NCBI GenBank assembly: GCA_023667265.1
Contig: JAMPAJ010000001.1
Location: 489,962 to 534,257 of the forward strand
Origin: Alistipes sp.
Lineage (GTDB): Bacteria > Bacillota > Clostridia > Oscillospirales > Ruminococcaceae
Length of the DNA stretch: 44,296 nucleotides
Reading direction: 5' to 3'
This document shows positions 1-44,296 of the stretch, piece after piece. Numbering within the stretch: position 1 is the stretch's first letter; each line of letters starts with the position of its first letter. Under the pieces are notes generated by a model. That model searched no databases and was not told where the DNA came from. It saw nothing but the letters and a program-made list of their open reading frames with translations. A program made the translations under genes and the position numbers.

Positions 1-60
1 ATAATTGTCCTCCTTTTCCCTTTTAGCCAATTATAACATATTTTTGTGTTTTTTTATGCG
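1..60 (-). promoter_or_regulatory. 5' region of a gene that starts left of the window
   Basis: Read leftward, there is a TATAAT at 30-35 and a strong ribosome site (GGAGG, complement of 9-13) ending about ten bases from the window edge. A divergent gene probably begins just outside. No clear -35 was found and the gene cannot be identified. Confidence 0.5.
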
Positions 61-88
61 GTTGCCCTGGGTTCGCGTGCATAGACAC

Positions 89-117
89 TTGACATACGTA
101 TAATAATGTGGTATAAT
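89..117 (+). promoter_or_regulatory. Sigma-A promoter of the riboflavin operon
   Basis: TTGACA at 89-94 and TATAAT at 112-117 with a 17-bp spacer, a perfect consensus pair. The predicted start near 124 coincides with the first bases of the FMN aptamer. Confidence 0.85.
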
Positions 118-123
118 ATTTAT

Positions 124-250
124 AGATTTTCGGGGCAGGGTGAGATTCCCTACCGGCAGTATAGCCTGCGAGCCTTCGGGTTGATCCGGTGAGATTCCGG
201 AGCCGACTGTGAGTGCATATTTGCACAAGTCAGGATGTGAGAAGATCGGC
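124..250 (+). promoter_or_regulatory. FMN riboswitch (RFN element)
   Basis: The conserved RFN core is visible: CGGGGCAGGGTGAGATTCCC near 131-150, followed by TACCGGCAGT, then the GATCCGGTGAGATTCCGGAG block, and AGGATGTGAGAAGAT at the 3' end. These match the known FMN aptamer consensus closely. It is followed by a terminator and then ribD, so high FMN is expected to stop transcription early. The aptamer identity is recognised from the family; the mechanism follows from the downstream hairpin. Confidence 0.95.
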
Positions 251-277
251 TGATTTAAAATTTTATCAGTAGAGTTT

Positions 278-320
278 AAGCCCCGTATAAGAGACTGCGC
301 AGTTTCTTGGGGGCTTTTTG
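278..320 (+). terminator. Riboswitch expression-platform terminator
   Basis: AAGCCCC (278-284) pairs with GGGGCTT (310-316), enclosing a further near-palindrome, AAGAGACTGCGCAGTTTCTT, and followed by T-rich sequence. It lies between the FMN aptamer and the ribD ribosome site GGAGGT (325-330), which points to control by transcription termination. Confidence 0.85.
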
Positions 321-334
321 TTTTGGAGGTGTTT

Positions 335-1441
335 ATGTTCCGGGAAGAATTTATGGCGGAGGCTTTGTCTCTGGCAAAAAAAGGAATGGGTTTCACCTCG
401 CCGAATCCAATGGTAGGTGCAGTAATAGTCCGCGACGGAGAGATCATCGGCAGAGGCTATCACAGAAAATGCGGAGGGCTTCACGCCGAGCGTAATGCCT
501 TTGCGGACTGCGACAGCCGCGGCGTTGACTGTAGGGGCGCGGATATGTATGTAACTCTGGAGCCCTGCTGTCATTTCGGCAGGACTCCTCCCTGCACAGA
601 GGCGATAATAGAGCATGGCATAAGCCGCGTATTTATTGGCTCGTCAGATCCGAATCCTCTTGTGTCCGGAAAGGGCGCTAAGATACTGAGAGAGCACGGG
701 ACAGAGGTATTTGAGGGGATACTAAAAGAGAAGTGTGACGCTGCAAATAAGATTTTTTTCCACTATATAACTACGGGACTTCCCTTTGTCACAATGAAGT
801 ACGCTATGACCGCAGACGGTAAGATCGCCTGCTTTACCGGGGATTCCAGGTGGATAACCGGCGAAGAGGCGCGGCTCAACGTGCAGCGTGACAGGCTGAG
901 ACATTCGGCGATAATGGTTGGCGTGGGAACTGTTCTGGCAGACGACCCGATGCTGACCTGCCGTCTGGAAAACGGCAGAGATCCGGTGCGGATCATATGT
1001 GACACGAATCTGAGAACGCCTCTGGACTGCAATATAGTCCGGACTGCCGCGGATATTCCGACAATTATCGCTCACTGTCACGGCGACGGCGGCGTGTACG
1101 AGAAACTTGGCTGCCAGACGGTCGTTCTTCCGGAGAGAGACGGTCATGTTGACTTGAAGGCTCTTATGGAGTATCTGGGCAAAGAGCGGCATATTGACAG
1201 CGTTCTGCTGGAGGGCGGAGGAGAGCTGAACTATTCCGCACTTTCCGCCGGGATCGTCAACAGCGTACAGACGTATATTGCTCCGAAAATATTTGGCGGA
1301 GCAGATGCGAGATCTCCGGTAGAAGGAGCGGGCGTGCCGCATCCCGGCGAGGCTTTCATGCTCGTGGACAGAAAGCTGACTGTCTTCGGCGGCGATATTC
1401 TCATAGAAAGCAGGGTGGAATATGTTCACGGGAATAATTGA
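335..1441 (+). CDS. ribD: Bifunctional diaminohydroxyphosphoribosylaminopyrimidine deaminase / reductase
   Basis: RibD (368 aa) carries out two cytoplasmic steps of riboflavin synthesis: deamination of the pyrimidine product of GTP cyclohydrolase II, then NADPH-dependent reduction of the ribose. The N-terminal half has the zinc deaminase signature HAE followed by PCCHFGRTPPC. The C-terminal half (about residue 150 on) has the reductase fold, with a conserved GGGELN near residue 285. The ATG at 335 is preferred over the upstream TTG at 323 because GGAGGT lies five bases before it. It is the first gene after the FMN riboswitch and overlaps ribE by 20 bases. Confidence 0.96.
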   Translation: MFREEFMAEALSLAKKGMGFTSPNPMVGAVIVRDGEIIGRGYHRKCGGLHAERNAFADCDSRGVDCRGADMYVTLEPCCHFGRTPPCTEAIIEHGISRVFIGSSDPNPLVSGKGAKILREHGTEVFEGILKEKCDAANKIFFHYITTGLPFVTMKYAMTADGKIACFTGDSRWITGEEARLNVQRDRLRHSAIMVGVGTVLADDPMLTCRLENGRDPVRIICDTNLRTPLDCNIVRTAADIPTIIAHCHGDGGVYEKLGCQTVVLPERDGHVDLKALMEYLGKERHIDSVLLEGGGELNYSALSAGIVNSVQTYIAPKIFGGADARSPVEGAGVPHPGEAFMLVDRKLTVFGGDILIESRVEYVHGNN

Positions 1442-2102
1442 GGAAACAGGTATCGTCAAAACAGTCCGACAGAGCGGCAGCTCGTCGTTTATCCGTATAC
1501 AGGCGGATAAGGTGCTTCAGGGCACTCATATCGGTGACAGTATCGCCGTAAACGGAGTCTGCCTTACGGTAACGGCAATGGACGGCGGCTTGTTTCAGGC
1601 AGATGTGATGAACGAGACTCTTGCGCGTTCATCTCTGGATGAGCTCAGCGCCGGCAGCCGTGTCAATCTGGAACGCGCAATGGCTGCAGACGGACGCTTC
1701 GGAGGTCACATCGTATCCGGGCATATTGACGGCACAGGCGTGATAACCGCCATTGAAAAGGACGGTATCGCCGTCTGGTACACCATATCGGCAGATGCCG
1801 GGATATTGCGCTATATCGTTGAGAAGGGCTCGATCGCGATCGACGGTGTAAGTCTGACTGTGGCAAGAGTGACAGGCACAGATCTCAGCGTGTCGGTCAT
1901 CCCGCATACAGCCGCAAATACGATCCTCCCGACAAAAAAGGTCGGCGACCGCGTAAATCTTGAAAATGATATTATCGGGAAATACGTTGAAAAACTGATG
2001 CAGCCGGGAAATATCACGGCAGTTCCGGAAAAAAGCAGGATAGATATGAAATTTCTTGCCGAAAATGGTTTTTATACCAATCCTCTTAATTTCGATAGAT
2101 AA
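1422..2102 (+). CDS. ribE: Riboflavin synthase alpha chain
   Basis: This enzyme dismutates two molecules of 6,7-dimethyl-8-ribityllumazine into riboflavin and a pyrimidine that is recycled. The start MFTGIIEETG is the family hallmark and the duplicated lumazine-binding barrels are both present (226 aa, slightly long). The start lies inside ribD, so translation is probably coupled. The last eight residues (TNPLNFDR) and the stop codon come from a 134-bp repeat element; the same tail ends the acyltransferase at 7335, so it is not native riboflavin synthase sequence. The catalytic core is intact and activity is expected. Confidence 0.96.
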   Translation: MFTGIIEETGIVKTVRQSGSSSFIRIQADKVLQGTHIGDSIAVNGVCLTVTAMDGGLFQADVMNETLARSSLDELSAGSRVNLERAMAADGRFGGHIVSGHIDGTGVITAIEKDGIAVWYTISADAGILRYIVEKGSIAIDGVSLTVARVTGTDLSVSVIPHTAANTILPTKKVGDRVNLENDIIGKYVEKLMQPGNITAVPEKSRIDMKFLAENGFYTNPLNFDR

Positions 2103-2207
2103 GGCTATCGAAATTTAGCCGCCGTAGGCGGCGTAGAGGATTGTAGCCTGCGCAGCAGGCGTTACCCTAAAAGCCGATGTCTATCGGATTTTAGGGGATT
2201 AGTATTA
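2074..2207 (+). repeat. 134-bp hairpin-rich intergenic repeat, copy 1
   Basis: This stretch matches 7307-7440 over exactly 134 bp with only a handful of differences. The ends are imperfect inverted repeats (ATACCAATCC and GGATTAGTAT). Inside are four hairpins in series: AATTTCGATAG/CTATCGAAATT, GCCGCC/GGCGGC, GCCTGC/GCAGGC, and a CCGAT-based stem flanked by TAAAA/TTTTA. It overlaps the end of ribE and stops one base before the ribosome site of ribBA. MITE-like size and ends suggest a non-autonomous mobile repeat, but no clear target duplication was seen. Confidence 0.88.
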
Positions 2208-2222
2208 GAAAGAGTGATAGCA

Positions 2223-3428
2223 ATGTCTGAATTCAGATACAATACTGTAGATGAGGCTCTTGAAGCCCTGAGAAACGGGGAAATAATCCTTGTGACTGAC
2301 GATGAGGACAGGGAAAACGAGGGCGACATGATATGTGCCGCAGAGTTTGCAACTACAGAAAATGTAAATTTTATGGCGGCACACGCCAAGGGTCTTATTT
2401 GTATGCCGATGAGCATAGAATTGTGCAATAAGCTGCACCTGCCGCAGATGGTCGATTACAACACCGATAATCATTCTACGGCATTTACGGTTTCCATAGA
2501 CCATGTGGAGACGACTACGGGAATTTCTGCGGCTGAACGCGGATTTACCGCAAGAATGGCTGTGTCTGACGAAGCAAGGCCGGAGGATTTCCGCAGACCG
2601 GGGCATATGTTTCCTCTTACGGCAAAGAAAAACGGAGTTTTGCAGCGTGACGGTCATACCGAAGCAACGGTCGATCTGATGAGACTTGCCGGCTTGAAGG
2701 AATGTGGTCTCTGCTGCGAGATCATGCGTGACGACGGAACTATGATGCGGTCGGCGGAATTGCAGGAAAAAGCGGCTGAATGGGGACTGAAATTCATAAC
2801 TATCCAGGCTCTGAAGGAGTATCGCAAGGTTCATGAAACATTTGTCGAGTGTGCGGCGAATACCAAGCTTCCGACGAAATACGGCGATTTCCGTGCGGTA
2901 TGCTTTGTAAACAAGCTGAACGGCGAGCATCACGTTGCACTTGTGAAGGGCGACATCGGCGACGGTCAGGATATACTCTGCCGCGTTCATTCCGAATGTC
3001 TGACAGGCGATGCTTTCGGCTCGCTTAAATGCGACTGCGGACAGCAGTTTGCAGCCGCAATGACGCAAATTGAAAAAGAGGGCAGAGGAGTGCTGCTCTA
3101 CATGAGGCAGGAGGGACGGGGCATAGGCCTGGTCAATAAGCTTCGTGCCTATGAGCTCCAGGACAACGGTATGGACACTCTCGACGCAAATCTTGCTCTC
3201 GGTTTCCCCGGCGATATGCGCGAGTATTATATCGGCGCTCAGATACTCCGGGAGCTGGGCTGCAAGACGCTTCGCCTGCTCACCAACAATCCGGATAAGG
3301 TCTACGGACTCAGCGGCTTCGGACTTGAAATAAAGGAACGTGTCCCGATCCAGATGGACGCCACCGCCTATGACCTTTTCTACCTGAAAACAAAGCGCGA
3401 CAGAATGGGACACATTCTTGATTATTGA
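2223..3428 (+). CDS. ribBA: Bifunctional 3,4-dihydroxy-2-butanone-4-phosphate synthase / GTP cyclohydrolase II
   Basis: RibBA (401 aa) supplies both riboflavin precursors: residues 1-200 make dihydroxybutanone phosphate from ribulose 5-phosphate, and residues from about 205 open the GTP ring. The first domain shows the acidic [10 protein letters not shown] loop. The second shows the zinc cysteines in [20 protein letters not shown] and the RQEGRGIGL motif. The ATG at 2223 is chosen over the GTG at 2214 because GAAAGAG lies eight bases before it. The 134-bp repeat separates it from ribE. A 402-codon reverse-strand frame across the gene is a shadow. Confidence 0.96.
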
Positions 3429-3447
3429 TTTAAAAGGAGTTTTAACA

Positions 3448-3915
3448 ATGAAAATTTATGAAGGTTCAATCATTCCAAAGGATATACGCATCGGCATTGT
3501 CGTTGCACGTTTTAACGAGTTTATCACGAGCAAGCTTCTGGGCGGCGCAATTGATACGCTTAAAAGACACGATCTTTCCGAAGATTCTATTGACGTGGCA
3601 TGGGTGCCCGGAGCGTTCGAGATACCGCTTATTGCCCAGAAAATGGCTAAATCCGGTAAATACGACGCTGTTATCTGTCTTGGAGCGATAATAAGAGGCT
3701 CGACCTCTCACTATGATCTTGTCTGCAACGAGGCTGCAAAGGGTATAGCGCAGGTCTCGCTGAACAGCGATATTCCGGTCATGTTCGGCGTGATAACAAC
3801 AGAAAATATCGAGCAGGCTATAGAGCGTGCAGGCTCGAAGGCAGGCAATAAGGGCAGCGAGTGCGCAGAGGGTGCGATCGAGATGATAAACCTTATCCGG
3901 GAGATCGAGGATTAA
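3448..3915 (+). CDS. ribH: 6,7-dimethyl-8-ribityllumazine synthase
   Basis: RibH (155 aa, normal length) condenses the ribitylaminopyrimidine with dihydroxybutanone phosphate to form lumazine, in an icosahedral or pentameric assembly. Recognisable segments are VARFNEFI near the N-terminus, VPGAFEIP, and [12 protein letters not shown] with the catalytic histidine. The ATG at 3448 has AAAGGAG upstream; the earlier in-frame ATG at 3418 has no ribosome site and overlaps ribBA. It completes the visible ribD-ribE-ribBA-ribH set. Confidence 0.96.
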
Positions 3916-4578
3916 ATGGCAAACCTGATCTTTGACTACGACGGCACGCTCCACCAGTCCATGAAAACATATGCTCCGGCGTTCCGGGCGACCTGCAAAT
4001 GGCTGTCGGACAACGGATATATGGCTGAAAAGGAATACACGGACAGCGAGATAAGCTACTGGCTGGGCTTTAATTCCACGGATATGTGGAGCAGCTTTCT
4101 GCCGGACGCCGATCCGGAAATACGTGAAAAAGCACGTATCATGCTTGGCGAGGATATGGGACGGCGCGTCGAAAGGGGAGAGGGCTCGCTTTTTCCTCAT
4201 GCGGAGGAGGTGCTTGCAGAATTGAAAAGTCGCGGGCACAGGCTTATTTTCCTCAGCAACTGCCGGATAAAATATATGGAGCGTCACAGACGCGTGTTCG
4301 GACTGGACAGATTTTTCGACTATTTCTATTGCTGCGAGGAGTATGATTTTCTCCCGAAATACCAGATATTCCGCCTGTTCAGTCTACAGCACGAGGGAAA
4401 ATTCATTGTAATAGGGGACAGATTCCACGATATTGAAACAGCTGTGGAAAACGGCTTGGCTTCAATAGGCTGCGGCTATGGCTATGGCAGAGACAGCGAG
4501 CTGTCGGCGGCAAACATAATTGTGAATGATATAACGGATATTCCGGCGGCTGTTGAAAGGCTGGCTGGCGAGGGGTGA
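3916..4578 (+). CDS. HAD-superfamily phosphatase of the riboflavin operon
   Basis: A 220-aa haloacid-dehalogenase hydrolase with all motifs: I is FDYDGT (nucleophile Asp7, acid Asp9), II is FLSNC, and III is GDRFHDIETA. A helical cap of about 70 residues follows motif I, as in phosphoglycolate-phosphatase-like members. The start codon follows the ribH stop with no gap, so the two are co-translated. Riboflavin synthesis needs a phosphatase for 5-amino-6-ribitylaminopyrimidinedione 5'-phosphate, a job done by HAD enzymes in other bacteria. This gene is a good candidate by position, but the substrate is inference. Confidence 0.85.
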   Translation: MANLIFDYDGTLHQSMKTYAPAFRATCKWLSDNGYMAEKEYTDSEISYWLGFNSTDMWSSFLPDADPEIREKARIMLGEDMGRRVERGEGSLFPHAEEVLAELKSRGHRLIFLSNCRIKYMERHRRVFGLDRFFDYFYCCEEYDFLPKYQIFRLFSLQHEGKFIVIGDRFHDIETAVENGLASIGCGYGYGRDSELSAANIIVNDITDIPAAVERLAGEG

Positions 4579-4583
4579 ATTTT

Positions 4584-6212
4584 ATGAAAAAACGGAGATT
4601 ATTGGCGGTTTCCATGGCTGCTGCGCTGACTCTGTCAGTCGTCTCATGCAGCTACGGCTATGACACATCAAAGAGCAGAAGAGATAGATCCTCTGATTCC
4701 GACGATAGTGAAAAGGACAAGGGAACGACAGAGTTCGATTACGAAACGGCTGATCTGGAGGCGTTCAACGAGGAGGTAGAAAGACTTCTCAACCTTATAA
4801 AAGAGCCGGACAACCAGGACGAAATACAGGAATGCATTGACGGACTTATCAAAGCGTCAAACGCTGCCTCAGACGCTATGGGTTATTCCGGTATTGCGCA
4901 GAATCTTGACTGGTACGACAGCGAGCTGGAGGAGGCGTATGACGCCGACTGTGAAGCGCTTTACGTCATGATAAACGGTCTGGGGTATGCCTTTTCAAAG
5001 GGCTACAAGTCAGATGAATATTCTGCACTTTTTGAGCCTTATATCTACGACGAAGAGCTGCTTGAATATTTTGTCCAGCCCGGAATGAGTCTGAGACGTG
5101 TTGAGGGCTATGCTTCTGTAGATTATCATGTTTCCGACGAGGTTCTTGACGACTATTACGACATAGCATATGACAAGGATCTTGACGATGACGAAAAGAA
5201 TCTGAAATGTGCGGAGGTGTACCTGGAGATACTTTCCCAGTATGAGCCGGAGAGCTTCTACGACGGCTTTTATCGTGACTATTCGCCGGAGGATATCACG
5301 GAGCTTGCGCAGTATATAAAGAAAACGCTTATGCCTGTCCAGGATGTGCTGGCGGATAATTTTGAGGACAACAAGTATTCTGACGACGTTTTCGATGATC
5401 CGGTACTTTACGACGAGCCCTTTGAGCTTATACGTGAATATTCGGCAAAGCTTTCGTCGGATATCGAGACCTCTGCCGACAGGATAAACGATGAAAAGCT
5501 GTATTCCGTAGGTACGGGAAGCGGCTGCTATACCGGCTCGTATACTATTGATCTTCCGCTGAATAACAGTGCGCTTGTTTACGTCTATTCCGACGATACT
5601 TATTACGATCTCCAGACCTGCATACACGAGTTCGGGCATTTCCATTCCTCTTTTTATGACGATACAAATGCGTATATGTCCAGGACGAATATTGACATTG
5701 CAGAGATACAGTCCCAGGGCATGGAGCTGCTCTTCATGCAGTTCTATGATGATATTTACGGAAATCAGGCAGACGCTATGAAGCTGCTGAAATTCTACGA
5801 TATGGCGGAGGTCATAGTGTCCAGCTTCCTGATCGGAGAATTTGAGTATACGGCGCTTACAAAGGCGGAGGAAATGTCTCCCCAGGACGTTATCGACCTG
5901 TATGAGGACATAATGGGAGAATATGCGGAGGGATATCCCTTTTACTATGTAAGCCATATGTTTGAGCAGCCGGGATATTATATAAGCTACGGCGTTTCAG
6001 CCCTGGCGGCTCTGGACATTCTTGACGACTGTATCAACGATCCGGTAAAGGCTGTTGAAAAATACGAGAGGATCTCAAAAGTTCCTGCCAACGATATAAA
6101 CAGCACCTTCCGCTCATCTCTTTCCGAATGTGGATTTGAGGACGTGCTTTCAAAGGCATATATTGACGAGATAGCGGCGGAATTGGAGCAGATATCAAAT
6201 GACCTCAGCTGA
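4584..6212 (+). CDS. Lipoprotein with an M3-like zinc metallopeptidase domain
   Basis: A 542-aa exported protein. The signal peptide has a KKRR start, a hydrophobic core and a VVSC lipobox (Cys22), so it should be anchored outside the membrane. A Ser/Asp-rich linker follows. The catalytic motif HEFGH (His348, Glu349, His352), in the context HEFGHFHS, and a downstream IAEIQSQGMEL with a likely third zinc-binding Glu resemble oligopeptidase F/M3 enzymes. The start ATG has GAGGGGTG upstream. It lies four bases after the HAD gene in the riboflavin transcript. Native substrates are unknown. Confidence 0.8.
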   Translation: MKKRRLLAVSMAAALTLSVVSCSYGYDTSKSRRDRSSDSDDSEKDKGTTEFDYETADLEAFNEEVERLLNLIKEPDNQDEIQECIDGLIKASNAASDAMGYSGIAQNLDWYDSELEEAYDADCEALYVMINGLGYAFSKGYKSDEYSALFEPYIYDEELLEYFVQPGMSLRRVEGYASVDYHVSDEVLDDYYDIAYDKDLDDDEKNLKCAEVYLEILSQYEPESFYDGFYRDYSPEDITELAQYIKKTLMPVQDVLADNFEDNKYSDDVFDDPVLYDEPFELIREYSAKLSSDIETSADRINDEKLYSVGTGSGCYTGSYTIDLPLNNSALVYVYSDDTYYDLQTCIHEFGHFHSSFYDDTNAYMSRTNIDIAEIQSQGMELLFMQFYDDIYGNQADAMKLLKFYDMAEVIVSSFLIGEFEYTALTKAEEMSPQDVIDLYEDIMGEYAEGYPFYYVSHMFEQPGYYISYGVSALAALDILDDCINDPVKAVEKYERISKVPANDINSTFRSSLSECGFEDVLSKAYIDEIAAELEQISNDLS

Positions 6213-6222
6213 TAGGAGTAAG

Positions 6223-7335
6223 ATGAAAGAAAAACGAGAATCGGGAATAGAGCTTCTGCGAATCATTCTTATGGTACAGATAGTGTTCCTTCACATCTGC
6301 GAATACGGCGGCTATAAGGTCAACGCTCTGGAACTTGGCGAGACCCATAAGCTGCTCTACCTGGGTCAGTGGCTTCTCTGCCGCTGTCCCGTGCCGCTGA
6401 TGTTTATGCTCACCGGCTATTTTACCGGTTCGCGGGAACTGCGGCTTAGCCCGACTGTGAAGAAGTGCATCGGTATTCACAATACCATGTGGTTCTATTC
6501 GATCGCTATAACATTATTCTGCGTCGCAATAGGTGCGGCAGGCATTGCGATAGACGGCTTTGTCAAGCCCGACGGCTATGATATCTGGCGTATGTTCCTG
6601 CCCTTTCTAAGCCGGACATGGTACTTTATGACGCTGTATCTTATGCTCATGCTGCTGTCGCCGTTCCTGAATATGTGTCTCACGCGTCTCGACCGGAGAT
6701 ACTATGGCTTCCTTGTGGGCGGACTTTTTTTCCTCCTGTGCATCTGGACGAATCTCCAGGCGATCAAAGAGGTGGGAAAGGTTTTGTCCCTTAGCAAGGT
6801 TGTGACGAACGGAGCTGGAAAATCCCTGTATATGGCGGTTTTCATGTATATCCTCGGCGCCTGGGTCAAGCGATCCATCAAACCCAGAAGAGGAGTGGAC
6901 TTCGCTCCGCTGCTTGTATATATTGCACTCTGGCTGCTGAATCTGTGGCTGTCCAGCGAGGCGAAGTGGTACGAAAAGCTGTACGAACGCTCCGATAATC
7001 CTATCGTAATAGTTCAGTGTGTTATGCTTCTGCTGTTTTTCCGCAGCCTGCATTTTTCGTCAGGCATTATCAACGGGATATCCCGGTGCAACATTGCGGT
7101 ATATCTTATACATGAGCATCCCCTCATGCGTAATATGCTCTGGGCGCAGTATTCTTCATTGGGCGTGCCAGAGTACTACAACATGAAAGCGTATATTTAC
7201 ATTGTGTATATATGGGCTGTATGCCTGCTCGTATACGCCGCCTGCAACGGTATTGAACAGCTACGGCTGCTTCTCCTGAAAGCTTTCAGACGAAAACCGA
7301 GAAATGATACCAATCCTCTTAATTTCGATAGATAA
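6223..7335 (+). CDS. Membrane acyltransferase, acyltransferase-3 family
   Basis: A 370-aa polytopic protein with about ten hydrophobic segments and the N-terminal signature SGIELLRI followed by IVFLH, typical of integral-membrane acyltransferases that O-acylate cell-surface glycans. ATG 6223 is preferred because GGAG sits just before it; an in-frame ATG at 6199 overlaps the previous gene. The last eight residues (TNPLNFDR) and the stop come from the second copy of the 134-bp repeat. It ends the apparent riboflavin transcript. The acceptor substrate cannot be told. Confidence 0.85.
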   Translation: MKEKRESGIELLRIILMVQIVFLHICEYGGYKVNALELGETHKLLYLGQWLLCRCPVPLMFMLTGYFTGSRELRLSPTVKKCIGIHNTMWFYSIAITLFCVAIGAAGIAIDGFVKPDGYDIWRMFLPFLSRTWYFMTLYLMLMLLSPFLNMCLTRLDRRYYGFLVGGLFFLLCIWTNLQAIKEVGKVLSLSKVVTNGAGKSLYMAVFMYILGAWVKRSIKPRRGVDFAPLLVYIALWLLNLWLSSEAKWYEKLYERSDNPIVIVQCVMLLLFFRSLHFSSGIINGISRCNIAVYLIHEHPLMRNMLWAQYSSLGVPEYYNMKAYIYIVYIWAVCLLVYAACNGIEQLRLLLLKAFRRKPRNDTNPLNFDR

Positions 7336-7440
7336 GGCTATCGAAATTTAGCCGCCGTAGGCGGCGTAGCCGATTGTAGCCTGCGTAGCAGGTGTTCCTC
7401 TAAAAGCCGATGTCTATCGGATTTTAGGGGATTAGTATTA
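7307..7440 (+). repeat. 134-bp hairpin-rich intergenic repeat, copy 2
   Basis: Same length and order of hairpins as 2074-2207. In the third hairpin a loop base and the last stem base differ (C to T), which still allows a G-T pair, so the stem is preserved. It starts inside the last codons of the acyltransferase gene, enters in the same reading frame as copy 1, and is followed at once by an ordinary terminator. Confidence 0.88.
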
Positions 7441-7480
7441 AAAGGCTGCTGCAAATTGAATTGCGGCAGCCTTTTGGTTT
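7441..7480. terminator. Bidirectional terminator between convergent genes
   Basis: AAAGGCTGC (7441-7449) pairs with GCAGCCTTT (7466-7474), followed by T-rich sequence, with matching A residues on the other side. It sits between the rightward acyltransferase gene and the leftward membrane-protein gene. Confidence 0.8.
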
Positions 7481-9303
7481 TATTGATTTACCCGTATGCT
7501 CTGTATTTCGTCATCGCTGAGAAATCCGGAGAGATCGTCAGTCTCGTTTTCTGTCTCATTCCCGGTTCCGTCTTCAATAGCGTCGGCTTCCGGTTCATTG
7601 TCTATTTCTTCAATGATCTCGATAATAACGCCGTCGTCAATTGTTTCCTTATCACAGGGAATCTCCTCTGCCGGAACAGTCGACGGACAAAGTCTGAATA
7701 TCCTCCATCCGGTCTTTTCGGCAAGCTTGTCATATGCCGTGCAGATACCGTAGCCTGCAAAGCCGATCATCATTATGAAATACGGCATGGAATATTGGGA
7801 TTTCGCCTCCGCAAGCAGGTGATACATCATACCGCCGAGAATGATAAGGGGCAGCATAATACTGAGAAAATTCTTGTTTTTCAGGCAGGCAAGGAGTCCA
7901 ATAAGACAGGCGGCGAATATCAGCTGCGAGTATATGTCCATATACCGCTTTGTTTTTGTTATTCCGTCGCCGCAGACCCAGCTTGCAGCTTTTCCCTGAT
8001 CGTCGTAAAAGGCGCGGACCTGGTTGTTCCAGATGCTCTGATATGAGGTCTCGTTCCACTGGGACATAAACTTTCTGTAGAAGAAATTGTGCCGGTACTG
8101 GGGATTATTCTTAAAGAAATCAATGCGTTCCTTTATGCCGTCAACGGCTATTTCGTGTGTTTCCTCCGGATCGTAGTTATGCCATTCATAGGAGTACACG
8201 GTATATGTCGGCGTATACCAGCCCGGGGCATTTTCAGCCTCGCGCAGTCCCATATTGAACCATGCGGAAAACGGGATAGCCTCTCCAAGGTCGACTCCGG
8301 CGCGCTTCTCGTAATTGCTCTTCACCAAGGGATTGATGCTCAGACAGACCGCAAGAGTTGCCGCCATAAAAATAATGTCGCGGATAAATTTTTTCCGCTT
8401 GAACATCGCCACAAATGTTACTGCCATAACGGCTACAAGAATTATAAAATTGTTGGTCTTTATCATTACGGAAACAGCCAGGAATAATGCAGAGAACATT
8501 CCGTAGACTATTGCAAGAACAGGCTTTCTGTTTTGCAGATACAGCACCAGAAACAGGACTGAGAAAATGCCGAAAGTCATACCCGGTATTATGCCGTAGA
8601 GGAAGGAGCAGAAAATAAGGGGCTGCGCGGCAAATAAAATAAGGAAAAAGGTGATGTGGCGTACGCGCTGATCCTTGAATATCCTGCTGTTGATGAAGAT
8701 CAGTGCGCCGTATGACGCGGCGAGGAAAACAACGTTAAGCGCTTCCAGGAACAGTAGATTTTTGATCTCCATGAATTTCATTGCGATACGGATTATCGTT
8801 TCATTGAAGAAAACGTAGCCTAACTGGAAGGAATAATCCCGGAAATACCGACTGTCCAGGATGCTGAAAATGTCGTGGGCGAAGTCCTGAGCCGCCATAG
8901 TTACCCAGTAGGAGTCCTCTGTAGGGGCTGATTGCGAGGAATATACCCAGATACAGCCGAGAACTATTGTCCATACGGCTGCCACGGAAATTTCAGCCCA
9001 TATTGGAAGCTTTTTCAGCAGCGGCATGACAAGAAAGCAGATCATGGCGCATAAAAGAAGCCATATTATATTGCCGACAATGCTGTCATAGTAATAAACG
9101 ACAGCCTCGATCTGATAACGCATTCGCCAGACCACAGAGTCCGTATCATTTGCATATACCTCCATTCCGGTGGTGGAGAAAATGCTGCCGATTGACAGAA
9201 TGCCCATAAAAATGATCATAAGGACGCTGACGACTATTCTGCCGAAGGACATAAATCCGTTGTCCTTATCGAGAATAGACGGCTTTGTTGGATTTTTTGT
9301 CAT
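7480..9303 (-). CDS. Large polytopic membrane protein, possibly a GT-C type glycosyltransferase
   Basis: A 607-aa protein with about 11-12 hydrophobic segments. The layout is a large loop after TM1-2, a block of membrane segments, an extracytoplasmic domain around residues 335-440 rich in Trp and Tyr, two or three more membrane segments, and a strongly acidic cytoplasmic tail (last 60 residues mainly Glu, Asp, Asn). The topology resembles GT-C/GT39-like lipid-linked sugar transferases, but I see no decisive catalytic motif, so the function is tentative. The start has GAGAGG upstream and its own promoter lies at 9366-9394. It is monocistronic. Confidence 0.75.
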   Translation of the reverse strand: MTKNPTKPSILDKDNGFMSFGRIVVSVLMIIFMGILSIGSIFSTTGMEVYANDTDSVVWRMRYQIEAVVYYYDSIVGNIIWLLLCAMICFLVMPLLKKLPIWAEISVAAVWTIVLGCIWVYSSQSAPTEDSYWVTMAAQDFAHDIFSILDSRYFRDYSFQLGYVFFNETIIRIAMKFMEIKNLLFLEALNVVFLAASYGALIFINSRIFKDQRVRHITFFLILFAAQPLIFCSFLYGIIPGMTFGIFSVLFLVLYLQNRKPVLAIVYGMFSALFLAVSVMIKTNNFIILVAVMAVTFVAMFKRKKFIRDIIFMAATLAVCLSINPLVKSNYEKRAGVDLGEAIPFSAWFNMGLREAENAPGWYTPTYTVYSYEWHNYDPEETHEIAVDGIKERIDFFKNNPQYRHNFFYRKFMSQWNETSYQSIWNNQVRAFYDDQGKAASWVCGDGITKTKRYMDIYSQLIFAACLIGLLACLKNKNFLSIMLPLIILGGMMYHLLAEAKSQYSMPYFIMMIGFAGYGICTAYDKLAEKTGWRIFRLCPSTVPAEEIPCDKETIDDGVIIEIIEEIDNEPEADAIEDGTGNETENETDDLSGFLSDDEIQSIRVNQ

Positions 9304-9365
9304 ATGCTTTGACCTCTCATAAAGAATTATTGACAGGTTCTGATAAATTATTGTCCTGCATATTC

Positions 9366-9394
9366 AGTATAACACGTTGACCGTCTTTTGTCAA
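9366..9394 (-). promoter_or_regulatory. Promoter of the leftward membrane-protein gene
   Basis: On the minus strand, TTGACA (complement of 9389-9394) and TATACT (complement of 9366-9371) are spaced by 17 bp. It is back to back with the valS promoter, 25 bp apart. Confidence 0.75.
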
Positions 9395-9419
9395 TCGGAA
9401 AAAAAGATTTATTTTTCTC

Positions 9420-9448
9420 TTGACAGAGGCGTTTTTTTCGTGTATAAT
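9420..9448 (+). promoter_or_regulatory. Promoter of the valS T-box leader
   Basis: TTGACA at 9420-9425 and TATAAT at 9443-9448 with a 17-bp spacer, both perfect consensus. The expected start near 9455 gives a leader of about 275 nucleotides. Confidence 0.88.
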
Positions 9449-9454
9449 AAAATG

Positions 9455-9700
9455 TATGTAAAGGCGACGATGAAGAGGAGTAGTTGTCCGGCTGATTTCA
9501 GAGAGCTGCCGTATGGTGCAAGGCAGTATGAGGCGGACAGTGAAGTAGCTTCGGAGCTGCACGGGTGAAGGCGCTTGCTGTGTAGTCCGTGACGTGTTCT
9601 CACGTTACAGGGAATGGAGTGCGGCATTTTTCGCCGAATTCAGGTGGTAACACGGACAGATCGTTCGCCCTGAGCCTAATGGTTCGGGGCGATTTTTTTA
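9455..9700 (+). promoter_or_regulatory. T-box riboswitch sensing uncharged tRNA-Val
   Basis: The leader shows Stem I hallmarks (AGAGAG, GGTGCAAGGC, then GAAGTAGC before TCGGAGCTGC and GGGTGAAGG) and the T-box sequence AGGTGGTAACACGG at 9642-9655. The codon in the specifier position is GTA (9545-9547), a valine codon, which agrees with the downstream valS. Binding of uncharged tRNA-Val should stabilise the antiterminator and prevent the hairpin at 9666-9691. Confidence 0.93.
9666..9699 (+). terminator. T-box leader terminator
   Basis: CGCCCTGAGCC (9666-9676), a TAAT loop, then GGTTCGGGGCG (9681-9691) gives an 11-bp stem allowing G-U pairs, followed by a run of T. It is mutually exclusive with the T-box antiterminator. 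Confidence 0.88.
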
Positions 9701-9729
9701 CCCCGGAAAATAAAAAAAGGAGTATTTTT

Positions 9730-12351
9730 ATGGCAAAAGAACTGGCTAAGTCCTATGATCCCAAGGATTTTGAGGACAGAATTTACGCAGCGTGGAACGA
9801 AAAGGGATGCTTCCGCGCAGAGGTCGACCCAAAGAAAACACCCTATACTATCGTGATCCCTCCTCCGAATATTACCGGACAGCTTCATATGGGCCATGCC
9901 CTTGATGAGACTCTCCAGGATATCCTTATTCGCTGGAAGAGAATGAGCGGTTATTCGGCGCTGTGGCTTCCCGGAACAGACCATGCAGCTATTGCGACAG
10001 AGGCAAAGATCGTCGAGGCAATGCGCAAGGAGGGCGTAACCAAGGAGGATCTCGGTCGCGAGGGCTTTATGGAGCGCGCCTGGGAATGGAAAAAGCAGTA
10101 CGGCGGACGTATCGTAGAGCAGCTTAAAAAGCTCGGCTCTTCCTGCGACTGGTCGCGCGAGCGTTTTACAATGGACGATGGCTGCTCAAAGGCAGTCAAG
10201 GAGGTTTTTGTAAAATATTACGAAAAAGGTCTTATCTACCGCGGCGAGCGTATCATCAACTGGTGTCCGAAATGCAGGACCTCCCTTTCAGACGCCGAGG
10301 TAACATATGAGGATCAGGCTGGTCATTTCTGGCATCTCAGATACAAGATAAAGGACAGCGACGGCTATCTGGAGCTGGCGACGACACGTCCGGAGACTCT
10401 TCTTGGCGATACGGCTGTTGCAGTAAATCCCAACGACGAGCGTTACAAGAAGCTGGTAGGCAAAACGGTGATACTTCCTATCGTTCATCGCGAAATACCT
10501 ATCGTTGCCGACGATTATGTTGAGATGGATTTCGGAACGGGCGTTGTTAAGATAACTCCTGCTCACGATCCTAACGATTTCGAGGTGGGACTTCGTCACG
10601 ATCTCCCGGTCATCAACGTTATGAACGACGACGCCACTATAACCGACGATTATCCCAAGTATGCAGGAATGGACAGATACGAGGCGAGAAAGGCTATCGT
10701 AGCCGACCTTGAAGCCGAGGGCGCACTGGTCAAGATCGAGGAATACAGCCACAATGTAGGCACCTGCTACCGCTGCGGCACAACTGTCGAGCCCAAGGTC
10801 TCAACACAGTGGTTCGTAAAGATGAAGTCTCTGGCACAGCCGGCTATCGACGCTGTAAAGAACGGCGATACGAAGTTCGTTCCGGAGCGTTTTGACAAGA
10901 TCTATTTCCACTGGCTGGACAATATCCGCGACTGGTGCATCAGCCGTCAGATATGGTGGGGACATCAGATACCTGCGTTCTACTGCGACCAATGCGGCGA
11001 AATGGTCGTAACAAAGGAGGACAGGGCGGTATGTCCCAAGTGCGGAAAGCCCATGAGACAGGATCCGGATACGCTGGATACCTGGTTCAGCTCCGCTCTC
11101 TGGCCTTTCTCAACTCTCGGATTCCCCGACAAAACAGAAGATCTGGACTACTTCTATCCCACCAATACTCTCGTAACAGGCTATGACATCATCTTCTTCT
11201 GGGTCATCAGAATGATGTTCAGCGGACTTGAAAATATGGGCAAGGTTCCCTTCGATACAGTTCTTATCCACGGTCTTGTCCGCGATTCACAGGGACGTAA
11301 AATGTCAAAATCCCTCGGCAACGGCATTGATCCGCTGGAGGTCATCAGCGAATACGGCGCAGACGCACTGAGATTTATGCTCGCAACAGGAAATTCTCCC
11401 GGAAACGATATGCGTTACATCGACGACAAGGTGAAGGCTGCGCGCAACTTTGCAAATAAGCTCTGGAACGCTTCACGCTTCATCATGATGAATCTTCCCG
11501 AGGACTTCGAGTTCAGCGGACTTCCGGAGAAGCTGGAGCTGGAAGATAAATGGCTCATCAACAAGTTCAACAAGCTTGCGAAGGAGGTCAATGAAAACCT
11601 CGAAAAATACGAGCTTGGCGTGGCATCCCAGAAGATATATGACTTTATCTGGGACGTTTACTGCGATTGGTATATCGAGCTTACAAAGCCAAGAATACAG
11701 GCTGGCGGCGAGGCAAAGGCAACGGCTCAGGCGGTTCTCGTGTGGGCAATGCAGGGTATGCTGAAGCTGCTGCATCCCTTTATGCCGTTCATCACCGAGG
11801 AGATCTGGCAGGTTCTCAACAATGAGAAGTCCATGATAATCCTGGAAACATACCCCGCATATGACTGTTCAGTTGATTTTTCAGCCGAGGAGAAGTCCTT
11901 TGAGAAGATCATTTCCGCTATAAAGGCTGTAAGAAATACGCGTACAGAGATGAACGTACCGCCCTCAGTCAAGGCAAAGCTTATCATCGAGACTGACGAG
12001 CCGGAGCTCTATATGGCATCATCCGCATTTTTCGAGAAGCTTGCATCCGCTTCTTCTGTCGAGGCAGGGGCAGCTGTTGAGCATGAAAACTGTGCAAACG
12101 CTGTAACAGATGCAGCAAGAATTTTTATTCCTATGGACGAGCTTGTTGACAAGGAGAAGGAGACGGCGCGTCTGGAAAAGGAAAGAGCAAAGGTTCAGAA
12201 GGACATTGATTTCCTCAGCGGAAAGCTCAATAATCAAGGCTTTATTGCCAAGGCTCCGGAAAAGCTTATAGCGGCTGAAAAGGCAAAGCTTGCGGCTGCC
12301 GAGGAGAAAATGGCGAAGATCATGCAGTCTATCGAGGCTTTTAAATCGTGA
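9730..12351 (+). CDS. valS: Valyl-tRNA synthetase
   Basis: ValS (873 aa) charges tRNA-Val in the cytoplasm. Class I signatures are present: HMGH in GQLHMGHAL near residue 50 and KMSKS around residue 520. The CP1 editing domain and zinc-type cysteine pairs (CPKC, CDQCG) lie between, with an anticodon-binding domain and a C-terminal coiled coil (VDKEKETARLEKE onward) typical of ValS. The ATG at 9730 has AAAAGGAG upstream; longer in-frame starts fall inside the T-box leader. Expression is set by the T-box. Its stop overlaps the start of the next gene. Confidence 0.97.
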   Translation: MAKELAKSYDPKDFEDRIYAAWNEKGCFRAEVDPKKTPYTIVIPPPNITGQLHMGHALDETLQDILIRWKRMSGYSALWLPGTDHAAIATEAKIVEAMRKEGVTKEDLGREGFMERAWEWKKQYGGRIVEQLKKLGSSCDWSRERFTMDDGCSKAVKEVFVKYYEKGLIYRGERIINWCPKCRTSLSDAEVTYEDQAGHFWHLRYKIKDSDGYLELATTRPETLLGDTAVAVNPNDERYKKLVGKTVILPIVHREIPIVADDYVEMDFGTGVVKITPAHDPNDFEVGLRHDLPVINVMNDDATITDDYPKYAGMDRYEARKAIVADLEAEGALVKIEEYSHNVGTCYRCGTTVEPKVSTQWFVKMKSLAQPAIDAVKNGDTKFVPERFDKIYFHWLDNIRDWCISRQIWWGHQIPAFYCDQCGEMVVTKEDRAVCPKCGKPMRQDPDTLDTWFSSALWPFSTLGFPDKTEDLDYFYPTNTLVTGYDIIFFWVIRMMFSGLENMGKVPFDTVLIHGLVRDSQGRKMSKSLGNGIDPLEVISEYGADALRFMLATGNSPGNDMRYIDDKVKAARNFANKLWNASRFIMMNLPEDFEFSGLPEKLELEDKWLINKFNKLAKEVNENLEKYELGVASQKIYDFIWDVYCDWYIELTKPRIQAGGEAKATAQAVLVWAMQGMLKLLHPFMPFITEEIWQVLNNEKSMIILETYPAYDCSVDFSAEEKSFEKIISAIKAVRNTRTEMNVPPSVKAKLIIETDEPELYMASSAFFEKLASASSVEAGAAVEHENCANAVTDAARIFIPMDELVDKEKETARLEKERAKVQKDIDFLSGKLNNQGFIAKAPEKLIAAEKAKLAAAEEKMAKIMQSIEAFKS

Positions 12352-12695
12352 CAAGAGAAGATGTTTTCCGATATGCCAGGGAGAGATACGGCACTTCGCC
12401 GGATTATCCCTGGGAAAGTACTCCGGACGCCGCGGTTTTGCGCAAATCAAATAAGAAATGGTACGGGCTTGTAATGAATGTGAAAAAGAGTCGTGCAGGT
12501 CTTGAGGGAGACGACTGCATTGATATTCTCAATGTCAAATGCAGTCCCTTTGTCCGTGAGATACTTATCGGAGAGGGAAAGGCTGTTCCGGCATATCATA
12601 TGAATAAGCGTCTGTGGATATCGGTCATTCTTGACAGAGTCTCGGAGCAGGAGCTTCGCGGCGTATTGGACGAAAGCTATGATATTGTAAAATGA
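12348..12695 (+). CDS. MmcQ/YjbR family protein
   Basis: A 115-aa protein matching the MmcQ/YjbR fold: an N-terminal helix with ARERYGTSPDYPW, then KWYGLVMNV, LNVKCSP and an LW-containing C-terminal half ending in a conserved ESYDIV. The fold is CyaY-like and the cellular role is not established. The GTG start at 12348 overlaps the valS stop (GTGA), so it should be translationally coupled to valS and share the T-box transcript. Confidence 0.85.
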   Translation: MTREDVFRYARERYGTSPDYPWESTPDAAVLRKSNKKWYGLVMNVKKSRAGLEGDDCIDILNVKCSPFVREILIGEGKAVPAYHMNKRLWISVILDRVSEQELRGVLDESYDIVK

Positions 12696-12738
12696 TTTTT
12701 TCTATCGGAACTTATTTTGCAGTCAAGGAGAAAATAAA

Positions 12739-13041
12739 ATGATAAAGCATATTGTAATGTTCAGGCTTAAAGCCGTCGGGGGCATGACTGAATACGAAAA
12801 TGCCCTGGAGGCAAAAAAACGTTTTGACAAGGTCATAGAGGGCGTGGAGACGCTGAAAAGGGGAGAGCTGGTCATCAATTCGCCGGAAGCTCCCGACAGT
12901 AATTACACCATTGCTCTGCTATGCGAATTTGATGATATTGACGGGCTGAACGCATATCAGGTTCACCCGGTACATAAGGAATTCGGCGCTTTTATCGCAG
13001 GTATAAAAGCAGACAGAGCTTGTATCGACTACGAGCTTTAA
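12739..13041 (+). CDS. Dabb-family stress-responsive alpha/beta-barrel protein
   Basis: A 100-aa protein starting MIKHIVMFRLK, the standard opening of Dabb (dimeric ferredoxin-like) proteins, with the mid-protein LLCEFDDIDGLNAYQ and HPVHKEF signatures. These small proteins form beta-barrel dimers, and their biochemical role is generally unknown. A clear AAGGAG precedes the ATG. It lies 43 bp after the MmcQ-like gene and ten bp before the dehydrogenase gene, so it probably belongs to the valS-folC transcript. Confidence 0.88.
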   Translation: MIKHIVMFRLKAVGGMTEYENALEAKKRFDKVIEGVETLKRGELVINSPEAPDSNYTIALLCEFDDIDGLNAYQVHPVHKEFGAFIAGIKADRACIDYEL

Positions 13042-13051
13042 GGAGTTGAAA

Positions 13052-13795
13052 ATGACTGATTTAAAAGGAAAATGGGCGCTCATCACAGGCGCGAGCAGAG
13101 GTCTTGGACGTCTTGCAGCCGTAAAAATGGCGGAGCAGGGCTGTAATCTCATACTTCACAGCAGAAATTCTACTCATTGCCAGGAGGTATTGGAGCAGGT
13201 AAAGGCTCTCGGAGCTGAGGCGTACACCGTTCAGGCGGAGCTGTCGGACATGACGCAGGTGAAAAGGATGCTCGCTGAAATTGACGAAAAGGGCACGCAG
13301 GTCGACGTTATTCTCAATAATGCCGGTCTGCAGGTGATATACAGAACAGAATTTCTCACCACTCCGCCGGAGGATTACGAGACCAGCTTTGCCATAAACA
13401 CGATCGCTCCGATGATGATATGCTACCACTTTATTGACGGTATGGCACAGCGTGGCTTCGGACGTATCGTAAACACCACAAGCGGCATTGATCTCGAGCC
13501 TCAGCAGGCAGGCTATTCTGCAAGTAAGGCTGCCCTGGACAAGGTGACACGCGATCTGGGTTCGGTTTATAACGGAACTGACGTTATTATCAGCCTTGCC
13601 GACCCTGGATGGTGCAGGACGGAACTGGGCGGTCCGAATGCCCCTAATTCGCCGGAAAGCGCGCTGCCCGGAATCCTGGTGGGCGCATTCGTGAACGACG
13701 GCAGATCCGGCAGACTTTTTGCGGCGCAGGAGTTTTGCGGCATGACTCTCGAAGCTGCCGTGGAAAAGGCAGAATCCCAGGCTGCTCCGTATTAA
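13052..13795 (+). CDS. Short-chain dehydrogenase/reductase
   Basis: A 247-aa SDR enzyme. It has the nucleotide-binding GASRGLGR motif near residue 15, NNAG near residue 90, and the YSASK catalytic Tyr/Lys pair around residue 155, with the usual active-site serine shortly before. These define an NAD(P)H-dependent oxidoreductase; the substrate cannot be read from sequence. ATG 13052 is chosen because AAGGAG (13040-13045) is six bases upstream; the TTG at 13046 is too close to it. It ends two bases before folC. Confidence 0.9.
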   Translation: MTDLKGKWALITGASRGLGRLAAVKMAEQGCNLILHSRNSTHCQEVLEQVKALGAEAYTVQAELSDMTQVKRMLAEIDEKGTQVDVILNNAGLQVIYRTEFLTTPPEDYETSFAINTIAPMMICYHFIDGMAQRGFGRIVNTTSGIDLEPQQAGYSASKAALDKVTRDLGSVYNGTDVIISLADPGWCRTELGGPNAPNSPESALPGILVGAFVNDGRSGRLFAAQEFCGMTLEAAVEKAESQAAPY

Positions 13796-13796
13796 A

Positions 13797-15083
13797 ATGA
13801 ATATTGACGAGACAATGAGCTTTATCAGCTCTTTCAGCAAATCAGGAAAGCCTGTCAGGGACTTGTCCCGTGCTGAGGAGCTGATGAAACGTATCGGAAA
13901 TCCGGAAAAGCAGCTGAAATTCGTACATATCGCCGGAACGAACGGCAAAGGCTCGACGTTGGAGTATATCTCAAATGCCCTGATATTATCCGGATACAGA
14001 ACCGGGCAGTTTACATCGCCGTTTATACTGCGGTATAATGACAGAATACGCATAAACGGCGCGGAAATTGACGACGCTTCACTGTGCAAAATTGCGGATA
14101 TTGTGCGGCAGAAGGCGGATTCACCGGACTATTCCCAGTTCGAGATAACAATGGCGATCGCGCTTCTGTGGTTTCTACGGGAAAAATGCGATGTGGTGGT
14201 GCTCGAATGCGGCATCGGCGGATTGCTTGACTGCACAAATATAATTCCGCCGCCGCTTCTGGCTGTAATAACATCGGTTTCGCTGGATCATACGGCGATC
14301 TTAGGCGATACCGTTGAAAAAATTGCAGAGCAGAAAGCCGGGATAATCAAGAGGGGCTCGATAACCGTTCTGTCGGCGGATAACAGCAAAAGCGTCTCAA
14401 AAATCGTAAGAAAGACAGCGGAGAAAAAAGGAAGCTTTTTTGTTCAGCCTGTCCGGAGCTGCATAAGGGTGTGCGATACAATTTCAACTACGTATCTTTC
14501 GTATAAAAAATCCTTCACGACATACAAATATAAGCTTTCAATGGCAGGGGCTTGTCAGGTTAACAATGCTGTAACGGCGATAGAGGCGTGCTTTTGGCTG
14601 AAAACACGTTATGGATTTGCAATTTCCCAGGAGAACGTCGAAAAAGCTCTTGAGACGACCAGAGTAAAGGGCAGGATGCAGTATATTTACAACGAGGATT
14701 TTCCGACTGTTCTTGTTGACGGAGGTCATAATCCTGCCGGTATCCAGAATCTTGCCATTGAACTGGCAGGCTGGAAAAACATCGGAAAAAAGATGTATAT
14801 TATTATGGGGATGGTTGACACTAAGGACTTTGAGTACGGCGTTCTCACTGTATCGCGGTATGCCGACAAAATGTTCTGCGTAGATGATTTTGCATCTAAT
14901 TCAGTGGCTGCCGGGCGTATAGCGGAGATCGCCGGAGCGAATACTGAGACGGAAATATGCGGCTCACTTCCGGAGGCAATCGAGAAAGCCGGCGCGCTTG
15001 CAGCAGAAAATGACGGCTTGGTTGTTACCTGCGGTTCACTTTATCTTGCAAGCGAGTATCTGAATTGGCGTGAAAATAAATAA
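13797..15083 (+). CDS. folC: Folylpolyglutamate synthase / dihydrofolate synthase
   Basis: A 428-aa Mur-ligase-family enzyme that adds glutamate to dihydropteroate and/or folates, using ATP. The P-loop HIAGTNGKGST lies near residue 50, followed by the family's TSPFILRYNDRIRING segment, ECGIGGLLDCTN, and VDGGHNPAG in the C-terminal domain. The ATG follows the SDR stop with one base between, so the genes are co-translated. It closes the operon started by valS. No sharp terminator was found before the gdhA promoter. Confidence 0.93.
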   Translation: MNIDETMSFISSFSKSGKPVRDLSRAEELMKRIGNPEKQLKFVHIAGTNGKGSTLEYISNALILSGYRTGQFTSPFILRYNDRIRINGAEIDDASLCKIADIVRQKADSPDYSQFEITMAIALLWFLREKCDVVVLECGIGGLLDCTNIIPPPLLAVITSVSLDHTAILGDTVEKIAEQKAGIIKRGSITVLSADNSKSVSKIVRKTAEKKGSFFVQPVRSCIRVCDTISTTYLSYKKSFTTYKYKLSMAGACQVNNAVTAIEACFWLKTRYGFAISQENVEKALETTRVKGRMQYIYNEDFPTVLVDGGHNPAGIQNLAIELAGWKNIGKKMYIIMGMVDTKDFEYGVLTVSRYADKMFCVDDFASNSVAAGRIAEIAGANTETEICGSLPEAIEKAGALAAENDGLVVTCGSLYLASEYLNWRENK

Positions 15084-15161
15084 AAACGCGGCGAAAAGTT
15101 AGCGCAGAATTGTTATAATATACAAAGATTTTGCGATATTTAATTTTAGCTGAATAAAGTC

Positions 15162-15190
15162 TTGCAAAAAATTGCCATTAGTGATATAAT
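15162..15190 (+). promoter_or_regulatory. Promoter of gdhA
   Basis: TTGCAA at 15162-15167 and TATAAT at 15185-15190 with a 17-bp spacer, about 40 bp before the ribosome site AAAAGGAGG. A second TATAAT at 15114-15119 has no convincing -35. Confidence 0.78.
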
Positions 15191-15200
15191 TTTTTTATAA

Positions 15201-16592
<1,392 letters not shown>

Positions 16593-16618
16593 TCAATAAT
16601 TACAGCTTAATAAAAATT

Positions 16619-16650
16619 ATCCCCTCGATTTTGATTCGGGGGGATTTTTA
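16619..16650 (+). terminator. Terminator of gdhA
   Basis: ATCCCC at 16619-16624 pairs with GGGGAT at 16640-16645, with part of the inner TCGA/TTCG also pairing, followed by a run of T. Confidence 0.8.
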
Positions 16651-16670
16651 ATGAACAATTAAAGATTTTA

Positions 16671-16705
16671 CGAAAACCGGGAAGTCTCGAACTTTCCGGT
16701 TTTCG
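16671..16705. other. Perfect 10-bp stem in the gdhA-cupin gap
   Basis: CGAAAACCGG (16671-16680) pairs exactly with CCGGTTTTCG (16696-16705). There is no clean T-run on either side, so it is a weak terminator at best. The rest of the gap up to 16792 shows no recognisable signal. Confidence 0.45.
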
Positions 16706-16792
16706 TCATTTCTGTACTATCTGACGAAAAACTCTGACTGCGCAACTGACGCGCAAGCTTTGTGTGGTGTCGCCCTTAATATGTGTTAAAAC

Positions 16793-17548
16793 TCACTTTA
16801 ATTTTCCGTATTGCTCATCTGTCACAGCTTCCAGCCACTCATTATAACCGTTTTCACCTGGAACCTCGATAGCCAGATGCGAAAACCAGCTGTCGGGAGC
16901 TGCACCATGCCAGTGCTTTACTCCCACCGGGATATTGATGCAGTCGCCGGGATTCATTTCTACCGCGTCCTTGCCCCATTCCTGATAATAACCTCTTCCG
17001 GCAACGCACACAAGTATCTGTCCGCCGCCCTTATCCGCATGGTGAATATGCCAGTTGTTGCGGCATCCCGGCTCGAAAGTTACATTGAAGATGCCGACCT
17101 GCGAAGTGGAGACTGGAGCAAGATAGCTCTGACCAACGAAATACATCGCAAATGCGTCGTTTGGAGCTCCAATCGGGAATACCATTTCCGCTGCATGAGC
17201 TGACTTTGCGTCATTGGCAGCCTCAGTTTCCGACCACACTTCCTTCGCCATATTGAAAACAGCCCATGCTTTTGGCCAGCCTGCATAAAATGCAACGTGG
17301 GTGACAACAGCGGCTATCTCTTTCTTTGTTACTCCATGAGCCTTGGCGTTTTCGAGGTGATATTTCAGTGAAGAATCCGTCACGCCTGACGACATGAGCG
17401 CGACTACTGTGATAATACAGCGTGTTTTCAGATCAATATCCTGATTGTTCCAATTCTCCCCAAACAGCACGTCGTCGTTAAAATGAGCGAAATCCGGAGC
17501 AAATTCTCCGAGAGCATTTTTTCCCGCGGTCTGTACGATTTTTTCCAT
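16793..17548 (-). CDS. Carboxymuconolactone decarboxylase-cupin fusion protein
   Basis: A 251-aa protein with two domains. Residues 1-110 are of the carboxymuconolactone decarboxylase/AhpD type (TRCIITVVALMSSG and a helical HLENAKAHGVTKKEIA). Residues about 130-240 are a cupin with the metal-ligand pattern WHIHH, then GQILVCVAGRG, PGDCINIP and KHWHGA. Such fusions are common in anaerobes and often linked to redox or electrophile stress, but the substrate is unknown. The start at 17548 has GGAGGC upstream. A MerR-type promoter at 17655-17685 precedes it. Confidence 0.9.
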   Translation of the reverse strand: MEKIVQTAGKNALGEFAPDFAHFNDDVLFGENWNNQDIDLKTRCIITVVALMSSGVTDSSLKYHLENAKAHGVTKKEIAAVVTHVAFYAGWPKAWAVFNMAKEVWSETEAANDAKSAHAAEMVFPIGAPNDAFAMYFVGQSYLAPVSTSQVGIFNVTFEPGCRNNWHIHHADKGGGQILVCVAGRGYYQEWGKDAVEMNPGDCINIPVGVKHWHGAAPDSWFSHLAIEVPGENGYNEWLEAVTDEQYGKLK

Positions 17549-17654
17549 AAAAATGCCTCCATTTTTTCGGATCATAATAAATTAATTCTAAAACAAGCTC
17601 TTATTGCAAACCTCTTTTATAGTCATGATCCGCCTCCCAAAATCTTCTAATATT

Positions 17655-17685
17655 ATTATATACCTTAGAGATAGTGCTAAGTCAA
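17655..17685 (-). promoter_or_regulatory. MerR-type promoter with 19-bp spacer
   Basis: On the minus strand TTGACT (complement of 17680-17685) and TATAAT (complement of 17655-17660) are 19 bp apart, too long for unaided sigma-A. The spacer carries a palindrome with arms CTTAG (complement of 17677-17681) and CTAAG (complement of 17664-17668). This is the layout of promoters twisted into shape by MerR-family activators. No merR gene is in the window. Confidence 0.75.
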
Positions 17686-17912
17686 TATGTATTTGGGATT
17701 TTCGTATACTTGCACAATTTGTATATACGATAATATGCATTATCAACAAATGGTTAAAACAAAAAAATATATAAAACCGTCGTCTTTTTTCGTCCTAAAA
17801 ATCACTGTATAATAGATGCAATTTTTCTCAGACCGATAAAATCCTGAAAAATGTTTATGCTATAAAAAACAGATGGTTCTTAGAGGCTGCCATATATGAA
17901 AGGACATTTTTT
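17686..17912 (+). promoter_or_regulatory. Leader of the solute-binding lipoprotein gene
   Basis: AT-rich. A TATAAT at 17808-17813 could be the -10 of the rightward lipoprotein gene, but at the correct spacing only a T-run replaces the -35, so expression may need an activator. The ribosome site GAAAGGA is at 17898-17904. Confidence 0.4.
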
Positions 17913-20102
17913 ATGAAAAAACTATTATCAATTACTGCGGCGTGTTTGTTGCTTTGTTCTGTAACTTCCTGCTCCGAAGCTTCGGAGGATACTGGCTCGG
18001 CAGCGGAAAACCTCACACAAATGGCGGCATTAAAATCTGCCGATATAAACATGGCGGATGATTTTGACCTGGTGATCTGTAACAAAAGTAGAAAAAACGA
18101 CATACTCATTTTCGGCAGGCTGAGATCGGGCGAATACGGCGGATATATTACAAATTCCGAATTTTCAGAGAAAAGAAGCTTTATTTTTGAGCCCCAGGAG
18201 AACGAGGAAATTAAATCAGCTGCGCTTTCCGAAATCGGAAAATCAGCCGTGCTTACCGTTCTTGACGGCGAAACGTTTATATATATTTTTAACAGAGACG
18301 GAAATTTAACAGACACTATCAACTGCGGAGAGCTGATTTCGGAATCCGATTATTTTGCCGATATAATTTCCTGCGATGAGGAATTTTATATTGCTCTTTC
18401 CCACAATACTCTTGTTTTTGCGGATGAAAACGGAAATATTTCGGAAAACAGCGACGTAACAAATAAGATCATATACGGACTTTTCAACAATTCCGAGGGT
18501 GTTCCATGCGTGCTTTTCAGCAGCAGCGATAAGCTGACCCTTGCCGGACTTGACCGGAACGGGATAACCGAACAGGTTCTATGCGACGATATCGGCTCGA
18601 CAATAAATGCTGTCGGCACAGGAGCAGGAGAGCACCAGCTTTCGGCAGTATGCAGCGACGGACTTTACGGACTGAAAGAGGGGAAATGGCTTAAAATAGC
18701 TGATTTTTCTGAGAATGATTTCAATGCGCATAACATAATATCCGTTATTATGACGGCGGAAAACGAGTATGTCATCACTCTTCACAACGACGATATGACA
18801 TATGAAATGCGGCTGCTTTCTGAGCGTGATATTTCTGAAATAAATCAGAAAAAAATCATAAAAATGGCGAACGTCACCGGCGGAAACATGGATATTTACG
18901 ACCCTTCCATAAAAAAATTCAATTCTGAAAATGAGGAATATAAAATCGAAATGATAAACTATGCCTCTGATGAAATTGATTACGAGCAGACGATAAACGC
19001 TCTGGAGCTTGATATTCTTGCGGGAAATGCTCCTGATATCGTGAGGTTTATCCCGGATATTCCAGGGACATATTTTGTTGACCTGTATTCGCTTCTGGAT
19101 AATGACCCGGAGCTGAGACGTTCCGATTTCGTCGAGGGATTTCTTGAGGGGATAGAATCCGACGGCAGGCTGCTGCGAATTACTCCGACATTTTCTATAA
19201 ATACCTTGTGCATCAAGGATAAATTTGCAGAGGGACTGAAAGAATGGGATCTCGGGCAGCTTGACAGCATTTGCAAAAAAAAGGCTGGCGATATGGGCGT
19301 CATTTCCGGCGAAGATATATTCAGCCGTACAGATATGTTCATGCAGCTTTTCAATTACCGTGAATTTGCAGATCTGAAAAACGCTTCCTGCAATTTTGAT
19401 TCAACCGAATTTATTGATAGAATGAAATTTATGAACGACAACCAGATCGGATGCACAGGCTCGACCGACGGCTGTGTTCTTAGCGCAGATGAGCAGATAT
19501 TCGATTTCAGAAATGACAGATATCTTCTGATAAATGCCAGAATAAGCAGCTATCGTGATCTCAAGATATATGAACAGGTCTACGGCGGCGAAGCCTGCAC
19601 ATTTATCGGTTGTCCGTCGGACAACGGAAACGGTTCGTACTGCTCTACAGCTTCCGGTTACAGCATAATGGCTGATTCTCAGTATGTTGACGGCGCATGG
19701 GATTTTCTGAAATATTATCTTTTTGAGGAGGATGACGCCTCTCTTTCTGGTTTTTCCGCACTGGAATCAAAATTATCAGACGAGCTTGAATATCATAAAA
19801 CTCTGCAAACATACGAAGATCCAGAAACAGGCGAGCAGGAAAACATTGATCTTTACGCTGCGTTTGAGCCGGGTTCCTCAGAGCCGATGATTATTGCACT
19901 GGAGCCTTTTTCCGATAAAAAGGCGGCTGAATACAGTGGATTTGTTCACAATGCTGTGAAAAATTCCTGCGCCGCTGATGAGGAGATACGCAATATCCTC
20001 AAAGAGGAAATGACATATTATTTCGAGGGAGAGCGTTCAGCCGAAGAAACTGCGAATATTATTCAAAATCGCGTCAGCATTTATGTAAGCGAGATCAATT
20101 AG
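17913..20102 (+). CDS. Solute-binding lipoprotein of ABC-transporter type, with a long N-terminal extension
   Basis: A 729-aa exported lipoprotein: KK start, hydrophobic core, lipobox SVTSC (Cys20). The first 300 residues are rich in short beta-strand-like segments that look propeller-like. From about residue 320 the sequence follows family 1 extracellular sugar-binding proteins (FNSENEEYKIEMINY, then ILAGNAPDIVRF, and a late YVDGAWDFLKYYL hinge segment). No permease or ATPase gene is next to it. The next gene is a hybrid sensor kinase with its own extracellular domain, so a sensing role is possible. It is moderately AT-rich. Confidence 0.82.
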   Translation: MKKLLSITAACLLLCSVTSCSEASEDTGSAAENLTQMAALKSADINMADDFDLVICNKSRKNDILIFGRLRSGEYGGYITNSEFSEKRSFIFEPQENEEIKSAALSEIGKSAVLTVLDGETFIYIFNRDGNLTDTINCGELISESDYFADIISCDEEFYIALSHNTLVFADENGNISENSDVTNKIIYGLFNNSEGVPCVLFSSSDKLTLAGLDRNGITEQVLCDDIGSTINAVGTGAGEHQLSAVCSDGLYGLKEGKWLKIADFSENDFNAHNIISVIMTAENEYVITLHNDDMTYEMRLLSERDISEINQKKIIKMANVTGGNMDIYDPSIKKFNSENEEYKIEMINYASDEIDYEQTINALELDILAGNAPDIVRFIPDIPGTYFVDLYSLLDNDPELRRSDFVEGFLEGIESDGRLLRITPTFSINTLCIKDKFAEGLKEWDLGQLDSICKKKAGDMGVISGEDIFSRTDMFMQLFNYREFADLKNASCNFDSTEFIDRMKFMNDNQIGCTGSTDGCVLSADEQIFDFRNDRYLLINARISSYRDLKIYEQVYGGEACTFIGCPSDNGNGSYCSTASGYSIMADSQYVDGAWDFLKYYLFEEDDASLSGFSALESKLSDELEYHKTLQTYEDPETGEQENIDLYAAFEPGSSEPMIIALEPFSDKKAAEYSGFVHNAVKNSCAADEEIRNILKEEMTYYFEGERSAEETANIIQNRVSIYVSEIN

Positions 20103-20184
20103 AGCGTTTGCACTACCGCTTAATGCCCGACCGACGGCAGTTTCGCGCTGTAAATTCTTTAATTCAAATTTATCTCCGCATGGG

Positions 20185-20213
20185 TTGCATTTTTACAGTT
20201 TATATGTTATAAG
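20185..20213 (+). promoter_or_regulatory. Upstream copy of a duplicated promoter
   Basis: TTGCAT (20185-20190), 17-bp spacer, TATAAG (20208-20213). The sequence from about 20130 to 20212 resembles 20219-20306 with a 94-bp offset, so the block seems to be an old tandem duplication. Its -10 ends in G and is probably weaker. Confidence 0.55.
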
Positions 20214-20278
20214 CGGAGAGCCTCCGCAGGCAAGTTCGCGCTATAAAAATTTGAAATCAATATTTTTTCACGCGAATG

Positions 20279-20307
20279 TTGCATTTTTGCAGTTTATATG
20301 TTATAAT
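20279..20307 (+). promoter_or_regulatory. Promoter of the hybrid sensor kinase gene
   Basis: TTGCAT (20279-20284), 17-bp spacer, TATAAT (20302-20307). The expected start near 20314 rules out the in-frame start codons at 20276 and 20312 and favours ATG 20363 for the kinase. Confidence 0.75.
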
Positions 20308-20362
20308 AAAAATGTATGAACGGACGTTCTCAGCCCTTTCGGAAAGGAATATAAACCAAAAT

Positions 20363-23300
20363 ATGAACATGAAAAAGACATCTGTCACACATCAGATAGC
20401 TTTTGTTGTGATGATCGTAATTGCCGTTGTTCTCTTGTTTGTGAGATTTACAATACAGACAAGCACACGTATCGAAAATCAGAATAAGGAATACGCTGCC
20501 GACGCTGCACAGCTCAAAATGGAACATATCGACGAAGAGTTAAGCAATGCGCTGCGTCAGATAAAAACATATGCGTATTTTGTCGGCGAAAGTCTCGAAA
20601 CTCCTGAAATTACAGCGGAAATGCTGAAAAAAATGGAGGAAAGATCTTACTTCGATGCAATTATGTATACCGATGCAGACGGTATTGACTACGCTTCCGA
20701 TGGTCGTACCGCCGATGTTACAAAGAGATTTTTCTATCAGGACGGAATCAAGGGGAACACCAATATTGAAATAATTTTCAATCCGCACTTTTTCGTCAAT
20801 GAGACTGTAGCGTGCTTTTATACGCCCGTTGAATTTGACGGCAATATAATCGGTGTTCTCAGAGGAGCTTTTTTATCCGAGGAATATATGAAGAGTATGC
20901 TTGATACTTCATATTTCGGCGAGGATGCGCATGTTTTTCTTTGTACGCCTGACGGTAAAGTCGTCGCAAGCTCCGACGGTACGGCTTTCGGCGCCGATCT
21001 TAAAGATATATTGATCGAATCAAATATGGTTGACATTGATACAGCTGATAAAGTACAGAAAGCCCTGGACAACGGCAGTACGGATGTTTTTTCATGCGAC
21101 GGCGAAAGTATTACAGATAATGTCAGCGTTACATATCTTACAAAAAATGATTTCGTATTTGTTCAGACATTTCCCAAAAATATTACCCAGAATATGATAT
21201 CAAAAGGAACCTCTGCCGGAATCCAGCTCGAGATCCTTCTTATCGCCATATTCGCTGCCTATATTGTTGTACTTCTCGTCATTTCAAGACGCAGACGCAA
21301 AAAACTTGAAAAAGAAAACGAGCGGTCGAATTATGTTTTGAAGGGTCTGAACACTCTCTTTTCCTCACGCTACCTGACGATCAACCTGGAAAACGGCAGG
21401 TATTCCTATACCGGCGGTGTCCGTACAATGAGTAAAGACCTTCCTGTGGAAGGTTCGTATGACGATATTCTGAAAGTCCATTCTGCCGACATTATCGGCG
21501 AAAAGGACAGAGCCTCATTTATGAAGCATTTTCAGATATCTTCACTTATCGAAAGTCTGTCCGACACCGACGTATTCACCTATGAATGTCATGTTGAACG
21601 TTCAGGCAAGGAGCTTTGGGAGCTTTTTATCTGCGTTTGCCTGGAGAGAAATGACGGCAGGGCTTCAAGGATACTTTTTGTACGCCAGGATAATACCAAG
21701 CTTAAGCTCCGCGAGCTTCGGCAGGAAAAAGAAAGATCAGTAATGAACCGCAAGGAGCGCCAGTATCGCATAGCTATTGCGGCATCGGCTTTTTCTACCT
21801 TTGAATTTAACCTGACCAAGGATGTTGTAGAACAGGATATTACCAGAATGGTCGACGGAGAACGCGTTTCGCTGCTGGACAAGATCGGGCTTGAAGTTCC
21901 ATGCTCTGCGTCGGAATGCTTTAACAAATGGAGATCGTTTATTCTTGACGAGTTTATTGACGAATATGACAATGCTGTAAACCTGGACAATCTGAAAAAG
22001 CATTTTGAGGACGGAGAATCAGAAGTCACTGTAGATTATTGGGGACGAAAGTCCGGAAATCAGCAGATGTGCGTGCGCCAGTCGTTTATTATGACGAGAG
22101 ATGAAAATACCAACGATATCATGGTTATGGTAGTGTCTAAGGACATTACGGCTCAGGTGAGGAAACAGCATGAACAGACTCAGGCTCTCCAGGAAGCGCT
22201 TATGCAGGCTCAGCACGCAAATAAGGCGAAATCCACATTTCTATCAAATATGTCCCACGATATACGCACGCCTATGAATGCGATCATCGGCTTTGCCACG
22301 CTTGCCGCAGGTCATATTGACAATAAGGCGCAGGTGCAGGATTGTCTGCAAAAAGTCCTTTCGTCAAGCAATCATCTGCTCAGCCTCATTAATGATATCC
22401 TGGATATGAGCCGCATCGAAAGCGGCAAGGTGCAGATCAAGGAGCAGGAATGTAACATTTCCGAGCTTACGCATAATCTGGTCAATATTATTCAGCCGCA
22501 GGTCAAGGCAAAGCAGCTGGATATGTTCATCGACACCTATGACGTCGCGAACGAGGACGTTATCGCAGATCCGCTGAAGCTCAGCCAGGTGTTTGTAAAT
22601 CTGCTGAGCAACGCTGTAAAATACACGCCTGCCGGAGGGGCGATCAGCTTCCGTATACAGCAGCAGACTACATTCCACCACGGCTATGGAGATTATGTAT
22701 TTACCGTCAAGGATAACGGAATAGGTATGTCGAGAGAGTTTGTGGAGCATATTTTCGAGCCCTTCGAGCGCGAGTCCAGCGCAACAAAATCCGGTATACA
22801 GGGAACGGGACTCGGAATGTCGATCACTAAAAATATCGTTGAAATGATGGGCGGAACTATTTCTGTTGAAAGCGAAAAGGGTAGCGGCAGCGAATTCAGA
22901 GTCGAGCTTAGTCTGAAGCTTCAGGATGTAGAGAAAAAGGCTGCTCAGATACAGGAGCTTAACGATCTGCGCGCCCTTGTAGTAGACGACGACTGCAACA
23001 GCTGCGAAAGCGTGACTAAAATGCTGAAGCAGATCGGAATGCGCGCCGAATGGACTATTTCCGGCAAGGAAGCGGTGTTCCGCGCCAGAAGCGCATATAA
23101 CGAGGGCGATTCATATCATACGTTTATTATTGATTGGCAGATGCCCGAGATGAGCGGTATCGAAACAACACGCCGCATACGCGCCGCCATAGGAGACGAT
23201 GCGCCTATAATTATCCTGACAGCATATGACTGGACGGATATTGAAGAGGAAGCAATGCAGGTGGGCGTTACCGCATTCTGCGCAAAGCCGCTGTTTATGT

Positions 23301-23761
23301 CAGATTTGAAATCCGCGCTGCTGTCAGCTAATAATCTGAATAAGCAGGAAGAGCCGGCGATTCGTGAAAGACCGGATTTCAGCGGAAAAAGGATTCTCCT
23401 TGTAGAAGATAACGAGCTGAACCGTGAGATCGCGACGGCTATTCTGGAAGAAAGTGGATTTATAGTTGAATCTGCGCCTGATGGAACAGATTCAGTTGAA
23501 ATGATAGAGCGTGCCGATGAAAAATATTACGACGCTGTGCTTATGGACGTGCAGATGCCGACGATGGACGGCTATGAGGCTACGAGGACAATACGCACAC
23601 TGCCGAGAAACGATGTAAAAACGCTTCCGATTATCGCGATGACGGCAAACGCCCTGGAGGAGGATAAGGAGGCGGCTTTGAAAAACGGCATGAACGCCCA
23701 TATCGCAAAGCCAATTGATATTGATAATTTCCTTAGTGTTCTGGAGAAATTTCTGAAATAA
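20363..23761 (+). CDS. Hybrid sensor histidine kinase with extracellular sensor and two receiver domains
   Basis: A 1132-aa membrane kinase. Order: TM1 near residues 15-35; an extracellular Cache-like domain of about 260 residues; TM2 around 290-315, followed by RRRRKK; two PAS-like regions; then HisKA with SHDIRTPMNAIIGF (His632). The ATPase shows NLLSNAVKYT, DNGIGM and GTGLGM. Two receivers follow (Asp924 in IIDWQMPEMSG, Asp1062 in LMDVQMPTMDG, and Lys in AKPID). No DNA-binding output domain is present, so the phosphoryl group must pass to a partner elsewhere. The preceding lipoprotein could present its ligand. Confidence 0.93.
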   Translation: MNMKKTSVTHQIAFVVMIVIAVVLLFVRFTIQTSTRIENQNKEYAADAAQLKMEHIDEELSNALRQIKTYAYFVGESLETPEITAEMLKKMEERSYFDAIMYTDADGIDYASDGRTADVTKRFFYQDGIKGNTNIEIIFNPHFFVNETVACFYTPVEFDGNIIGVLRGAFLSEEYMKSMLDTSYFGEDAHVFLCTPDGKVVASSDGTAFGADLKDILIESNMVDIDTADKVQKALDNGSTDVFSCDGESITDNVSVTYLTKNDFVFVQTFPKNITQNMISKGTSAGIQLEILLIAIFAAYIVVLLVISRRRRKKLEKENERSNYVLKGLNTLFSSRYLTINLENGRYSYTGGVRTMSKDLPVEGSYDDILKVHSADIIGEKDRASFMKHFQISSLIESLSDTDVFTYECHVERSGKELWELFICVCLERNDGRASRILFVRQDNTKLKLRELRQEKERSVMNRKERQYRIAIAASAFSTFEFNLTKDVVEQDITRMVDGERVSLLDKIGLEVPCSASECFNKWRSFILDEFIDEYDNAVNLDNLKKHFEDGESEVTVDYWGRKSGNQQMCVRQSFIMTRDENTNDIMVMVVSKDITAQVRKQHEQTQALQEALMQAQHANKAKSTFLSNMSHDIRTPMNAIIGFATLAAGHIDNKAQVQDCLQKVLSSSNHLLSLINDILDMSRIESGKVQIKEQECNISELTHNLVNIIQPQVKAKQLDMFIDTYDVANEDVIADPLKLSQVFVNLLSNAVKYTPAGGAISFRIQQQTTFHHGYGDYVFTVKDNGIGMSREFVEHIFEPFERESSATKSGIQGTGLGMSITKNIVEMMGGTISVESEKGSGSEFRVELSLKLQDVEKKAAQIQELNDLRALVVDDDCNSCESVTKMLKQIGMRAEWTISGKEAVFRARSAYNEGDSYHTFIIDWQMPEMSGIETTRRIRAAIGDDAPIIILTAYDWTDIEEEAMQVGVTAFCAKPLFMSDLKSALLSANNLNKQEEPAIRERPDFSGKRILLVEDNELNREIATAILEESGFIVESAPDGTDSVEMIERADEKYYDAVLMDVQMPTMDGYEATRTIRTLPRNDVKTLPIIAMTANALEEDKEAALKNGMNAHIAKPIDIDNFLSVLEKFLK

Positions 23762-23773
23762 GGCGGTATAAAG

Positions 23774-23811
23774 AACAAAAACGCAGCGTTTAAGGGCGCT
23801 GCGTTTTTGTT
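23774..23811. terminator. Bidirectional terminator between the kinase and hsp20 genes
   Basis: AACAAAAACGCAGCG (23774-23788) pairs perfectly with CGCTGCGTTTTTGTT (23797-23811). The A- and T-rich ends give a terminator in both directions. Confidence 0.88.
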
Positions 23812-23814
23812 ATG

Positions 23815-24234
23815 CTATTTTATTTCGATCCTCTTAGACTGCGGGATCTCTTTTTCTCTTTTTGGCAGAGTGAGACGCAGTATTCCGTTGGTGTACTCGG
23901 CGTCAATAGAGTTTTCGTCGATGTTGGATATATCAAAGCTTCGGCAATATGAGCCATAGCTTCTCTCCCGGCGAATATAATTTCCGCTGCTGTCTTTTTC
24001 GCTGTTTTCAGCGCTGCGCTCGGCGCATAGGGTGAGCGTGTTTCCGCTGATGTCAATTTTTATATCGTCTTTTTCAAGACCAGGCATTTCACATTCGAGA
24101 AGATATTTATCTCCCTCGTCTCTGATATCGGTGCGGCAGTGCGTTACCGTGCCCGAACCTTTAAAAAAATCCTTTTCAAAATCTCTGAACGGATTCCATA
24201 AATCATTCCGTTCAAACGGCATTGATCCAAACAT
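23815..24234 (-). CDS. Small heat shock protein, Hsp20 family
   Basis: A 139-aa alpha-crystallin-type chaperone that holds unfolding proteins. The domain runs from about residue 33 (CRTDIRDEGDKYLLE) through MPGLEKDDIKIDI to the GILRLTLPK motif, with the C-terminal I-x-I type anchor RIEIK. AGGGAGG precedes the ATG. The gene starts 34 bp after the upstream helical protein gene on the same strand, so they are probably co-transcribed. No CIRCE element was recognised upstream. Confidence 0.95.
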   Translation of the reverse strand: MFGSMPFERNDLWNPFRDFEKDFFKGSGTVTHCRTDIRDEGDKYLLECEMPGLEKDDIKIDISGNTLTLCAERSAENSEKDSSGNYIRRERSYGSYCRSFDISNIDENSIDAEYTNGILRLTLPKREKEIPQSKRIEIK

Positions 24235-24268
24235 ATGATCCTCCCTGATAATTTATCATAGTATGCGG

Positions 24269-24703
24269 CTATAGAAACTGTCTCATATCGACTGCAAGCC
24301 TTTCCTCGATGTCAATAAGCTTTTTTGATATATTCTTTGATTTCTCGTCTGCTGCCTTATATTGGTTCATATACCGTGACAGGGATTTTATTCCCATATT
24401 GCAGCCGTCGGTAATGAACGCGGCAACTGCGCTGTCCGATGAATCTACCGCAAGCTTGACATTCGTCTTGAACCATTCCATTCCCTTTGCCATTGCGGGC
24501 GGCTCCTTTCCGTTATCGTGATAGCGGTTAAGAAGCTCCTGCATATCATACTTGATTTTAGTGTGCTCTTCAGAGCTGTCGTTGATTATCCTTCTCATTT
24601 TGTGATTTCTGACATATCTGACAGAATCGTCAAGAGACGAGATGCCCATTTTTATTCCGGCATCACATTCTCTTAACAGCTTTATTGTGTCCTGCTCTAT
24701 CAT
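24269..24703 (-). CDS. Conserved all-helical protein, ferritin-like layout
   Basis: A 144-aa protein with no membrane segments, predicted as four or five long amphipathic helices. An EEHTK segment near residue 45 and EERLAVDM near the end might place Glu and His inside a four-helix bundle, as in ferritin-like proteins. I do not recognise a named family. AAAGGAG precedes the start. It sits upstream of hsp20, so a stress-related role is possible; that is only context. Confidence 0.7.
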   Translation of the reverse strand: MIEQDTIKLLRECDAGIKMGISSLDDSVRYVRNHKMRRIINDSSEEHTKIKYDMQELLNRYHDNGKEPPAMAKGMEWFKTNVKLAVDSSDSAVAAFITDGCNMGIKSLSRYMNQYKAADEKSKNISKKLIDIEERLAVDMRQFL

Positions 24704-24803
24704 ATTGCTTGCTCCTTTTTATAGACTTCAAGGGAAGTCCGCAATTTTCTATTCCTTATTATGTCCGGAGCAGGACAAAAAATTCTTTGTATCTATTTTC
24801 CAT

Positions 24804-24841
24804 ATAAAAATGCACCGCGTTTTCTTGCAGTGCATTTTTAT
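24804..24841. terminator. Terminator after the exonuclease gene
   Basis: ATAAAAATGCAC (24804-24815) pairs with GTGCATTTTTAT (24830-24841). The stem lies directly beyond the stop of the leftward exonuclease gene and has T-rich flanks in both directions. Confidence 0.78.
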
Positions 24842-24845
24842 GTTA

Positions 24846-25406
24846 TTATTTAAGTAAAGACGCTATTCTTGTTCTTGATACGCCATGAGCGCTTTTATCC
24901 GGCTTCATGCCACGCAAACGCTCATAAACCGCCTTTGTGAGATAACAGTCCGCAATAGAACGATGCTCTCCCTTTGTATCAAGCTTGAAAAAAACAGACA
25001 GATTCTGTAGTGAACAGCTTGTGTCAGAGTCAAAACGCATTTTCGCATAGGGCAGCGTATCAAATGTGTCATTATCTACATTTCTGTCAAGCAGCATGGA
25101 AAAATAGCGCCTTATGATAGGCATATCAAAACGATTGATGTTGTGTCCCATGATTATGTCATTTCCGATAAAGTCAGCGAACAGCGGAAGTACGTGCTCA
25201 ATACCTGGTGCATTCTTCACCATGCCGTCGGTTATATGGTTGATCGCTGTGGAACGCGGATCTATAGGTTTCCTGGGCTTTACGAGATATTGAAATGTAT
25301 CGACGACCCTGTCATCACGTACACGCAGCGCTCCGATCTCTATGATCTCAAGAGTCTGGATGCCAAGACCTGTTGTTTCAAGGTCGAAAATAGTGTAATT
25401 ATCCAT
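24846..25406 (-). CDS. DEDDh 3'-5' exonuclease, DnaQ/PolC-epsilon type
   Basis: A 186-aa nuclease with all motifs: ExoI FDLETTG near residue 7, ExoII HNINRFD around residue 105, and ExoIII HRSIADC around residue 152, with His and Asp five residues apart. These bind two metal ions to cut single-stranded ends. The length fits free-standing DnaQ-like proteins, which act in repair or RNA processing. The gene stands alone, between a terminator and a 75-nt structured segment at 25445-25519. Confidence 0.92.
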   Translation of the reverse strand: MDNYTIFDLETTGLGIQTLEIIEIGALRVRDDRVVDTFQYLVKPRKPIDPRSTAINHITDGMVKNAPGIEHVLPLFADFIGNDIIMGHNINRFDMPIIRRYFSMLLDRNVDNDTFDTLPYAKMRFDSDTSCSLQNLSVFFKLDTKGEHRSIADCYLTKAVYERLRGMKPDKSAHGVSRTRIASLLK

Positions 25407-25444
25407 TGTTCAGCTCCTTGTTTGCTCGGACTTGAAATTTATGA

Positions 25445-25519
25445 CAACACCGCACATCAACTCACAAATTCTGCTTGAAAATCTGCAAGCAGATGTCGTG
25501 TAATCTTCATGCGGTGTTG
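25445..25519. other. 75-nt folded segment of unknown role
   Basis: An outer perfect 10-bp stem, CAACACCGCA (25445-25454) with TGCGGTGTTG (25510-25519), encloses an inner perfect hairpin, CTGCTTG (25471-25477) with CAAGCAG (25486-25492). There is no T-run directly after either side, so it does not look like a normal terminator. It could be a small RNA, a leader or a degenerate repeat. The surrounding gap 25407-25567 has nothing else. Confidence 0.5.
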
Positions 25520-25567
25520 CCTATACCGTTTGAAATGATTATTTTTTTACAGTCCATATCTGTCTTT

Positions 25568-26110
25568 TCATTTGTTTCTTTTTTCTACTAAAACAGAAAT
25601 AGCAATATCCAGAACAGCCTGGGCAATAAGATAGATTCCGGCAAACATCCATAACGCTCTTGAAGTGTCGAAAGGATCCGTGATTATTATAATCGCACAG
25701 ATAATCGAAATCAGAGAATTTATACCTACCCATATCCATACCTTGTTTCTCAGACGCTTCATAAGAGCGGCAAATTCTATTTTCTGTATTCCGTATACCA
25801 GTATTGCCACACCGTAAAGAAGCGTCAGTATAGGAAAGGTCAGCAAAAACCACTCAGCTTTGAAAATGCAGAAGATTCCGGCGATTAAGCTAAGAAGCCC
25901 TTTCGATGCGTTACGCTGCTTGTATGCGTCCATGGCGTCCGCTTTAAAAAATACAATTATATTTTTTATTGCAAAAAGAACGAGAAAAATTCCGAACGCA
26001 ATAATAATTCCCTTGGTGAATGCGTCCGGCTTGCAAAGCAGAAGAACGCCTATAATAAGCTGAACAATTGCACCAATTATGTTTTGAAATGAGTTTTTTA
26101 ATGTATTCAT
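25568..26110 (-). CDS. DUF308/HdeD-like membrane protein
   Basis: A 180-aa protein with six hydrophobic segments arranged as pairs joined by short loops, each pair opening with a G-I/L-rich stretch (IVQLIIGVLLLCKPD, then SLIAGIFCIF and SIICAIIIITDPF). This is the repeat pattern of DUF308 (HdeD) proteins, which in enterobacteria are linked to acid resistance; the role here is not known. It has its own promoter at 26145-26173 and only a weak ribosome site (AAGGGG). Confidence 0.85.
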   Translation of the reverse strand: MNTLKNSFQNIIGAIVQLIIGVLLLCKPDAFTKGIIIAFGIFLVLFAIKNIIVFFKADAMDAYKQRNASKGLLSLIAGIFCIFKAEWFLLTFPILTLLYGVAILVYGIQKIEFAALMKRLRNKVWIWVGINSLISIICAIIIITDPFDTSRALWMFAGIYLIAQAVLDIAISVLVEKRNK

Positions 26111-26144
26111 ATCTCTTGCCCCTTTGAAATTGATTGATGTATCT

Positions 26145-26173
26145 ATTATATCACATTCACAAGATTAAATCAA
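26145..26173 (-). promoter_or_regulatory. Promoter of the DUF308 gene
   Basis: On the minus strand TTGATT (complement of 26168-26173) and TATAAT (complement of 26145-26150) with a 17-bp spacer. Confidence 0.72.
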
Positions 26174-26320
26174 GTGTAGAAAATAGTACCTTATTGTAAT
26201 TTAGTTTATTAATTGATATTTCTCGGCAAATTTCGCATTTCATTGATAAAATAAATTGACGGTATCAATTTCGATAATTATATCGGCTCATTACTGCAAA
26301 AAATATGTGCATAATTACTC

Positions 26321-26349
26321 TTGACTTTTGGCGAATTTTATGATATAAT
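26321..26349 (+). promoter_or_regulatory. Promoter of the tRNA-Ala gene
   Basis: TTGACT (26321-26326), 17-bp spacer, TATAAT (26344-26349), ending 24 bp before the mature tRNA sequence. Confidence 0.85.
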
Positions 26350-26373
26350 CTATTCATAGATTTGGTTTGACCT

Positions 26374-26449
26374 GGGGCATTAGCGCAGTTGGGAGCGCAT
26401 CACACTGGCAGTGTGGGGGTCAGGGGTTCAAGTCCCCTATGCTCCACCA
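26374..26449 (+). tRNA. tRNA-Ala (anticodon GGC)
   Basis: A complete cloverleaf. The acceptor stem GGGGCAT/ATGCTCC contains the G3-U70 pair that marks alanine tRNAs. The D arm is GCGC/GCGC, the anticodon loop CTGGCAG has GGC at 26407-26409, and the T arm AGGGG/CCCCT has a TTCAAGT loop. CCA is encoded at 26447-26449. It has its own promoter and terminator. AT-rich accessory DNA begins just downstream, so its 3' end may be an integration target, though no second copy of that end is in the window. Confidence 0.98.
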
Positions 26450-26454
26450 TATTC

Positions 26455-26492
26455 GCACCTAACGAATGATACAATCGTTGGGTGCATTTTTA
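26455..26492 (+). terminator. Terminator of the tRNA-Ala gene
   Basis: GCACCTAACGA (26455-26465) pairs with TCGTTGGGTGC (26475-26485), with one G-U pair, and is followed by T residues. Confidence 0.87.
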
Positions 26493-26544
26493 TTGTAAAA
26501 AAGCAGAGAAATAAGGCATTTTCGGCTTATCATAAAACTATAAC

Positions 26545-26579
26545 AGCCACAGTGAGGTAAAAATCACTGTGGCTTTTTT
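26545..26579 (+). terminator. Terminator-like hairpin without an adjacent gene
   Basis: AGCCACAGTGA (26545-26555) pairs perfectly with TCACTGTGGCT (26564-26574), followed by TTTTT. No gene ends next to it, so it may be what is left of a deleted gene, or the far end of the accessory element. Confidence 0.65.
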
Positions 26580-26592
26580 CTTTTTGTAGTGT

Positions 26593-26647
26593 AAAATAAA
26601 ACGTTAGCAAGTAATCGTTTTATTTTTAAAGGCTAACGTTTTATTTT
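26593..26647. repeat. 16-bp perfect inverted repeat with internal direct repeats
   Basis: AAAATAAAACGTTAGC (26593-26608) is the exact reverse complement of GCTAACGTTTTATTTT (26632-26647). The same CGTTTTATTTTT word recurs about every 20 bases from 26616 on. It lies in the tRNA-to-element gap and could be a junction or recombinase site. Confidence 0.6.
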
Positions 26648-27033
26648 TGAGGCTATCGTTTTCTGATTGAAAACGGCGTTGAACTGTACCCCGAAAATGG
26701 GTTATAAATTCTATAAAGCAGGAATGAGTGAAAATTCGTCTGGATCACTTTGTTCGATTACAAAGGTTGTTTTTGTATTATCAAAAAAGTAATCGGGATC
26801 AGATGTCTCTATTGAGCGTGTTTCCGAGCTATTATCATGTGGCAGCTGTCTCCATTTGCATTAGCTTTCCACAAGATATAGCACGGCATTTATTAATTTT
26901 CTCTTTTTCCATTGTTTATCTGTAAAAATTGGTACAGCTTCTTAAATTATATGCATTTGTTATGTTTATATTTTTGATCTATTATTAATAATAATTTATT
27001 GTATTAAAAAGTGCTTAGAAAGTGAATTGTAAA
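26648..27033. other. Gap without a supported gene
   Basis: This stretch is AT-rich. A 65-codon rightward frame (26728-26925) has no ribosome site and an unremarkable composition. ACTGTACC near 26686 and GGTACAGCT near 26930 form a loose inverted pair, which could be the ends of a decayed insertion sequence, but no transposase remnant was recognised. Confidence 0.4.
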
Positions 27034-28287
27034 TCAATTAAGTACAGACTGCATATCTTGTCCTTTTGGGGAATTCTTTAAAATAATTTTTACCATTCTA
27101 TTAGCAGCCATATTAGACTCTGTATAATCAGTATCTTCTTTGGAACCTTTACCATATACTATTAAATTTTCACCATTTAAGGAAAATTCAGTTATTAAAA
27201 GTTCTTTTATGACACTTGCTCTATCTTCTGAAATTTTAATTGCATTTTTTTCATTTCTATAGTCATCATCGGCGGCCGTTCCTACAAGGTAAACTTTTTC
27301 ATTAGTTAATTTTAAATATTCAGCAATTGGACGTAAAGCATCAACCGCTTCTTGATGACTACAATTTAATTCTTTATGCTGATCAGTTCCTTCTTTCGCT
27401 GGTTTAAAGCCAATTTCTACATACAGTCCATTATCTGGTATTTGAAAACAAACAGTTGAAACAGGAAAATCGGAAGACCAATTTTCATTTGTATTATTTA
27501 CCTCTTTAAATTTTACAGTTGCTCCAGCACGTTCTAAAATTTTTTGCCATATTTTTTTCAATATAGATTTTTTCTCAGCACCCAACGGATCTTGCTTTCC
27601 AGATACTTCACCTATACCATACCACTCAATTTCAGTATTTTTCAAGTCATTTAGATAATATTCACCTATATGTAATGATTCAATTTTATTTTCTATAGCA
27701 CCATCATCCGTACTTGGAAGTAAAAGATTGAGCCATTCTGAATCACAAAAAGATACTTCGCCGCTTGTACTGAATCCAGTATCACAAATTATAATCTTCT
27801 TTTTTGCTGTTTCATCGTTGTTATTTGAAAAGAATTTACTTGCCTCATCAATTGCAGCAAATGTATCCACCTCTGAAGAATCTATTTGAAGACTTTCTAT
27901 AGCGTCATCAACTATATTCTTTATACCATTTTTATCTTTTGTATCAAAATAATATTGTTCCCACTGAGTTATATTATTTTTTCTCCAACGTTCATAATTT
28001 TTGTCATTAATAATATCTGTTATATCAACATGTACAACAGATGGATTACTATCAACTTCAATTAACATCAATTTTGAATCTCTTGATGCCACATATATGT
28101 CTTTGATATCATCAGTCAAATCTGGCTGTATCTTTTTACTGTTTTGATGCTTACCATAAATTATCGCCATATTTGTTGGAATAGTATTGTTGCTAATCTC
28201 ACTACCACTGGATGTACACGCACTAAAAGTTGAACAGATCATAATTGCAATAAAATTTAAAATAAAACTTCTGTTTTTATTAACCAT
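27034..28287 (-). CDS. Lipoprotein with VWA-like and OmpA-like domains
   Basis: A 417-aa exported protein. The signal peptide ends in a lipobox-like FSAC (Cys24; Phe at -3 is unusual). Residues about 120-260 look VWA-like: VDTFAAIDEASKFF then KKIIICDTGFSTSGEVSF and a later WYGIGEVSGKQDPLG. Residues from about 310 to the end follow OmpA/MotB peptidoglycan-binding domains (ALRPIAEYLKL, VYLVGTAADDD, ISEDRASVIKELL, NMAANRMVKI). It is the last gene of a three-gene operon, 17 bp after the membrane-protein gene, and is much richer in AT than the core. In a single-membrane cell the OmpA domain would face the wall. Confidence 0.8.
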   Translation of the reverse strand: MVNKNRSFILNFIAIMICSTFSACTSSGSEISNNTIPTNMAIIYGKHQNSKKIQPDLTDDIKDIYVASRDSKLMLIEVDSNPSVVHVDITDIINDKNYERWRKNNITQWEQYYFDTKDKNGIKNIVDDAIESLQIDSSEVDTFAAIDEASKFFSNNNDETAKKKIIICDTGFSTSGEVSFCDSEWLNLLLPSTDDGAIENKIESLHIGEYYLNDLKNTEIEWYGIGEVSGKQDPLGAEKKSILKKIWQKILERAGATVKFKEVNNTNENWSSDFPVSTVCFQIPDNGLYVEIGFKPAKEGTDQHKELNCSHQEAVDALRPIAEYLKLTNEKVYLVGTAADDDYRNEKNAIKISEDRASVIKELLITEFSLNGENLIVYGKGSKEDTDYTESNMAANRMVKIILKNSPKGQDMQSVLN

Positions 28288-28304
28288 AAATGCACCTCTA
28301 TATA

Positions 28305-29093
28305 TTAATTCGTTTTATTTTGCATTTTTAAAACATAATCATCTACATAAGCATCAATTTGCTCAAAAATCATTGTCTTCCATTTATCGATTAAGTCAAT
28401 GTTGTTATCATCATTATTATTAACATTTGCATTATTATAAAGCTCGTTATTCTCATCTTCATATCCTTTAATAATAGCCTTTAAATTTGCTTCTTGTGTT
28501 TGTAATATCGCAAGTCTTTTTGATACATTATGTAAATCAAATATATACGGATCACAAGATAAACAACCAGCTGATAAAGTTACTAAACTTGTAATCAATG
28601 GAAGAATCATCATAAAGTAAGGAAAATTTTCATATCCACCAGCATAGTCTGTTGAATCTATTTGACTTAATCTCATTATCAAATTTATTACAAATCCAGC
28701 AATAAATGCGGCCCCAGCAAAAACAAGAACGAGCCATATTAAAGGAGGTTTATGTTCCTTAAAATATGTATCTTTGCTATCTTTTTCTTTATCATACGAT
28801 GTGCTTGCTAATCCATGTTTAATCAAGCAAAGTGCATATCCAATAAATATTGGAGATACATCAAATGCTACAGCCAGACCAAGTATTATTGGAATGGTGG
28901 TAATAATATTATCAATATTAAATATATCGATAAAATCAGTAATACCATTTGCTTTACATACAAGTTCAGCAAATCCTGCTGCATCGCATATCATGGCGAT
29001 TAGTGTCAACCAAAATGTTATACCAATCTTTCCTTGCCATGGCATAGTAATAGTAGTTTCAAGATCCTTCCATTTAATCTTTATCTTGCTCAT
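28305..29093 (-). CDS. Membrane protein with four transmembrane segments and a cytoplasmic coiled coil
   Basis: A 262-aa protein. TM1 about residues 24-46, TM2 60-85, TM3 116-138 and TM4 156-178, then about 75 hydrophilic residues with a coiled-coil segment (KRLAILQTQEANLKAIIK) and an Asn/Asp-rich linker. No family is recognised. Pairing with an OmpA-domain partner recalls the MotA-MotB and ZorA-ZorB logic, but I see no MotA signature. The start at 29093 is chosen because AAGGAGG is nine bases upstream; ATG 29099 is too close. The gene overlaps the upstream gene by 20 bp, so translation is coupled. Confidence 0.75.
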   Translation of the reverse strand: MSKIKIKWKDLETTITMPWQGKIGITFWLTLIAMICDAAGFAELVCKANGITDFIDIFNIDNIITTIPIILGLAVAFDVSPIFIGYALCLIKHGLASTSYDKEKDSKDTYFKEHKPPLIWLVLVFAGAAFIAGFVINLIMRLSQIDSTDYAGGYENFPYFMMILPLITSLVTLSAGCLSCDPYIFDLHNVSKRLAILQTQEANLKAIIKGYEDENNELYNNANVNNNDDNNIDLIDKWKTMIFEQIDAYVDDYVLKMQNKTN

Positions 29094-29517
29094 TTTCATT
29101 TACCTCCTTATTATTTCTAGCACCAAACATGGAACTTTGTGAGAGTAGTATTTCAATATGTTTACGATCTTCTTCAAGTACTTTAATTTCCTTTTCTATA
29201 TTTCCAAGACTAGTCTTAGCTCTTTCATATTCAGATCTTCTTATACTAGCTTTATCATGAATGTGTTGTTTCTGGCTTCTTTTCTTATTCTCCCCATTAT
29301 TTTTCATAAAAGCGGCATAAAACTCAACTTCTGATTTTAACATTTCTTTAACAGTATCAGGATTTACGCCTTGATCAATCATTTTTCTTATTCTTTTTTC
29401 CATTTTCTTTATGTCAGGCCTTTGAAACTTTTTGTCATTGTCAAATGGTGAAACCAACTTTTCAATTAATCCAATTGTACTATCCGAACTTTCTATAATT
29501 ACATCTTTTTTTGCCAT
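29074..29517 (-). CDS. Highly charged coiled-coil protein, first gene of the three-gene operon
   Basis: A 147-aa soluble protein with no membrane segments. The first half holds a short helix-loop region (RIRKMIDQGVNPDTVKEML). The second half is a long charged coiled coil (ERAKTSLGNIEKEIKVLEED) ending in an acidic tail. No known family. AAAGGAGG precedes the ATG. It follows the leftward outward promoter at 29590-29618 and overlaps the membrane-protein gene, so the three proteins are probably made in fixed proportion and may form one complex. Confidence 0.72.
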   Translation of the reverse strand: MAKKDVIIESSDSTIGLIEKLVSPFDNDKKFQRPDIKKMEKRIRKMIDQGVNPDTVKEMLKSEVEFYAAFMKNNGENKKRSQKQHIHDKASIRRSEYERAKTSLGNIEKEIKVLEEDRKHIEILLSQSSMFGARNNKEVNENEQDKD

Positions 29518-29589
29518 TGTAGATCCTCCTTTAGAAATATTTAAACTAAATTCGCATTATTTTGTCTATAAGTGATATTTTATAATTCT

Positions 29590-29653
29590 ACTTTACCAAA
29601 AAAGTCGAATTATGTCAAGCGATTTGGCACAAGGTGCAAATTTCAGGCAAATC
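29590..29653 (-). promoter_or_regulatory. Left outward promoter with upstream operator
   Basis: Read leftward: TTGACA (complement of 29613-29618), 17-bp spacer, TAAAGT (complement of 29590-29595). Upstream lies a conserved block with the palindrome-like TTTGCACCTTGTGCCAAA (complement of 29622-29639) and a TTTGCC word. The 64 bp match the right copy at 32473-32536 in inverted orientation at 53 positions; 37 of the 40 bases through TTGAC are identical. It drives the three-gene operon. Confidence 0.8.
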
Positions 29654-29663
29654 ATGACGAAAA

Positions 29664-29702
29664 ACCTCGGTATTAGACTGGAAGACAGTCTAATACCGAG
29701 GT
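29664..29702 (-). terminator. Terminator of the XRE regulator gene
   Basis: A perfect 16-bp stem, ACCTCGGTATTAGACT (29664-29679) with AGTCTAATACCGAGGT (29687-29702) and a 7-base loop, followed on the minus strand by TTTTT. It insulates the regulator from the outward promoter next to it. Confidence 0.9.
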
Positions 29703-29708
29703 ATAACT

Positions 29709-30098
29709 TTATTTTTTCCCTTTCGAATTATCCTCAGATTTCAAAATAAGAAGAATAGTATCAAATAAATACTTCTTATCCTTCTGACTGAAACCTGAAA
29801 TAACATTAACCATACTGCCCAAGGACATATTAGAAGCCAGTTTTTCATTGAGTTTCCGATATTCAACCTTATTCTGACATCTTCCAAGCAGATAATCCAC
29901 CGGAACATGGAAATAATCAGCGAATTTTATCAGCATAGCAGCACCGGGAGGAGTAAGCCCTTGCTCATAATGCGCTAAAGTGCTCTCACTGATATTGAAT
30001 ATTTTAGCAAATTCTTTCTGTGTAAAACCGCTGTTTTTTCTTAGTTCAGCTAATGTGCTGCCGATGATGTTATTCAGTGATATCGAATCTGATTTCAT
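29709..30098 (-). CDS. XRE-family transcriptional regulator
   Basis: A 129-aa DNA-binding protein. A classic helix-turn-helix spans residues about 12-66 (LRKNSGFTQKEFAKIFNI, then SESTLAHYEQGLTPP and DYFHVPVDYLLG). The C-terminal 50 residues are helical and may dimerise. GAGCGAGGAC precedes the ATG. It is divergent from the response-regulator gene with 267 bp between, and it ends at a strong terminator beside the left outward promoter. It may repress or activate the outward promoters or the divergent promoter; this is inference. Confidence 0.92.
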   Translation of the reverse strand: MKSDSISLNNIIGSTLAELRKNSGFTQKEFAKIFNISESTLAHYEQGLTPPGAAMLIKFADYFHVPVDYLLGRCQNKVEYRKLNEKLASNMSLGSMVNVISGFSQKDKKYLFDTILLILKSEDNSKGKK

Positions 30099-30218
30099 GT
30101 CCTCGCTCCCAGTAATGTGATGATACCTAATTATAATATAAAATACAGTTTTATTGTTGGAATCAGCATTATTTTTGATGATTAAGCATAAATATGTAGA
30201 TTAACAATGAGTATTTAT

Positions 30219-30248
30219 ACTGTTAAGCGTAGTATTTATACAGTTAGA
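30219..30248 (+). promoter_or_regulatory. Direct-repeat binding site of LytTR/AgrA type
   Basis: ACTGTTAAG (30219-30227) and ACAGTTAGA (30240-30248) repeat with 12 bases between (21 bp start to start), inside a longer repeat beginning AGTATTTATAC. AgrA-type LytTR proteins bind paired sites close to ACAGTTAAG-N12-ACAGTTAGG. The site lies between the XRE gene and the LytTR regulator gene, so it may be self-control of the operon. Confidence 0.75.
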
Positions 30249-30286
30249 GAAACTAATGATAAACACGATAAAATTGAAAGAAGCTC

Positions 30287-30315
30287 TTGCAAATTGCGCC
30301 AAATAAAGATATAAT
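30287..30315 (+). promoter_or_regulatory. Promoter of the response regulator-kinase operon
   Basis: TTGCAA (30287-30292), 17-bp spacer, TATAAT (30310-30315). The ribosome site GGGAG is at 30352-30356. The paired LytTR-type site ends 38 bp before the -35. A leftward -10 candidate for the XRE gene (TATAAT, complement of 30130-30135) has no clear -35. Confidence 0.72.
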
Positions 30316-30365
30316 AGGAGATAAGTTCAATGCTTGCCGAACAAATCAAATGGGAGATGATATGA

Positions 30366-31097
30366 ATGCGAATCGCAGTATGTGATGATAATACTGTTAT
30401 GCTGTCAAAATTGAAGGGAATAATTCATGGTGCTTTCTCTGTTTATACAGATGCGTTTGAGATATTGACTTATTCTTCCGGAACATTGTTGCTAAATGCA
30501 CACAAACAGGAAGCCTTTCAAATAATATTTTTAGATATTGATATGCCAAAAGTATCCGGATTTGATGTAGCAAAAACACTTCGTGATGATTTTTCAAATT
30601 GCTTTATCATTTTCATAACCAGTCATTCCGAACTGGTATATGAGAGTATGGATTTCCAGCCGTTTCACTTTATTCAAAAGAATTGTGAGATTTCAATAGA
30701 AGAGAGTATGTCCAGAATAGTGAAAAAACTGATGAAACACATGAAGCAATATGAAAAAGTAATTCTGGAAGATAAGGAATCCGGCAGACATGCTGTCTAT
30801 ATTCATGATATCATGTACATAGAAAGTGAGAAGCATTATTTAAATTACTATATCGCCGGAAGAAATGCTTCTATTAAGAAAAGAGGAAGCATAAAGGAAT
30901 GCGAAGAAAAGTATGAAAGATATGATTTTGTGAAAATACATAAGAGATACTTGATTAATCTTAGATATTTAGCGGATTTTGATGGAAGCAAAAATGAAGT
31001 AACAATCAGTAAAATTGACAAAAAACTAACCATGAGCAAGAATTACAAGAAAAATGTTGATGAGAGATATACGCTGTACTTGAGGTCGATATTATGA
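30366..31097 (+). CDS. LytTR-family response regulator, AgrA-like
   Basis: A 243-aa protein. The receiver domain (1-125) has the acidic pair in VCDDN, the phosphorylated Asp57 in FLDIDMPKVSG and the conserved Thr/Ser in FITSHSE. The LytTR DNA-binding domain (140-240) shows YIESEKHYLNYYI and VKIHKRYLINLRYL. The ATG has GGGAG nine bases upstream. It overlaps the kinase gene by four bases (ATGA), so the pair is coupled. The direct repeat at 30219-30248 is its likely target. Confidence 0.93.
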   Translation: MRIAVCDDNTVMLSKLKGIIHGAFSVYTDAFEILTYSSGTLLLNAHKQEAFQIIFLDIDMPKVSGFDVAKTLRDDFSNCFIIFITSHSELVYESMDFQPFHFIQKNCEISIEESMSRIVKKLMKHMKQYEKVILEDKESGRHAVYIHDIMYIESEKHYLNYYIAGRNASIKKRGSIKECEEKYERYDFVKIHKRYLINLRYLADFDGSKNEVTISKIDKKLTMSKNYKKNVDERYTLYLRSIL

Positions 31098-32413
31098 GTG
31101 TACTGTGGGATTTATTTGAAATCACCGTCAATTTCTTTCAAGGCTTTATCATGATATTTTTCGCTTATGCTTACCTTGGCGACAAGAACAACAGAAAATT
31201 CTTGAAGAGCGGTGGAGTCTTGTTTGGTATTGCATTAGCAGCTGCAATCTCCATACTGGATTATTATATGGTATTTGAGAATTTTTATGCGCTTCTGTAT
31301 ATTGTAATCATCTTTTGGTATGCTGCGGCTAGTTTAGAAGGTACATGGCTAAAAAAGGCGTATGCATCTGTTCTGCCAGTTCTGATTGTACTTGTTCCAT
31401 CTGCATTAATTTCAAATTTTACAGCGTTTCTTTTCAAAACAAGCTTGTATGATATATGCTCGAAAAAAACTATTGATCGGTTTATCACAGTTATTGTTGT
31501 ACAGTTTGCGATAATTTACATTATGGCTTTTCTATTGAAAATACTGAAAAAGAATGAAAACGGAAAAAATTCGCTGGCAGTTACAGAATGGGCTTTAATA
31601 TCTTCAGTTCTTGTGATTAGTATTATTATCGGAGCATTTCTGGATATGTTGTCATTAGAGGGGATATCTCATGGAAGCAGAAGGTATTTGGTGTTTTCTC
31701 TGGCTGGAATCATATTGATCAATATTGTAGTTTGTTACTTAGTTGTAGACTTGGGAAGAAAGAATACGGCAATGCGTGAAAATGAGCTGCTTCGTATTCA
31801 GCAGGAGTACAACAAACAGTATGTAGAAAATGCAGATACAGAATACGATTTGATACGAAAAATGCGACATGATTTTAGAGACAACTATTCTGCATTGTAC
31901 ACATTGCTTGCTGATGGAAATGTAAAGTCAGCAATGCAGCATATTGAAAAGCATTTGGATAAGCTAGTGAAAACAGAAACATTTGTACATACTGAAAATG
32001 ATATTGTAAATGCAGTGATCAACAGTAAATTGTCAGCTGCGAGATCATTTGGAATAGAAGCGACATGTCTGTCTGTTTCGGCTTTTCATGAAGTTGATGA
32101 TATTGATCTGTGCAGACTGTTGTCCAATATGCTGGAGAATGCGATAACGGCCTGTAATTCCAGTCAAAGAGGGGACAAGCAGATTTATTTGAAAATTAGT
32201 TCAGATGAGTACAAGTATATATTCAATCTGAAAAATACAATCGATGATTCTGTTCTGAAAAAGAATCCGGCTTTGAAGACAACCAAGAAGGAGAAAAGTT
32301 CGCATGGGTACGGTACAAAGATCATACGTGATATTGCAAGAAAATATCACGGGAAGTGTGATTTTTATGAGGAGGATGGTTTTTTCTGCTGTAGTGTGAC
32401 GCTAAGAAGATGA
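31094..32413 (+). CDS. GHKL sensor histidine kinase, AgrC-like
   Basis: A 439-aa membrane kinase. About six transmembrane segments fill residues 5-225, the layout of peptide-pheromone receptors. A coiled linker follows, then the phosphoacceptor RKMRHDFRDN (His259), the N-box segment LLSNMLENAITAC, and the ATP-lid motif HGYGTKII. These place it in the HPK10/AgrC class. No agrB or agrD gene is next to it, so the signal is unknown. A strong terminator follows at 32426. Confidence 0.92.
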   Translation: MSVLWDLFEITVNFFQGFIMIFFAYAYLGDKNNRKFLKSGGVLFGIALAAAISILDYYMVFENFYALLYIVIIFWYAAASLEGTWLKKAYASVLPVLIVLVPSALISNFTAFLFKTSLYDICSKKTIDRFITVIVVQFAIIYIMAFLLKILKKNENGKNSLAVTEWALISSVLVISIIIGAFLDMLSLEGISHGSRRYLVFSLAGIILINIVVCYLVVDLGRKNTAMRENELLRIQQEYNKQYVENADTEYDLIRKMRHDFRDNYSALYTLLADGNVKSAMQHIEKHLDKLVKTETFVHTENDIVNAVINSKLSAARSFGIEATCLSVSAFHEVDDIDLCRLLSNMLENAITACNSSQRGDKQIYLKISSDEYKYIFNLKNTIDDSVLKKNPALKTTKKEKSSHGYGTKIIRDIARKYHGKCDFYEEDGFFCCSVTLRR

Positions 32414-32425
32414 GAATGAATTTTG

Positions 32426-32466
32426 GAGTGATATTGTACTTGAATGGTGCGATATCACTCTTTCTT
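32426..32466 (+). terminator. Terminator of the regulator-kinase operon
   Basis: GAGTGATAT (32426-32434) pairs with ATATCACTC (32452-32460), followed by TTTCTTT. It lies just before the right outward promoter, mirroring the left side of the island. Confidence 0.85.
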
Positions 32467-32472
32467 TGTCCT

Positions 32473-32536
32473 GATTTGCCTGATTTTTGCACCTTGTGCC
32501 AAAACGCTTGACTTTTTTTGTCGAGTTTGGTAAAGT
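32473..32536 (+). promoter_or_regulatory. Right outward promoter with upstream operator
   Basis: TTGACT (32508-32513), 17-bp spacer, TAAAGT (32531-32536), preceded by the same block as the left copy: GATTTGCC at 32473-32480 and TTTGCACCTTGTGCCAAA at 32486-32503. TTTGC recurs after 11 bp (32475 and 32486). The -10 and operator match the left copy while the -10/-35 spacer differs, which fits selection for regulated promoters more than transposon ends. Confidence 0.8.
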
Positions 32537-32775
32537 GAAAATGTTGGATGCATATGTAGTTAGGACAAGAGATGTTGTAGGCGCAGTTTAAATTCCTTTC
32601 ATTTTATGCTGGATATTTTTTGTAAAGTATGGTATAATGAAGATGATTCAATCAGGAAAACCACTGTGTTATGGCAACGGATTACTATATGGCTATAGCA
32701 CATGATTTATATAACTAAAGTGTTATGTGCTTGAAACAGATGAAAAATATAAACTGATTTGATGAGGTAAACAGT
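32537..32775 (+). other. Long leader between the outward promoter and the broken glycosyltransferase gene
   Basis: This 239-bp stretch holds no supported gene. A 16-codon frame from ATG 32541 begins at the predicted transcription start and has no ribosome site. An extended -10, TGGTATAAT at 32630-32638, may be a second promoter without a clear -35. AGCACAT near 32697 and ATGTGCT near 32725 can pair weakly. Confidence 0.45.
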
Positions 32776-33649
32776 ATGGATAGCATATGGTTAAGTATCA
32801 TAATACCTGTATATAACCCGCCAATGGATTTGTTTGAAAAATGCATAAAGAGCGCGTTGAAAATTACCATTCCAATGGAGATTATTTTAATTGATGATGG
32901 GTCTAAAGATTCTATTCATGAGTTTTGTTGTAGTATGCAAAGCAACAATATCCACTGCTTTTCTCAGCAAAACAGAGGAGTTAGTGCTGCAAGAAATTTG
33001 GGAATAGAGAAGGCACGAGGTAAATATATCTTCTTTTTGGATGCGGATGATGAAATATCATCAGAATGGTGTGAGTTTATCAATAAGCAATATAAGCAAA
33101 TAACAGGTGATTGGGTATTATTTGATGTAATTGGGCGTTTCCCAAAAGATGATACATTTCTGGCACGAGAAGTATTCAAACAAGATTTAAAAAAAATATC
33201 AACTAAGCAAGTTTCGATGATTATGACTCAAAGTGCTGCTTTAAACGAGTGCTGGGGAAAACTGATTTCAAGAGAATTTGTTGCGAATAATCATATTTGT
33301 TTTCCTAAAGGTATAAGCTGGCTTTTATGCTTTAAGACAATATGAAAAATACCACAAAGAAATTCGTATAGTTCTATACCAGGCTCTACATGATTCAGGT
33401 ATTCTTGATATTGTCGAAAAACTGCTTAAAGTTCTGTATCCCGGATATTACAGCGATAAGGTCTATAAAATTTACAGTCTGAGAAACAATATGTCTGCTG
33501 CGATAGAGGACGTAATATTTCATCTGAATAAGCAGATTATGATCGTGCTGAGATATTGCTTTCCTTTTACTGAGATGTCGGCTTCGGAGCTGGAAGAAAA
33601 AGCGGAGAATAATCATTTTCATGTATTGGACAAATTGAGAAATTCGTGA
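32776..33649 (+). pseudogene. Broken family 2 glycosyltransferase gene
   Basis: The first 189 codons (32776-33345) encode a GT2 domain: IIIPVYNPP, LIDDGSKDS, NRGVSAARNLGI and FFLDADDE. The frame stops shortly after the CFPKGI segment, where intact members go on to the catalytic acceptor region. A shift of frame at about 33330 continues with an open frame (FYALRQYEKYHKE onward) to the stop at 33647-33649, which looks like the C-terminal end of such a protein. The middle of the catalytic part is missing, so an internal deletion with frameshift is likely. No function is expected. Confidence 0.65.
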
Positions 33650-33735
33650 TACAATATAATCATACTAAACATATAAGAATAATAAAAATCACGTCTGCAT
33701 TTAAAAACATTAGAAATATTGGGGAGGGAGAGAAT

Positions 33736-34353
33736 GTGAAAAGTATTTTATGCTTTGGCGATTCAAATACATATGGACTGATTCCGAATACAAACGGAAA
33801 GTATCCTTTCGGAGTTCGCTGGACGAGCGTTCTGGCACAGAAGCTTGGTTTTAAGGATTATCATGTGATTGAAGAAGGATTATGCGGCAGAACTACAATG
33901 TTTGATGATCCGCTTCGTGACGGACGATGCGGAGTGAAAATATTGCCGACAATTCTTGAAACGCACTCTCCCATAGATTTTACAATTATAATGCTTGGGA
34001 CAAACGACTGTAAAACGATATACGGTGCTACTGCGGAAATCATAGCCAAAGGTGCAGCAAGATTGATAAATCAGGTTCGTTCCATTGCAAAAGACAGTGA
34101 AATTCTTCTTATTTCTCCGATCCATCTTGGAAATGATGTGAAGAATTTTGACGCTGAATTTTCAGATGTTTCTGTGGAGGTTTCTAAAAATATTACCGGT
34201 GCATATAAGAAATTTTCTGTAATGGAAAAAATACATTTTCTTGACGCAGCAGCCTTTTCTGAACCAAGTGGTGATGATCAGGAACATTTGAATGAAAATG
34301 GTCACAGATTTCTTGCAGAAGCAGTACTAAAGAAAGTCTTGGCAATATTATAA
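33736..34353 (+). CDS. SGNH/GDSL-family hydrolase
   Basis: A 205-aa soluble esterase-type enzyme with no signal peptide. The blocks are all present: I is CFGDSNTYG (nucleophile Ser10), II holds the Gly in EGLCGRTT, III is LGTNDCK, and V holds Asp and His in the DDQEHLNENGH region. Arylesterase-like members of this size act on small esters. The GTG start at 33736 has GGGGAGGG upstream; the longer frame from 33646 has no ribosome site. It is followed by a strong terminator. Confidence 0.9.
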   Translation: MKSILCFGDSNTYGLIPNTNGKYPFGVRWTSVLAQKLGFKDYHVIEEGLCGRTTMFDDPLRDGRCGVKILPTILETHSPIDFTIIMLGTNDCKTIYGATAEIIAKGAARLINQVRSIAKDSEILLISPIHLGNDVKNFDAEFSDVSVEVSKNITGAYKKFSVMEKIHFLDAAAFSEPSGDDQEHLNENGHRFLAEAVLKKVLAIL

Positions 34354-34431
34354 TATATAGACATATGCAGTTGTGCATTTTGCTTTCTGTTATAGTTCGA
34401 TGATCATAATTAAATAATGATGTTGTATTTC

Positions 34432-34480
34432 AGAGCATAACCATTCAGCCATGTGGCTTGAATGGTTATGCTCTTTTTTT
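34432..34480 (+). terminator. Terminator of the SGNH hydrolase gene
   Basis: AGAGCATAACCATTCA (34432-34447) pairs with TGAATGGTTATGCTCT (34459-34474), extended inward by GCC/GGC, and is followed by a run of T. The remaining gap to 34615 has no other clear signal apart from AAAGGAGG before the next gene. Confidence 0.9.
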
Positions 34481-34615
34481 GCTATTCTATGTTAACATAA
34501 AGTTTACAAATATTTTTTCAGAAAACTTTCTCATTTTGATGTGCGGATTGTGTTCTGGTATAGCAAAGGGGTGAAAAATGCCAAAAAGCTCATATCTGCA
34601 AAGGAGGGATGAACA

Positions 34616-35047
34616 ATGCAAACTTTCCCTGAAACAGAGAAGCGAATATGTGCAATGTTTGATTCCTTCTGTAAAAAAGTCATACGGAATTACAGCAGAA
34701 ATCTAAAAAGAGCTGCAGCCAACCAAAGAAAACATTTCAGTACAGGAAGTATGTCGGTACAGTATTTGCTGAACTCTCTGACAATTGAGGACAAACGCCC
34801 GTCAGAGCAATATGTGATATATTTAGGAAATCATCCGTGTATCATTGAAAGTGAACTTCTATACCATGCTCTAAAAGATTTGAAAGAAAATCAGAGAAAT
34901 GTTCTTCTAATGGACTATTGGCTGTCGATGACAGACGAAGAAATAGCAAAAAGACTGGAGGTTACAAGACGCACGGTATATAACCTGAGAAATCGTGCGT
35001 TCAGCAAAATTCGAAGATACTATGAAAATCACGGACGAGACCCCTGA
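34616..35047 (+). CDS. Sigma-70 region 4-like regulatory protein of mobile elements
   Basis: A 143-aa protein whose C-terminal half is a sigma region 4 helix-turn-helix (ALKDLKENQRNVLLM, then MTDEEIAKRLEVTRRTVYNL and RNRAFSKIRRYY). There is no region 2, so it cannot be a full sigma factor. Similar small proteins accompany Tn916-like and related conjugative elements as regulators. AAAGGAGG precedes the ATG. It overlaps the next gene by 26 bp, so the two are translated together. Confidence 0.85.
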   Translation: MQTFPETEKRICAMFDSFCKKVIRNYSRNLKRAAANQRKHFSTGSMSVQYLLNSLTIEDKRPSEQYVIYLGNHPCIIESELLYHALKDLKENQRNVLLMDYWLSMTDEEIAKRLEVTRRTVYNLRNRAFSKIRRYYENHGRDP

Positions 35048-35267
35048 ATTGAGCTATAGCTTGATTCAACAAGCCGTCTGCGGTGAACCGCAGGCAGTAG
35101 AAACAATTTTACATATTTATGACCAGTATATCAATTCCATGGTAACGTTTGAGATGACGGACGTGAATGGAAATACAACGCAGAAAATTGATGAAGATAT
35201 GAAGATACAGATTCAGATGAAACTCATAGAGTCGATACAAACAAAATGGAGGAATTTAATTCAATGA
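35022..35267 (+). CDS. Small helical protein of conjugative-element type
   Basis: An 81-aa protein starting MKITDETPELSYSLIQQAV, resembling the helix-turn-helix domain proteins found right after the sigma-like gene in Tn916-type elements (Orf8-like). The helical body ends in IQTKWRNLIQ. The ATG at 35022 is chosen by overlap with the previous gene; the earlier in-frame GTG-type start would lie deeper in that gene. Its stop overlaps the next start (ATGA at 35264). Confidence 0.75.
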   Translation: MKITDETPELSYSLIQQAVCGEPQAVETILHIYDQYINSMVTFEMTDVNGNTTQKIDEDMKIQIQMKLIESIQTKWRNLIQ

Positions 35268-36067
35268 TACCAACAGACATATTTGAATTTGCCTACGTAC
35301 CGGATTGGTACGGGCAGTTAGAAGAACTTGCCGCAATGGCACTGCCTGAGCCTTGGAAGTTCAAGAAACCGATAGCAGCAACAAAAAATACAGATACGCC
35401 CATATTAGAGCGATATATCAACATGATCTTTCGCAAGATGAGCATTGATTACAATACAACCCCAGATGCAGCAGCAAAGTTTTTTCATATAGAGAACGAG
35501 TACGCCTGCTTTCACACAGGCTTGTATAATTATCGCTACAAAGCAATTTATGGCTGTTTTGAACGCAATAAAAAACTTGATACGACATTCAAATGGTATT
35601 TTCGTGGATTTTGTGATGAGGTATCACCGAGGATGAAATATATTGAACCGCTGCCGGAAAGGCCAAGTTATCCGATGATACAGAATGGTATCAACTTTAA
35701 TCCTAGGTGGTCAATCAGAGTGAATGTGGAACATATTCTGGGGGATGCAGAGAATTTAGAACGCATTCCGGCTAAGATACGCAAAGCAAAGAATCTGCCG
35801 CTTCTTCTTGAAACAGCGGTAGAGCTTGCAAGAAGAAAGTCTGTGGTAGAACCAAGTATCATTGTTCCGCAGGGATACCAGAACAGATTACAGTATCTGC
35901 TACCTATATGCCTAACAAATATGGTCAAGCCTGATCTTGCCATGACGCTTTCTGTTATGGACGGATACTATCTTGGAAATACCTGTCTGACGCTTGAAAT
36001 GGCTTACCTGAATGCAAGAATGATCGCACGCCCGACAGCCGGATGGCTGACTGATTTGGTAAAATAA
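35264..36067 (+). CDS. DUF3825-like protein
   Basis: A 267-aa soluble protein. The opening FEFAYVPDWYGQLEELA and the later FNPRWSIRVNVEHIL, NRLQYLLPICLTN and GNTCLTLEMAYLNARMI segments fit DUF3825, a domain of unknown function found in bacterial mobile elements; some related proteins are joined to RNA-binding or OST-HTH-type domains. The assignment is from memory of the motifs and moderate. The ATG at 35264 overlaps the previous stop and has GGAGG upstream; ATG 35246 has none. A terminator follows. Confidence 0.7.
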   Translation: MIPTDIFEFAYVPDWYGQLEELAAMALPEPWKFKKPIAATKNTDTPILERYINMIFRKMSIDYNTTPDAAAKFFHIENEYACFHTGLYNYRYKAIYGCFERNKKLDTTFKWYFRGFCDEVSPRMKYIEPLPERPSYPMIQNGINFNPRWSIRVNVEHILGDAENLERIPAKIRKAKNLPLLLETAVELARRKSVVEPSIIVPQGYQNRLQYLLPICLTNMVKPDLAMTLSVMDGYYLGNTCLTLEMAYLNARMIARPTAGWLTDLVK

Positions 36068-36088
36068 GCACTACATATAAAATCAGAG

Positions 36089-36132
36089 AGTCCGACAAGC
36101 TGCACTGAGTTTGTAGCTTGCCGGACTTTTTT
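36089..36132 (+). terminator. Terminator after the DUF3825-like gene
   Basis: AGTCCGACAAGCT (36089-36101) pairs with AGCTTGCCGGACT (36115-36127) with one mismatch, followed by TTTTTATTTTT. Confidence 0.85.
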
Positions 36133-36278
36133 ATTTTTGAAAATCGTTAATATAAGCGTGGATTCAGAACTTAAAATTTATAAATGTGAAACTTTTGTGA
36201 AATATTTTCAAACACGTCAGGTTATGTCAGGGTTGCGTTGTAGAATGAAAATAAAAGATGTGGAAAGGAGGACAGTGC

Positions 36279-36632
36279 ATGAATGTGATTGAAAGACGTC
36301 TGGAAATTTTGCGAATAATGAATGCAAAGAGGAAAAGTAATGTTACAGAACTTGCAGAAACATTAAATGTTTCGACACGAACAGTCCAGCGTGATATTCA
36401 GGCACTCATCACTGTCGTACCCCTTGTCTGCATCAGCGGAAACGGTGGAGGTATTCAACTGCTTGATGGCTATCATCTACACAGTAATATTTTCACCAAG
36501 GAAGAAGTAGATGTTGTAAAAAGTGTGATGACATATGCTAATGAACATGAAAAAAAGATTTTAACAGAGATGTTAGAAACATATGCTTCTTGTTATTGTC
36601 CGAAAAAAATACATAATCAAAAAGGAAAATGA
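36279..36632 (+). CDS. DeoR/HTH_11-type regulator, truncated relative to WYL proteins
   Basis: A 117-aa protein with a winged helix in residues 5-60 (RRLEILRIMNAKRKSNVTELAETLNVSTRT shortened here to its key parts ELAETLNVSTRTVQRDI). The remainder (GNGGGIQLLDGYHLH) matches the start of the WYL-type regulator linker, but the WYL domain itself is absent. ATG 36279 has AAAGGAGGA upstream. It ends two bases before the helicase start, so it is the first gene of the replication module and may regulate it. Confidence 0.8.
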   Translation: MNVIERRLEILRIMNAKRKSNVTELAETLNVSTRTVQRDIQALITVVPLVCISGNGGGIQLLDGYHLHSNIFTKEEVDVVKSVMTYANEHEKKILTEMLETYASCYCPKKIHNQKGK

Positions 36633-36633
36633 A

Positions 36634-38076
36634 ATGAAAGAAATCCTAAAAATCCCGATCAAAGCAAGCCTGTATCAGCATCAGCAGAATGCCTGCAAAT
36701 TTGCTTGTGAACGTTTTGGAATCCTGCCGTCAGAAGTACACAGCAACGGTGTGGCACTACTCATGGAAATGGGCTGTGGCAAAACGATTACTAGCATTGC
36801 CATTGCAGGACTCATGCATCAATACAAACATATCAAAAAAATTCTGATCACAGCGCCGCTGTCAATTCTTGGTGTGTGGGAACAGGAATTTGCACATTTT
36901 GCAGACTTTCCATATCAGCTGACAGTTTTGAAAGGAACAAGTTTTCAGAAGAAAGAGCAGCTATCCAAATTGCATGGAAATGCCCTGCAAATCGCTGTAG
37001 TCAATTATGAATCTGCTTGGAGGCTGGAAAAGGAACTGCTTGCTTTCAATGCAGACCTCATTATTGCAGACGAGGCTCATAAGCTGAAAGAAAACCGCAC
37101 TTCTCAGTCCAAGGCAATGCATCACTTAGGCGATAAGGCAAGGTACAAGCTGCTCCTGACAGGCACTCTTATCACAAATAAAGAAATCGACGTATTTTCA
37201 CAGTACCGTTTTCTGAACAGTGATATCTTCGGGACAAGCTTCTACGCATTCCGCAACAGATATTTTGATATGTGCGGCTACGGTAATCACATTCCTGTTT
37301 TCAAAAAGCAGATGATGAACGATTTCCTGCAAAAATTACACTCCATTGCCTATCGTGTAACGAAAGCGGAATGTCTTGACTTACCTGAAATTACGGAAGA
37401 GATACGCACCATAGAGTTAGAATCGAAAGCAATGAAACTATATAAGCAGCTTGAAAAAGAAAGCTTTGCAGAGCTTGCGGGTTCGGAGGTTTCTGCAATG
37501 AATGTTCTGACAAAAATGCTCCGATTATCGCAGATGACGGGCGGTTATCTCACCGATGATGAGGGCGATACAAATTCAGTCAGCACGGCAAAGCTGGAGG
37601 CTCTTTCTGACATTCTGGACACCATGCTTGCCGAAGATAAAAAGCTGGTCATCATGGCAAAATTTGTGCCGGAACTGAACGATATTCAGAAACTTCTTGA
37701 AAAGAAAAATATCGGTTATGCTTCCGTGCGTGGCGGTATCTCTAACCGTACCGAAGAAATCCGAAAATTTCAAAATGATACAGACTGCCGTGTATTTGTC
37801 GGGCAGATCGCAGCGGCAGGACTTGGAATTACACTGACCGCAGCGTCAACGATGGTGTTCTATTCGCTTGATTACAGCATGAGCAATTTTGAACAGGCAA
37901 AGGCAAGGATTCACAGAGTATCGCAGACTGAAAATTGTCTGTATATCTACCTTATCGCAAAGAATACAGTAGATGCAAAAATCCTCCGTTCTCTGCGTGA
38001 TAAGGTAGATCTGGCACGAACTCTTGTAGATGATTATCGGAACGGATTTGATCCGTTTCAGGAAAAGGAGGACTAA
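36634..38076 (+). CDS. SNF2-family DNA helicase/translocase
   Basis: A 480-aa two-lobed ATPase. Motif I is MEMGCGKT (Lys50), motif II DEAH (Asp146-His149), motif III LLTGTLI, and motif VI is in QAKARIHRVSQ near residue 430, with the Q-like LYQHQQNA opening. This is the short viral/mobile-element SNF2 type, lacking extra domains, which moves along double-stranded DNA. The ATG follows the regulator gene stop by one base. It heads a set of replication genes in the same direction with gaps of at most 20 bp. Confidence 0.92.
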   Translation: MKEILKIPIKASLYQHQQNACKFACERFGILPSEVHSNGVALLMEMGCGKTITSIAIAGLMHQYKHIKKILITAPLSILGVWEQEFAHFADFPYQLTVLKGTSFQKKEQLSKLHGNALQIAVVNYESAWRLEKELLAFNADLIIADEAHKLKENRTSQSKAMHHLGDKARYKLLLTGTLITNKEIDVFSQYRFLNSDIFGTSFYAFRNRYFDMCGYGNHIPVFKKQMMNDFLQKLHSIAYRVTKAECLDLPEITEEIRTIELESKAMKLYKQLEKESFAELAGSEVSAMNVLTKMLRLSQMTGGYLTDDEGDTNSVSTAKLEALSDILDTMLAEDKKLVIMAKFVPELNDIQKLLEKKNIGYASVRGGISNRTEEIRKFQNDTDCRVFVGQIAAAGLGITLTAASTMVFYSLDYSMSNFEQAKARIHRVSQTENCLYIYLIAKNTVDAKILRSLRDKVDLARTLVDDYRNGFDPFQEKED

Positions 38077-38077
38077 A

Positions 38078-38491
38078 ATGGAACTTAAAATGTATGAGCT
38101 TGCGGAGCAGCTGAAACAGCTTCGTGAGGAGAAAAAGGACGCAGAACAGCGTGTTAAGGACATCAATGCCGAAATCGACAAGACAGAATATGCACTGGTT
38201 CAGCTTATGGCAGAAACTGAAACGCAAAACTTCACCCGTGCAGGAACGATGTTCTCATTGACAACCAAAACCCGTGCATCCGCTGTGGCAGGGCATAAGG
38301 ACGAGCTGTATTCTGCTCTGAAAGAGAATGGATTCGGCGAGCTTGTTTATGAAACTGTCAACGCCAACAGCCTGTCAGCCTTTGTCAAGGAACAGATTTC
38401 TGAAAATCAGGATACCGTTCCGGAATGGCTGAACGGACTTGTAAACGTCTATGAGCAGACCTCTGTGTCTGTCCGCAAATCTACGAAATGA
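38078..38491 (+). CDS. Uncharacterised replication-module protein with coiled coil
   Basis: A 137-aa protein. The first 45 residues form a charged coiled coil (ELAEQLKQLREEKKDAEQR). The rest has a conserved look (FTRAGTMFSLTTKTRASA, ALKENGFGELV, VNANSLSAFVKEQ). Similar proteins are common in Firmicute phage replication blocks, where their role is not settled. The ATG at 38078 has AAAAGGAGG upstream and starts one base after the helicase stop. Its position between the helicase and the next gene suggests a helper in replication. Confidence 0.75.
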   Translation: MELKMYELAEQLKQLREEKKDAEQRVKDINAEIDKTEYALVQLMAETETQNFTRAGTMFSLTTKTRASAVAGHKDELYSALKENGFGELVYETVNANSLSAFVKEQISENQDTVPEWLNGLVNVYEQTSVSVRKSTK

Positions 38492-38505
38492 AAGGAATCA
38501 GAACT

Positions 38506-39240
38506 ATGAAAAATGAATTGATGGAAACAAACAACACAGGCTTTCTCGTTTTGCAGGATTTCGACCTTGCCAATGTTATGAGCGAGGAAATGGACGGTCT
38601 TTCGGCTACTTTTGAGCGTATCAAGATACCGTCTGGCGGTGGAATCATGTTTGAGATTCCCGGCGATAACCCCGATGAACCCGAAACTGTCAAGGAATTT
38701 TCGGCGGTTATCCTCTATCAGCATTCTCTGAACGCCTACTATGAAAGCGAGTATCAGGGCGGCTCTAATCCTCCAGACTGCGGCAGCTATGACGGTCATA
38801 ACGGCGAGGGTGATCCCGGCGGAAACTGCGATGTTTGTCCGCTGAATCAGTACGGTTCAGGCAAAAACGGCGCTAAAGCCTGCAAGAACCGCCGCCGTCT
38901 GTATCTTCTCCGTGAAGGTGAGATTTTCCCGATGATTTTATCGCTGCCCACCGGCTCATTAAAAGCATTTACACGTTACCTCATGCGTTTGATCCCGAAG
39001 TACAAAAACTCCAACGCTGTGGTAACCAGATTTACGCTGAAGAAAGCGTCGAGCAACACAGGCATCAATTACAGTCAGGCGCAGTTTGCAGTAGAACGTG
39101 CCTTGTCGCCGAAGGAATATCAGCTGATCTCTGCCATGACGGAACAGGTCAAGGCACTCAGCAGAAGCGTCGGCTATGAAGCAGAAGACGCATTAAATGT
39201 TGATCCCGAAACAGGCGAGATCATCGAACCTCTGAATTAA
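38506..39240 (+). CDS. Uncharacterised replication-module protein with a cysteine cluster
   Basis: A 244-aa soluble protein. The middle (about residues 95-135) holds Cys residues in DCGSYDG, NCDVCPLN and KACKNRRR, a spacing compatible with a zinc site. The N-terminal half is beta-rich and acidic, and a later segment reads GSLKAFTRYLMRLIPKY. Neighbours and layout suggest a single-strand DNA-binding or recombination helper, but I recognise no family. The ATG at 38506 has AAAGGA upstream; the first in-frame ATG at 38488 overlaps the previous gene. Confidence 0.72.
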   Translation: MKNELMETNNTGFLVLQDFDLANVMSEEMDGLSATFERIKIPSGGGIMFEIPGDNPDEPETVKEFSAVILYQHSLNAYYESEYQGGSNPPDCGSYDGHNGEGDPGGNCDVCPLNQYGSGKNGAKACKNRRRLYLLREGEIFPMILSLPTGSLKAFTRYLMRLIPKYKNSNAVVTRFTLKKASSNTGINYSQAQFAVERALSPKEYQLISAMTEQVKALSRSVGYEAEDALNVDPETGEIIEPLN

Positions 39241-39250
39241 GGAGAATGTC

Positions 39251-41173
39251 ATGGATAATTACAGATGTGCAACTTCGGTGCAGGAAATACAGGAATATAT
39301 AGGCAATGCGGAGATAGTCGCTTTCGACTACGAAACATCGCCGGACGAGCCTTACCGAATGGAAGAAAAAGCTGCTCTTGACCCGCATAAGAGCCATATT
39401 GTGGGGTGCAGTTTTTCTATTAAGGAGCATACAGGGATATACGTCCCTGTTGCTCATAAAATCGGTGAAAATATTGATAATACGTCGTTTTTCAATTTCC
39501 TGCATAGCTTTCTCACAAGCAAAAATATCATCAAAATCGCACACAATATCGCTTTTGAATCTGCGATGTCCTGTCATCAGGACATCGTGATTCAACCGCC
39601 TGTTTATGATACGATTTGTGCCGCACAGATGACCTTGAAAAGCAATTATGAATTTCGCAAACTTGCCGACAGCGGTCTGAAAAGACTGGCGGCGGAGCTT
39701 TGCCATGAGCCCTTGCCAACGTTTACAGATGTTACAAACGGCAGGCATTTTGATGAACTGAACGCACAGAATTCCGAAACGGTACGTTACGGTTGTGCAG
39801 ACTCCGATTTTGCACTCCGCCTGTATCATATCTTCAATAACTGGTTTGACCGTTTTCTGCCGAAACATCGGTATATTGTGGAACAGATAGAATCTCCCAC
39901 AGCGGTGTATCTCGGCATTATGAAGCATAACGGTGTGCCGGTTGATGTAGACCTGATGAAATCTCGTCAGCAGGAAGCACAGCAGCAAATGCAGCGTATC
40001 AGGAACGAGATTAATATGCTCATCGGCGACATAGAAATCGGCGCAAATTGCAGTACAAAAGCATTCAAGGATTATCTGTATCAGACCTTGAAACTGCCTG
40101 TTATGAAAGTTACTGCGTTAAATAAAGAAGCGGCAGATGATGCCTCTATGATCATGCTGAAGGAATGGTGCGATGTCAATCGTCCGAAACTTTCCACATT
40201 GTTTACACTTGTGCAGGAATACAGAAAGTGGGGAAAAATCAAGTCCACCTACATTGACGGATATCTGAAATATATCAATTCCACAACAGGCAGGATTCAC
40301 CCGGATTTCTTTGCACTTTCTACAGAAACGGGAAGAATGAACTGCCGGAATCCAAATTTGCAAAATTGTCCTCGCAAGAGCAACGACCCTATTGGGGTTC
40401 GTAACTTTATCAAAGCACCGAAAAATCACTTGATTCTGTCGCTTGATTTCTCGCAGATCGAACTGCGTGTAGGAGCATTTTATTGCCGTGACAGAACCAT
40501 GATGAACACCTACAAAAACGGCGGAGATATTCACGCTGCGACTACTTCCGTTATCTTCGGCTGTACTTACGAAGAAGCACAGGACAAGCATCGCAAGGAG
40601 TATAAGGAACAGCGTACCATAGCCAAAAATGTGAACTTCGGCACATTCTACGGACTCTTTCCGAAAGGTCTGCAAAGTACGCTGAAATTCAAGGCAGGCG
40701 TAGAAAAATCGGTTGATGAGTGTTCCGCAATTATTGTAAACCTAAAAGCCGGATACCCTGCACTGACAACATGGCAGGAAGAAACAAAACGAGATGCCGC
40801 AGGAAAAATGTATACAGAAACATGGCTCGGCAGACGACGTTATCTTCCTAATATCAGAAATGATAGCTGGGGATTGAAATCTTTTGCGGAACGCTGTTCC
40901 TTGAATACTCCAATTCAAGGAACAGCGGCAGATATTCTGAAACTTGCGATCGTCCGCATTTTAGAGGGACTGCCGTCACGCCCGTGGCTGAAACCAATAT
41001 TGCAGATCCACGATGAACTGACATTTATTATTCCGAAAGAAAATCTCAATGAATCAGTGCAATTTATCCGTAAATGTATGGAACAGCAGCCGTTTCCTGA
41101 GTTTGACCTGCCGCTTGTGGCGGAGGCTTCTGCCGGAGAAAGTTTTGGTAATTTAGAGGAACTGGAGGGATGA
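39251..41173 (+). CDS. Family A DNA polymerase with 3'-5' exonuclease domain
   Basis: A 640-aa phage-type polymerase. The N-terminal exonuclease has FDYETS (Asp26 and Glu28) and HNIAFE. The polymerase part has motif A LDFSQIELR (Asp399), the O-helix motif B (RTIAKNVNFGTFYGLF) and motif C IHDE (Asp588). There is no 5' nuclease domain, so it is shorter than chromosomal Pol I and all active-site residues are intact. AAGGAG precedes the ATG. The stop overlaps the next gene by four bases. It should copy the element's DNA. Confidence 0.95.
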   Translation: MDNYRCATSVQEIQEYIGNAEIVAFDYETSPDEPYRMEEKAALDPHKSHIVGCSFSIKEHTGIYVPVAHKIGENIDNTSFFNFLHSFLTSKNIIKIAHNIAFESAMSCHQDIVIQPPVYDTICAAQMTLKSNYEFRKLADSGLKRLAAELCHEPLPTFTDVTNGRHFDELNAQNSETVRYGCADSDFALRLYHIFNNWFDRFLPKHRYIVEQIESPTAVYLGIMKHNGVPVDVDLMKSRQQEAQQQMQRIRNEINMLIGDIEIGANCSTKAFKDYLYQTLKLPVMKVTALNKEAADDASMIMLKEWCDVNRPKLSTLFTLVQEYRKWGKIKSTYIDGYLKYINSTTGRIHPDFFALSTETGRMNCRNPNLQNCPRKSNDPIGVRNFIKAPKNHLILSLDFSQIELRVGAFYCRDRTMMNTYKNGGDIHAATTSVIFGCTYEEAQDKHRKEYKEQRTIAKNVNFGTFYGLFPKGLQSTLKFKAGVEKSVDECSAIIVNLKAGYPALTTWQEETKRDAAGKMYTETWLGRRRYLPNIRNDSWGLKSFAERCSLNTPIQGTAADILKLAIVRILEGLPSRPWLKPILQIHDELTFIIPKENLNESVQFIRKCMEQQPFPEFDLPLVAEASAGESFGNLEELEG

Positions 41174-41604
41174 ATTTGGCATCAACGCACAACAGCGAGG
41201 GATATTTCTCGCCCACAGAATTTGAAGCAATGAAAAGAATCGAGACCGAGGAACGAAAAGCACGGCGTTTAGCCGCTTTTCGCCCTCTGGTATATATCTG
41301 CTCGCCCTATCGTGGAAATACAAATGAGAACATTGAAAATGCACGGAAATACAGTCGTTTTGCGGTCAGAAATCACAGCATTCCTTTTGCGCCGCATCTG
41401 CTTTTTCCGCAGTTTATGGACGACACTCTCGGAGAAGAACGTCAAACGGCGATGTTTATGAATTATGTCATGCTGACCAAATGCGTGGAATTATGGGTAT
41501 TCGGCGGCAATATTTCTGAGGGCATGGCTCAGGAGATAAAGTGGGCAAAACGCAGGCATATGCCGATTCGTTATTTCACGGAAACAATGGAGGAAGTCTT
41601 ATGA
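41170..41604 (+). CDS. DUF4406-like protein, nucleoside deoxyribosyltransferase fold
   Basis: A 144-aa protein. After an N-terminal extension (residues 1-35), it follows the DUF4406 pattern: VYICSPYRGN, ENARKYSRFAV, APHLLFPQFMD, and a late ELWVFGG with ISEGMAQEI. This fold resembles nucleoside 2-deoxyribosyltransferases, which suggests handling of nucleotides or nucleosides, but the catalytic Glu of true enzymes cannot be confirmed. It overlaps both neighbours (ATGA at each end), so it is tightly coupled to the polymerase and primase. Confidence 0.82.
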   Translation: MNLASTHNSEGYFSPTEFEAMKRIETEERKARRLAAFRPLVYICSPYRGNTNENIENARKYSRFAVRNHSIPFAPHLLFPQFMDDTLGEERQTAMFMNYVMLTKCVELWVFGGNISEGMAQEIKWAKRRHMPIRYFTETMEEVL

Positions 41605-44081
41605 ATATATCGGCACAGGACGTCATAAACGTTATGTTTAATCCCGATGATACGGTGAATCTGCGTGTTTTTGACGACAGAAAAGAGGGTATTTTTACAG
41701 GTGCAAAGCTGTCCGTAGAAGCCGGAAAATTCTTTGCTGTAGAATCTACCCTGAAAGAGCATAACAAGAAAAATCATGGTATTTTTTTCGTGGTGAACTC
41801 CGGAGGTCAGACCGATGACAGCATTACCCGCATCAATGCGCAGTTTGTGGAAATGGATGATAAGACTTTCGATGAACAGCAGGCGCTCATCGACGCATTT
41901 CCTCTGCCGCCGTCTATGGTTATCAGAACAAGAAAATCTTTGCATACATACTGGTTTGTAAAAGATGTAAATGTGGCGAAGTTCCGCCCGATTCAAAAGT
42001 CTCTTGTGCAGAATTTCGGCGGAGATCCTGCCTGTGTCAATGAAAGCCGTGTCATGCGTCTGCCCGGATTTTATCACTGCAAGAAAGAGCCTGTTTTGGT
42101 GGAGTGTATTTCGTTTCATCCGGAGAGACGGTATACACAGGAGCAGCTTGCAGAGGTTCTGCCCAATGTGAAATCGGAAACACCGAAGGAAGAACTGCAC
42201 GGTGAGCAGAAAGGTATTCATATCGTAGAAGCGGAGTGTGATTTTATCAAATACTGCCGTGACAATGCAGCATCACTGCCGGAGCATGACTGGTATGCAA
42301 TGATTTCAAATTTAAGTGTATTTTACGGCGGTGCAGAGGTGATTCATCAATATTCCAAGCCGTATCCGAGCTACTCCTTTGAAGAAACGCAGAAGAAAAT
42401 TCAGCATTTTCTAAGCAGCGGTACAAAACCCATGACCTGCCGCACGATTGCCGAAAAAGGCTATCAGTGTCTGAAATTAAAAGAGGGGAAGTGTAAATGT
42501 AAATCCCCGGCTGCTCTGTGTTTTCAGCCTCTCACAATAAACGGAATCCGTGTAATTTTGCGTCAGCAGCAGATTCAGAATGCGGTCGTAGAGGATCTGC
42601 AAACCGCAAGAAATTTTGTATCCGATTATCTTTACAACGTGGACTGTGTAACGGCGGAATCTATTATCAATTACGATTTGAAGCAGTATTTTGGTTTCAA
42701 AAATGCAGACATTAAGCCGCTGCTCTCGATGCAGAAGGAACTTTACAAGACTTTTCTGAGCAAGTCGGAAACTAAAAAACATCAGTCGGGTATGGACATT
42801 CCCGACTGGTACGAAATGACGGAACGTGGGGCGAAATTCCTGCCCGGTGTTCTGGCGGAATATATGACGCAGAATGCACCTGTCTTTTATGCGGCGGAGC
42901 AGTACTACTGCTATGAAAACGGTGTGTTTCACGGAATTACGGAATTGACAGCGAGAAATATGGTGCGTGAGAAAATGATGACAAGATACACAAAGCTCTC
43001 TCAGATAAATGATACCGAAGGGCAGTGGAAAATGCAGGTGCAGAAGGATATCAGGGAGCTTAATCCGAATCCGTACATCATCAATGTGCAGAACGGGCTT
43101 TACAATGTGCTTGACAGTATACTTTCCGAGCATACGTCAAAATATCTGTCAACGGTGCAGCTGAACGTCCGATACACTCCCGGTTCGGAATGTCCGAAAT
43201 TTATGAAATTTCTGCATGAATCGCTGGAAAATGACCAGATAGCACTTATTCAGGAAATGCTGGGTTACTTTCTGATTCCTGTAAATCATGCACAGAAATG
43301 CTTTATCATAGTCGGAAAAGGCGGTGCAGGAAAATCCGTGCTTCTGCGTGTTCTTAATGAACTGCTGCTTGGAAAAGAGAACGTATCCAATGTGGCATGG
43401 CAGGCGCTCAGCGACCGTTTCAAGACAGCGGAGTTATTCGGAAAATGGGCAAATATCTGTGCGGAACTGCCTACAAAGGGCATCGAGGACAACGGTATTT
43501 TCAAGGCTTTGGTCGGTGAGGACTATCTGACGGTAGAGAAGAAAAACAAGAATCCGTTTTCATTTCAACCTTATGCGAGACTGTTATTTTCCTGCAACAG
43601 TATACCGAAGAACTACGGCGATAAATCGGAGGGATTTTACCGAAGGCTCATTATTGTGCGGTTCAATCATTCAGTGCCGGAGGATAAGCGTGATCCCGAA
43701 CTTTTAGAAAAATTCCGTTGCGAAGCGGATGGTATATTTCTGTTTGCTTTGGAAGGTCTGCATCGTCTGATGAACAATCATTTTCAATTCTCCGAAACAA
43801 AAGCCAATCGTGAAGAATTGCAGAAATATCGTGAGGACAGCAACAGTGTGCTTGCTTTTGTCAGGGATTGCTGTGAACTGAAAATGGATGCGGAGGTCGG
43901 CAGAGCAGAATTCTTTGACCGATATAAGTCGTACTGCGACAGCTGCGGTCTGACGCCGTTCAGCCAGCAGAACTTCAACAACGAGATTGAAGCCAATTAT
44001 CCAACTGTGGTGAGGGCTGCTGACAAGCTCGGAAAACGACGTACATGGAGAGGAATTCGTTTTGCGGAGGTTTTAAAATGA
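41601..44081 (+). CDS. P4/D5-type primase-helicase
   Basis: An 826-aa replication-initiation protein. The N-terminal 210 residues look like an RepB-like primase domain (QTDDSITRINAQFVEMDD, RTRKSLHTYWFV, CVNESRVMRLPGF). A middle cysteine segment (CRTIAEKGYQCLKLKEGKCKC) may bind zinc. The C-terminal 300 residues are an SF3-like D5 helicase with Walker A GKGGAGKS (Lys578) and SFQPYARLLFSCNSIP. The ATG at 41601 overlaps the previous stop; the earlier start at 41541 is inside that gene. It marks a phage, satellite or plasmid origin. Confidence 0.9.
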   Translation: MNISAQDVINVMFNPDDTVNLRVFDDRKEGIFTGAKLSVEAGKFFAVESTLKEHNKKNHGIFFVVNSGGQTDDSITRINAQFVEMDDKTFDEQQALIDAFPLPPSMVIRTRKSLHTYWFVKDVNVAKFRPIQKSLVQNFGGDPACVNESRVMRLPGFYHCKKEPVLVECISFHPERRYTQEQLAEVLPNVKSETPKEELHGEQKGIHIVEAECDFIKYCRDNAASLPEHDWYAMISNLSVFYGGAEVIHQYSKPYPSYSFEETQKKIQHFLSSGTKPMTCRTIAEKGYQCLKLKEGKCKCKSPAALCFQPLTINGIRVILRQQQIQNAVVEDLQTARNFVSDYLYNVDCVTAESIINYDLKQYFGFKNADIKPLLSMQKELYKTFLSKSETKKHQSGMDIPDWYEMTERGAKFLPGVLAEYMTQNAPVFYAAEQYYCYENGVFHGITELTARNMVREKMMTRYTKLSQINDTEGQWKMQVQKDIRELNPNPYIINVQNGLYNVLDSILSEHTSKYLSTVQLNVRYTPGSECPKFMKFLHESLENDQIALIQEMLGYFLIPVNHAQKCFIIVGKGGAGKSVLLRVLNELLLGKENVSNVAWQALSDRFKTAELFGKWANICAELPTKGIEDNGIFKALVGEDYLTVEKKNKNPFSFQPYARLLFSCNSIPKNYGDKSEGFYRRLIIVRFNHSVPEDKRDPELLEKFRCEADGIFLFALEGLHRLMNNHFQFSETKANREELQKYREDSNSVLAFVRDCCELKMDAEVGRAEFFDRYKSYCDSCGLTPFSQQNFNNEIEANYPTVVRAADKLGKRRTWRGIRFAEVLK

Positions 44082-44143
44082 TGAAAATCATGCCACGGAA
44101 TAGTCTGCGCTGTTTTCTGACAGCATTTACAGGCTTTACGTGA
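44078..44143 (+). CDS. Possible 21-codon coupled small ORF
   Basis: ATGATGAAAATC begins inside the primase stop (ATGA overlap) and runs for 21 codons to TGA at 44141-44143. GCGGAGG lies about ten bases before it. The position matches the tight coupling of the preceding genes, but the peptide resembles nothing and may be chance. Confidence 0.3.
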   Translation: MMKIMPRNSLRCFLTAFTGFT

Positions 44144-44296
44144 GATTTCTGTAATCCTTTCTATATTTACTATTATATACATATATCTATTTTCTTGTTT
44201 TTTATGATTATAATAGTAATTTACTTGTAAAATCAGTAAAGAATGTAAACGTTAAAAATGGGCAAGTAAAATTTCATAAAACAATCAGCCTGTATC
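44144..44296. other. AT-rich end of the window
   Basis: Very AT-rich with repeated TATA/ATATA words near 44170-44200. No gene, terminator or recognisable site; the window stops before the next gene. Confidence 0.5.

Follow-up and report, generated by a model that had tools for sequence, protein, structure and literature searches.

The window (the whole 44,296-nucleotide stretch of DNA analysed) contains a compact regulatory cassette of three genes between two predicted outward-facing promoters, with different genes on each side (Table 1). The initial annotation had described an XRE-family regulator, a LytTR regulator and a GHKL kinase, and Pfam confirmed all three. The LytTR regulator carries a receiver and a LytTR domain in one protein, as in AgrA. 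The kinase has six hydrophobic segments within residues 37–218 by hydropathy, as in AgrC, and a core that we take to be of the HPK10 type; its RHD and NMLEN motifs are invariant in five kinase relatives. The regulator genes had also been described as closed by terminators, which agrees with the strong hairpins at the XRE and kinase ends (folding energies over 66 nt of −29.4 and −25.2 kcal/mol, respectively); these would act in termination.

Table 1. Features of the cassette and of its two arms, in window coordinates
Feature	Position	Strand	Basis
Left operon gene 3, 417 aa, OmpA domain	27034–28287	−	Pfam OmpA 1.2e-7
Left operon gene 2, 264 aa, four predicted membrane segments	28305–29099	−	relative in L170 (3.1e-21)
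Left operon gene 1, 147 aa	29074–29517	−	no Pfam/PADLOC family at E ≤ 0.001; distant relative in L170 (6.5e-5)
Left outward promoter and putative operator	29590–29653	−	sequence pattern, block comparison, G348:C24
Left −10 box, TAAAGT	29595–29590	−	
Left −35 box, TTGACA	29618–29613	−	
Left half-site TGCCAAATC	29629–29621	−	
Left half-site TGCCTGAAA	29649–29641	−	
Terminator-like hairpin, XRE end, upstream of left promoter	29664–29702	−	folding
XRE-family regulator, between agrA and left operator	29709–30098	−	Pfam HTH_3 9.4e-14
Pair of nearly identical 16-mers, 21 bp apart, in the XRE–agrA interval	30210–30246	.	repeat family D5
AgrA-like LytTR response regulator	30366–31097	+	Pfam LytTR 9.8e-16, Response_reg 2e-14
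AgrC-like GHKL histidine kinase, six predicted membrane segments	31094–32413	+	Pfam HATPase_c_5 3.6e-22, hydropathy
Terminator-like hairpin, kinase gene end, upstream of right promoter	32426–32467	+	folding
Right outward promoter and putative operator	32473–32536	+	sequence pattern, block comparison, G348:C42
Right half-site TGCCTGATT	32477–32485	+	
Right half-site TGCCAAAAC	32497–32505	+	
Right −35 box, TTGACT	32508–32513	+	
Right −10 box, TAAAGT	32531–32536	+	
Right-arm leader	32537–32775	+	resembles, up to ~32680, those preceding Syd-like genes in G348
Right arm gene 1, family 2 glycosyltransferase, 189 aa	32776–33345	+	Pfam Glycos_transf_2 9.1e-26

The promoters lie in two inverted 64-bp blocks that are identical at 53 of 64 positions, as initially annotated, while the best 64-bp match between resampled 260-bp flanks reached 30–36 positions (20 first-order resamples). 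With the repeat tool the pair reaches 75 nt at 81%. Genome-wide, the block is matched twice at E ≤ 0.001, and the GCACCTTGTGCCAAAWCGCTTGAC pattern, with up to three mismatches, occurs twice in the window versus none in 100 shuffles. The 11 differences do cluster between the −35 and −10 boxes, although seven of them, not eight, fall in the 17-bp spacer; the eighth affects the final base of the −35 box. The sequence comparisons support reading the blocks as outward promoters. The same promoters are present in G348: the left one recurs in G348:C24 (spacer 14/17, start of the leader also alike) and the right one in G348:C42 (spacer 17/17), whereas the two spacers of the window agree at 10 of 17 positions. 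Since both combine a good −35 box with a 17-bp spacer, a degree of basal expression independent of AgrA is likely.

The sequence shared upstream of both promoters had been misread in its operator structure. What is conserved best in it is an imperfect direct repeat of the LytTR/AgrA type, TGCCtgAAa-N11-TGCCaaAa with an offset of 20 bp, which immediately precedes the −35 box. Known LytTR sites are 9-mer direct repeats 11–13 bp apart upstream of the −35 box, according to the available text of PMC6193735. AgrA-type sites, 9-bp direct repeats about 20–21 bp apart directly upstream of promoters, were recognised through the relatives of the module. The repeat of the window is imperfect (6/9 between half-sites) and not significant by the repeat test (p = 0.20 and 0.19); the case for these putative operators rests on conservation in relatives, their own repeat being too drifted. 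A near-palindrome in TTTGCACCTTGTGCCAAA is not favoured as the main operator unit. Across 26 operators of the window class it is retained in part (76% over its four pairs), with pair A15–T21 in 92% and C16–G20 in only 11 of the 26; most of its columns overlap or adjoin the half-sites, and other lineages carry exact direct repeats of different sequence. The central TGCA, with 81–92% conservation at each column, may provide an additional contact.

A site with at most six mismatches was found within about 300 bp downstream of the kinase gene in all ten kinase relatives with at least 35% identity, and in none of three with 24–29%. A stringent pattern detected 14 sites, spread over 8 of 396 family genomes; the reversed pattern, as a control, gave none among the matches listed for these genomes. 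In addition, 51 related modules, which are not all independent, were compared. Of 42 modules scored on the kinase side, 21 had a direct repeat with a promoter at p ≤ 0.01; the opposite side gave 13 of 41, and 32 of the 51 had one on at least one side; in 13, the window included, neither side reached p ≤ 0.05. Thirty cases had a repeat offset of 20 and four an offset of 21, and the half-site sequence varies by lineage while the spacing is constant. Among 30 testable modules, the left and right operators of the same module are clearly alike in six and borderline in one, to which one module split over contigs is added; they match at 23–30 of 32 positions in the six and at 19 in the seventh, against cross-module means of 12–16. 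The operators appear to diverge together with their regulator, which makes the targets of a cassette readable from sequence.

These comparisons bear on whether the blocks are recombination or transposon ends of an invertible segment or mobile element, their likeness to promoters being incidental. They are indeed inverted around a 2.8-kb segment, in a region near a tRNA gene and with cargo that differs between two genera. However, each copy resembles the same side in G348 more than its partner in the window, therefore the blocks are not being homogenised or inverted. Elsewhere, the same genes are also accompanied by single sites or by sites in direct orientation, the half-sites and the −35 box are the best-conserved columns, and the two copies in this genome, like the sites in the ten close relatives, accompany the regulators instead of being independent of them. 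The transposon ends raised as an alternative in the initial annotation are unsupported, and we regard this explanation as very improbable. A comparison of insertion sites with seven genus relatives returned only scattered gene-level and tRNA matches, and for this reason boundaries of an island were not found.

One regulator had been proposed to switch on two operons. The promoters do look co-controlled, and predicted activation is likely to be exerted by the LytTR protein, not by the XRE protein. The two-sided layout is present in eight modules (the six clear, the borderline and the contig-split ones). All eight contain an XRE gene, which adjoins the left operator, as would be expected if the XRE protein were the common controller. 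We consider this improbable, because strong operators of the same kind lie behind the kinase in modules where no XRE gene was found (e.g. L115, L116, L127, L129, L147 and L148), absence being judged with the window XRE profile within 3 kb at E < 1, so that a diverged XRE could escape. XRE proteins usually bind palindromes. Direct repeats, in contrast, follow the LytTR pattern (as given in the available text of PMC6193735), and a different repeat, the 16-mer pair, sits between XRE and agrA and is a possible XRE site.

The AgrB family (PF04647) is encoded behind the site in six of the ten close kinase relatives (L041, L042, L044, L045 at its last site, L046 and L047), with AgrD-like peptides in L042, L044, L045 and L046; the other four have something else there. 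The regulator/kinase pair is therefore an AgrA/AgrC-like receiver, an identity missed when the locus was first described as a sensor module with outward promoters. The gene caller placed agrB beside at least 21 of the 51 modules, and modules without an adjacent agrB are common in the set. No agrBD was found beside the window module. The two agrB genes of this genome, at C42 and C22, each lie beside their own kinase, distant from the window kinase, and these two agr loci have their own repeats behind their kinases. The window module is thus a receiver-only relative and not a complete agr locus, and this genome would only listen, to a peptide from others or from an undetected partner.

The left cargo is an unnamed three-gene operon (147, 264 and 417 aa); none of its three proteins matched PADLOC at E ≤ 0.001, and a known defence system was rejected. 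Four further genomes of the family sample encode relatives of the 417-aa protein; its only match among plasmid records was an OmpA-family protein of a Rhodococcus plasmid, 22% identical and located among TPR genes. By eye, its N-terminus is lipoprotein-like. A sequence search of the PDB gave no match at E ≤ 0.01, and a single-sequence structure model (mean pLDDT 35.5) was not used. Scans of viral contigs with the 417-aa and 264-aa proteins confirmed no relative, and the 264-aa protein had no match in phage records.

In the right arm, the short glycosyltransferase gene is probably truncated and is followed by an open stretch in another frame. The similarity of its leader to those before Syd-like genes in G348 may reflect recent shared ancestry. 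A structural RNA in this leader was rejected, since Rfam at E ≤ 1 returned tRNA-Ala and four matches far below gathering scores, none of them in the leader. The short gene and a leader that precedes other genes elsewhere could indicate that one arm only is working, the other promoter being a relic of earlier cargo and the right arm perhaps decaying; in many modules, too, just one side shows a significant operator. On the other hand, the right operator and both its promoter boxes are intact compared with the left ones, and we hold a single working arm to be possible but doubtful.

We propose, with a probability of roughly 80%, that the locus is a two-sided agr receiver cassette with AgrA control of both terminal promoters. 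A cyclic peptide outside the cell would be sensed by the AgrC-like kinase; phosphorylated AgrA would bind the paired half-sites, spaced 20 bp, that immediately precede the −35 box at both promoters; and the left operon (29517–27034) and the right arm (from about 32543) would be switched on together, while the hairpins would block read-through out of the regulator genes.

As in Staphylococcus aureus agr, an AgrC-like kinase and a LytTR AgrA-like regulator are combined with two promoters bearing direct repeats, and agrB, often with an agrD-like gene, lies beside some relatives of the module. In S. aureus, AgrA drives the divergent P2 and P3 promoters from direct repeats, as the accessible part of PMC4227749 describes; in the window, AgrA control is predicted from sequence. 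Unlike that system, the promoters stand at the outer ends of the receiver genes instead of sharing one intergenic region back to back, agrAC of this type is a unit separate from agrBD (missing from the window copy), the cassette includes an XRE gene, cargo on both sides varies between relatives, and an RNAIII-like RNA was not identified. The LytTR regulatory systems (LRS) HdrRM and BrsRM of Streptococcus mutans share the 9-bp direct repeats 11–13 bp apart upstream of the −35 box, and bacteriocin targets are a further likeness; an LRS pairs its LytTR regulator with a membrane protein, not a kinase (available text of PMC6193735). The window module falls outside this group, since by Pfam its regulator has a Response_reg domain and its partner is a GHKL kinase, hence a two-component system.

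That the module controls whatever adjoins it on both sides had also been suggested; cargo does differ on each side in relatives, and its control is predicted. This cargo includes AgrBD, an exporter, toxin-immunity, Avs5-like and dGTPase-like genes and sigma-like genes of mobile elements. Tentatively, the cassette may be a portable socket that keeps its outward AgrA promoters and gains cargo at either end, so that unrelated functions (phage defence, toxin-immunity pairs, exporters, mobile-element genes) would come under one density signal; copies without agrBD would hear the peptide of neighbours, and the left operon would be a candidate density-controlled competition or defence operon. If right, anti-phage, interbacterial toxin and mobile-element genes would be tied to population density. 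In this form, agr signalling looks like a modular receiver cassette, and receivers without an adjacent sender, frequent in the set, raise the question of bacterial eavesdropping. PADLOC matched three of eight chosen arm proteins, to Avs5 (8.2e-62), dGTPase (3.5e-72) and PDC-S31 (2.2e-13). We do not claim a defence enrichment from these three strong matches, as the eight proteins were a selection and other arms are not of the defence kind; the dGTPase match may be a housekeeping-type enzyme.

Regarding mobile DNA, agr genes are carried by phage phiCDHM1 (PMC3901668, as far as its accessible text describes), and a relative lies in Ruminococcus phage NatCom_29429; unlike the phiCDHM1 genes, the window module is two-sided and lies on a 1.49-Mb contig. 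The kinase matched 51 phage records, two of which were inspected, and 14 plasmid records, none over 80% of its length. A scan of viral contigs with the kinase alignment gave no confirmed relative, and an exact pattern scan of genome contigs gave no match. A related module (L047) is carried by the complete chromosome sequence of Ruminococcus bicirculans 80/3.

The two inverted blocks lie at the ends of the regulator genes, as the initial annotation had placed them, and are identical at 53 of 64 positions, against at most 36 of 64 for the best match in 20 flank resamples. When widened, the repeat comprises 75 nt at 81% identity. The string of operator plus −35 box occurs twice in the window against zero expected, and the 64-bp block was matched at two places in the whole genome (2.57 Mb, completeness rated at 96.3%). 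The XRE, LytTR response regulator and GHKL kinase assignments are all backed by Pfam, and a hairpin closes each of the two transcription units, in agreement with the proposed terminators. Eight of the eleven block differences had been assigned to the promoter spacer; seven are found there, and the eighth affects the final base of the −35 box. A possible 16-codon ORF starts nearly where the right transcript is predicted to begin, and its frame is kept in two of the G348 copies of this stretch in an alignment read by eye.

A search with the 64-bp block gave matches in 10 of 396 family genomes, including that of the window, some of them weak and only promoter-like. Comparison of the matches by eye revealed a direct repeat, TGCC[TC][AG]AAA-11 bp-TGCCAAAA, a few bases before TTGAC. 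With up to two mismatches, this pattern gave 14 sites in 8 of the 396 genomes, while a control pattern in the same scan had no match among the matches listed. In 26 operators of the TGCC class, selected from the search outputs, columns T1, G2, T21, G22, C23 and C24 are conserved at 100%, and columns C3, C4, A7 and A27 at 88%, 92%, 96% and 92%. The same operators also contain a near-palindrome, GCAC-N3-GTGC, whose pairs are kept at 76%, and a central TGCA at 81–92% per column, which count against a direct repeat; the palindromic pair C16-G20 holds in just 42%. A documented LytTR site consists of nine-base repeats, 11–13 bp apart, upstream of the −35 box (PMC6193735, available text). Because of this layout and of exact or near-exact repeats in many other lineages, we decided for a LytTR-type direct repeat as the probable operator. 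One possible further AgrA target in the window genome is a gene for a secreted-looking protein, which has a looser match to the operator, together with a good promoter, about 240 bp in front of it (G000:C22:210701).

Kinases at E ≤ 1e-60 numbered 32, in 27 of the 396 family genomes, and two genus searches found the kinase in 2 of 16 genomes, neither of which was new, and in 11 of 43. The 51 scored modules include the window, two other agr loci of its genome, one phage and one short phage contig; one locus is counted from both its kinases, L149 and L150 are near-identical, and the distant relatives L050–L052 are left out. The score was the best direct repeat plus promoter, either up to 500 bp behind the kinase or, facing outward, on the far side of agrA, with p from 200 first-order resamples, uncorrected for the number of modules. 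Values of p ≤ 0.01 were obtained behind the kinase in 21 of 42 scored modules (nine had no candidate promoter or too short a sequence), on the other side in 13 of 41, and on either side in 32 of 51. Neither side reached 0.05 in 13 of the 51, among them the window (p 0.20 and 0.19), in which drift has reduced the half-sites to 6/9; recognisable TGCC-class sites persist in four more of the 13 (L019, L022, L041, L044). Half-sites vary by lineage, from TGCC.AA to ACTTCACAA (L128, L145) and CACGTCAAA (L115), and CAAACTTCA (L148–L150) is the same string as ACTTCACAA in a shifted register. The offset between half-sites was 20 in 30 of the p ≤ 0.01 cases and 21 in four.

Candidate promoters occur on both sides in 30 of the 37 modules having both flanks. 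The left and right operators agree at 30 of 32 positions in the window, 29 in L128, 27 in L018, 24 in L023 and L108, and 23 in L144, against means of about 12–16 between modules. In the Ruminococcus bicirculans 80/3 module (L047), with TGC-type half-sites on both sides, the match of 19/32 is borderline, 18% of cross-module comparisons being equally high. G348 is an eighth matched case, split over two contigs. The agreement is seen in lineages with quite different half-sites, as one shared regulator would predict. In all eight matched modules an XRE gene separates agrA from the left operator; XRE is also present in modules lacking a matched pair (e.g., L019, L119, L130, L146). L120, at 18/32, has a rank about as good as that of L047 (5%) but was not counted as matched, its best pair showing no repeats.

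A kinase alignment search of named genomes gave 13 relatives. The site lies no more than about 300 bp beyond the kinase in all ten with at least 35% identity, five of which belong to genomes already in the pattern scan (G005, G178, G348, G368, G162), and is absent there in all three at 24–29%. AgrB follows the site in six of the ten (E 6e-40 to 3e-35), AgrD-like peptides with a CGAAS core being found in L042, L044, L045 and L046, which marks the pair as an AgrC/AgrA-like receiver. In the remaining four, this position is taken by an exporter (L040), by a second LytTR-GHKL pair (L043) or by other genes (L048, L049). By gene caller and AgrB profile, 15 of the 51 modules have agrB up to 1.5 kb behind the kinase, six have it on the other side and 30 on neither. 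The number with agrB is a minimum, since L055 has the gene by another search and that of L017 lies about 7 kb further. Two further agr loci of the window genome each carry agrB and an agrD-like gene behind their own kinase, which is distant (23–24% identical) and followed by its own repeats. With neither of these beside it, the window module looks receiver-only; a sender partner may lie in the unassembled part of the genome. Among relatives whose kinase is complete, G005 is the nearest (85%), and its agrB is solely on another contig. Receiver modules with no adjoining agrB are common in this set, and the window is unexceptional there. In G178, a second LytTR-GHKL pair follows the kinase-side site, possibly forming a regulatory cascade. 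Four genes annotated as hypothetical in Ruminococcus phage NatCom_29429 (Heliusvirales) are an agrB, a LytTR gene, an AgrC-like kinase gene and, at the place of agrD, a gene of 46 aa; they come with an outward operator, TTCGTGCCA-N12-TTCGTGCCA, resembling the window half-site.

We propose that a peptide would activate the kinase, and that phosphorylated AgrA would then bind both repeats and fire both outward promoters, while the hairpins would insulate the regulator genes. Likewise, in the Staphylococcus aureus agr system one AgrA fires two promoters, P2 and P3, from direct repeats (PMC4227749, available text), but the window promoters stand at the outer ends of the module. Agr two-component signalling itself is already known; as far as seen, the novelty lies in a two-ended cassette that includes an XRE gene and has had its cargo exchanged, and in the TGCC-type operator class. 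The open-access literature matches listed, as far as their available text goes, hold no prior description of such a cassette, which may exist elsewhere.

Coordinates of features in the window and related loci
Feature	Sequence	Position	Strand or remark
Left block	window	29590–29653	−
Right block	window	32473–32536	+
Left operon (147, 264 and 417 aa)	window	29517–27034	
16-codon ORF	window	32541–32591	
End of homology with G348, left arm	window	29487	near first gene start
End of homology with G348, right arm	window	near 32680	
Left cargo end near tRNA-Ala	window	26374–26697	
Left cargo end near tRNA-Leu	L038 (G348)	4416–4749	
Duplicated kinase C-terminus	L017 (G348:C42)	15642–15300	residues 342–439
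Second LytTR-GHKL pair	L022 (G178)	10607–12599	kinase-oriented coordinates
Looser operator match	L063	7702	
Phage agr genes	L152 (PV036441.1)	7335–10350	
AgrB (PF04647) behind site	L041, L042, L044, L045 (last site), L046, L047		

The window and G348, of different genera by the tool labels, share the module parts present on the G348 contigs at about 89–92% DNA identity. Their promoter spacers agree at 14/17 (left) and 17/17 (right), against 10/17 between the two sides of the window, and homology is lost beyond the promoters on both arms. The left arm of G348 has genes of 264, 282 and 338 aa, the second matching PDC-S31 (2.2e-13). Its right arm has three sets, each behind its own promoter copy: a Syd/SUKH-2 gene; a similar one (54% identical) with an RTX/HNH toxin-like gene; and agrB with an agrD-like gene. 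A duplicated kinase tail precedes the second copy, an arrangement which suggests that cargo may have been added by recombination at the kinase end. The duplicated fragment comes with terminator region, promoter and leader.

Cargo differs elsewhere too. G005 has, on the left, a gene of 182 aa and one for an FGE-sulfatase protein that is AAA/NACHT-like (its NACHT match falls slightly short of the cut-off), and a C39 ABC exporter with HlyD on the right; G241 has a dGTPase-like gene on the left, and agrB with a gene for an AgrD-like peptide lacking cysteine on the right. In G180, agrB and an agrD-like gene are followed about 670 bp later by an Avs5-like SIR2 gene on the left, the right side having a secreted-looking 134-aa protein and, by eye, ABC transporter-like genes. 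Quorum control of phage defence has precedents in Vibrio cholerae CBASS (PMC10653837, available text) and in agr and CRISPR of S. aureus (PMC12462963, available text). A sigma-70 region 4 protein is encoded first on the left in G162 (L023) and third in R. bicirculans 80/3, where a second XRE gene leads and genes for PemK/MazF and a serine recombinase come later, and G410 has large proteins on the left that are secreted-looking by appearance.

The 417-aa protein of the window left operon has relatives in 4 of 395 other sample genomes, and in three of these its neighbours are a small gene and one for a similarly sized hydrophobic protein; no agrB, LytTR or AgrC-like gene was found in the 12.8–14 kb around each of the four. 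All three left-operon genes are detectably similar solely in L170, the closest locus. L170, L171 and L172 share an unnamed operon encoding proteins of about 206–233 aa, 116–159 aa, 252–303 aa (hydrophobic) and 390–437 aa (OmpA-type lipoprotein-like), of which the window operon is a three-gene version. Beyond the tRNA genes near which the left cargo ends, the window and G348 share a 250-bp segment at 87% identity, accompanied in the window by two AACGTTTTATTTTT-like repeats with a spacing of 21 bp, possibly an island end beside different tRNA genes.
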